DNA of 39,058 nt from a candidate division WS1 bacterium (GTDB lineage: Bacteria > Armatimonadota > Zipacnadia > Zipacnadales > UBA5352). Within the stretch, counting starts at the first letter, position 1; each line of letters begins with the position of its first letter. A program made the position numbers and the translations under genes. The DNA lies in assembly GCA_012522765.1 (NCBI GenBank), contig JAAYJW010000159.1, positions 1 through 39,058 on the forward strand, given 5' to 3'. This document shows, piece after piece, positions 1 to 39,058 of the stretch. The notes under the pieces were generated by a model that saw only the letters and a program-made list of their open reading frames with translations, was not told where the DNA came from and did not search any database.

Positions 1-128
1 GCCCAGTTGGGGCGCGGTGTCAGCAGCGGGTATTCCACGGCGTGACTGGCGATGACGCCGCCCTGCTCGTCGATCAGCAGCGCCCTCGTGCTGGTGGTGC
101 CGACGTCAATTCCGAGCAGGTAGCTCAC
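1..128 (-). CDS. xylB: Xylulokinase-type FGGY carbohydrate kinase, N-terminal part (runs off the window)
   Basis: Only the first 42 codons are present; the rest lies left of position 1. Translation begins at GTG 128, eight bases or so after a GGGAGGT ribosome site. The N-terminus SYLLGIDVGTTSTRALLID is the phosphate-1 loop of the FGGY/ASKHA kinase fold, in which the DxGTTS motif binds ATP phosphate. The following EYPLLTPRPNWA matches the usual xylulokinase N-terminus, where the stretch before the Trp is the family's 'P..GW.EQ' type region. By family it would phosphorylate D-xylulose or a related ketose in the cytoplasm. It is the last visible gene of the leftward sugar operon, 33 bp after the cyclophilin-like gene. 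Substrate is uncertain because FGGY kinases cannot be told apart from the N-terminus alone. Confidence 0.8.
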   Translation of the reverse strand, partial: MSYLLGIDVGTTSTRALLIDEQGGVIASHAVEYPLLTPRPNW

Positions 129-161
129 GATCGGACCTCCCGCCCCCTGCCTGCACTACTC

Positions 162-533
162 TCAGGCGCGCTCGATGCTGACGGGCGCGCCGGACTTGAC
201 TGCCTTCAGCGCTTCGAGATCGCCCTGCATCCTGCCGATGACGATGACCGGGCTGGCGGGGCGAATCTCGTCGGCTGTGCTCATCGGCGTGAGGCCGAAG
301 AACATGCAGAATGCGGACCCGGGCGGCCAGTAGCCGAGATCGCCGAGATCAACCGATCCCTGCATCTCCTCCGGTGTGCAATCCACGTCTATGCTGAAGT
401 AGATCTCCTCGCCCCAGGTGTTCGCCTCCGCCTGGATCGGCAGCGTCTCTGCGATCGCCTTCGCAGATTCAGTGTCATTGAGTTCTGCTTCAACCTTCAC
501 GTCGCCGGCGGTAATCACGACATTGACCGACAT
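162..533 (-). CDS. Cyclophilin-like fold protein (TM1367/PF04126-like)
   Basis: A 123-residue protein. I start it at ATG 533 because an AGGAGG site lies eight bases upstream; a longer open frame to 575 would begin inside the leader. The whole protein looks like the small bacterial cyclophilin-like beta-barrel family: an early A-K-A-I-A-E-T-L-P segment, then NTWGEEIYFSIDV, then GDLGYWPPGSAFCMFFGLTP and a final VIGRMQGD. No biochemical role is well established for this family, and the canonical cyclophilin PPIase residues are not obvious. It sits between a TIM-barrel isomerase (38 bp upstream) and the FGGY kinase, so co-expression with sugar catabolism is likely. A metabolite-binding role is only a guess. 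Fold assignment is fairly sure, function is unknown. Confidence 0.75.
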   Translation of the reverse strand: MSVNVVITAGDVKVEAELNDTESAKAIAETLPIQAEANTWGEEIYFSIDVDCTPEEMQGSVDLGDLGYWPPGSAFCMFFGLTPMSTADEIRPASPVIVIGRMQGDLEALKAVKSGAPVSIERA

Positions 534-571
534 TTTGTGTCCTCCTCGTAATCCTGCCCCCCGATCGATGC

Positions 572-1408
572 TCACACGAACTGCCGCAAGTAACGCAGGC
601 CCTTCTCAAAGCCCTCTTCGCGGCCGAAGGCACGATCCTCGTGCTCGATGCTGAGCGTGCCGTCGAAGCCATTGTCGCGCAGGCGCGCGATGTAGACGCC
701 CCAGTTGATCTCGCCGAAGCCGGGGATAACGTAGCGCCACCAGCTTCGCTCGTCGCGGTTGCCGAGCCACGCTAGTTTGTGGGCCAGTATCTCGGTGTCC
801 TTCGCGTGTGAGTGGAAGATCTTGTCCTTGAAGACCTCGACCGCTCGCAGATAGTCGATCTGTTGATGATACAGGTGCGACGGGTCGAAGTTCAGACCGA
901 AGTTGTCATGCGGCACCGCTTCGAAGATCTGCTCCCAGTGGCCGAGGTGCATGATGTTCGTCGCGAACCAGTTCTCCATGGTGAAGCGAACGCCCTTGTC
1001 CGCTGCCATCGGGCAGATCTCGTTGTAAAACGGGGCGGCAAGCTCTGTGATGGTCTTTTCGCGTGACATGCCGCCGCAGGGCTTGCCCGCGAGACAGCCG
1101 ACGTTCGCCACGCCCGAGGCGGAGGCGAGATCAACCGCCTTGCGCAGTGCCTCCTGGTTGGCCTGCCGGGCCTGCTCATCGGCGTCACTGATGTCGAGGA
1201 AGCAGGACATCTGCGAGATCTCCAGCCCCGCGTCACGGACTTGAGCGACGATATCGGCGGCCTCTGCCGCGTCCATCTCCACGCTCAGGTGAGCACAGCC
1301 GGGGCGAACATCTACCTCCAGGGCGTCAAAGCCCGCCTCAGCGGCGAAGTCCACGATCACGTCCATCGTGTCCGACCGGTGTCGCGCGGTGAGCAGTCCG
1401 ACCTGCAT
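572..1408 (-). CDS. Sugar phosphate isomerase/epimerase, xylose-isomerase-like TIM barrel
   Basis: A 278-residue cytoplasmic TIM-barrel protein of the AP-endonuclease-2/xylose-isomerase superfamily. It begins MQVGLLTARH, has the usual EAGFDALEVDV first-strand region, a metal-ligand Glu in VRFTMENWF (about residue 145), FGLNFDPSHLYHQQ with Asp and His ligands, FHSHAKDTE, and a terminal LSIEHEDR with the last Glu. These are the typical divalent-metal ligands of the family. Starts at 1417 and 1408 are both possible; the AGGAG site is ten bases before 1408 but nearly touches 1417, so 1408 is preferred. Members isomerise or epimerise sugars, and some act as 3-keto-sugar or hydroxypyruvate isomerases. 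Substrate cannot be read from sequence. It lies 29 bp after glycerate kinase in the same operon. Confidence 0.88.
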   Translation of the reverse strand: MQVGLLTARHRSDTMDVIVDFAAEAGFDALEVDVRPGCAHLSVEMDAAEAADIVAQVRDAGLEISQMSCFLDISDADEQARQANQEALRKAVDLASASGVANVGCLAGKPCGGMSREKTITELAAPFYNEICPMAADKGVRFTMENWFATNIMHLGHWEQIFEAVPHDNFGLNFDPSHLYHQQIDYLRAVEVFKDKIFHSHAKDTEILAHKLAWLGNRDERSWWRYVIPGFGEINWGVYIARLRDNGFDGTLSIEHEDRAFGREEGFEKGLRYLRQFV

Positions 1409-1437
1409 AGCGGTCATCTCCTGATCTCAGTTGCGCC

Positions 1438-2586
1438 TCAGCGGGAGCCTCTTCCAGCGAGGAAGCAGCGCACCATCTGCTGGGCGGTGAAAGCAATCAT
1501 GTCGCGGGCGGTCGCCGGCGCCATCGCCTCCGCGAGGCTCATCGGCCGGATGAGGATCGAAGCGAGCGCGGCGAAACCGCGTTCGTGCAGGCTGGTGGCC
1601 GACAGGGAGACCCCGCCGCCGAAGGCGATCACTGGAACGCCCTCGCGCCTCGCCACGCCGGTTACTCCCGCGGGTGTCTTACCAAAAGCGGTTGATGCGT
1701 CAATCGCGCCCTCTCCGGTCAGGCACAGGTCGGCGCCACGCATGGCCTCGGGTAGCTTGACGGCGTCTATCACGATCTCTACGCCCGGCTCAAGTGTAGC
1801 TCCGCAGAAGGCGACGAGGCCGGCTCCAAGGCCGCCCGCCGCTCCTGCACCGGGAATATCACGCACATCGAGGCCGAGGTCTCGCTGCACGATGTCGGCG
1901 AAGTGACGCAGATTCTGATCGAGGACCTGCACGTCATCGGGTGACGCGCCCTTCTGTGGGCCGTATACGTGTGCAGCGCCACGTTCGCCATAAAGTGGGT
2001 TGTCCACGTCGCAGGCGACGCGGATCTCGGTGTCACGCAGCCGCGGGTCGGCTCCGGACATCTCGACGGTGGCAATACGTGCCAGTTCAGCGCCGCCGAA
2101 GCCGATCGGTTCGCCGCTGCCGTCGAGCAGGCGCACTCCCAGGGCCTGCGCCATGCCGGCGCCCGCATCGGTCGTTGCGCTGCCGCCGATGCCGACGATC
2201 AGCTTCCGGCGGCCGGCGTCGAGCGCAGCCCTGATGAGCTCACCGGTGCCGAATGTGGTGGTGAGGAGCGGATTGCGCTTCTCATCCGGGACGAGTGGCA
2301 GGCCGGAGGCGGCGGCCATCTCGATGACGGCCGTCTCGCCATCGCCGAGCAATCCGTAGATGGCATCCACCGGCTCACCGAGGGGCCCGGTGACGCGCTC
2401 GGTGACGAAGGTTCCATCAGTGGCATCTACGAGCGACTGGACGGTGCCTTCGCCGCCGTCCGCCATCGGGACCTCGACGATTTCGAAACCGGGATTGATG
2501 GCCTTGATTCCCGTCGCAGCGGCTTCGCAGACTTCGAGTGCGGTGAGTGAGCCTTTGAACGAGTCGGGAGCGATGACGATCTTCAC
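1438..2586 (-). CDS. glxK: Glycerate kinase, type II (GarK/GlxK family)
   Basis: A 382-residue enzyme that phosphorylates D-glycerate with ATP; family members yield 2-phosphoglycerate, which enters lower glycolysis. Diagnostic sequence includes MKIVIAPDSFKGSLTALE at the N-terminus, EVPMADGGEGTVQSLVDAT (about 40-58), a Gly-rich VGIGGSATTDAGAGMAQALG segment (about 131-150), GAAGGLGAGLVAF (about 246-258), and DLCLTGEGAIDAST near residue 287. Length is normal for the family. The start is GTG 2586 with no clear Shine-Dalgarno site, only the foot of a strong hairpin at 2609-2640. Translation may therefore be weak or dependent on RNA structure. In this operon it could take glycerate made through hydroxypyruvate or tartronate semialdehyde by the neighbouring isomerases and dehydrogenases; that pathway is inference. 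Confidence 0.93.
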   Translation of the reverse strand: MKIVIAPDSFKGSLTALEVCEAAATGIKAINPGFEIVEVPMADGGEGTVQSLVDATDGTFVTERVTGPLGEPVDAIYGLLGDGETAVIEMAAASGLPLVPDEKRNPLLTTTFGTGELIRAALDAGRRKLIVGIGGSATTDAGAGMAQALGVRLLDGSGEPIGFGGAELARIATVEMSGADPRLRDTEIRVACDVDNPLYGERGAAHVYGPQKGASPDDVQVLDQNLRHFADIVQRDLGLDVRDIPGAGAAGGLGAGLVAFCGATLEPGVEIVIDAVKLPEAMRGADLCLTGEGAIDASTAFGKTPAGVTGVARREGVPVIAFGGGVSLSATSLHERGFAALASILIRPMSLAEAMAPATARDMIAFTAQQMVRCFLAGRGSR

Positions 2587-2608
2587 TAATGCAGCACATC
2601 ACTTTCAC

Positions 2609-2640
2609 CCGCGGCAGCCGCACTGTGGCGGCTGCCGCGG
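2609..2640 (-). promoter_or_regulatory. Perfect 13-bp intercistronic hairpin
   Basis: Positions 2609-2621 and 2628-2640 are perfectly complementary with a six-base loop. The structure lies between the isomerase stop (2665) and the glycerate kinase start (2586) on the minus strand. No T-tract follows it, so a plain intrinsic terminator is unlikely. It could stabilise the upstream message, limit read-through, or be a REP-type palindrome. It directly faces the SD-less GTG start of glycerate kinase. Confidence 0.6.
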
Positions 2641-2664
2641 TAGGGTTTGCAGGTGCGACGTGGA

Positions 2665-3612
2665 TCAGCCGCCGATCATGGACCAGGCGCTGTGGAAGAC
2701 GCGCTTGGTGCCTGCGACGAGCAGGTCGGAGTCCTCGCCCGGCATCGGGGCGACTTCGAAGGTCACTATCGGGCGATCGGCCGGCAGGTCCTTGTCGAAG
2801 TAGCCGACGTAGATCAGCGTCTCGAGGAAGCGAGCGAGGTCCTCGACGTTGTTCTCGCTGCCCGGATAGCCGAAGCCGGGGTGCTTGTCGCCGTAGCCCG
2901 GGTGCTCCTTGTCGTGCATGAGCGCGTTGCCGACGTGGACGTGGATCAGATGGTCCACGGATGGGGCAAGCATCTCCTGCGGCGTCTCACCGAGCAGCGG
3001 CATGTGCGAGAGGTCCTGCGTGAGGCCGAAGTTATCCACCTTGTCCTTGACGCGGTCGGCCAATTCAACCGCTCGCGGCGTGGGGCCGATCAGGGAGCAC
3101 TTGTCGATGGTGTCGTCGAACTGCTCCAGCGACAGCCAGACCGGCTCGCCACCGTTGGCCTTGCTCTTTGAGTATTCGCATAGCTCAACGCACGAGTCCA
3201 CGAGGGCGGCCATGGCGTCCTCGCGCTTCTCCGGGTTGTCGGGGCCGCTGAGGAAGGCGACGATGCGCGCGCCGAAGCCGTAGGCCTGGTCGATGCCGTT
3301 CTTCACGGCATCCACGGCCTTCTGCCGCTCGGCGTTGTCGAGGGAGTTGATGTCGAACTTGTTGATCAAGAGCGGCGGCTGTGCGCCGACGCCCAGCTTG
3401 ATGTGACTGGTGATCGCCATCTGCTTGAGGCCGTCAATGACCTCCTGATGCTGGCTCGGGCGTACCTCCAGCACCTGGAAGAAGTCGTCGTTGGCGATCT
3501 TCCATGCGGAATCGAGAATCGCTTTGGGGTCGTCGTCCTTGATGATCGGGTATGCCATGAAATGCACAATCCCGAGGTCCATCATGTCTCGCCAGTGTCT
3601 GTCGGTGTACAT
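2665..3612 (-). CDS. Sugar phosphate isomerase/epimerase family TIM-barrel protein
   Basis: A 315-residue TIM-barrel protein and the first gene of the leftward sugar operon. Visible family features are a first-strand GIVHFMAYP, the metal-ligand region VWLSLEQFDD (about 165), NFGLTQDLSHMPLLG (about 200), LIHVHVGNALM (about 225), and the last-strand VTFEVAPMPGED (about 290). A Gly/His/Pro-rich loop (HPGYGDKHPGFGYPG) lies near residue 245. Met codons at 3618 and 3612 are both in frame. GGGAGG abuts 3618 but sits six bases from 3612, so 3612 is chosen. It is only distantly similar to the isomerase at 572-1408. Reaction and substrate are unknown; a metal-dependent ketose or keto-acid isomerase role is inferred from fold and from the kinases beside it. 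Confidence 0.85.
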   Translation of the reverse strand: MYTDRHWRDMMDLGIVHFMAYPIIKDDDPKAILDSAWKIANDDFFQVLEVRPSQHQEVIDGLKQMAITSHIKLGVGAQPPLLINKFDINSLDNAERQKAVDAVKNGIDQAYGFGARIVAFLSGPDNPEKREDAMAALVDSCVELCEYSKSKANGGEPVWLSLEQFDDTIDKCSLIGPTPRAVELADRVKDKVDNFGLTQDLSHMPLLGETPQEMLAPSVDHLIHVHVGNALMHDKEHPGYGDKHPGFGYPGSENNVEDLARFLETLIYVGYFDKDLPADRPIVTFEVAPMPGEDSDLLVAGTKRVFHSAWSMIGG

Positions 3613-3654
3613 GTCCATCCTCCCGTGCAGCCAGCCCGCAGCGGGTTGGCGCTC

Positions 3655-3684
3655 GTATTATTTCCGGGGAGTTGGAAGCGTCAC
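3655..3684 (-). promoter_or_regulatory. Candidate sigma-70-type promoter for the leftward sugar operon
   Basis: On the minus strand, GTGACG (3684-3679) and TAATAC (3660-3655) are separated by 18 bp. They would place the transcription start about 35 bases before the isomerase ATG at 3612. The -35 hexamer is a modest match and the -10 is good. This rests on sequence alone. Confidence 0.35.
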
Positions 3685-3887
3685 GATGCCTCCACCGTGA
3701 CCGGTTCCCGCTCCCGGCAACTGTTCTTGCGGCATACTTCCCGACTTTTCTACCGATTCCTTCACCCGCCGGCAGAAGGCACACTTTCATAATGGCAGGT
3801 TTCGACGAGCTTTCGACGAATAGGCCCGCAGCATCTGTGCCGCAGCGATGGCAGTGGTGCGCGCAGCAGCCATGAGAGGAGACAACA

Positions 3888-5192
3888 TTGAGCACGAATC
3901 GGCCATTCATCGTGATCGCGATCCTGCTGGTCTGTGCGCTGTCGTGGGCGCAGCAGCCCCAGCAGCCCGCGGAGCCGGATGAGGGCGAGACGCCGGACAT
4001 ACTGGCGATCGTGGACGGAACAGCGGTCAACTCCGACGAGCTGTGGTGGTACATGGAGCAGACTGCGGCCGGGCGGCTCCTCGACGACTTCATCGTCCGC
4101 CACCTCATTATGCGCGAGGCCGAGCGGGAGGGCGTGAAGGTCGGCAGTCCTCAGGTGGACGAGGCCCTCGAGCGCGTCAGGGGGCAGTACCCATCTGCCG
4201 TCGCCTTCAGGCGCTGGCTGCATCAGACCGGCCAGACGGAGAAGGGGCTGCGGATGCAGCTTCAGCAGGACCTGCTGGTGGAGGCGCTGCTGAATAAGCG
4301 CATGGGCCTGACCGATGAGGGCGTCCGGGAGTACTACGACACACACCTTGCGGAGTTCACAGAACCCGCGCGGGTCCATCTACTTGATATCGTCACTCTT
4401 ACGGTACACGACGCTTTCATGGCAAGCGAGCGGCTCGCCGCCGGCGAGGACTTCGCCGCAGTGGCGCGCGAGATGTCACATGACCCCACGGCTCAAGAGG
4501 GCGGCGACCGGGGTTGGGTCGAGCCGGATGATGTGCTCTGCGAGAACGTCGCGGAGGTCGTCTTCGCAATGAGCGAGGGGCAGATCTCCGATCCCGTGGA
4601 TTGCGGCGATCACTTCCACGTCTTCCTCGCGCGCGAGGTGGAGCCAAAGCGGCAGATCCCCTTCGAAGTGGCCGAGCCGACCGTCGTTGAACGCATCCAC
4701 GAGGTGCGCGGCATCTCGGAGGAGCTTTACATCGCCCTGCTCAAGCGGCGCGCGCAGATTGACGTCCGGTGGGATGCGGCGGAGTATCTCGCCGACGTCT
4801 ACAAAGACGAGCGAGCGATCAAGGTAGTAGTCGATGGCGAGCGCCTTGAGCTTGCGGTGCCGCCGGTGCTGCTTGCGAGCGGCAACCTGCTCATCCCGGC
4901 TCAGCCGGTGCTGGAGGCGATGGGCGCGGAGGTAATGTGGCAGCCCGAGGGCGGTGTGATTGAGGCGTCGCGCGATGGCGTCGAACTTCGCCTGATCCGC
5001 GGTGTGCCGATCCTCGGCGCAGGGGGCGAAGAGGTGGAGATGCGTGAGGCCCCGCGCATCGAGGGCGACACGCTGCTGATGCCGCCGCGCGAACCCATCG
5101 AGGCGCTCGGCGGCGAGCTTCTGTGGAACCGAGCGGAGAACACATTGTATGTAACTTCACGGCCGGAGGCCGACGAGGTCGACGAGCAGTAG
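3888..5192 (+). CDS. Exported SurA-like peptidyl-prolyl isomerase with copper-amine-oxidase-N (stalk) domain
   Basis: A 434-residue protein beginning at TTG 3888 behind a GAGAGGAGA ribosome site. A signal peptide (RPFIVIAILLVCALSWAQ, cut near residue 22) exports it. Residues about 35-145 resemble the SurA N-terminal chaperone domain. Residues about 157-255 are a parvulin/PPIC rotamase (FAAVAREMSHDPTAQEGGDRGW, then VVFAMSEGQISDPV), helping folding of exported proteins by proline cis/trans isomerisation. The last about 120 residues contain two units of the copper amine oxidase N-terminal type (LLIPAQPVLEAMGAEVMWQ and LLMPPREPIEALGGELLWN). These units occur as stand-alone surface modules in Firmicutes and Armatimonadota. 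The fusion is unusual and may anchor the chaperone to the envelope. It stands alone, with a 98-bp gap before the glycosyltransferases. Confidence 0.85.
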   Translation: MSTNRPFIVIAILLVCALSWAQQPQQPAEPDEGETPDILAIVDGTAVNSDELWWYMEQTAAGRLLDDFIVRHLIMREAEREGVKVGSPQVDEALERVRGQYPSAVAFRRWLHQTGQTEKGLRMQLQQDLLVEALLNKRMGLTDEGVREYYDTHLAEFTEPARVHLLDIVTLTVHDAFMASERLAAGEDFAAVAREMSHDPTAQEGGDRGWVEPDDVLCENVAEVVFAMSEGQISDPVDCGDHFHVFLAREVEPKRQIPFEVAEPTVVERIHEVRGISEELYIALLKRRAQIDVRWDAAEYLADVYKDERAIKVVVDGERLELAVPPVLLASGNLLIPAQPVLEAMGAEVMWQPEGGVIEASRDGVELRLIRGVPILGAGGEEVEMREAPRIEGDTLLMPPREPIEALGGELLWNRAENTLYVTSRPEADEVDEQ

Positions 5193-5290
5193 AGGGGCTT
5201 CCCCTCCGGATACTGATGGCGACCGCGGCCACCATGGCTGCCGCGCCTACTGCTGCGTGACCACCAGCTGACTACGAATGAGGGACGCAG

Positions 5291-6850
5291 TTGCCCGAGA
5301 GCACGCCCCTGCCATCTGACGTCCCCGTGCTGAGGATCCTGCACGAGCGGCCCGACGAATGTGCCTGTCGCACGATCACCGGAGGGCAGGCCGCCGGTGC
5401 CGTGGCGCTGGTGGTGCTGCTGGTTGCGCTGCTGATCTGGCACCCGCTGGCGACGCTGGTCGTCGTCAACGGCCTCTTCATCGCCTTCTACGTGGTGCAG
5501 TCGGCGTACAAGTTCTACCTCGTCTGGGCGTCGCTGGAGCGCCCGGTGCTGCTTTCGGCAACCGAGGAGGAGCTTGCGGCGGTAGATGAGGCGACGCTGC
5601 CGACCTACACGCTGCTGATCCCGCTCTACCGCGAGGCGGCGGTGCTGGGGCGGCTGGTGGAGGGCCTGCAGCGGATGGACTATCCAGCGGAGAAGCTGGA
5701 CGTCATGCTGCTGCTCGAGGAGGACGACCGAGAGACGATCGAGGCCGCCGAGCGGATGGAACTGCCACCGCACATCCGCCCCGTCATCGTCCCCGACAGC
5801 CAGCCGAAGACCAAGCCGAAGGCCTGCAACTACGGCCTCTTCACCTGCGACTCGGAGCTGCTGGTGATCTACGACGCCGAGGACCGGCCTGAGCCGGATC
5901 AACTGAAGAAGGCCGCCATCGCCTTCAGCAGAGTGCCCGAGAACGTCGTCTGCCTGCAGGCGAAGCTCAACTACTACAACCAGCGACAGAACCTGCTAAC
6001 GCGGTGGTTCACGGCTGAATATTCCGTCTGGTTCGACCTCTTTCTGCCCGGCCTGACGGCCACCGGGGCGCCGATCCCGCTCGGTGGCACGAGCAATCAC
6101 TTCCGCGTGAAGCCGCTGCAGGAGCTTGGCGGCTGGGACCCGTTCAATGTCACTGAGGACTGCGACCTCGGCGTGCGGCTGCACAAGCATGGCTGGCGTA
6201 CCTCCATGCTGTCCTCCACCACGTGGGAGGAGGCCAACGGCGCGTTCTGGTCGTGGTTCCGGCAGCGCTCGCGCTGGGTGAAGGGCTATCTGCAGACGTG
6301 GCTGGTGCATACCCGCAAGCCGCTGCAGATTCTGCGCGACCTCGGCCCCGCCGGCTGGTTCTCGTTTCAGATGACCATCGGCGGGTCGCTGCTGGCCTTC
6401 CTCATCAACCCGATCTACTGGGCGATGACGCTACTCTGGCTCTTCACGCGCTCTGAGATGATCTCCGCGCTCTTCCCGCCCTCGATCTACCTGCTGGGCA
6501 GCTTCTGCCTGCTGGGCGCGAACTTCGTCTTCGTGTACATGGCCGTCACTGGCTGCATGGCCCGGGGGTACTACGACCTGGTGAAATACGCGCTGCTCAC
6601 GCCGATCTACTGGCTGATGATGAGCATCGGGGCGTACAAAGCCTACGGGCAGATCATCGTGCGGCCGCACTACTGGGAGAAGACCGATCACGGGATCTTC
6701 GACCTGGAAGATGCCGTTGTCCAGTCGTCTGGAGGGGAGGGGCTTGAGCCGCTCCCCCTTGAGAGCGACAACAAACAGCAACAACCGGGAGCCGCTGAAG
6801 CGCCTCCCCTCCAGCACGGCAACGATGGCGACAGTGGTGAGGCCCGATGA
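5291..6850 (+). CDS. Membrane glycosyltransferase family 2, processive type
   Basis: A 519-residue inner-membrane enzyme that starts at TTG 5291. Two N-terminal membrane segments (about 35-75) precede a GT2 domain with TYTLLIPLYREAAVL, the donor-binding DAED (Asp195/Asp198), the acid motif VTED (Glu289/Asp290) and the product-gating QRSRW (about 324-328). Four or so membrane helices follow. D,D,D,QxxRW is the signature of processive cellulose-, hyaluronan- and PNAG-synthase-like enzymes. The polymer made here is unknown. It overlaps the next gene by four bases (ATGA), so the two are translationally coupled. The last about 40 residues are low-complexity (SSGGEGLEPLP to GNDGDSGEAR) and are coded by an inverted repeat with a CAACGG-like core. 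This suggests that intergenic-type repeat DNA extended the reading frame. Confidence 0.88.
   Translation: MPESTPLPSDVPVLRILHERPDECACRTITGGQAAGAVALVVLLVALLIWHPLATLVVVNGLFIAFYVVQSAYKFYLVWASLERPVLLSATEEELAAVDEATLPTYTLLIPLYREAAVLGRLVEGLQRMDYPAEKLDVMLLLEEDDRETIEAAERMELPPHIRPVIVPDSQPKTKPKACNYGLFTCDSELLVIYDAEDRPEPDQLKKAAIAFSRVPENVVCLQAKLNYYNQRQNLLTRWFTAEYSVWFDLFLPGLTATGAPIPLGGTSNHFRVKPLQELGGWDPFNVTEDCDLGVRLHKHGWRTSMLSSTTWEEANGAFWSWFRQRSRWVKGYLQTWLVHTRKPLQILRDLGPAGWFSFQMTIGGSLLAFLINPIYWAMTLLWLFTRSEMISALFPPSIYLLGSFCLLGANFVFVYMAVTGCMARGYYDLVKYALLTPIYWLMMSIGAYKAYGQIIVRPHYWEKTDHGIFDLEDAVVQSSGGEGLEPLPLESDNKQQQPGAAEAPPLQHGNDGDSGEAR
6729..6814 (+). repeat. 12-bp inverted repeat coding the GT2 C-terminal tail
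   Basis: CTGGAGGGGAGG (6729-6740) is exactly complementary to CCTCCCCTCCAG (6803-6814). Between them lies a sequence rich in CAACAA/CAGCAACA, like the intergenic islands at 22.2 and 28.1-28.5 kb. It is wholly inside the GT2 reading frame. Confidence 0.6.
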
Positions 6851-8367
6851 ACCGGCTGACCCGGCTGGAGATCTGGCTGGTCTTCGCGCTCGTCTTCGTG
6901 CTCACGCTGGCGATCGGCCTGCGGGGATGGCTGCTGGAGGCGCAGGTGAACTGGGATGGCCTCGCGGCGGTGGCCCACGCCTATGATGTCTTCCACGCCG
7001 AGCCGAACGCGAACCTCGCGATGATCGGTTTCGTGCAGCCACCGCTGCCGGCGCTGCTGCAACTGCCGGTGGTGCTGATCTTCCCGGCGCTGGCTGAGAG
7101 CGGACTCGCGGCGAACCTGCTGGGAGCGGTCTGCGCGGGCATCGCGGTGGCGCTTTTGCTGGGGCTCGCGGCCGACTGCGGCCTGGGGCGCGTATTGCGC
7201 TGGCCGCTGGTGACGCTCTTTGCGCTGCATCCGCTGGTGCTCGGGCCAGCCGCCTGCGGGGCGCCGATGGCTCTGCTGACGGTGCTGCTGATGGGGGCGG
7301 CGTGGGCGCTTTTGCGCTGGTCGCGCGAGGAGACGCTGCGCGATCTCATCGCCGCGAGTCTTGTGCTGGCGGGGGCGCTGATCACCCGCTACGAGGCCGC
7401 GTTCATCGTTGTGGGCGCGCTGATCTACCTCGCCTGGCGCATCAGGCGCGGCGGTGGATCGTGGAGCAAGCTCGAGGGCACGATGATCACCTTCGCGCTG
7501 CCGATCGTCTACGTAGCCGGCATCTGGATCATCGCCAACCGCGCCATCATGGGAGACGCGTGGTACTTCCTGCGCGGGACCTACGAGGGCGCTCGCGCCG
7601 CGGGCATAGATGAGATGCTCAACACCGTGGTGGCGGTATCGCTGGTGGCCTTCTTCCCGGTGCTCGCGCTGGTGTACAATCAGATGCGCGGCGCGGGGCG
7701 CCACCCGGCACCGGCGCGTCCGGTGGCATGGCTGGTGCTGACCGCCCTGCTGGCCCCTATCGTCTTCCCGTACGTCTTCTCGGGCCTCGCGGACGACGGG
7801 CTATGGTCCGGGCTGCTCACGCCGATCGCGATGATCATCACCGGCGGCTTCGCGATGGTCGCGGCGATGCTCGGCAACTTCCTGCAGGGCAAGCGCTCAC
7901 ATGTCCCGCCGCAGGGTACGGTCTTCATGGTGGTCGGCAGCCTTGCGGTGGCCATCTGGCTGCTCATGCAGGGCCTCGGGATACCGGGGCCGCTGACCCG
8001 CGCCTACTACGGCCGCGGGCCGCTCGCAGACACCGCTGCATCCGAGATAGCGGCCGCGGAGTTGCTGGTGCAGACCGACCTTCCGCCTGACCGCCAGCAC
8101 CTCGTGGTGGGCTGGCCGGGCTTCGCCGTCACGCTCTTTGCCGGGCGCACAGGAGAGATGAGCGTGATCCGCACCGGCGACCTGCCGCAGTTTGTGGATA
8201 CCATCTGGGAGGGAAGTCGCGTGGTGCTGCTGGTGGGCCGGCGCGAGGGTGGAGTCTCGGAGGCTGAGGTCGAGGCCGGTCTCGGACTGCCGCAGCCGCT
8301 CAATCTCGTTCAGGAATGGCGGGCGGGGCCCTGGGTATGCTACAGGGTAGTTGGAGCACTTCAGTAG
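6847..8367 (+). CDS. Multi-pass membrane glycosyltransferase, GT39/ArnT-PMT-like (GT-C fold)
   Basis: A 506-residue integral membrane protein with about ten to twelve hydrophobic segments through residue 385 and a soluble C-terminal part of about 120 residues. The first membrane helix (LVFALVFVLTLAIGLRGW) is followed by a loop holding NWDGLAAVAHAYDVFHAEP. An acidic residue in this first periplasmic loop is the usual lipid-sugar donor site of GT-C enzymes such as PMT/ArnT. The next segment, VQPPLPALLQLPVVLIF, is typical of the 'PP' motif region of GT39-like proteins. It begins at ATG 6847 inside the end of the GT2 gene, so the pair probably forms one envelope glycan pathway. Acceptor and donor are unknown. 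It could also be a general membrane protein with only GT-C resemblance. Confidence 0.7.
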   Translation: MNRLTRLEIWLVFALVFVLTLAIGLRGWLLEAQVNWDGLAAVAHAYDVFHAEPNANLAMIGFVQPPLPALLQLPVVLIFPALAESGLAANLLGAVCAGIAVALLLGLAADCGLGRVLRWPLVTLFALHPLVLGPAACGAPMALLTVLLMGAAWALLRWSREETLRDLIAASLVLAGALITRYEAAFIVVGALIYLAWRIRRGGGSWSKLEGTMITFALPIVYVAGIWIIANRAIMGDAWYFLRGTYEGARAAGIDEMLNTVVAVSLVAFFPVLALVYNQMRGAGRHPAPARPVAWLVLTALLAPIVFPYVFSGLADDGLWSGLLTPIAMIITGGFAMVAAMLGNFLQGKRSHVPPQGTVFMVVGSLAVAIWLLMQGLGIPGPLTRAYYGRGPLADTAASEIAAAELLVQTDLPPDRQHLVVGWPGFAVTLFAGRTGEMSVIRTGDLPQFVDTIWEGSRVVLLVGRREGGVSEAEVEAGLGLPQPLNLVQEWRAGPWVCYRVVGALQ

Positions 8368-8432
8368 GACGCAGAATCGTGACTATCCCCAACACCGAAG
8401 GCCTGCGGGGCGCCTCTTCAGGAGGAGCCACT

Positions 8433-11357
8433 TTGTTTCGTTACCTGACCTGCGCCGCACTCATCCTCACAGCCGCGTCAGTGCTGACCGCCGCACCGAC
8501 AGGCGCAATCCGCACGGAGTTGATCGGCGGCACGACCGTCTATTCGGCGCGCACGCCGGTCCTTGAGACCACCGATGACGCGACCTATCAGACGGAACGC
8601 TACGGGAAAGACTTCACCTACGCCTTCCACGGCCTGCCGCCGGGCCCCGCGCGACTGAAGCTGGGCTTCTGTGAGAACAACTGGACACAGCCGGGCGAGC
8701 GGGTCTTCGATGTGGTGGTCAACGGCGCGACTATCCTCGATGACTTCGACATCCTCGCGCTGGCTGCGCCGCATGAGGCGCTGACGCAGACGGCGGATAT
8801 CGTCATCCCGCCGGATGGCCCGTTGACAGTGCAGTTCGTGGGGGAAAAGGACAATGCGAAGGTCAACCTGATTCGCATCTACACCGCCGAGTGGGTGGTG
8901 GAGACCACGCCGCGGCTGGAGAAGACCACGGCGCTGGAGCCGCGGCAGCGGAAGCTCAGCGCTTCGGAGAACGTGTGGGAGACGCAACTGGGTCGCCTCG
9001 GCAGCCGCGTGGCGATCAACCCGCGTCCGCAGCAGGGTGTCTGGTGGCAGAGCCCGCTCGGGCACGCGCAATATCGCACCGCCTACTTCGACCCGGGCAC
9101 AGTGGAGTTCAAGCAGCAGCCCGCGCGCTATGTCTTTGGCGTGCAGGTGGGCGAGCAGGCGGTCTCACTGCCCTTCGACGATCGCCTGCCGCACTTCGCC
9201 ACGGTCAATCAGACCGAGACGCTCACTTCGCTCTCCTACGACTGCAGCTCGCCGGGGCTGCCGGTGGATGCGCGTTTCACCTGGAGCGCGCCCTTCTACC
9301 CGCGGGACATCGAGCTATCCACCGCGCCCTACCTGACGCTGCAGGTGGATGTGACGGGCAACTCGCATGAGGCGCAGTCGGGCCGGGTGCTGATCGCGCG
9401 TTCGCTGCCGGTCGGCGAGCCGATGGTGGCGTTCTCCGAGGACGGACTGACCGGCCTGCGCCGGCGGCACGAGGTCTTCGAGGTTGAGACTGAGGAACGC
9501 TGGGTCGTGGACGATCACACCGGCTTCCGCTTTCACACCAGCGGGCTGCAGATCGGCGACGAGGATGAAAGCGCTCCCGCCGCTACTCGCACCGACCCTG
9601 ATGGCCGGCAGATCCTGCCGCTCGTCTGGGAGCAGCCCTACGGTGGGCTGACGTGGGACTTCACCGTCGCGCCCGGGGAGACGAAGAGCTGCCGGATCGT
9701 CTACGTCGGCTGGGTGGATGAGGCGGTGCAGGACGTGGCCGGGACACCGCAGCGCTTCAAGTATCACGACTACTTCGACAGCGCCCACGACGTGTCGCGC
9801 TACGCGTTCCGCAACTGGCAGCAGGTGCAGGCGCGCTGCGAGATGCTCGAGCGCATCGTTGACGAGGCGACGCTGCCTCCGGCGCTCAAGCAACTGCTCG
9901 CCTTCACCACGCACAGCTACCTCGTCAACACCTGGTGGACGACCTCCCCGCAGGGCCGCGACTGGTTCACGGTCTGGGAGGGCTGCTGCCAGCTTCAGTC
10001 CACCGTGGACGTGGAGTACAACATCGCGCCCTTCTACTTCTATCTCTGGCCCGACCTCCTGCGGATGCAGCTTGACCAGTGGGTGACGCACATCGAGGAC
10101 GGGGTGCTCAGCCACGACATGGGCGTGGGGCTGGAGGTCAACGGCATGGCCTACTGGCACCCGATGGAGATCGAGGAGAACACGAACTTCATCCTGCTGC
10201 TGCACCGCTACTGGCGGCACACAGGCGACGCGCAGGTCGTGCGACGGCACTACGGCTCGGTGCGCGAGTTGCTGGAGTGGGTGACGCGCGCCGACACCGA
10301 CGGCGACGGCTTCCCCGAGGAGGGCCTGTACAACACCATCGATCAGGGCTCTCCCGCGATTCAGTACGCGCCCGATCAGGTCTATCTCGGCGTGCGGCAG
10401 ATCGCGGCCTATCAGGCAGGCGCCGAGATGGCGCGGCTTGCGGCGCAGCCTGATGACGCACAGCGCTGGGTAGCACGCTCAGAGCTTACCTCGCAGACCC
10501 TCGCCGCCCGCGGCTGGCTGGACGACCGCTACGTAGTGGCGCTGGAACAAGTAGGACAGGCTTTCCAGCCTGTCAATGGTGAGGCTTTCCAGCCTGTCAA
10601 TGAGGGCGCTTTCGGCCCTGCCGATGGAGATGACTTCGACCCCGGCGGCGGACAGATGTTCCAGGATGACTACCTCGGCGATGGCAACGATGCGCACTAT
10701 CAGGGCTCCTCAGCCGCCACCACCATGCGCGGCTGGGACAGCTACTCGATCTACACGACCAACGGTCTCGTCTACCCGATGCGCTCGGGGATGCTGCTGG
10801 AGGGCCTCGACCTCCCGCGCCTGCGCGAGGACCTGCGCAACGCCACCGCGGCCACGCTGCAGGAGTACGGCTCGCCGCACACCAGCCATGAGAACAACAT
10901 GTGGGTGTCGCAGAACATCTGGCGCGACATCGCCGCCGCCTACCTCGGGATCGACTGGATAGACAACGCCACGCGCTACTGGGACCTGCAGCGTTACATC
11001 AACACCACCAAGTACGGGGCGTTCACCGACGTCTACGTCTACGGCAGCGACGGCACCTCGCTCGACTACTACCCGCGCGGTGTGGCGGCATACGGGCTGA
11101 TAGATGCCCTCGCGGGGGTGCAGTTCGACCGCGTCCGCGGCATCGTATCGCTGGCGCCTCTGCGCACGCCGCTTCGCCTGCCGCTGACGATGTTCGCCGA
11201 CTGGCAGAGCGGCGAGGTGCCGTGGCTGGTGATCGAGGGTGACGCGTCCGTTCCGGTGGTGCGCGTTGAGGGGAGTGTGCCGGAGGGCATCGAGTTCCGA
11301 CTGCGGCCGAGGGGCGAGCCGTTCGCGGAGGGGCGGAGAATCGAGCCGCGGGGGTAG
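8433..11357 (+). CDS. Secreted malectin-like plus six-hairpin glycosidase-like protein
   Basis: I start this 974-residue protein at TTG 8433, eight bases after AGGAGG. This start puts a clean signal peptide (FRYLTCAALILTAASVLTAAP) first; the open frame runs back to 8316 inside the previous gene. Residues about 25-155 look malectin-like (FTYAFHGLPPGPARLKLGF, VFDVVVNGATILDDFD). A beta-sandwich region follows, then an (alpha/alpha)6 domain from about residue 480 with STVDVEYNIAPFYFYLWPDLL, LSHDMGVGLEVNGMAYWHPM and LEWVTRADTDGDGFPEEG. This core most resembles the glutaminase-A six-hairpin family (DUF4965) and, more loosely, GH52/GH116. Substrate and catalytic residues are not certain. Residues about 706-740 are repetitive (GQAFQPVN, EAFQPVNEGAFGPADG) and come from palindromic repeat DNA inserted in frame in a loop of the barrel. 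Confidence 0.75.
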   Translation: MFRYLTCAALILTAASVLTAAPTGAIRTELIGGTTVYSARTPVLETTDDATYQTERYGKDFTYAFHGLPPGPARLKLGFCENNWTQPGERVFDVVVNGATILDDFDILALAAPHEALTQTADIVIPPDGPLTVQFVGEKDNAKVNLIRIYTAEWVVETTPRLEKTTALEPRQRKLSASENVWETQLGRLGSRVAINPRPQQGVWWQSPLGHAQYRTAYFDPGTVEFKQQPARYVFGVQVGEQAVSLPFDDRLPHFATVNQTETLTSLSYDCSSPGLPVDARFTWSAPFYPRDIELSTAPYLTLQVDVTGNSHEAQSGRVLIARSLPVGEPMVAFSEDGLTGLRRRHEVFEVETEERWVVDDHTGFRFHTSGLQIGDEDESAPAATRTDPDGRQILPLVWEQPYGGLTWDFTVAPGETKSCRIVYVGWVDEAVQDVAGTPQRFKYHDYFDSAHDVSRYAFRNWQQVQARCEMLERIVDEATLPPALKQLLAFTTHSYLVNTWWTTSPQGRDWFTVWEGCCQLQSTVDVEYNIAPFYFYLWPDLLRMQLDQWVTHIEDGVLSHDMGVGLEVNGMAYWHPMEIEENTNFILLLHRYWRHTGDAQVVRRHYGSVRELLEWVTRADTDGDGFPEEGLYNTIDQGSPAIQYAPDQVYLGVRQIAAYQAGAEMARLAAQPDDAQRWVARSELTSQTLAARGWLDDRYVVALEQVGQAFQPVNGEAFQPVNEGAFGPADGDDFDPGGGQMFQDDYLGDGNDAHYQGSSAATTMRGWDSYSIYTTNGLVYPMRSGMLLEGLDLPRLREDLRNATAATLQEYGSPHTSHENNMWVSQNIWRDIAAAYLGIDWIDNATRYWDLQRYINTTKYGAFTDVYVYGSDGTSLDYYPRGVAAYGLIDALAGVQFDRVRGIVSLAPLRTPLRLPLTMFADWQSGEVPWLVIEGDASVPVVRVEGSVPEGIEFRLRPRGEPFAEGRRIEPRG
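10555..10619 (+). repeat. Three REP-like palindromes inside the glycosidase gene
   Basis: GACAGGCT-TTCC-AGCCTGTC (10555-10574), AGGCT-TTCC-AGCCT (10582-10595) and AGGGC-GCTTTCG-GCCCT (10603-10619) follow one another. A 21-base unit starting at 10558 is repeated exactly at 10582, a period of 24 bases, so the frame is kept. They translate as GQAFQPVN / GEAFQPVN / EGAFGPAD. Confidence 0.85.
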
Positions 11358-11691
11358 TTGGCGACAGCGAGGCAACGGCAGTCTTAACAGGATTCGGCGC
11401 TTCGCGCCGACAGGATGGCGCTTCGCGCCAACAGGAGAACGGCACAGGTAACGGCAACGGCTGTGCAAGGGTAAGGGCAAAGGCGACGGCTTGTAAGGGT
11501 ACGGCCCTGGTGACGGGTATGGCAACCAGGTTTCGGTTCTCTCTGTAGAGCGGGCGCCTCCGCCCGCTCGCTGAGCGCAGAACTGCCATGGTGCCACACG
11601 TCGCGAGGGCGTCTGCGCTGCGCCCCGGTTTCCACTGTAGTGCGGGCGCCCTCGCCCGCACACGGATCGCATCCGAAGGGAGCGCATTTTC
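11358..11691. repeat. Intergenic repeat island (334 bp) with four palindromes and CAACGG-like runs
   Basis: No gene is visible here. Two tandem hairpins, GGCGC-TTC-GCGCC (11396-11408 and 11417-11429), share a 20-base unit with one mismatch and a period of 21. Then comes a low-complexity stretch of ACGGCAACGGC-like repeats (11438-11520). Two copies of a second palindrome follow: GAGCGGGCG-CCTC-CGCCCGCTC (11548-11569) and GTGCGGGCG-CCCT-CGCCCGCAC (11640-11661). Both of these are preceded by CTGTAG and, further back, GGTTTC. The ribosome site of the FAD gene (GAAGGGAG) ends the region. Confidence 0.75.
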
Positions 11692-13914
11692 ATGGCCCAA
11701 TGCGTTCGTGATGTCACGACAGACCGCTACGACGTCTGCGTCGTCGGCGCCGGGATGGCGGGCATCTGCGCAGCAGTGGCCGCCGCGCGCGAAGGCGCCA
11801 CCACCGCTCTCGTGGACGACCGCCCCGTCCTCGGCGGCTGCTCCAGCAGCGAGATCCGCATCCCCATCTGCGGCGCAGGCTATCACAACCCGTGGGCGAC
11901 CGAGAGCGGCATAATCCACGAACTGGTCGTCGAGGACCGCGCGCGCAATCACGCCCCCGTCAGCTACGGGCAGGCTAACGCCATCTGGGACATGGTGCTC
12001 TACGACGCCTGCCGCGCCGAAACGAACCTCACCCTGCACCTCAACACCTGCATAGACCGCGTGGAGATGGACGGCACGCGCATCGCAAGCGTCAGCGGCA
12101 CGCAGTCGCACAGCGGTCTGCGCCTCACCATCCCCGCCCGGATGTTCATTGATTGCAGCGGAGATGGCGTGGTCGGCGTTGGCGCAGGGGTGCCGTGGCG
12201 CGTTGGGCCGGAGGCCCGCGTGGAGTACGGTGAGTCGATGGCCCCCGAGGCTCCCGACGACTTCGTCCTCGGCTCCACCCTCGTCTTCCGCGCGCTTGAC
12301 ACCGGTCATGAAGTGCCCTTCGAGGCGCCGGAGTGGGCGGTCAGGTATGACAGCGAGACCATCCCCTACCGCTCCACGAGCGACATCAGCGGCGGCTACT
12401 GGTGGATCGAACTCGGCTGGCCGCTGGACACGCTGCATGACGACGCCGCCATCCGCGATGAACTGCTGCGCCACGTCTTCGGCGTCTGGGATCACATCAA
12501 GAACCACTCGCGGCAGCGGGAGCAGGCGCGCACGTGGGCGCTCGACTGGGTCGGCTTTCTCCCCGCGCGGCGAGAGAGCCGGCGGCTGGTCGGCGCACAT
12601 GTCCTCACGCAGGATGAGATCCAGCGCGCGGAGCAGTTCGCGGACACCGTGGCGGTCGGGGGGTGGTCTATCGACGATCACACGCGCGGTGGCATCGCGG
12701 CTGTTGACAAGCGCCCGTCCTTCGACAGTGTGCGGCTGGTGGACTACCTCGTCACGCCCTTCCCGGTGCCGCTGCGCAGCCTCCACGCCGCCGAAGTGCC
12801 GAACCTGTTCTGCGCAGGCCGCTGCATGAGCGCCAGTCGCGTCGCGTTCCTCTCGCTGCGCGTGCAGCAGACGCTTGCGACCACCGGGCAGGCCGCAGGC
12901 ACCGCCGCCGCGTGGTGCGTGGCAAATGACAGAGCGCCGCAGGAGATCACTGACGCGGCGGCGCTGCAACAACGCCTCCTGCGGCGTGATGCGTGGCTGC
13001 CGAATGTCGAGGAGCGCGATCTTGCGCAGACTGCGGGCGCAACCGCGGTGGCGTCAAGCGAGGCAACGCTGCATGTCGAGCCCGGCGAGGGTGGGCCGGC
13101 GCTTTCCTGCGCACCGGCGGCTATGCTCCCGCTCTCGGCCGATCGGCTGGAGAGCGTATCGCTCTGCCTGGACAATGAGGCGAGCGAAGCGGAGGCGACG
13201 GTGCGGCTTTACGCGGCGCGGGATCTGTGGGACCTCGACGCGCTGGAGGGGGAGCCGCTGGCCGAGGCGCGGGTGACGATCCCGGGCGGCTCCGGCTGGA
13301 CAGACGTGTCGCTTGAGGCCGCGATTGAGCCGGGGATGCACTGGCTGCGGGTTGAGGGACCGGAGGCGGTGACGTGGTGCTTCGCGGCGGAGATGCAGCC
13401 CGGCACCTGCTGCAGCGAACGCCGCCCTGACGGCACGCGCTGGTTCGCAGGAGATGGCTGGAAAGGCTGGCATTCGCTGGCGCTGCGGGTCGTGCCGAAC
13501 AGTCGCCCCTTCGGCGCCGGGCAGGTGCTGACGGGGCACGCGCGGCCGGGCAGCAGCGCCAATCTGTGGATCTCCGACCCGGCGGAGGCGCTGCCACAGT
13601 GGCTGGAGGTGCGGCTGCCCGAGGCGACGCTGCTGGACACCATCGCGCTGGTCTTCGACACGAACCTGTGCCGGACAAACATGATGACGCCGGGGCTGTT
13701 CCGCGCGCCGGAGTGTGTGCGTGATTACACTGTTGAGGCACAGGTTGGCGGGTGCTGGCAGGAGTTGGCGCGGGTGGCGGATAACTATCACCGGCGCCGG
13801 GAGCATGGCTTCGACGCAATCGAGGCGACGGGTGTGCGGGTGACGGTCACGGCGACCAACGGGGACCGCTCCGCGCGCATCTATGCGATCAGGCTCTATC
13901 ACGATGGCCACTGA
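11692..13914 (+). CDS. FAD-dependent oxidoreductase (PF12831-like) with C-terminal discoidin-like domain
   Basis: A 740-residue protein with no signal peptide. Residues about 12-40 form the Rossmann FAD-binding motif (YDVCVVGAGMAGICAAVAAA). It is followed by GGCSSSEIRIPICGAG and ARMFIDCSGDGVVGVGAG, which is typical of the FAD_oxidored family, and by VPNLFCAGRCMSASRVAF near residue 365, the second FAD contact. That core ends near residue 430. The remaining 300 residues look like beta-sandwich modules, ending in a coagulation-factor-5/8-type (discoidin) segment (WLEVRLPEATLLDTIALVFD to RVTVTATNGDRSARIYAIRLY). Family members are often next to carbohydrate genes, but substrates are mostly unknown. 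It lies 18 bp before the ceramidase-like gene, probably one transcript. A sugar-binding type module on an apparently cytoplasmic flavoenzyme is odd. Confidence 0.85.
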   Translation: MAQCVRDVTTDRYDVCVVGAGMAGICAAVAAAREGATTALVDDRPVLGGCSSSEIRIPICGAGYHNPWATESGIIHELVVEDRARNHAPVSYGQANAIWDMVLYDACRAETNLTLHLNTCIDRVEMDGTRIASVSGTQSHSGLRLTIPARMFIDCSGDGVVGVGAGVPWRVGPEARVEYGESMAPEAPDDFVLGSTLVFRALDTGHEVPFEAPEWAVRYDSETIPYRSTSDISGGYWWIELGWPLDTLHDDAAIRDELLRHVFGVWDHIKNHSRQREQARTWALDWVGFLPARRESRRLVGAHVLTQDEIQRAEQFADTVAVGGWSIDDHTRGGIAAVDKRPSFDSVRLVDYLVTPFPVPLRSLHAAEVPNLFCAGRCMSASRVAFLSLRVQQTLATTGQAAGTAAAWCVANDRAPQEITDAAALQQRLLRRDAWLPNVEERDLAQTAGATAVASSEATLHVEPGEGGPALSCAPAAMLPLSADRLESVSLCLDNEASEAEATVRLYAARDLWDLDALEGEPLAEARVTIPGGSGWTDVSLEAAIEPGMHWLRVEGPEAVTWCFAAEMQPGTCCSERRPDGTRWFAGDGWKGWHSLALRVVPNSRPFGAGQVLTGHARPGSSANLWISDPAEALPQWLEVRLPEATLLDTIALVFDTNLCRTNMMTPGLFRAPECVRDYTVEAQVGGCWQELARVADNYHRRREHGFDAIEATGVRVTVTATNGDRSARIYAIRLYHDGH

Positions 13915-13932
13915 CGCGGGGAGGCACTGAAG

Positions 13933-15351
13933 ATGGCTGAGCAGCTATTCGCAGGAGTCGCGCGAGTTGACATCACGCCGCCGATCGGCCAGACGATGGC
14001 GGGCTACGGCGCGCGCACGAAGGTCTCCGATGGCATTGACGATCCGCTCTACGCCTACGCGGTCGCCTTCGAGCAGGGCGATCAGGCCTGCGCGATCGTG
14101 GTCGCGGACCTGATCGGCATTCCGCGCAAGTACAGCGACATCCTGCGCGAGCGGGTGGCAGAGCTTGGCGATCTGCCGGCGGAGCGGGTGATGGTCTGCG
14201 CCACGCATACCCACTGGGGGCCGATCCTGCGCAAGTCCGGCTATCTACCGCCCGACCTGAAGGAGGCCGTCTCGGAGGACTACTCGATCACCTGCATGAG
14301 GCAGATGGCGGGTGCGGTGGCCGAGGCATGGCGCACGCGCGAACCGGCGATCGCCCTCAGCGGAGTGGGCGATGCCGATCTCGTCAGCTTCAACCGCCGC
14401 CCCGTCACCACCGAGGGGCAGGTGGCGATGAACCTGTTGCTTCCGCCGGAGCAGGCGCTGGTGGCATCGCGCATCGGCCGCGAGCTTTCACTCACCTGGG
14501 AGAAGGGCGGCGGCAGGGGGCAGAGGCTGAGCGATCCGGTTCCGGAGGTGCAGGGGCTGCGAATCGGCCCGGCGAACACTCAGGTACCGGTGCTCAAGCT
14601 CATCAGGCCCGACGGCTCGCCGATCGCGGCGGTGCTCGCCTTTGGCTGCCATCCGGTCTGCGGCGGCGATCGCGAGACGACGTTCTACCGTTACTCGGCC
14701 GACTACCCGGCATGGGCGCGGCGGGTGATCGAGACGACGCTGGGCTGCCCTGCGGTCTTCCTACTCGGCTGCGCGGGCGACCAGGTTCCGCTTCGCAGAG
14801 GAAACGACTCGCGCCAGCGCATCGGCCACTCCATCGGCGCCGAGGCGCTGCGGGTGTGGGAGCTACTGAGCACGGATCTGCCGGGGCTCGAGGACGGCAT
14901 CGGCCCGCTGCGCGTCGGGGGCGTGCGGACGGAACTGCCGCTGCGGGAGATGCCGACAGTCGAGGAGGCGAGGGAGGCCCTTGCGGCCACCGGCGACCCG
15001 GACGGCACCGGCGGCGTGAAGGCGCGGCATGACCTGTCGCTGGCGGAGAAGTATGACGGCCAGACGGCGCAACCGATCGAGGTCTGGTCGATGGCTTTCG
15101 GCGATCAGTGGGGGCTTGTGGGGCTGCCGGGCGAAGTGCTGTGCGAGTTCGAACTGCAGATTCGTCAGCAGTCGCCGTTTGAGACTACCGCGGTGATCGA
15201 GCTTGCGCAGTCGGTGCTTGACTACCTGCCGACGGACGCGGCGATTGATGAGGGTGGCTATGAGCCGGGCTGGTCGCCCTTCGGCAAGGGCACGGAGGCG
15301 GCGGCGGTAGACGGGGCAGTAGCGGCTCTTCGCGACGTGGCGCCGCGGTAG
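13933..15351 (+). CDS. Neutral/alkaline non-lysosomal ceramidase N-terminal domain protein
   Basis: A 472-residue protein beginning ATG 13933 behind GGGGAGG. It starts FAGVARVDITPPIGQTMAGYGAR, the signature of the neutral ceramidase NC domain (PF04734). It goes on to VMVCATHTHWGP (about 91-102), a zinc-binding HxH, and VLAFGCHPVCGG near residue 237, a further zinc His. The short final part (DQWGLVGLPGEVLCEFELQIRQ) is also typical. True ceramidases hydrolyse the amide bond of ceramide and are longer, secreted proteins of about 650 residues with a C-terminal immunoglobulin-like domain. This copy lacks both a signal peptide and that domain, like many environmental homologues whose substrate is unknown. 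An amidase or esterase role on another substrate is equally possible. Confidence 0.85.
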   Translation: MAEQLFAGVARVDITPPIGQTMAGYGARTKVSDGIDDPLYAYAVAFEQGDQACAIVVADLIGIPRKYSDILRERVAELGDLPAERVMVCATHTHWGPILRKSGYLPPDLKEAVSEDYSITCMRQMAGAVAEAWRTREPAIALSGVGDADLVSFNRRPVTTEGQVAMNLLLPPEQALVASRIGRELSLTWEKGGGRGQRLSDPVPEVQGLRIGPANTQVPVLKLIRPDGSPIAAVLAFGCHPVCGGDRETTFYRYSADYPAWARRVIETTLGCPAVFLLGCAGDQVPLRRGNDSRQRIGHSIGAEALRVWELLSTDLPGLEDGIGPLRVGGVRTELPLREMPTVEEAREALAATGDPDGTGGVKARHDLSLAEKYDGQTAQPIEVWSMAFGDQWGLVGLPGEVLCEFELQIRQQSPFETTAVIELAQSVLDYLPTDAAIDEGGYEPGWSPFGKGTEAAAVDGAVAALRDVAPR

Positions 15352-15473
15352 GTTCGCGGAAGCCCGCACTGTGAGAGTCTCTTGCCGTTCCGTGGCACGG
15401 GCACTTCTTGTCCGTGCGAAAGCAATATGCCTGACTGCGGAGTGCCGCGGTAGAGCGAGGGGAGGAATGATCT
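15352..15473. repeat. Short intergenic region with a REP-like palindrome
   Basis: GCACGGGCA (15395-15403) pairs with TGTCCGTGC (15409-15417) around a CTTCT loop, with one G.U pair. It may be a variant of the palindromes at 22170 and 36404. The GNAT ribosome site GGGGAGGA (15459-15466) closes the region. Confidence 0.5.
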
Positions 15474-16031
15474 GTGACCGAAGAGGCAATGGAACACAAG
15501 ACGCTTGGGTGCGTCTCGCGTCTCGCGGCGCCGGAGGACATCCCGGTGCTGGCGATCTTTGAGCGCGAGCTTGCGCGCCTGTCGTTCCCGGAGGATCCGA
15601 TCCTCGATCTCGAATATCACGAGGAGAAGCTCCGGCGCGCGATGGAGCGCGAGCCGCAGGGGATGATCGTGCAGTGCGTTGCGGCCGATGATGCGCCCGC
15701 CGGGGACGAGGTTGCCGCATGGATGTGGCTGAGCACCCGCCGCACTCTCGCTACCTCGGAGGCATACGGCGTGCTGCGGAGCCTCTACGTCCGGCAGCGC
15801 TATCGCCGCCACGGCCTCGCGCTGAGCCTCGCCGAGTACGCCCTGCGCTACTTCGCCTCGCAGGATGTCAAGAAGATCGTCGCGAAGGTGCACGCGGAGA
15901 ACAAGCCTGCGATGCAGGTGCTGCGGCAGATCGGCTTCGGGCCGCTGCACACCACGCTGCAGTTTCGCCTCGAGCCGGGCGCTCCGTACTTCTTCGATGA
16001 AGACGAGGAGGCGCGCGAGGAAGAGACCTGA
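15474..16031 (+). CDS. GNAT family N-acetyltransferase
   Basis: A 185-residue protein starting at GTG 15474, eight bases after GGGGAGGA. The acetyl-CoA binding motif A is clear: LRSLYVRQRYRRHGLALSL (about 101-119), with the R/Q-x-x-x-x-R/G pattern, in which the last G is preceded by H rather than G. Motif B follows in KIVAKVHAENKPAMQVLRQIGF (about 138-159), with the usual Asn-Pro-Ala and GF. It transfers acetyl from acetyl-CoA to an amine of unknown identity in the cytoplasm. The C-terminus is highly acidic (DEDEEAREEET). It ends nine bases from the convergent DUF6785-like gene. No partner gene indicates its substrate. Confidence 0.85.
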   Translation: MTEEAMEHKTLGCVSRLAAPEDIPVLAIFERELARLSFPEDPILDLEYHEEKLRRAMEREPQGMIVQCVAADDAPAGDEVAAWMWLSTRRTLATSEAYGVLRSLYVRQRYRRHGLALSLAEYALRYFASQDVKKIVAKVHAENKPAMQVLRQIGFGPLHTTLQFRLEPGAPYFFDEDEEAREEET

Positions 16032-16040
16032 GCCGCCGCG

Positions 16041-18026
16041 CTACTCGCGCACGATGGAGGGCGCGGGCGCGAAGTAGTGGATCACGATCCAGATCGTCAG
16101 GATGACGCTGACGCCGAGGATCAGTCCGAAGGCGATGGGTCGAAGGTGGTTGTACGCCCGGTAGCCGCCGAGTCGCACCACCGTCGCCTTCCACAGCCAG
16201 CCGATGAAGATGGACATCCAGTAGCGGTGGATCGGCCAGCCCATCCAGGTGATGAAGCCCAGCGGATGCAGCGGCCACCAGACGTAGTAGCGACGCAGAG
16301 ATACCAGCGCCCACGTCATTGCGCCGCCGAGCGTCATCGCCCCCCAGTCACCGGGCTGCATCGCCGTCGGGACTTCGAGGTAGCGCACGAGGCGCGTTGT
16401 CGTGCCCAGTGATGCGCCGCTGGGCCACCAGCCGAGCTTGGGCACCCCCCAGTTGTAGATGATGTAGAGCGAGGCGGCGTGGCTGGCGAGGATCGCAACG
16501 GCTATCGCCGCCATCGCGACACCCATCACTTTCGCGCGGTCGGCACGTGTCTCCGAGCCGATCTTGAGCGCCTGCGCCACGGCAGCCATGTTCATCGTCG
16601 CGGTGGAGCGGATCTGCGTCCAACTCATCATCGTCATCAGCGTGACGTTCTGCTGGCCGATGCGCTCGGTGCCCGCAACCTGGAAGATCGCCTCGTTGAG
16701 CCGGAACGGGCTGGAGTAGATGAACATGCCCGCCTCGGCCACCACTCTCGCGACAACGAGGCTCACCAGCGGGAAGAGCAGGTACTGAACAAGTCCCCAG
16801 GCCGCATTGAGTCCCGCCCATGAGCCCCACCAGACGATGAACGCGATCGAGCCGATGGCGCCGATCACGGCCAGCCGGTACGGCTCACCAGCGTCCGGCG
16901 CATCCGGGTCTCGCTTGAAAGCCCCCACAGCGACCGCCACTGCTCGCTTCAGATGCCCCCGCGCCGACCATAGCAGTGCCGCCGCCAGCACCAGATAGCC
17001 GCCCATGGTCTGGAACTCGAAGAACTGGTAGTGACCGACGTCTATGCCGACCGCGATACGCGCGAACTGCTCGACCTTCTGGAACCAGTAGAAGAACCAC
17101 AGCGAGAAGCCGACCTCGGAGGTGAGCAGGTAGGTGACGCCGACCATCTCCGGGTAGAAGTGCGTTGGAATGCGGTTGAAGGCCGACCAGGGGCCGCCCA
17201 GCACCGTCTGGGTCTCGCGCTGAAGGTCAATGTCCGGCAGCACCGGCCAGTAGGCGTGGATGCCTTTGATGCTGTAGAGGACGCAGGCGAAGGCGAAGGC
17301 CCACCACATCAGCGGGTTGCGCATAAGCTGTGAGGCGCTGGAGGGCTCGTCGCTGGCGGTCTCCATCGGCACTTCTACGAGTGGGTAGAGTAGTCGCTCC
17401 TCGCGCTCCCACCGGTAGGCAAGCACCGCCATGAAGCAGATGACGAGCCAGTAGACGGCGAAGAAGAAGGGCGTCCAGACCGCCAGCGGCATGAGCCACG
17501 CCCGCCACGGGACGCCCATCCCCGCAGGCAGTCCTTCCCAGGCCCAGCGTATCGGCCCATCCTGAGGCGACGTCCCCGGCAGCAGCAGCGGGTTGAGGCT
17601 GTCGAGGTATAGCTCCGGCGGCGCGATGTCAGGGGTGGCGTAGTAGACGACCCCGAGCAGGTAGAGGTAGAAGTGCTGCGTGAACTCCTGCCCTGCGATG
17701 GCGCCGACCACCATCAGCATCAGGAAGACCACGAGCAACTCGCGCGAGGTGAGCCGCCATCGCCCGGTCAGGCGGCCGGCAAGCCTCATGGCGGCATTTG
17801 CGCCAATGAGCGCCAGCAGGATGAAGATCGCGCCGCGCGGCAGATAGCCGGTGCCGATCAGCTCATAGCGCAGGAAGACGCCGAAGCAGCCGATCACGGT
17901 GAAAGCCACGACCATGATCAGGCCGACGGTGATCGCCCGCCCCGTTATCCCGCCGGAGGCCTCTGCTGTGCTCTGATTATGTCCAGCTCTCTGCTCAAGC
18001 GCACCGGTATCTGCAGCGTCGGACAC
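16041..18026 (-). CDS. DUF6785/DUF6784-type large integral membrane protein
   Basis: A 661-residue membrane protein. I place the start at GTG 18026 because GGGAGGT lies six bases upstream. The ATG at 18068 has only a poorly spaced GGTGG, and the frame is open to 18293. After a polar N-terminus of about 25 residues come about a dozen hydrophobic segments, for example AITVGLIMVVAFTVIGCFGVF, ELLVVFLMLMVVGAIAG and LGTTTRLVRYLEVP near the end. EEFTQ-like EFTQHFYLYLLG and PLVEVPMET resemble the DUF6785/DUF6784 family, often found in carbohydrate loci of Armatimonadota, Planctomycetota and related bacteria. These proteins have a distant oligopeptide-transporter-like look, but no transported substrate is known. 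It diverges from the histidine kinase gene across 150 bp. Confidence 0.75.
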   Translation of the reverse strand: MSDAADTGALEQRAGHNQSTAEASGGITGRAITVGLIMVVAFTVIGCFGVFLRYELIGTGYLPRGAIFILLALIGANAAMRLAGRLTGRWRLTSRELLVVFLMLMVVGAIAGQEFTQHFYLYLLGVVYYATPDIAPPELYLDSLNPLLLPGTSPQDGPIRWAWEGLPAGMGVPWRAWLMPLAVWTPFFFAVYWLVICFMAVLAYRWEREERLLYPLVEVPMETASDEPSSASQLMRNPLMWWAFAFACVLYSIKGIHAYWPVLPDIDLQRETQTVLGGPWSAFNRIPTHFYPEMVGVTYLLTSEVGFSLWFFYWFQKVEQFARIAVGIDVGHYQFFEFQTMGGYLVLAAALLWSARGHLKRAVAVAVGAFKRDPDAPDAGEPYRLAVIGAIGSIAFIVWWGSWAGLNAAWGLVQYLLFPLVSLVVARVVAEAGMFIYSSPFRLNEAIFQVAGTERIGQQNVTLMTMMSWTQIRSTATMNMAAVAQALKIGSETRADRAKVMGVAMAAIAVAILASHAASLYIIYNWGVPKLGWWPSGASLGTTTRLVRYLEVPTAMQPGDWGAMTLGGAMTWALVSLRRYYVWWPLHPLGFITWMGWPIHRYWMSIFIGWLWKATVVRLGGYRAYNHLRPIAFGLILGVSVILTIWIVIHYFAPAPSIVRE

Positions 18027-18176
18027 TCGCGACCTCCCGGGAAGCACCAGTATCGCCTCCGCGCTCATTCCACCCTTCAGGCCGATGAACCTGCATGCCT
18101 CCGCCGAAGGGCATCCCGCGCAGATGGCGAATACCCTTGTGGCGTCTGCCTGCGATGGCGGATCGGCGGGAACACC

Positions 18177-21068
18177 ATGCTCGCGTCCATGCGACACAAC
18201 CGGCGATGGCGGTCCGGGATCATAGCCGCACTGGTGATCTTTGCGGCCATCGGACTGCTCGACGCCCTGGGGCGCCTCCAGGGCGTCGAACATGTGCTGG
18301 TCGGTGCGCGCTACAGCCTCCGTGGCTCACGGCCTCCCGCGCCTCAGGTGCTGCTGCTGACGGTGGAGGAGGCATCTGCTGCTGCTGATGAACCGGCGCT
18401 ACCATGGTCGCGGGTGAGCATGGCCGAACTGATCCGCGCGCTCGATCGCGCGGGAGCGGCCGTCATCGGCCTCGATCTGCCGATACTCGCGGGAGACCTC
18501 CTGCCAACCGGCTCCGCGGAGGAACACCGGGAACTTGCAGCCGCGATCCGCGCACACGGGCGAGTAGTGCTGCCGATGATCATACGCGAGCGGCCCTCCA
18601 CCGGTGGCGGCGGCATTGAGCAACTCGCGCCCTACGCTCTCGGAAAGGGGGAGATCCGGCGCCCGAGCAGTCTCCTCCCCGGGGCAATTGCGCTTCCCGG
18701 TGCGGAGATCGCGAAGGCGGCCGCGGGCATCGGCGCAACGAACATCTATCCTGATCTTGACGGAGTGGTGCGCGAGGCGCCGCTGGCGGTGTCGTGGGCG
18801 GGCACACGCTATCCCAGCTTCTGGCTGGAGCTGGTGCGCGTGTTCGATGGTGAGCCCCCCGGCAGTGCCACCGCATCTCCCGGTCGGGTGCAGGTGGGGG
18901 ATCGTGAGTTCCTCACCAACGAGAACTTCGAGATCTACATCAACTATGTCGGCGGCTACAGGGAGTTCCCACGCCTGTCATGTGCCGCCGCACTGGAGAT
19001 GCCGCCGGAGGCCCTTCAGCAGGCGGTGAGCGGCAGGATCATCGTCATCGGGACCGATCTGGCGGGAGTAACTCCGCTGCTTGGCGCTCCCACGGCACCG
19101 CAGATGCCCGGCGTCGAAGTTGCGGCCACGGTAACTGAGAACCTTGCAGGGAACAATCTCTTCCGGCGGCCACCGTGGTCCATCACCATGCTCCTGACGC
19201 TCGCATTCACCGTCCTCGTCGGCCGGGTAGTGGCCGGCAGCAGTCCCCTGCATGGACTGCTGGCGACGCTGACGCTGCTGCTGCTGATTGCCGTAGTGGG
19301 GCTGGCGCTCTTCATGGTCGGCGTCTACCTGCCACTGGCGCCACCGCTGCTGTCGGTGGGTCTCACGGGGGCGCTGCTTGCAGCGAACTCCGCGGCGGCC
19401 TCCGATCGCCAGCGGGCGGAGGCGGAGGCGAGGCTGCAGTCGCGCCTGCAGACCATCGCCGGCATCGGGAGGCTCGTCAACTCCACTCTTGACCGCGAGC
19501 AGTTGCTCGTGGAGATCCTGCGCTGGGCCGAGAGCGAGATCAACGCGGAGGCGTCGTCCATCCTGACGATGGACCCGGATGGGCGGCACCTGCGGTTTGA
19601 GGTGGCCCTCGGAGACAAGGCGGAGATGCTCAAGGACATCAGCGTGCGGGTGGGCGAGGGGATCGCCGGGACCGCCGCCGCTACGGGTGAGCCGATCATC
19701 GCCCAGGACGTCCGGCAGGATCGCCGCTGGAGCCCGGATGTGGCCTACGCCATTGACTACGAAACGCGCTCCATCCTCTGTGTGCCGATGATGCTGCGCA
19801 ACAAAGTAGTGGGGGCGATCGAGGTAATCAACAAGATCGGCGGGCCCTTTACTGAGTACGACGTGCAACTGATGCAGGTGATAGCAAACCAGTCTGCTCT
19901 CTTCCTTGAGAATGCGCGGCTTTACGGTGTGCTCTCAGAGCGGGTGGATCTTGCGAATGATGAGCTTCGGCGCGCGAATGAGCGGCTGCAGTTCGAGATG
20001 GCGCGCATTGCCACGCTGGTGGACGAGATGGCGGACGCGGTGGTGGCCACCGACGCCGCGGACCTCGTGGTGATCTTCAATAATGCCGCTGAGCGCATGT
20101 TCGGCATCCGGGACCGCAAAGCTACCGGGCAACCGGTGGTGACGCTGTTCGACCAGCCCGAGATTATTGACCTCTTCTCCATGCCGCTGTCGCCGCACGG
20201 CGGCTCCTACGAGACCGAGATCACGCTTGATGACAGCGGGGGGCGGGTGCTCCGCGCGCACATCGCGCTGGTGGATCAGCCAAACGCCAGGACCATCGGC
20301 AAGTGCGCGGTCTTCACCGACATCTCGCACCTCAAGCAACTCGACAGGATGAAGACCGACCTGATATCCTTCGTTTCGCACGAGCTTAACAACCCGATTG
20401 CCTCGCTGCAGGCGGCCTGCCGAGTGCTGCACGACCGCCTTGCCCCGGACGATGAACGAAGCGGCAAGCTGCTGGAGGTCGCGACGAAGCAGAGTCGGCG
20501 CATGCAGTACCTCGTGCAGGACTTCCTCGACCTCTCGCGGATCGAGGCGGGGCAGGAGCTTGCGCTGCAGTGGACGGAGATAGCCGAACCGGAGAACTTG
20601 ATAGCCGGGGCCATCAGCCTCTGCAGAAGAATGGACGAAGATCATGTGGTCGGCGTGGCTGTGGATGAGAGCGCCCCGCCGCTGTGGGCCGACCGGAACA
20701 AGCTTGAGGCGGTCATCATCAACCTCGTGGAGAACGCGGTGAAGTATTCGCCCGATGGCGGCAGAGTTGACGTGAACCTCTACCGCGAGGGGGACGAGAT
20801 TATCATCGCGGTGGCGGACGAGGGCATCGGGATCCGTGAGGAGGACCTGCCGCGCCTCTTCCGCAGTTTCCAGCGGGTACACGACCGGAGTCACGGTCAG
20901 GTGAGCGGCACCGGCGTGGGCCTCTACATCTGCATGCATATCATGCAGGCGCATGGGGGTAATGTCACAGTAGAGAGCACCTGGGGCGAGGGTTCAACCT
21001 TCCGGCTGCACCTGCCGATCCGCAGTGGTCCGCCGGAGCGGGAGCCTCGCGCGGGAAGCGGCCAATGA
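18177..21068 (+). CDS. CHASE2-GAF-PAS sensor histidine kinase
   Basis: A 963-residue membrane sensor. One N-terminal helix (about 12-30) leads to an extracytoplasmic CHASE2 domain (about 35-330; VLLLTVEEASA, AAVIGLDLPIL and GRIIVIGTDLAG are typical). Three membrane helices follow (about 334-406), then GAF (about 431-580), a coiled coil, PAS (about 608-718), HisKA with FVSHELNNPIASL and phosphoacceptor His735, and HATPase_c with N-box NLVENAVKYSP, VADEGIGI and GTGVGLYI. It would sense an unknown external cue plus an internal ligand and phosphorylate a response regulator. No regulator gene is in this window, making it an orphan kinase. Start ATG 18177 has only a weak GGCGGG site; ATG 18189 is an alternative. 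It overlaps DUF951 by four bases. Confidence 0.92.
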   Translation: MLASMRHNRRWRSGIIAALVIFAAIGLLDALGRLQGVEHVLVGARYSLRGSRPPAPQVLLLTVEEASAAADEPALPWSRVSMAELIRALDRAGAAVIGLDLPILAGDLLPTGSAEEHRELAAAIRAHGRVVLPMIIRERPSTGGGGIEQLAPYALGKGEIRRPSSLLPGAIALPGAEIAKAAAGIGATNIYPDLDGVVREAPLAVSWAGTRYPSFWLELVRVFDGEPPGSATASPGRVQVGDREFLTNENFEIYINYVGGYREFPRLSCAAALEMPPEALQQAVSGRIIVIGTDLAGVTPLLGAPTAPQMPGVEVAATVTENLAGNNLFRRPPWSITMLLTLAFTVLVGRVVAGSSPLHGLLATLTLLLLIAVVGLALFMVGVYLPLAPPLLSVGLTGALLAANSAAASDRQRAEAEARLQSRLQTIAGIGRLVNSTLDREQLLVEILRWAESEINAEASSILTMDPDGRHLRFEVALGDKAEMLKDISVRVGEGIAGTAAATGEPIIAQDVRQDRRWSPDVAYAIDYETRSILCVPMMLRNKVVGAIEVINKIGGPFTEYDVQLMQVIANQSALFLENARLYGVLSERVDLANDELRRANERLQFEMARIATLVDEMADAVVATDAADLVVIFNNAAERMFGIRDRKATGQPVVTLFDQPEIIDLFSMPLSPHGGSYETEITLDDSGGRVLRAHIALVDQPNARTIGKCAVFTDISHLKQLDRMKTDLISFVSHELNNPIASLQAACRVLHDRLAPDDERSGKLLEVATKQSRRMQYLVQDFLDLSRIEAGQELALQWTEIAEPENLIAGAISLCRRMDEDHVVGVAVDESAPPLWADRNKLEAVIINLVENAVKYSPDGGRVDVNLYREGDEIIIAVADEGIGIREEDLPRLFRSFQRVHDRSHGQVSGTGVGLYICMHIMQAHGGNVTVESTWGEGSTFRLHLPIRSGPPEREPRAGSGQ

Positions 21069-21274
21069 GCGATTCGCTGAAGCTGCGCGAAGGACTTATC
21101 GTGCGTCTGAAGAAGCCTCACCCCTGTGGTGCGAACGAGTGGGAGATCATGCGCCTCGGGATGGACGTGAAGCTGCGCTGTCGCGGCTGCGGGCATATCG
21201 TCCGCCTCCCGCGCGCGCAGATGGAGCGGCGCGTGCGGGGTATATTGGGCGAGAGTGAGCCGCGGGAGCAGTGA
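21065..21274 (+). CDS. DUF951 family small protein
   Basis: A 69-residue protein whose ATG overlaps the TGA of the kinase (ATGA). VRLKKPHPCGANEWEIMRLGMDVKLRCRGCGH is the family pattern: a KKPHPCG motif, then NEWE, then a CxxCGH knuckle. The three Cys and the His could bind a metal. DUF951 proteins are best known from Firmicutes, where the gene often sits near translation and replication genes; no function is proven. Here it is embedded in a sensor-kinase operon instead. The family match is strong despite the small size. Confidence 0.9.
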   Translation: MSDSLKLREGLIVRLKKPHPCGANEWEIMRLGMDVKLRCRGCGHIVRLPRAQMERRVRGILGESEPREQ

Positions 21275-21699
21275 TGGAAGGCGAGAGAGAGTTCCTGCGG
21301 CGGGTATACTCGTCACTGCCGGTGCTCGGCTGCACTGGCTGCTACGACTGCGCCGGGCGGTGCATTGCTGAGTTACGCATCGTGCGCAGCGAGTATGAGG
21401 CGATCCGCGAATACCTGGGCGGGCCGATCTTCACACCGACGATTCGCGATGCGCGTCAGATGGCGGCGCGCTGCGAGTTCGCCGACCCGGATGGCCCGAA
21501 GTGCCTGATCTACCCGGTGCGGCCGCTGATCTGCAGGCTCTTCGGCGTCGTGGAATGGCTTCCGTGCCCGCGAGGGCGGATGGATGTGCTTGAGCCGGAT
21601 GGCCCGCGGATCATGGAGCAGTACCGGCGCTTTGAGCGCCGCAGTTTTCGCGAATGGATGCGACAGGAGGAAGTAGCCAAATATCATGGCAATAGTTGA
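21274..21699 (+). CDS. YkgJ-like Cys-rich zinc/iron-chelating domain protein
   Basis: A 141-residue protein. ATG 21274 is chosen over GTG 21271 because GGGAG is five bases upstream of the ATG. It begins directly on the last base of the DUF951 stop. The Cys pattern is LGCTGCYDCAGRC (about 18-30), then AARCEFADPDGPKCLIYPVRPLICRLFG (about 65-93). This matches the YkgJ/Fliy-type family (PF03692), in which eight or so Cys are thought to chelate Zn or an Fe-S cluster. The usual C-x-x-C-C core is here C-x-x-C-x-x-C-x-x-x-C. Its role is unknown. Coupling to the kinase and DUF951 suggests co-translation. It overlaps the next gene by 14 bases. Confidence 0.82.
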   Translation: MEGEREFLRRVYSSLPVLGCTGCYDCAGRCIAELRIVRSEYEAIREYLGGPIFTPTIRDARQMAARCEFADPDGPKCLIYPVRPLICRLFGVVEWLPCPRGRMDVLEPDGPRIMEQYRRFERRSFREWMRQEEVAKYHGNS

Positions 21700-22138
21700 G
21701 AGCAAACTTCTGATAGCAGCGCCGGTGGATGAGGTGTATGAAGTCGCGCGGGATATTGAGCGATTCCCGGAGTTCATGGATGATGTGGTGGAGGTGGAAA
21801 TCCTCGAACAGACGCCGCAGCGGCAGGTGAGCCGCTGGGTTGCGCTGATCGAGGAGTTCAACCGCACGCTCAAGTGGACGGAGGAGGATTTCTGGAACCG
21901 CGACGAGCACCGCTGCGACTTCCAGATGCTGGAGGGGGACTTCACCGCCTACAGCGGCGTCTGGACCTTTGAAGAGGAAGATGGCGGGACGCTGGCGAAA
22001 CTGGTCGTGGACTACGAATATGCGATACCGCTGATCGGTCCGCTGATCAAGAAGATTCTGCACCGCAAGGTGCAGGACAACTGCGATAACATGCTCGCGG
22101 CGATCAAGGGCGAGGTAGAGAAGGACGCTGCAGGGTAG
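21686..22138 (+). CDS. SRPBCC/polyketide-cyclase (COQ10/START-like) protein
   Basis: A 150-residue single-domain protein. Starts VESKLLIAAPVDEVYEVARDIERFPEFMDDVVEVEILE, the classic opening of the polyketide_cyc2/COQ10-like SRPBCC fold, in which the P..VW..v.d.er.P.wm segment begins the helix-grip. The middle TAYSGVWTFEEEDGGTLAKLVVDYEYAIP and the last long helix also fit. These proteins bind hydrophobic ligands such as quinones or lipids. Its ATG lies inside the end of the YkgJ-like gene (14-bp overlap), so it is probably the last gene of the kinase operon. The ligand is unknown; COQ10-type quinone binding is a possibility only. Confidence 0.85.
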   Translation: MAIVESKLLIAAPVDEVYEVARDIERFPEFMDDVVEVEILEQTPQRQVSRWVALIEEFNRTLKWTEEDFWNRDEHRCDFQMLEGDFTAYSGVWTFEEEDGGTLAKLVVDYEYAIPLIGPLIKKILHRKVQDNCDNMLAAIKGEVEKDAAG

Positions 22139-22283
22139 CGTTCTTCGCCGGTGAGATGACGAAAACGGCGCACGGGCGAGGGCGCCCGTGCCACATGACA
22201 GCCGAACTTTGTCTCCGCCGTCTGCGCCGTCCGTCGTTGCTGCCGTTGCCGTCCGTCGTTGCTGTCGTTGCTGAGAGCTTTTG
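22139..22283. repeat. Intergenic repeat island with palindrome and GTTGCC-like runs
   Basis: GCACGGGCG-AGGG-CGCCCGTGC (22170-22191) is a perfect 9-bp stem followed by CACATGACAGC. From 22229 the sequence is a run of TCGTTGCTG/CCGTTGCC-like units. This is the reverse complement of the CAACGG-type islands elsewhere in the window. No gene is seen here. Confidence 0.65.
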
Positions 22284-22312
22284 TTGCTTTCGTTGCTGCC
22301 GTACGCTATACT
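22284..22312 (+). promoter_or_regulatory. Sigma-70-type promoter for the secreted 278-residue protein
   Basis: TTGCTT (22284-22289) and TATACT (22307-22312) are 17 bp apart. They put the transcription start about 47 bases before the ATG at 22366. Each hexamer is a fair match. The -35 lies within the repeat island, so the repeat may have supplied it. Confidence 0.5.
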
Positions 22313-22365
22313 GCCGCACAGGCTCATTCTGTGTGGCCACAGATCGTCGAGAGGTGAGGTGCGAG

Positions 22366-23202
22366 ATGCAGGTCAATTGCAGTCACCGCACTGTCGTGGC
22401 AATTACTGTCTCCCTGCTGTGCGGCCTGCTGGTCGCGGGTGTGGCCGAGGCGCGGGAGGTGCAGCTTGCCGGGATGCGGCTGGGGCAGCACGCAGTGAAC
22501 CTGCTGGACATCTACGGCGAGCCGATGGGCATCGCCACCGGACAGGGTGAGGCGTTCGCCTCCGGAGGCGCAGGCGCCGGGATCGGCATGGAAGGCATGG
22601 GCATGGAGATGGGAATGGAAGGCGCCATGCCGATGGGTGAGCCGGGCATGCCGCCAGCAGCGGCTGAGGGCCCCGGCGCGTTCCCTGAGGGTGAAGAGGG
22701 TGCAATGCCCGGCGCCGAAGGTGCAGAGGGCGTGGGCGCAGCCGCCACCACAGGCGGCGTACAGCAGAACCCCTACCCGCTCTGGGCGCTTCCCGTCTGG
22801 GTTGATCTCGAAGCCAACCAGATTCAGTGGCTCTACCGCGTCGGTCCGGTGGTGCTGGGCTTTGTGCTTGACCGCGATGGCTACATTGAGTCGATCGCCG
22901 TCGCCGGTGAGGAGTGCAACTTCGCCCGGACGAGCATGTGGCAGCCACACCAGTATGTGAAGCTTGGCGACAACTACAAGCGTGTCATCTACCGCTACGG
23001 CTGGCCCGATGAGACGCTGACCTACTACTCCACCGGCCCCGGTGCGGTCGGAGTGGGCGGCGGGCCGATCTCGGTCACCTTCGGCGGCACGGTGCGCGAG
23101 TTCTCGCGCGACGCAATCCTGCGCTACACCGAGAACAACAACATCGAGTTCACATTCCACAACCTCGAGTGCGTGCGGATCCACATCTGGACCCACGAGT
23201 AG
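22366..23202 (+). CDS. Secreted protein with Met/Gly/Glu-rich linker; family not recognised
   Basis: A 278-residue protein beginning ATG 22366 after GAGAGGTGAGG. The signal peptide (VVAITVSLLCGLLVAGVAEA) is cut near residue 29. Two similar short units are visible: MRLGQHAVNLLDIYGEP (about 37-53) and VKLGDNYKRVIYRYGWPDE (about 200-218). Each resembles the 'G.s...V...yG.P' element of small BamE-like modules. Between them is a linker of about 65 residues rich in Met, Gly, Glu, Ala and Pro (GMEGMGMEMGMEGAMPMG), then a beta-rich stretch (LPVWVDLEANQIQWLYRVG). The function is unknown; an envelope or periplasmic role fits the signal peptide. It has its own candidate promoter and an intrinsic terminator, so it is probably monocistronic. 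Confidence 0.8.
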   Translation: MQVNCSHRTVVAITVSLLCGLLVAGVAEAREVQLAGMRLGQHAVNLLDIYGEPMGIATGQGEAFASGGAGAGIGMEGMGMEMGMEGAMPMGEPGMPPAAAEGPGAFPEGEEGAMPGAEGAEGVGAAATTGGVQQNPYPLWALPVWVDLEANQIQWLYRVGPVVLGFVLDRDGYIESIAVAGEECNFARTSMWQPHQYVKLGDNYKRVIYRYGWPDETLTYYSTGPGAVGVGGGPISVTFGGTVREFSRDAILRYTENNNIEFTFHNLECVRIHIWTHE

Positions 23203-23228
23203 CGAGGTCGGGCTATGGAGTCATCAAG

Positions 23229-23258
23229 AGCCCCCGGTTTTCCCGGGGGCTTTTTGTT
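23229..23258 (+). terminator. Rho-independent terminator
   Basis: AGCCCCCGG (23229-23237) pairs with CCGGGGGCT (23243-23251) around a TTTTC loop and is followed by TTTTGTT. It ends the message of the secreted protein 26 bp after its stop codon and lies just before the ribosome site of yjbQ. Confidence 0.9.
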
Positions 23259-23273
23259 CAGAGGTGAGGCGTC

Positions 23274-23687
23274 ATGAAGTTTGCGACAGAGTATCTGTGG
23301 TTCGAGACGCAGACCCAGCGGGCCTACATCAACATCACGGATGATGTGGCGCGCATCGTCGCCGACAGCGGCATCCGCGAGGGGATGGTGCTGGTCTCGG
23401 CGATGCACATCACCGCCGGCGTCTACGTCAACGACGCCGAGTCGGGCATCATCCAGGACATTGACGAGTGGGCGGAGAGGATCGCGCCTTTCCGCGCTGA
23501 CTACCACCACCATCGCACCGGCGAGACCAACGGTGACGCGCACCTCAAAAGCCTGCTCATCCACCACGAGGTGATCGTCCCGATCACTGACGGCGCTCTC
23601 GACCTCGGCACGTGGCAGCAGATCTACTACGCCGAGTTCGACGGCATGCGCCGCAAGCGCGTAATCGTGAAGGCGATGGGCGAGTAG
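23274..23687 (+). CDS. yjbQ: YjbQ/UPF0047 family protein (secondary thiamine-phosphate synthase enzyme)
   Basis: A 137-residue single-domain protein, ATG 23274 with GAGGTGAGG upstream. The family pattern is clear: [20 protein letters not shown] (about 37-56), [20 protein letters not shown] (about 81-100), then [19 protein letters not shown] (about 106-124). Conserved His, Glu and Asp residues form the putative active site of the fold. YjbQ of E. coli has weak thiamine-phosphate synthase activity, but the physiological role in most bacteria is unsettled. Its last codons form one arm of a palindrome shared with the converging phosphoketolase gene. Confidence 0.92.
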
Positions 23688-23700
23688 CTTCTACTCGCCC
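23678..23700. terminator. Palindrome over two convergent stop codons
   Basis: GGGCGAGTAG (23678-23687) and CTACTCGCCC (23691-23700) are perfectly complementary around CTT. The arms contain the stop codons of yjbQ and phosphoketolase. Both messages would end in the same hairpin. No T-tract is present on either strand, so its strength as a terminator is uncertain. Confidence 0.6.
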
Positions 23701-26075
23701 GGCCACTTCCAGTCACGAATCTCGGGCATGTCCTCGCCGTAGTGGGCGACGTATTCCTGGTGGTCAATGATCCGGTCGCGCATCTCCTGCCGGATATGCG
23801 CCGCCCGCTGCCCGAGCCCCGGCACACGATCTATCACGTCCATCACCAGGTGGAAGCGGTCTATGTCGTTGCGCACCGCCATGTCGAAGGGCGTGGTCGT
23901 GGTGCCCTCCTCCTTGAAGCCGCGGACGTGCAGGTTGCTGTGGTTTGTGCGGCGATACGTCAGCCGGTGCAGCAGCCACGGGTAGCCGTGGAAGTTGAAG
24001 ATGATCGGCTTGTCGGCGGTGAAGATCGTGTCGAACTCGCGGTCCGACAGGCCGTGCGGGTGCTCCTCGGGCGGCTGCATCGTCATGAGGTTGACGACAT
24101 TGACGACGCGCACTTTGAGGTCGGGCATGAACTGGCGGATCAGGTCCACCGCCGCGAGTGTCTCGATGGTCGGCACATCCCCGCAGCAGGCCATCACCAC
24201 GTCCGTCTCCCCGTCCTGATCGTTGCTCGCCCAGTCCCAGATGCCGAGGCCCGCGCTGCAGTGCTTGACCGCCATATCCATGTCAAGCCACTGCGGGTTA
24301 TTCTGTTTGCCTGCCACGATCACGTTGATGTAGTCGCGGCTGCGCAGGCAGTGGTCGGCGACGGAGAGCAGGGTGTTCGCATCCGGCGGCAGATAGACGC
24401 GGATGATGTCTGATTTCTTGTTGACTACCAGGTCGAGGAAGCCCGGGTCCTGGTGGCTGAAGCCGTTGTGATCCTGCCGCCAGACATGCGAGGTGAGGAG
24501 GTAGTTGAGCGACGCGATGGGGCGGCGCCACGGGATGTCATCGCGCGCCACCTGCAGCCACTTCGCGTGCTGGTTGAACATCGAGTCCACGATGTGGATG
24601 AAGGCCTCGTAGCAGGAGAAGAAGCCGTGGCGGCCGGTGAGCAGGTAGCCCTCCAGCCAGCCCTGGCAGGTGGTCTCGCTGAGGATCTCCATCACTCGGC
24701 CATCGGGCGCGAGGTTCACATCGTACTCGTCTGTCTCGGCCATCCACGCGCGGTCGGTCACCTCGAAGACGGCGTCGAGGCGATTCGACGAGGTCTCATC
24801 GGGTCCAACGATACGGAAGTTCGCCTGATCGCGATTCTCGGCCATCACATCGCGCAGGAAGGTGCCGAGCACGCGCGTCGCCTCCGCGTCCACCTCTCCG
24901 GGGCCGGGGACTTCGACGCAGTACTGCGTGAAGTCGGGCATCTTGAGGTCGTGCAGGAGCAGGCCTCCGTTGGCGTGCGGATTGAGGCCCATCTTCCGGT
25001 TGCCCTCAGGCGCCAGTTCGAGAAGCTCCGGCTGCGGCCGCCCCTGCTGGTCGAAGAGTTCCTCGGGCCGGTAGCTCTTCATCCACTCCTCGAGGATCTT
25101 AAGGTTCTTCGGCTCGTCGCGCACCTCTTTCATCGGGACCTGGTGCGAGCGCCAGTGGCCCTCGACCTTCTTGCCGTCAATCTCCTCCGGACCGGTCCAG
25201 CCCTTGGGAGTCCGCAGCACGATCATCGGCCAGAGAGGGCGCTCTTTGGCGCCGCTCTCCCGCGCCTCGCGCTGAATGGTGTGGATGCGGTCGATGATGC
25301 CATCCATCGCGGCGGCCATCTGCTGGTGAACGTCCTCGGGGTCATCTCCCTCGACGATCCACGGCTCGTAGCCGTAGCCGACCATCAGGTCATGCAGTTC
25401 ATCGTGCGGAATCCGCGCCAGAACGGTCGGGTTGGCGATCTTGTAGCCGTTGAGGTGCAGGATCGGCAGCACGGCGCCGTCTCGCGCAGGATTGAGGAAC
25501 TTGTTCGAGTGCCACGCCGTGGCGAGCGCCCCGGTCTCGGCCTCGCCATCGCCGACGATGCAGGCGACGATCAGGTCCGGATTGTCGAACGCCGCGCCGT
25601 AGGCATGCGCGAGTGAATAACCAAGCTCTCCGCCCTCGTGGATCGAACCGGGGGTCTCGGGAGCGGTGTGGCTGGGGATGCCGTAGGGGAAGGAGAACTG
25701 CTTGAAGAAGTCCCGCATGCCCTCCTCGTTCTGCTCGATGTTGGGGAACAGCTCACTGTAGCTGCCCTCCAGCCATGTGGCTGCGAGGATGCCGGGCGCG
25801 CCATGTCCAGGGCCGCAGATGTAGATCATGTCGAGGTCATGCGCCTTGATGACGCGGTTGAGGTGCGCGTAGATCATCGTCAGTCCGGGGACGCTGCCCC
25901 AGTGGCCGAGCAGGCGCGGCTTGGCATGCTCGGGCGCCAGCGGCTCGCGCAGCAGCGGGTTATCCATCAGGAATATCTGCCCGACTGAGAGATAGTTGGC
26001 GGCTCGCCACCATGCGTCAATGCGCGCCAGTTCCTCGCGACTGAGCGGCCCTGCCGGCTTCTCGGTAGCACCCAT
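23691..26075 (-). CDS. xfp: Xylulose-5-phosphate/fructose-6-phosphate phosphoketolase
   Basis: A 794-residue thiamine-diphosphate enzyme of normal length. Starts at ATG 26075, behind GAGGAGGTC. Visible signatures are the N-terminal [71 protein letters not shown], and the ThDP-Mg motif [23 protein letters not shown]. Later come [23 protein letters not shown] and the C-terminal [20 protein letters not shown]. It splits xylulose-5-phosphate with phosphate into acetyl-phosphate and glyceraldehyde-3-phosphate (and may cleave fructose-6-phosphate), replacing part of glycolysis. It works in the cytoplasm. With the FGGY kinase in the same window it forms a plausible pentulose route. Which of the two substrates it prefers cannot be decided here. 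Confidence 0.97.
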
Positions 26076-26230
26076 CGTTGAGCGACCTCCTCGGCTGTGG
26101 TGGGGAAAGCGCCTCATCAGTCAAGCCTTCGATGCGCAAGCCCGTGTTCCTCGTGAGCAGAGGACTTTGTCAACGCGCGGGGAAGAGGCGCGGCAGAACG
26201 GGCAAGCGACACCTCGGGAGGGCATCGCCG
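26076..26230. promoter_or_regulatory. Divergent intergenic region between phosphoketolase and Asp-box genes
   Basis: The 155-bp region should hold both promoters. On the minus strand, TTGACA (26173-26168) matches a perfect -35 element, but no convincing -10 lies at the right spacing. On the plus side the motif GCGCGGCAGAA occurs at 26188-26198. No binding sites of known regulators are recognised. Confidence 0.35.
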
Positions 26231-27304
26231 ATGGGCTATCACATTGAGCTGCCGGAGGGCGCGTATCACGTCGTCACCGCGCTGGAGCATTGCGCATGGC
26301 CGAACCTGACGCTTATGCCGAACGGAGAGATCGGGGCGGGCATCTACTCGCACCCCAGCCACGGCTGGCATGAGGGCGACCCGGAGCTGTGGGTGAGCTC
26401 CGATGGCGGCTTCACGTGGGCCTGCCGGAGCGAGGTGACGCAGCACGAGCCGCCGACGGTGCGGATGAACGTGGCGGCGGGCCTCAACCCGCAGGGGCAC
26501 CTCGTGGCGCTGGTAAGCGGCTGGAGCCTGCAGGGCGAGGAGCGCTCGGGGCGCGGCGTGGTGCTGCGGCCATGGGTGAGCATCTCCACCGACAACGGGC
26601 ACACCTGGGAGCACGCGAGTGAGGTGGCGCCGAAGCAGGAGGAGATCGAGGGGTTCGAGGAAGCGCCGGTGCTGATCCCCTTCGGCGATGTCTGCGTGAA
26701 TGGCGACGAGTGCGTGGTGAGCTGCTACGGCTCGGCCTCATGGCAGCAGGATGTCGCGCGGCACAGCATCCTCCTGCGCAGCAGCGACGGCGGACGCACG
26801 TGGGGCGATCCATCCATCATCGGCGCCGGTAACTACAATGAGACCGACCTGCTGATCCACTCCAGCGGGCGCTGGCTGGCGCTGGCGCGGACGGCGGGCA
26901 TCGTCAGCCGCGACGTCGAGCGCGGGCATGGGGCGAATGTGCGGCTCTTCGCCTCGGAGGACGAGGGGCGAACATGGGAATTCATGCTCGACCTGAGCCA
27001 GCCGAGCCAGCACCCGGGGCACCTGCTGGAGCTATCGGACGGACGGATCCTCGCCTGCTACGGCTCGCGCATCCCGCGCTTCCGCGGCGTGATGGGCCGC
27101 ATCAGCGACGACGTGGGGGAGACGTGGTCGGCGCCGTTCGTGATCGTCGGCGGCCTGCTTGAGGGCGACTGCGGCTACCCGTCGAGTGTGCAGGTTGAGG
27201 ACGGCAGCATCGTCACCGCCTACTACACGAATGCGGCCCCGTGGCACCAGCGCTATCACATGGGAGTGGTGCGCTGGAGCCTCGACGCGGTGCCGCTCGG
27301 GTGA
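26231..27304 (+). CDS. Sialidase-like BNR/Asp-box repeat protein
   Basis: A 357-residue protein starting at ATG 26231 (GGGAGGG upstream). Five Asp-box motifs of the S-x-D-x-G-x-T-W type mark a six-bladed beta-propeller: SSDGGFTW, STDNGHTW, SSDGGRTW, SEDEGRTW and SDDVGETW, at about residues 56, 116, 192, 252 and 299. An exo-alpha-sialidase or a related glycosidase/sugar-binding role is possible. No signal peptide is present, so it would be cytoplasmic, unlike classical secreted sialidases. The Arg triad cannot be proven. It precedes the SGNH hydrolase by 81 bp on the same strand, and the shared GCGCGGC-GAA leader motif (see findings) lies in both upstream regions. Confidence 0.8.
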   Translation: MGYHIELPEGAYHVVTALEHCAWPNLTLMPNGEIGAGIYSHPSHGWHEGDPELWVSSDGGFTWACRSEVTQHEPPTVRMNVAAGLNPQGHLVALVSGWSLQGEERSGRGVVLRPWVSISTDNGHTWEHASEVAPKQEEIEGFEEAPVLIPFGDVCVNGDECVVSCYGSASWQQDVARHSILLRSSDGGRTWGDPSIIGAGNYNETDLLIHSSGRWLALARTAGIVSRDVERGHGANVRLFASEDEGRTWEFMLDLSQPSQHPGHLLELSDGRILACYGSRIPRFRGVMGRISDDVGETWSAPFVIVGGLLEGDCGYPSSVQVEDGSIVTAYYTNAAPWHQRYHMGVVRWSLDAVPLG

Positions 27305-27385
27305 AGTGAAGCAAGGTGTTCGGATCAGGCGCGGCGAATAGCGCGCCGACGTGATGGCAGACAACCGCTTCAGTGGAGGCCTTCG

Positions 27386-28030
27386 ATGGCTGAATTTCTC
27401 GTGCAGGACGGGCAGCGCTACATCTTCCAGGGCGACTCGATCACCGACGCGGGACGACGGGCGGCAGCAGCGCCACTCGGCACCGGCTACCCGAAGTTCG
27501 TGGTGGACCTCGTCACGGCGAAGTACCCCGAGCGGCGGATCGAGTGGATCAACCGCGGGATCAGCGGCAACCGTGTCACGCAGCTTGCGGAGCGCTGGAC
27601 CGACGACGTCATCCGCCACGAGCCGGACTGGGTGTCGATCCTGATCGGCATCAACGACCTGCACTCGATGCTGCGGCAGATGGAGCCGATCGTGCCGGTG
27701 GAGCTTTACCGGGAGAAGTACGGCGAGATCATCTCGCGCACGATCATGGAGACCGGCGCGCAGGTGGTGCTGATCGACCCGTTCTACATGACCGTGGACA
27801 GCAGCGGCCACGACTGGCGCTCGGTGGTGCTGGAGGCGCTGCCGGAGTACATCGCGGTTGTGCGCGAGATGGCGCAGCAGCATGGCTGCCGGCACATCCC
27901 GATGCACGACATCTTCCAGGAGCAACTTGCGCTGCGCGAGAGCGAGGTCTTCTGCCCCGAGCCGGTGCACCCGGGCCCGACGGGGCACGTGTGCATCGCG
28001 AACGCGATCGTGGAGACGCTGGGGGGGTAG
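27386..28030 (+). CDS. GDSL/SGNH-family hydrolase
   Basis: A 214-residue hydrolase, ATG 27386 with GTGGAGG upstream. SGNH blocks are seen in order: block I FQGDSITDAG (catalytic Ser about residue 18), block II NRGISGNR (Gly), block III LIGINDLH (Asn), block V EPVHPGPTGH with the catalytic His. The residue three before that His, normally Asp, is Glu here, a conservative change that should keep the triad. Family members are carbohydrate esterases, lipases or rhamnogalacturonan acetylesterases. There is no signal peptide, so it probably removes acyl groups from imported sugars, which fits the neighbouring sugar genes. Substrate is unknown. Confidence 0.9.
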   Translation: MAEFLVQDGQRYIFQGDSITDAGRRAAAAPLGTGYPKFVVDLVTAKYPERRIEWINRGISGNRVTQLAERWTDDVIRHEPDWVSILIGINDLHSMLRQMEPIVPVELYREKYGEIISRTIMETGAQVVLIDPFYMTVDSSGHDWRSVVLEALPEYIAVVREMAQQHGCRHIPMHDIFQEQLALRESEVFCPEPVHPGPTGHVCIANAIVETLGG

Positions 28031-28056
28031 AGCCGCGCGCACACGGATACGAAAAC

Positions 28057-28083
28057 GCCGCCCCCGGAGCTGCCGGGGGCGGC
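28057..28083 (-). terminator. Hairpin, candidate terminator of the six-gene oxidoreductase operon
   Basis: GCCGCCCCCGG (28057-28067) pairs perfectly with CCGGGGGCGGC (28073-28083) around AGCTG. On the minus strand it is followed by GTTTTCG, a short T-run. On the plus strand no T-tract follows. It would therefore mainly stop leftward transcription, about 490 bases after the last gene of that operon, and also close the SGNH gene less efficiently. Confidence 0.55.
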
Positions 28084-28576
28084 AAAGTATCATGTCGTTA
28101 AGCCGTTGTCGTTGTTGCTGCCGTCGTCGTACGACTGCCCCTCCCCCTCGATCCCCCTCCCCCTGCACTTCGCTGCGCGAAGTGGGGCGGGAGAGGGGGA
28201 AGGAACGACTACGACAAAAGGCAACGGCACAGGTCGGCGCGGGGGCCGACCTCTCCAACGGCAAACGACGAAGAGCGAACGGCAACGGCTCCTCTCCCCC
28301 CGGAGGAACAACTACGGCGGCGTGTGCCGTTGCCGTAAGGAGGGGCCGCCGTCGCGCAGCGGCGGTCCCGCGAAGCGGGAGGTTCCACCCCGGCCCCCAG
28401 ACCGGGAGTCGCAAAGCGTGGGGCATGGCCCCTCCTGATGGCAAACGACGAACAGCGAACGGCAACGGCTCCTCACCCCCCGGCCCCCTCTCCCTTCGGG
28501 ATGAGGGGGAGGACTCAACAGGAAGCGACTATCAGGAGGTCAGTGGGACGAAGAGGGGCGCTTTCCGCCCGCTGCC
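28084..28576. repeat. Intergenic repeat-rich region (about 490 bp)
   Basis: No real gene is seen. Visible structures: a long imperfect inverted repeat with GTTGTCGTTGTTGCTGCC at the left and GACAAAAGGCAACGGC at the right, centred on GCACTTCG-CTG-CGCGAAGTG; a 44-base direct repeat at 28260-28303 and 28440-28483 (two mismatches, 180 bp apart); and three small hairpins inside a closing stem GGAGGGGCC (28339-28347) / GGCCCCTCC (28427-28435). Many CAACGG units are present. The region lies downstream of two converging transcription units. Confidence 0.75.
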
Positions 28577-29755
28577 TCAGATCCTCTCGATCTCCACGAA
28601 CTGGCCCGTCTCCATCGACTCGAGCGCCGCGAAGGCGATTGCGCCGGACATCCACGCGTCCTGGATGCCCTCCTCCGGGTCATCATTGCGCTCAATACGG
28701 TCGAGGAAGTGGCTCAGCAGCGCCATGTCGTGATGCTGGTGCCCCCAACCCTCCGGTGGCTGCACGTCAATGACCTCCGGCTCGCGGTCGCCCACCGGCA
28801 GGTAGTCGATCTTGTAGCTGTGCATGTCCGTGCGAAGCTCACCATCGGTGCCCATCAGGATCATGCGCCGGTCGCCACGCGGCGCGACCATCGTCATCGT
28901 GTACGACACGCGCATGCCGTTGTCGAACTGCGCCACCAGCGACGTGTTGTCGGTGGTGTCCTTGTCCACGTTATACACGCAGTAGTCGTCCGGCAGCACC
29001 TGCGGGCCGGCGGTCTCGTAGAAGCGCTTGCGGTAGGCCTCGCCCTGGTCGCTGTAGTAGATGCACTCGGCGGTGCGGCCGCAGTCTTTGCAGTAGTCCG
29101 CGGCGTCCTCGCGCGGCGTGAAGCAGTCGAGCCCGCCCATCGCCGCCACGCGCGTCGGGTATGCGTCGAGGATGAAGTTGATGATGTCCAGCGTGTGGCA
29201 GCCCTTGTGCAGGAGCATGTCGCCGGACATCTCCTTGAAGCGATTCCAGCGGCGCATGTAGGTGGAGCCGTGGAACCAGCCCACCGCCTCGTGGACGATC
29301 GCCGCGATCGGCTTGCCGATGGCCCCGCCCCGCACGAGTTCGCGCATCTTCATCGCCAGCGGGTCGTAGCGCAGCACGAAGCCGAGGTGGAGGATCTTGC
29401 CGGCCTTGCGCGCGGCCTGGCAGATCGCGGCGGCATCCTCGGGGTTCGTCGCCAGCGGCTTCTCCACGAGGCAGTGTTTCCCCGCGTCGAAGCAGGCAAC
29501 GGCCGGTTCGCGGTGGGCGTAGTCGGGCGTGCAGACGAGCACCGCGTCCACGTCGTCCATCTCGCCCAGCTTTTCCGGGCCGATCACCTGCGGGCAATCG
29601 AGCTTGTTCTCCTCGCAGAAGTTGGCGACCGTCGCGGGGGTGCGGCCGACCATGGCCGCCCACTCCGCCCGCCCCGGCTCCATGCGGTTCATCACGTCAA
29701 CGTAGATCTGCCCCCGCCCACCTGTTCCGAGCAGCGCGAGTCTGATAGGCGCCAT
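28577..29755 (-). CDS. Gfo/Idh/MocA family oxidoreductase with four-Cys insertion
   Basis: A 392-residue NAD(P)-dependent dehydrogenase, last gene of the leftward six-gene operon. Start ATG 29755 (AGGAGG five bases upstream) is preferred over 29758. IRLALLGTGGRGQIYVDVM is the Rossmann nucleotide motif, HCLVEKPLATNPEDA holds the catalytic EKP, and HEAVGWFHGSTYMRRWNRF with GDMLLHKGCHTLDIINFI carries the conserved His. A Cys cluster YCKDCGRTAEC plus a further Cys (DDYC) about 28 residues later sits in the substrate domain. It is a clear paralogue of the gene at 31740-32930. Family members oxidise or reduce sugars, inositols or bile pigments. Substrate unknown. Confidence 0.92.
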   Translation of the reverse strand: MAPIRLALLGTGGRGQIYVDVMNRMEPGRAEWAAMVGRTPATVANFCEENKLDCPQVIGPEKLGEMDDVDAVLVCTPDYAHREPAVACFDAGKHCLVEKPLATNPEDAAAICQAARKAGKILHLGFVLRYDPLAMKMRELVRGGAIGKPIAAIVHEAVGWFHGSTYMRRWNRFKEMSGDMLLHKGCHTLDIINFILDAYPTRVAAMGGLDCFTPREDAADYCKDCGRTAECIYYSDQGEAYRKRFYETAGPQVLPDDYCVYNVDKDTTDNTSLVAQFDNGMRVSYTMTMVAPRGDRRMILMGTDGELRTDMHSYKIDYLPVGDREPEVIDVQPPEGWGHQHHDMALLSHFLDRIERNDDPEEGIQDAWMSGAIAFAALESMETGQFVEIERI

Positions 29756-29781
29756 CATGTCCTCCTGTATGATCTGTGCGT

Positions 29782-30585
29782 TCACTGGCCGAAACGATCG
29801 GCGACGATTCGCTCAAGCATGTTGCGGGGTGCGAAGCGGCGGCCAAGTTCGGCCTGGATCGTGTCTGCCCCGACGCTGTGATGCGCGGCGGGTGACTTCT
29901 GCCGCGCGACATGGACCACCGCGCGGGCGACATCATCGGGATCAAGTCCGGTCGCGAAGAGCTTCTCCACCGCCTTGAGGAAGCTCTCGCGGCCCTCGTC
30001 GTAAGCCGCGATCGGCTCGGCCGGCAGGCGCCCGGACTCCTCGAAGCCGGTGCGGGTGAAGCCGGGGTCAACGGTGCATACCTGCACGCCGAAGGGCTGC
30101 AGTTCAACGCGCATCGACTCGGTCATGCCCATGATCGCGAACTTGGTCGCCGAGTAGAGCGCCTCGAAGGGCACACCGACGATGCCCGCGCCCGAGGAGA
30201 TGTTGATGATCCGCCCGCTGCCGCGCTCGCGCATCCCCGGCAGAACCGCCCGGCACATGCGCAGCACGCCGAAGACGTTCACCTCGAAGATGGCCTGCGC
30301 CTCCTCAAGGTTCGTCTCTTCCCCGGCAGCGAAGAGCCCGTAGCCAGCGCTGTTGACCAGCAGGTCAACGTGATCGGCCTGCTCCATCACCGTGCCGACG
30401 CATGCCCCGACGGAGGCATCGCTGGTGACATCAAGCTCAAGCATCGTGACGCCATCGAGGCCGGGCGCATTCGCGCTCCGGCTGGTGCCGAAGACGCGGT
30501 AGCCGGCCTCATGCAGACGCGCGGCGCTGGCGCGGCCGATCCCCGACGATGCGCCCGTGACAAGCGCGACCTTCTGCTCAGCCAT
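29782..30585 (-). CDS. Short-chain dehydrogenase/reductase (SDR)
   Basis: A 267-residue classical SDR. Visible are the cofactor motif VTGASSGIG (residues 8-16), LVNSAGYG (about 76-83), active-site Ser in INISSGAGIVG and YSATK (about 145-149), and the PGFTRTGF segment. This predicts NAD(P)H-dependent alcohol/ketone redox chemistry. Its ATG lies two bases after the stop of the aldo/keto reductase gene, with a GGAGGA site inside that gene's end. It is thus translationally coupled. Lacking a dedicated substrate signature, it could act on sugars, keto acids or lipids; the sugar operon makes a sugar-derived ketone likely (inference). Confidence 0.92.
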   Translation of the reverse strand: MAEQKVALVTGASSGIGRASAARLHEAGYRVFGTSRSANAPGLDGVTMLELDVTSDASVGACVGTVMEQADHVDLLVNSAGYGLFAAGEETNLEEAQAIFEVNVFGVLRMCRAVLPGMRERGSGRIINISSGAGIVGVPFEALYSATKFAIMGMTESMRVELQPFGVQVCTVDPGFTRTGFEESGRLPAEPIAAYDEGRESFLKAVEKLFATGLDPDDVARAVVHVARQKSPAAHHSVGADTIQAELGRRFAPRNMLERIVADRFGQ

Positions 30586-30587
30586 CC

Positions 30588-31718
30588 TCAGTCCTCCGCC
30601 GTGAGCGCCTCATGGGCCGCCGCGAGTTTCTCAATGATCGGGATATTCTGCGGGCAGCGCTCTTCGCAGAGCCCGCACTCCACGCAGTGGGAGGCCCACT
30701 CGTCGGGGTTGGTCATCTTCTGATAGCCCATCCGCGCGCGCTGTGCATTGAACATGGACATGTCGTTGTACAGGTAGAACACGCGTGGGATGTTAACTCC
30801 CTGCGGGCACGGCATGCAATAGCGGCAGGCGGTGCAGTCAACCAGCATCTTCTCACGGTAGTGCGCCTGGATGCCCGCGATCAGTTCATGCTCCTCGGGG
30901 GTCATCGCGCCGGGCGCCGTCGCAGCGGCGACCGCGATGTTCTCCTGCAGGTGGTCCATCCGGTTCATGCCGCTGAGCGTGACCGCCGGCTCGGGTTGAT
31001 CGAAGACCCAGCGCAGGCCGAGTTGCGCGGGCGACCACTCGACGCCACGCTCCTGGCGCTTCGCCTCAAGCTCCTCCGGGAGCGGCTCCCCGAGCGTCCC
31101 GCCGCGCAGAGGCTCCATCACCACGATGCCGATGCCACGCTCCGCGGCGTAGTGCATGCCCTCCGTCCCGGCCTGCACGCGCTCGTCCATGTAGTTGTAC
31201 TGAATCTGACAGAAGTCCCAGTCCCACGCATCCACGATTTCTTTGAAGCAGTCCACGTGATCGTGGAAGGAGAAGCCGGCGTGGCGGATGCGGCCATCCT
31301 CCAGCGCGCGCTCGAGGAAGCCCAGCACGCCAAGGCCGTGCAGCCTCTGCCAGCTTGGGCCGATGAGGCTGTGCAGCATGTAAAAGTCGATGTGATCGGT
31401 CCTCAGTCGCTTAAGTTGCTCGTCGAGGATGCGCTCGCAGTCCTCCAGCGTCTCCACCGACCACGGCGGCAGCTTCGTCGCGATGAACACCTCGTCGCGG
31501 ATGCCCTCAATCGCCCTGCCCACCAGCGGCTCGCTGTTGCCGCCGTGGTAGCCCCAGGCGGAGTCGAGGTAATTGACACCCCGCTCGAGGGCGTGGTGGA
31601 TCAGCCCGATGGCGGTGCCCGCATCAATCTGATCGTGCTTGCCGTCCATGATCGGCAGGCGCATGCAGCCGAAGCCGAGCGCCGACACCTCTTCGCCACA
31701 GAGAGTGCGATACTGCAA
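30588..31718 (-). CDS. Aldo/keto reductase with C-terminal [4Fe-4S] domain
   Basis: A 376-residue protein starting at TTG 31718 (AGAGGAG upstream). The N-terminal AKR barrel shows the tetrad regions NYLDSAWGYHGG (Asp, Tyr), FIATKLPP (Lys) and FYMLHSL (His), then QIQYNYMD and VMEPLRGGTLG. The last about 80 residues hold two ferredoxin-like Cys clusters: DCTACRYCMPCPQGVNIP and CVECGLCEERCPQNIP. Such COG1453-type proteins probably link sugar or aldehyde redox to Fe-S electron transfer; few are characterised. It sits between a Gfo/Idh gene (21 bp upstream) and the SDR (2 bp). Function in this operon would be to move electrons during sugar remodelling (inference). Confidence 0.9.
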   Translation of the reverse strand: MQYRTLCGEEVSALGFGCMRLPIMDGKHDQIDAGTAIGLIHHALERGVNYLDSAWGYHGGNSEPLVGRAIEGIRDEVFIATKLPPWSVETLEDCERILDEQLKRLRTDHIDFYMLHSLIGPSWQRLHGLGVLGFLERALEDGRIRHAGFSFHDHVDCFKEIVDAWDWDFCQIQYNYMDERVQAGTEGMHYAAERGIGIVVMEPLRGGTLGEPLPEELEAKRQERGVEWSPAQLGLRWVFDQPEPAVTLSGMNRMDHLQENIAVAAATAPGAMTPEEHELIAGIQAHYREKMLVDCTACRYCMPCPQGVNIPRVFYLYNDMSMFNAQRARMGYQKMTNPDEWASHCVECGLCEERCPQNIPIIEKLAAAHEALTAED

Positions 31719-31739
31719 CGTGAAGCTCCTCTCGCTCTG

Positions 31740-32930
31740 CTACAGCTCCTCGATCTGCACGATGCTGCCGCTCTCGATCGAGTCGATCGCGGCGAAGGCG
31801 ACTGAGCCGGAGTGGTAGGCATAGCGGATGCCCTGCTCGGGGTCATCGCCGCGCTCGATGCGGTCGAGGAAGTCGGACATGAGGTCCACGTCGGCGAGTT
31901 TGTGACCGCCGCCCTCGGGGCGCTCGATGGGAATGATCTCCGGCTCCTCCTCGGGGATATGCCGAAGCTCCATCGTGTACTCGCTCCGCCCCATGACGGC
32001 AATGATCTCGCCCTCGGTGCCGATGAAGTTGAAACGCCGCTGGTCGTGCTGGTGGCTGAGCGTCATCGTGTATGACAGCCGCACGCGCTCGTCGAACTCC
32101 GCGGAGAGGAAGACCGTGTCGGTGGAGTCCTTGTCCACGTTGTACACGCAGGCATCAATCGGCAGCGCGCCGGCGCCGCTGGAGCCCGAGCGCTCGGCCG
32201 GCTCCTCCTCCGGCGGCGTGACGCGGTAGATGCAGTCCTCGACGCTGCAGTCGCGGCACTGCATGGCCGCGTCAGAGCGCGGCAGGAAGATCTCCGTGCC
32301 GCCGAAGGCCGCCACGCGCTGGGGAAAGACGCCGGTGATCCAGTTGAACAGGTCAAGCGTATGACAGCCCTTGTGCAGCAGCAGGTCGCCGGAGTACTTG
32401 CGCAGGCGGTGCCAGCGGCGGAAGTAGGTGCTGCCGTGATGATAGCCGACGGCCTCATGCACGGTGCCGCCGAGCAGCCGCCCGACCGCTCCGCCCCGCA
32501 CCATCTCGCGCAACTTCACCGCCATCGGGTCGAAGCGCAGCACGAAGCCCGACACAAGCACCTTGTCCGCATCGAGGGCCGCGCGGCAGACATCGCGTGC
32601 CCCCTGCGGATCCACCGCGACGGGCTTCTCCACCAGCACGTGCTTGCCGTGCTCGTAGCACATCACCGCGAGATCGCGATGCGTGTGATCGGGGGTGCAG
32701 ATGACCACCGCGTCAAGGTCGGGCATCGCGAGCAGGTCTCCCGCATCCTCGATCTGCGTTCCACTGAGTTCGTGGGTCTCGCAGAAGCGGGCGCGCTTGT
32801 CCGCGTCAATGTCGCAGATTGCCAGCCACTCCGCCCGCGGCTCGGAGAGACCTTCGTTAATCTCCTTGATGGCGTTGGCATAGACGCGGCCGCGGGGGCC
32901 GGTGCCGATGAGTCCGAGCTTGATTGACAT
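31740..32930 (-). CDS. Gfo/Idh/MocA family oxidoreductase with four-Cys insertion
   Basis: A 396-residue paralogue of the gene at 28577-29755, sharing the LVEKP, HEAVGYHHGSTYFRRW, LLLHKGCHTLDLFN and CVYNVDKDSTD segments. The Rossmann motif is LGLIGTGPRGRVYANA. The Cys cluster is QCRDCSVEDC, plus a fourth Cys in DACVYN, with an intervening acidic, Gly/Ser-rich loop (EEEPAERSGSSG). Start ATG 32930 follows GGGAGAAG. It lies 30 bp after the isomerase gene and 21 bp before the aldo/keto reductase gene. The two paralogues in one operon may act on successive or opposite redox steps, or be partners in a hetero-oligomer. Substrate is unknown. Confidence 0.92.
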   Translation of the reverse strand: MSIKLGLIGTGPRGRVYANAIKEINEGLSEPRAEWLAICDIDADKRARFCETHELSGTQIEDAGDLLAMPDLDAVVICTPDHTHRDLAVMCYEHGKHVLVEKPVAVDPQGARDVCRAALDADKVLVSGFVLRFDPMAVKLREMVRGGAVGRLLGGTVHEAVGYHHGSTYFRRWHRLRKYSGDLLLHKGCHTLDLFNWITGVFPQRVAAFGGTEIFLPRSDAAMQCRDCSVEDCIYRVTPPEEEPAERSGSSGAGALPIDACVYNVDKDSTDTVFLSAEFDERVRLSYTMTLSHQHDQRRFNFIGTEGEIIAVMGRSEYTMELRHIPEEEPEIIPIERPEGGGHKLADVDLMSDFLDRIERGDDPEQGIRYAYHSGSVAFAAIDSIESGSIVQIEEL

Positions 32931-32960
32931 GTTACTTCTCCCTCGGGGCGTAGTTGTTGC

Positions 32961-33818
32961 CTATCCCCGCAATTCTCTCAGATGTTGCAGGCTTGCACGA
33001 AGCGCCTGCGCCTTCTCCTGCATCGGGACATGCTCGACGTTGATGACATGCACGCGATCCGCCGGGTGATCGAGGGCGGCCCGAACGTAGCGCTCAAGCT
33101 CCGTCTCGCCGGTGCCAAGCTCCACCGACAGAAACGGGCGCTTGCCTGCCGGGTCGGGGCGGTGGTCCTTCCAGCCGATCACCGGCACGCGGTCGGGATG
33201 GCGCTCAATGAGCTCCCCGCCCGCCTGGCCGCAGGTGGTCATGTGACCGGTGTTGAGCAGGATGCCGCCTCGGTCGGAGGATAGCTCCGCGATGTACCGC
33301 TCGCAGTCATCTGTGCTTTCTATCACACCATGGTAGTGCGCGTCTACCGCAAAAAGCGTCTCCGGGAACTCCGCGGCGACGGCATCAACGATCCGCGCGA
33401 GGCGTTGCACCAGCGGCAGCTTCGCCTCAACCGCCAGCCCCGGGTTCGGCGCGCGCCCTCCGCCATGCCCGAGATGCCGGCAGCCAAGCTCCACAGCAAC
33501 GCGAGCACCATCGCGTAGATGGCCGACGCTCGTCTCGAAGGTGGCGTCTGAGGATGGATCGATGCCCGCGCAGTAGAGGCCGATGATCTCCAGCCCCGCA
33601 TCGGCCACGATCCGCTTCACGATGCCGAGGTCAGACTGCGCGAGGTCGAGCAGGCAGGCGTCGGGGATGTTGCCCTCGGTCAGCGCCGGTCTGCCGGGGA
33701 TGGACATGAGCATGACGCCCTCGAAGCCGCACTCCCGCAGCGTGGCGCAGGCCTCCGGCAGCGACAGCGTGTCCTGTCCGTCGAAGGTCATCGCGTGAAT
33801 GATCGCGGAGAAGGTCAT
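32961..33818 (-). CDS. Sugar phosphate isomerase/epimerase family TIM-barrel protein
   Basis: A 285-residue TIM barrel of the xylose-isomerase-like superfamily. LRECGFEGVMLMS is the first-strand region; later ones are LGCRHLGHGGG, LFAVDAHYHG, GILLNTGHMTTCGQ (usual metal-ligand D/H region), VPVIGWKDHR and LSVELGTGETELERY with the last Glu. The ATG at 33818 overlaps the stop of the upstream Gfo/Idh gene by four bases. Some enzymes of this fold were recently linked to oxidised glycoside (3-keto-sugar) elimination in partnership with Gfo/Idh dehydrogenases; that is a family-level possibility here, not shown by this sequence. Confidence 0.85.
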   Translation of the reverse strand: MTFSAIIHAMTFDGQDTLSLPEACATLRECGFEGVMLMSIPGRPALTEGNIPDACLLDLAQSDLGIVKRIVADAGLEIIGLYCAGIDPSSDATFETSVGHLRDGARVAVELGCRHLGHGGGRAPNPGLAVEAKLPLVQRLARIVDAVAAEFPETLFAVDAHYHGVIESTDDCERYIAELSSDRGGILLNTGHMTTCGQAGGELIERHPDRVPVIGWKDHRPDPAGKRPFLSVELGTGETELERYVRAALDHPADRVHVINVEHVPMQEKAQALRASLQHLRELRG

Positions 33819-34771
33819 TGCGGCGCGCCTCCCTCGTGGCAGAGTCTCACGATCTCCTCGGCAAGCTCCATGGTGCGGAGCGTGTCGGCGATGGGGCAGA
33901 TGTCCTCGGCCTCGCCGCGCACCGCTGCGAGGAAACTCGCCACGTCATCGAAGTAGCCCCACCAGTCGATCAGCCGCTGCGGGTTCCACGTGCCCGCGCG
34001 AAGGCAGATGTCATCGCCGCCGGGCCGGTGGTAGCGCAGGTCGCCATCGTGGGCGAAGATAGTGTGCCCGTTGCGGCCGGTCACTTCAAAGTAGATGAAC
34101 TCATCGGGCGCATCCATCTCCCGCACGGTGTTGAGCGACGCCACGCACCCGCTCTGCAGCGTCACGGCCGCGACGTAGCCGCGCGTGCCCTCGCTGAGGA
34201 TCGGCGTCACCTGCGCGCTCTTCCAGTCACCGAGCAGGTGCAGAAGCAGGTCGATCGCGTGCACGTGCTGATCGAGGATCGCTTCGCGCCAGACTTCGCG
34301 GCTCATCAGGCCGTAGCGGATGATGCCCAGCGACGGCGCGCCGAAGTCGCCGCCCGCGATGATCTCCCGCACCCGGCGGACGCTCGGCGCCGAGCGGAAG
34401 TTGAAGCCGACATGGCACACCACGCTCGCCTCTGCCGCGGCATCGGCCATCTCCCGCACGCGCGCGGATGAGTTCGACGCGGGCTTCTGCACGTAGAGCG
34501 GAAAGCCCGCCCGCAGCACCTGCAGGCCGACCTCGTACTGCATGCCATGCGGCCCCACGCAGAAGACGGCGTCGGGACGCTCATCGTCGAGCATTGCGTG
34601 GAAGTCCGTGTAGACGCGCGCGAAGCCGTGGCAGGCCGCCGCGCGTTGCGCCCGTGTCTCGTCGAGATCGCAGATCGCCGCAAGCTCGACCTCATGCCGC
34701 CCAAGCTGCGGGTGAATGAAGCGGCTGGAGAAGCCGCCTGCGCCGATGTAAGCGACGCTGAGCGAAGCCAT
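33815..34771 (-). CDS. Gfo/Idh/MocA family oxidoreductase, first gene of the operon
   Basis: A 318-residue oxidoreductase starting at ATG 34771, eight bases from AGGAGG. VAYIGAGGFSSRFIHP is the nucleotide motif and AAICDLDETRA the following acidic switch. The catalytic EKP is QKP here (LYVQKPASNSSARV), keeping the Lys. DQHVHAIDLLLHLLGDW has the usual His-Asp. It lacks the four-Cys insertion of its two neighbours and is shorter, so it is a different subfamily. A 147-bp region separates it from the divergent metallophosphoesterase gene and should hold both promoters. Its stop overlaps the isomerase start. Confidence 0.9.
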   Translation of the reverse strand: MASLSVAYIGAGGFSSRFIHPQLGRHEVELAAICDLDETRAQRAAACHGFARVYTDFHAMLDDERPDAVFCVGPHGMQYEVGLQVLRAGFPLYVQKPASNSSARVREMADAAAEASVVCHVGFNFRSAPSVRRVREIIAGGDFGAPSLGIIRYGLMSREVWREAILDQHVHAIDLLLHLLGDWKSAQVTPILSEGTRGYVAAVTLQSGCVASLNTVREMDAPDEFIYFEVTGRNGHTIFAHDGDLRYHRPGGDDICLRAGTWNPQRLIDWWGYFDDVASFLAAVRGEAEDICPIADTLRTMELAEEIVRLCHEGGAPQ

Positions 34772-34918
34772 CTGTGGTGCCTCCTGTGTGCGGGTAGGCA
34801 GCGTTCTTCGCCGGTGCGAAGCAAATGCCCTGCCCTCCGCAGGAGAAGCGCGGCGAACCGGGAAGATGGCGAGTGCTCGCCAGTCACATTCCCCGCTGAT
34901 TGCCGAAAGGACGATCTG

Positions 34919-36322
34919 ATGCTGACGTCATCTACCTCGCGCCCACATTGCGCGGCGCTGCTCGCGCTGGCGCTTCTTCTTATTGCCGCACAACTGTCCG
35001 CCGCTGAGCCCGTGGCTTCGTGGGACGCCGCGGCAGATAGCCCGCTGGCTGATAGCTCCGGGAGCGGTCACGACCTCACGCCGCACGGGGTCACGGTGGA
35101 GGAATACCTCGGCACGCCGCTGTTGCGCACCGGCACGAACCAGCATGCCGCCGCCGGGAGCATCGGCGATGGCTGGGAGGCCCTGACGCTACACGTGGTG
35201 CTGCTGCAGGAGAGTGCGCACGGCGTCTACGGCGGGATCATCGCGCGTGACAACTACGGCGGCGGCGAGGGCGATGTCTTCGGGCTGCTGACCACCCCGC
35301 AGGACCACTGGAATGCCCGGCTGCGAACTTCCGAGGGGCAGATCACGCTCGGAACGCCGATCCTGACCGGCTGGCATCACCTCGCGCTGACGTGGGATGG
35401 AGCGACGGCGCGGCTCTACCTCGACGGCAAGCAGGTGCGCGAGGCTCCCCTCAGCGGGCAGATCGTCGCGGAGCCGGGCACGCCGCTGGTGCTCGGCGCC
35501 TACTCGAACCTGCGCGGCCCGTTCGAGGGCGGCATAGCATTCGCGGAGGTGCATGACCGCGCGCTCGATGCCGGGGAGATCGCGACCGTCTGGGCGCAGT
35601 GGCAGGCGACCCAGCCGGAGATCACCGGCTTCACCTTCGCGCAGGCCTCCGATGTGCATATCACCGACACGAAGAGCGTGGAGATCCTCAACGACGGCGT
35701 GGATGCCATCAACGCGGATGGGCGCATCGTCTTCAGCCTGTGGCTGGGCGACCTGACGCAGAATTGCGCCGCCGATGAGATGGCGCTGGCGCGGATGGGG
35801 CTCGATCGCCTGCGGCGGCAGCGCTACACGCTGCGCGGCAACCACGACCAGCGCGATGGGCTCTACGAGGCGGAGTTCGGCGAGCTGAACTACACCTTCG
35901 ACTACGCCGGGTGGAAGTTCATCATGCTTGACAGCAACCCCGGAGATAAGACGCCGATCGCTGAGGAGCGGATGCAGTGGCTGCGGGAGGTGCTTGCTGA
36001 GACGGACGCGGAGCAGCCGCTTGTGCTATGCACGCACCACCCGCTCGCGCCGGGGATGAACCTGCGGATGGCGGGGGCCGATGATGTGCTGGCGCTCTTC
36101 GCGGGGCACAATCTCACGGCGGCCCTCTGCGGTCACCATCACGGGAATCACGAGGAGATCGTGGACGGCGTGCTGTACACGAAGACCGCCTGCCTCGCCA
36201 CCACGCGCACCAACTTCGACGGCGACACGCGGCGCGGCTACCGCCTCTTCCACTGCACGGAGGACGGCATCACGACGGAGTTCGTCCCGGTGCGAGATGT
36301 CCCGCGCGAGGACGTGCGGTGA
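34919..36322 (+). CDS. Exported LamG plus metallophosphoesterase protein
   Basis: A 467-residue protein. ATG 34919 follows AAGGA and opens a signal peptide (CAALLALALLLIAAQLSAAEP; cut near 29). Residues about 30-220 form a LamG/concanavalin-like jelly roll (GWHHLALTWDGATARLYLDG). Residues about 235-450 are a calcineurin-like phosphoesterase with the motif series ASDVHI, LGDLTQ, RGNHDQRDG, CTHHPLAPG and CGHHHGNHE, which bind two metals. It would hydrolyse a phosphomonoester or diester outside the cytoplasm, the LamG part perhaps binding glycans. It may be controlled jointly with the divergent oxidoreductase operon. Confidence 0.9.
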   Translation: MLTSSTSRPHCAALLALALLLIAAQLSAAEPVASWDAAADSPLADSSGSGHDLTPHGVTVEEYLGTPLLRTGTNQHAAAGSIGDGWEALTLHVVLLQESAHGVYGGIIARDNYGGGEGDVFGLLTTPQDHWNARLRTSEGQITLGTPILTGWHHLALTWDGATARLYLDGKQVREAPLSGQIVAEPGTPLVLGAYSNLRGPFEGGIAFAEVHDRALDAGEIATVWAQWQATQPEITGFTFAQASDVHITDTKSVEILNDGVDAINADGRIVFSLWLGDLTQNCAADEMALARMGLDRLRRQRYTLRGNHDQRDGLYEAEFGELNYTFDYAGWKFIMLDSNPGDKTPIAEERMQWLREVLAETDAEQPLVLCTHHPLAPGMNLRMAGADDVLALFAGHNLTAALCGHHHGNHEEIVDGVLYTKTACLATTRTNFDGDTRRGYRLFHCTEDGITTEFVPVRDVPREDVR

Positions 36323-36503
36323 GGGCGGAGAGCGCTGACGGCGGCCTCCCCCCGGCCCGCCTCACCCGTGCACCGTACCGCAGAAAGCGGATCGCGGAAC
36401 GACCGACGGGCGAGGCGCCCGTCGCACATGAACGACAGCGGACAACGGCACACGCTGTCGCACACTGCGCGTTCATCGCGCGGCAGGGTCTCCAGCCGTC
36501 ACG
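36323..36503. repeat. Intergenic region with two palindromes and CAACGG units
   Basis: CGACGGGCG-AGG-CGCCCGTCG (36404-36424) is a 9-bp stem followed by CACATGA, as at 22170. Next, GACAGCG (36434-36440) and CGCTGTC (36453-36459) enclose a GACAACGGCAC core. No gene is visible. The region lies between converging genes and may also serve as a terminator, though no T-tract is evident. Confidence 0.65.
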
Positions 36504-37478
36504 CTACGGCGCTTTGCTCTCGGGGCCCGCCGGGAACATCCTGTCCAGCGCGCTCAGCACGTCCGCTGGAATCTCCGCCTCCGCCGCGCCGAGATTGTCC
36601 TCAAGCTGGCTTGCTCTTGTCACACCGCTGATGACGCTCGTCACCGCCGGATGCTGCAGGCACCACGCGATCGCAAGCTGCGCGCAGGTCAGGCCGAGGT
36701 CGCCCGCCATCTCCTTCATCGTCTGCACCGTGCGCAGTTGCTCGTCGCTGAAGTACATGTCCATCATGATCTTATTCTGCGTGTCATCCGCCGCGCGCGT
36801 GCCCTCAGGCGGCGCCTGCCCCGGCTCGTACTTTCCCGTCAGCACTCCATGCGCCAGCGGTGAGAAGACCACGTTGCCGAGGCCGTTGTGCAGGCAGGTG
36901 GGGAAGACCTGCTCCTCCGGTTCACGGTAGAGCAGTGAGTAGCGCGGCTGGTTCGACACCGGTGGGCGGGCACCCATCATCTTTGCGAGGTCGCACGCCT
37001 CCTGTATCAGCGCCGCGGGCCACTCGCTCACGCCCCAGTAGAGGATCTTCCCCGCGCGCGCGAGGTCATCCATGATGCGGATGGTCTCCTCCAGCGGCGT
37101 TTCCGGGTCGGGCCGGTGGCACTGGTAGAGGTCAATGTAATCCGTCTGCAGTCGCTTGAGCGACGCGTGGCACTGCTCGTAGACATGCTTGGCTGAGAGG
37201 CCGCGGTCATTCGCGCCGTCGCCCATCGGCGCCCAGACCTTCGTCGCCAGCACGTAGTCATCGCGATCGTAGTCGCGCAGGATCTTTCCCAGCGCGATCT
37301 CCGCTCCTCCGCGGTTGTATGCGTTCGCGGTGTCGATCCAGTTGATGCCGCCATCGAAGGCGACCTTCACGCACTCGGCCGCGGTCTCGTCATCCACGTG
37401 CATGCCGATGGTCAGGTAGCTTCCAAGCCCGATCGTGCTGAGCTTCACGCCCCACTTGCCAAGGTTGCGGTATTGCAT
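36504..37478 (-). CDS. Aldo/keto reductase, potassium-channel-beta-like
   Basis: A 324-residue NADPH-dependent reductase with the full AKR layout: GVKLSTIGLGSYLTIG at the start, NWIDTANAYNRGGAE (Asp, Tyr), VLATKVWAPMG (Lys), DLYQCHRPDPETPLEET (His), WGVSEWPAAL, NQPRYSLLYREPE, FSPLAHGVLTGKY and PAVTSVISGVTRASQLEDN. It matches the AKR6/AKR11-type group by the ISG..RPEQL-like ending. Start ATG 37478 lies after GAGGGAGG. It has no Fe-S tail, unlike the reductase at 30588. Cytoplasmic. Substrate is probably a small aldehyde or sugar. It stands 127 bp after the MBL-fold gene on the same strand and could be its co-transcribed neighbour. Confidence 0.93.
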   Translation of the reverse strand: MQYRNLGKWGVKLSTIGLGSYLTIGMHVDDETAAECVKVAFDGGINWIDTANAYNRGGAEIALGKILRDYDRDDYVLATKVWAPMGDGANDRGLSAKHVYEQCHASLKRLQTDYIDLYQCHRPDPETPLEETIRIMDDLARAGKILYWGVSEWPAALIQEACDLAKMMGARPPVSNQPRYSLLYREPEEQVFPTCLHNGLGNVVFSPLAHGVLTGKYEPGQAPPEGTRAADDTQNKIMMDMYFSDEQLRTVQTMKEMAGDLGLTCAQLAIAWCLQHPAVTSVISGVTRASQLEDNLGAAEAEIPADVLSALDRMFPAGPESKAP

Positions 37479-37605
37479 CTCCGCGCCTCCCTCTTCTGTC
37501 TCGCGCTACATCTTCATCTTCGCCGCCTGCCGATGTCAGCCCTCTCCGAATCACGAATCGGCCGGGAGTTCCGAGACGCCGGATGAGGCAGGCTCCATCC
37601 GTCGC

Positions 37606-38502
37606 TCAATACTCGTACGACCGATCCTCCAGGTTGTGCTGCTCGCCTGGACTTGGGAAGTGCACTCCCAGGCAGATCTCCCGCGCCACCGGCTCGAACT
37701 CATCAACCCGGCTCATGTCGCAGTGAGCAATGATGAGCGTCTCGGCGCCCGCGTCCCTGCCGAGCATCGCCGCCTGCCGGATGCTCTGATGGCCCGACGG
37801 ACTATCCGGCGGCGGTTCCGTCAGGCCGGTGGAGCCCTCTGTCACGAGGTCATCCACGCCGCTGAAGAAGCGCGCCAGCTCAGGCACGTACGCCGTGTCG
37901 CCGGTGATGCCGATGGACACCCCGGTCTCCACGTCCAGGAAGCGGTACCCGAGGCTCGGCACGGCGTGCCGGGTCGCGACGGTGGCGATGTCCAACTCGC
38001 TGGCGCGCAGGCCATCGCCAGGCTGCAGCGGCAGCACCTCCGGCCGAGGACAGCCATTGCCGATGCGGTCGGCCTGGATGAAGGCCATCGTCAGGTCCAC
38101 GATCCGCTCGATGTCCTTCGCCGGCCCCGCGACCACCAGCCGTTCATCGCTCTCGATCCGCCCCGCTTGCATGGCGCGGTAGAACAGGACGCTCGCGAGA
38201 CCCATGTAGTGATCCTGATGGCAATGCGTCAGCAGCACATGCGTGAGCATCGTCGCATCATACTCCGGGCGGCGCATCATCGTGATCCCCGCCGCCCAGC
38301 CGCAGTCTACCAGCACGTGCCCGTTGAGCAGGAATGAGGCGGTGTCACTGTCATCCAGCGGCGTGCACGAGGACACGCCCACGAATGTCAGCGTCGTCAG
38401 CGTCGTCAGCTTCATCGGCCCGAAATTGTCCCAGTCTTGCTCGTCGTCGCCGCCCTCAAGCTCGTCCCTGCCGTCAAGCTCGCGCCAGTCTTCAAAGTCC
38501 AT
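37606..38502 (-). CDS. MBL-fold metallo-hydrolase (ribonuclease Z-like)
   Basis: A 298-residue protein; ATG 38502 follows GAGGAGTAGG. Metal-ligand motifs of the beta-lactamase fold are seen: LLTHCHQDHYMGL (HxHxDH), VATRHAVPSLGY, GITGDTAY and IIAHCDMS. Compared with the usual MKLTFLGTGS start of such proteins, this one has an acidic N-terminal extension (MDFEDWREL to DNFGP, about 29 residues) and a TTLTTL insertion encoded by a 9-bp tandem repeat (38387-38410). It may be a phosphodiesterase, arylsulfatase-like enzyme or RNase Z relative. The catalytic metal site looks intact. Its start is four bases after the end of the next gene upstream, so the two are coupled. Confidence 0.88.
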   Translation of the reverse strand: MDFEDWRELDGRDELEGGDDEQDWDNFGPMKLTTLTTLTFVGVSSCTPLDDSDTASFLLNGHVLVDCGWAAGITMMRRPEYDATMLTHVLLTHCHQDHYMGLASVLFYRAMQAGRIESDERLVVAGPAKDIERIVDLTMAFIQADRIGNGCPRPEVLPLQPGDGLRASELDIATVATRHAVPSLGYRFLDVETGVSIGITGDTAYVPELARFFSGVDDLVTEGSTGLTEPPPDSPSGHQSIRQAAMLGRDAGAETLIIAHCDMSRVDEFEPVAREICLGVHFPSPGEQHNLEDRSYEY

Positions 38503-38506
38503 CGGC

Positions 38507-39058
38507 CTACTCCTCGCGCCCGTAGACGTAGTCGTCCGCGTAAGTTGGTTCGTAGATGAGCACCGGCTGGCGAAGATCATATCTGCCTGCGAAGTCCACG
38601 TTCTCCCCGGCGTATAGCGCCTCGTATTCCGCCCGCAGGACCGGCTTGACGAGGAACTTCGGGTCCTCGAAACCGGCGAAGAACGCCACCGTCTCCTCAT
38701 TCTTCAGCTTCGTCCACGGCTCATCGCCATCGTAGTACTTCAGCGGGAAGAGGCGGCCGATGTGCGGATACTTGCGGTCAACCATCCGCATCAGCACCAC
38801 CATCGCTCGCCGGGCCTCGCCGGCCGTCGCGCCCTCCACGATGATCCTGCGCTCCGCCGCCTCGATGCGCACCCGTGCAGGGTCAACCTGCGCCGCGTGG
38901 TCTATGACCACCTGCCAGCCATCGAAGCCCTCCGGGGCGGCATCGGCCACCGGCGCCTGCTGCATGTTGCCCAGCACCCCGTCCTCGGTGTCATACTGCT
39001 CGAGGAACTGGTTGAGCATGCCGGCGGTTCCGGCGCGGAAAGGCGTGGAGCAGTCGGC
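38507..39058 (-). CDS. C-terminal part of an unidentified protein (runs off the window)
   Basis: Open frame to the window's right edge without a stop, so the gene probably begins beyond 39058; the Met at 39019 is not clearly a start and has no ribosome site before it. The 183 visible residues contain RVRIEAAERRIIVEGATAGEARRAMVVLMRMVD, which may be a strand-helix unit like the N-terminal domains before some glycoside hydrolase barrels. Then comes an aromatic, acidic segment (PLKYYDGDEPWTKLKNEE). It ends with many Tyr/Asp residues (YEPTYADDYVYGREE). I do not recognise the family. Its stop lies four bases before the MBL-fold start, so the two are likely in one operon. Confidence 0.6.
   Translation of the reverse strand, partial: ADCSTPFRAGTAGMLNQFLEQYDTEDGVLGNMQQAPVADAAPEGFDGWQVVIDHAAQVDPARVRIEAAERRIIVEGATAGEARRAMVVLMRMVDRKYPHIGRLFPLKYYDGDEPWTKLKNEETVAFFAGFEDPKFLVKPVLRAEYEALYAGENVDFAGRYDLRQPVLIYEPTYADDYVYGREE

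Follow-up and report, generated by a model that had tools for sequence, protein, structure and literature searches.

Oxidative breakdown of glycosides by Gfo/Idh/MocA dehydrogenases (Gfo) together with TIM-barrel enzymes has only recently been recognised as a route other than hydrolysis. In the levoglucosan pathway of Bacillus smithii (LgdA/LgdB1/LgdB2/LgdC; PMC7676230), Gfo dehydrogenases and two xylose-isomerase-like TIM barrels are encoded in one locus, with ABC transporter genes adjacent, and follow a logic of oxidation, elimination, hydration and reduction. O-glycosides are deglycosylated by GlycDH, AtOGE and AtHYD of A. tumefaciens (PMC10628242); in AtOGE a β-5 His, a β-6 Asp and a β-7 His bind Mn2+, the catalytic base is a His two residues past the β-5 ligand, and the H189A variant has lost activity. 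A Gfo oxidase and a TIM barrel are also combined in the C-glycoside deglycosidase systems (DgpA with CGE/CGD alpha-beta). Related folds occur in inositol catabolism (IolG and IolE) and in NAD-dependent glycosidases and oxidoreductases of the Gfo/Idh type (the sulfoquinovosidase SqgA/GH188, RgNanOx and YjhC), in which oxidation by the Gfo is transient.

The sequence analysed here (the window, 39,058 nucleotides) is contig C460 of a 4.9 Mb, 98% complete genome in 521 contigs, the relatives of which are named Armatimonadetes or Candidatus Zipacnadia. The class Zipacnadia, from marine sediments, has been described as mostly anaerobic and fermentative or acetogenic (PMC10290634). Six minus-strand ORFs occupy positions 28577–34771 as a single operon, and a domain search confirmed all of them, with the families, the Fe-S motifs on the aldo/keto reductase (AKR) and the Cys clusters on two of the Gfos that a preliminary description had assigned:

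33815–34771, minus strand: GfoA, Gfo/Idh/MocA dehydrogenase without a Cys cluster, 318 aa (domains)
32961–33818, minus strand: TIM, xylose-isomerase-like TIM barrel (PF01261), 285 aa (domain, fold)
31740–32930, minus strand: GfoB, Cys-cluster Gfo/Idh/MocA paralogue, 396 aa (domains, Cys motif)
30588–31718, minus strand: Fe-S AKR, 376 aa, TTG start (AKR barrel and two 4Fe-4S motifs)
29782–30585, minus strand: SDR, classical short-chain dehydrogenase, 267 aa (domain)
28577–29785, minus strand: GfoC, Cys-cluster Gfo/Idh/MocA, 402 aa (domains, Cys motif)

As in the levoglucosan-type and 3-keto-glycoside eliminase pathways, Gfo and TIM-barrel genes are found together; the cassette differs from the levoglucosan locus in having a single TIM enzyme and in its Fe-S AKR and SDR. 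The cluster itself contains neither a gene specific to some substrate nor a transporter or regulator, in agreement with the preliminary description as regards the last two; this tells against a role in carbohydrate catabolism. A promoter scan came out near chance level. The tight spacing described earlier was retained for most of the cluster, with a 4-bp ATGA overlap of GfoA and TIM followed by gaps of 30 bp (TIM–GfoB), 21 bp (GfoB–AKR) and 2 bp (AKR–SDR). The 4-bp overlap of SDR and GfoC, which holds only with a GTG start of GfoC, is probably not real: a later ATG, 27–30 bp further on, is favoured because a Shine-Dalgarno-like AGGAGG lies directly 5' of an ATGATG (∼29755–29758) and several GfoC relatives start near it. 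The true spacing would then be ∼26 bp and GfoC 392–393 aa long.

Several genes on either side of these six were conserved together with them:

36507–37478, minus strand: second AKR, Kv-beta/AKR6-like, without Fe-S motifs; kept upstream of GfoA in G001, G002, G007 and G008
37609–38502, minus strand: metallo-beta-lactamase-fold hydrolase (MBL; PF12706); likewise kept upstream of this block in G001, G002 and G007
34919–36319, plus strand: LamG and calcineurin-like phosphoesterase, exact start uncertain; divergent from GfoA, with homologues at the same place in G001, G002, G006 and G009
27386–28027, plus strand: GDSL/SGNH esterase; convergent with GfoC and kept there in G002, G007, G008 and G009
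26231–27301, plus strand: BNR (Asp-box) beta-propeller protein with sialidase-like repeats; adjoins GDSL in G002, G007 and G008

Both GDSL and BNR converge on GfoC in G002, G007 and G008, while GDSL alone was recognised in the stretch from G009. Since the second AKR, the metallo-hydrolase, GDSL and BNR are conserved with the cassette, the functional unit probably extends past 28577–34771 on both sides, and the limits first drawn around it were too narrow. Genes for PF06439 proteins (3-keto-disaccharide hydrolase) are also present in the source genome, all on other contigs.

Gene orders were compared across the homologous regions of the relatives G001, G002, G006, G007, G008 and G009 and across the 25 TIM loci of Armatimonadota that are not truncated at the end of a contig. 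The complete six-gene order was found in the window only, among the loci compared; what recurs are its sub-modules. The order is MBL–URO-D–AKR6–GfoA–TIM–Fe-S AKR–GfoC in G001, class II aldolase–MBL–URO-D–AKR6–GfoA–TIM–GfoC in G007, AKR6–GfoA–TIM–URO-D–GfoB–Fe-S AKR–Fe-S AKR2–GfoC in G008 and simply GfoA–TIM–GfoC in G006 and G009. In G002, MBL–URO-D–AKR6–GfoA–TIM and Fe-S AKR–SDR–GfoC stand ∼34 kb apart on the same contig. A GfoB orthologue was found in G008 only (69%), and an SDR orthologue at the same place in G002 only (73%). The cassette is thus not one fixed unit: module 1 (GfoA and TIM) is joined to module 2 (Fe-S AKR, with or without SDR, and GfoC). A GfoA orthologue adjoins TIM in 17 of the 25 loci, usually with the 4-bp ATGA overlap (an exception is G055, with a gap of ∼120 bp), and another Gfo does so in a further five, bringing Gfo–TIM adjacency to 22/25; no Gfo was found near TIM in the remaining three (G026, G041 and G261). 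The conserved unit is the GfoA–TIM pair, found across the order and in part of the phylum, onto which other redox modules have been added.

This conservation of arrangement, rather than the number of Gfos, sets the locus apart from chance. The source genome contains 68 Gfo-like matches, and the probability of three in some six-gene stretch is ∼0.13 under random placement with ∼4500 genes assumed, so the clustering of three Gfos was dropped as a sign of improbability in itself. Among 291 Armatimonadota genomes TIM was found in 25, GfoC in 11 and both in nine (P ∼3e-9, uncorrected for kinship), a value inflated by kinship since seven of the nine joint genomes come from one family. Three further genomes of that family have neither gene, one of them being only 59% complete. 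GfoC, the most conserved protein of the six, has orthologues (63–70%) in further Armatimonadota as well as in MAGs of Verrucomicrobia and Lentisphaerae. Searches for TIM, run without a positive control, found none in four checked genomes with a GfoC orthologue and no match to the family in 388 genomes from the phylum of the GfoC-bearing Verrucomicrobia relative.

Neighbours of the more distant TIM loci include heparinase II/III-like genes (G042, G041), GH67N/DUF4838 (G066), and ThuA with DUF6259 (G255), while in L119 ThuA lies beside two TIMs and a Gfo. Housekeeping genes also occur next to distant GfoA–TIM pairs. On balance, based on the heparinase-like, GH67N, ThuA and DUF6259 genes beside some of these loci, the pair is best placed in carbohydrate catabolism.

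The TIM enzyme was modelled confidently by AlphaFold (pLDDT 96.5) and is remote from all characterised enzymes (∼15–17% identity). The solved folds closest to the model were IolE (TM 0.76), AtHYD (a 2-hydroxy-3-keto-glucal hydratase; TM 0.72, fourth best, 17% identity), Art22 and ketose 3-epimerases; a 3-keto-beta-glucopyranoside lyase ranked 49th. Across 29 TIM homologues D159, H161, N189, T195, K217, D218, H219 and E262 were invariant or nearly so, in the motifs D159xH161, N189xGHxTT, WKDH219 and E262. The metal ligands of IolE, AtOGE and D-tagatose 3-epimerase (E/H on β-5, D on β-6, H on β-7 and E on β-8) were not matched. With a canonical TIM barrel of the same window (575–1408, beside a glycerate kinase) as reference, the canonical E, D, H and E correspond to D159, N189, G/A215 and E262 throughout the 29 homologues, by alignment and not by superposition, and an HMM alignment to IolE gave the same placement for strands 5–7. 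On strand 5, the DxH of TIM lines up with the H/E-x-H motif of known eliminases, in which the second His acts as catalytic base (PMC10628242), in keeping with the β-5 x-x-H of the A. tumefaciens system. Judged from these alignments, the family retains a candidate catalytic base, H161, but its metal ligands have changed, and His219 may stand in for the one on β-7. TIM is therefore a family distinct from IolE and AtHYD despite the similar fold, and since it is remote from characterised enzymes and the canonical metal ligands are absent, its chemistry may differ from theirs. The altered TIM active site is the most novel part of the cluster.

These features bear on the reactions that the cluster might carry out. 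One reading is catabolism of an inositol-type cyclitol, in which the Gfos would be inositol dehydrogenases, TIM would resemble an inosose dehydratase, and the AKRs and SDR would process a keto-inositol. IolE is the best match of TIM by both fold and sequence profile, and each of the three Gfos has inositol dehydrogenase models among its top matches; yet the IolE model TIGR04379 scored only 30.2 bits against a curated cut-off of 290, the IolG model 68–102 against 355, and the IolE ligand pattern is lost. Nor was an IolD (TIGR04377) found above the cut-off in this 98% complete genome (206.8 bits at best against 715). The canonical inositol pathway was rejected on the IolD and IolE scores, and we regard inositol-type catabolism in general as quite unlikely.

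Cleavage of a glycoside or anhydrosugar as in LgdA/B1/B2/C or GlycDH/OGE/HYD, with C3 oxidation by a Gfo, β-elimination and hydration by TIM and reduction by a second Gfo, has the advantage of an experimentally established precedent (PMC7676230, PMC10628242), the enzyme families of which occur together here in one operon; the rank of AtHYD among the fold matches and the company of ThuA in L119 agree with it. However, the cassette has one TIM where the known pathways have two, and the β-6 Asp and β-7 His of the eliminases are replaced by Asn and Gly/Ala. Sequence relation to the levoglucosan pathway is not close (53–62 of 650 bits for the dehydrogenase model), and a CGD beta subunit (PF19906) was not found in the source genome in a search without a positive control. 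Such cleavage therefore appears doubtful to us. Alternatively, TIM could be a ketose or keto-acid epimerase fed by the dehydrogenases, interconverting rare sugars or sugar acids with no bond cleavage. The frequency of D-tagatose/D-allulose 3-epimerases among its fold matches, the uronate-related neighbours (heparinase II/III, GH67N) at distant loci and the class II aldolase adjoining the cluster in G007 would fit such a role, whereas the E-D-H-E metal set of these enzymes is altered and no epimerase outranked the dehydratase IolE or the hydratase AtHYD; we consider it unlikely.

Profile searches found the Rossmann domain PF01408 and the C-terminal PF02894/PF22725 in all three Gfos, with PF02894 just under and PF22725 above the cut-off in GfoA. 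GfoA belongs to a separate Gfo branch (best solved relative 3m2t), and its QKP motif retains the catalytic Lys96, with Q168/H171 downstream. GfoB and GfoC are 49% identical and carry an EKP motif and H193xxxH197. They also have in common a four-Cys insertion of the form C-x2-C-x4/5-C...C (C225/C228/C233/C261 in GfoB; C232/C235/C241/C269 in GfoC), beyond the alignments to solved relatives and poorly modelled in GfoC (pLDDT <50 at 219–248 and 255–278). As two further Gfo paralogues of the source genome carry the Cys cluster, it marks a subfamily, and the idea that it is special to the cassette was dropped.

GfoC matched 1,5-anhydrofructose reductase, RgNanOx, YjhC and NAD-dependent sulfoquinovosidases. 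The presence of RgNanOx and YjhC among its best solved relatives, along with the BNR and GDSL genes kept beside it, raises sialic acid salvage as an explanation, with BNR as a sialidase, GDSL as a sialate O-acetylesterase and GfoC as a 2,7-anhydro-Neu5Ac oxidoreductase of the YjhC/RgNanOx kind. Although Asp boxes are present, the FRIP arginine motif is absent from the BNR protein, and no convincing NanE was found in the source genome (23 bits against a cut-off of 27); among the other GfoC-bearing genomes of the family a marginal NanE match was seen in G008 only, in a long frame probably of another TIM-barrel protein. Furthermore, the alignments of GfoC to these enzymes end near residue 218, ahead of the Cys insertion, and GfoC differs from SqgA/GH188, RgNanOx and YjhC in adjoining other redox enzymes as well. 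Sialic acid salvage was dropped for want of FRIP and a convincing NanE, and we consider it highly improbable.

In the Fe-S AKR the catalytic tetrad (D52, Y57, K82, H116) is intact and is followed by two C-terminal 4Fe-4S motifs (C295–C304 and C345–C355). The same AKR barrel with a C-terminal dicluster ferredoxin domain is found in COG1453-type Fe-S aldo/keto reductases, to which we presume it to be comparable; its sequence is not distinctive, and only its gene company is new. A second copy (42% identity) is encoded elsewhere in the source genome. The preliminary description had taken the Fe-S AKR and the Cys-cluster Gfos to be new elements, which does not hold, as both types occur elsewhere in the same genome. 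A literature search for a pathway with Fe-S AKR, Gfo and TIM returned nothing relevant.

Carbohydrate catabolism through oxidation, chemistry at the α-proton and reduction is the best reading of the cluster. From what the analysis shows of the genes present, their coupling and conservation, the predicted folds and the patterns of residues, we feel that the chances are about even for an NAD(P)-linked cluster for carbohydrate catabolism that is built of modules, with the GfoA–TIM pair followed by redox module 2. For the direction of each step we infer that GfoA would turn one hydroxyl group of its substrate (a sugar, a sugar acid or a glycoside) into a ketone, and that His161 and nearby acidic residues of TIM would take the proton beside this ketone. 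Elimination, dehydration/hydration or epimerisation would be the outcome. The product would then be reduced or re-oxidised, and redox cofactors balanced, by module 2 (Fe-S AKR, SDR and GfoC, here with GfoB). As the lineage is probably anaerobic, the Fe-S AKR may couple ferredoxin to a carbonyl/alcohol pair. The two modules may also serve different pathways, given their ∼34 kb separation in G002 and the many genomes with GfoA and TIM but no GfoC. Of the oxidative sugar-modifying or glycoside-cleaving pathway originally suggested, a redox carbohydrate route fits the families, the folds and some neighbours, so that the suggestion is right in kind; glycoside cleavage is conjectural, as TIM does not have the canonical metal-ligand set of the eliminases.

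The oxidative chemistry of Gfo and TIM enzymes is already known; new here is a TIM family with an altered active site. A bolder proposal, which we put forward tentatively and hold to be somewhat improbable, is that TIM represents an undescribed family acting on keto-sugars, found to date in Armatimonadota only, with a dedicated Gfo and a metal site that is rearranged or missing, and that its union in Zipacnadia with a ferredoxin-linked reductase module forms an undescribed anaerobic pathway of oxidative glycan degradation. A phylum-level TIM family that has a conserved, altered active site and is tied to a dehydrogenase of its own would broaden the chemistry known so far. It would also offer a testable way into how uncultured Armatimonadota of sediments, with their dozens of unassigned Gfo genes, use carbohydrates.

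In loci of relatives, URO-D superfamily proteins repeatedly adjoin either the GfoA/TIM pair (a Gfo dehydrogenase and a xylose-isomerase-like TIM barrel) or the module of GfoC, a Cys-cluster Gfo/Idh/MocA protein, as follows:
L021:7225-8364, URO-D superfamily protein
L024:2540-3553, URO-D superfamily protein
L024:14834-15982, URO-D superfamily protein
L035:7781-8746, URO-D superfamily protein
L070:3176-4291, URO-D superfamily protein
Unlike these relatives, the window has no URO-D superfamily protein beside either module. In genome G255, a row of genes may be a two-TIM form (eliminase plus hydratase) of the core pair:
L119:6034-9634, ThuA, a tandem pair of TIM-family genes and a Gfo

The window's BNR/Asp-box protein is strongly conserved (64-89%) in its place beside GfoC and lacks the FRIP motif despite its sialidase-like repeats. 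This and the other genes considered in the window are:
26231-27301, BNR/Asp-box protein with sialidase-like repeats
575-3618, minus strand, glycerate kinase between two xylose-isomerase-like TIM barrels
16044-17915, minus strand, DUF6785/DUF6784 protein
18420-21065, plus strand, CHASE2-GAF-PAS histidine kinase
23694-26075, minus strand, large ORF, putative phosphoketolase

The glycerate kinase locus, where the TIM barrel at 575-1408 retains the canonical E-D-H-E ligands, resembles a hydroxypyruvate isomerase/glycerate kinase unit. The large ORF is a putative phosphoketolase, judged by eye from its sequence; if it is one, fermentative acetate production would be a good fit.
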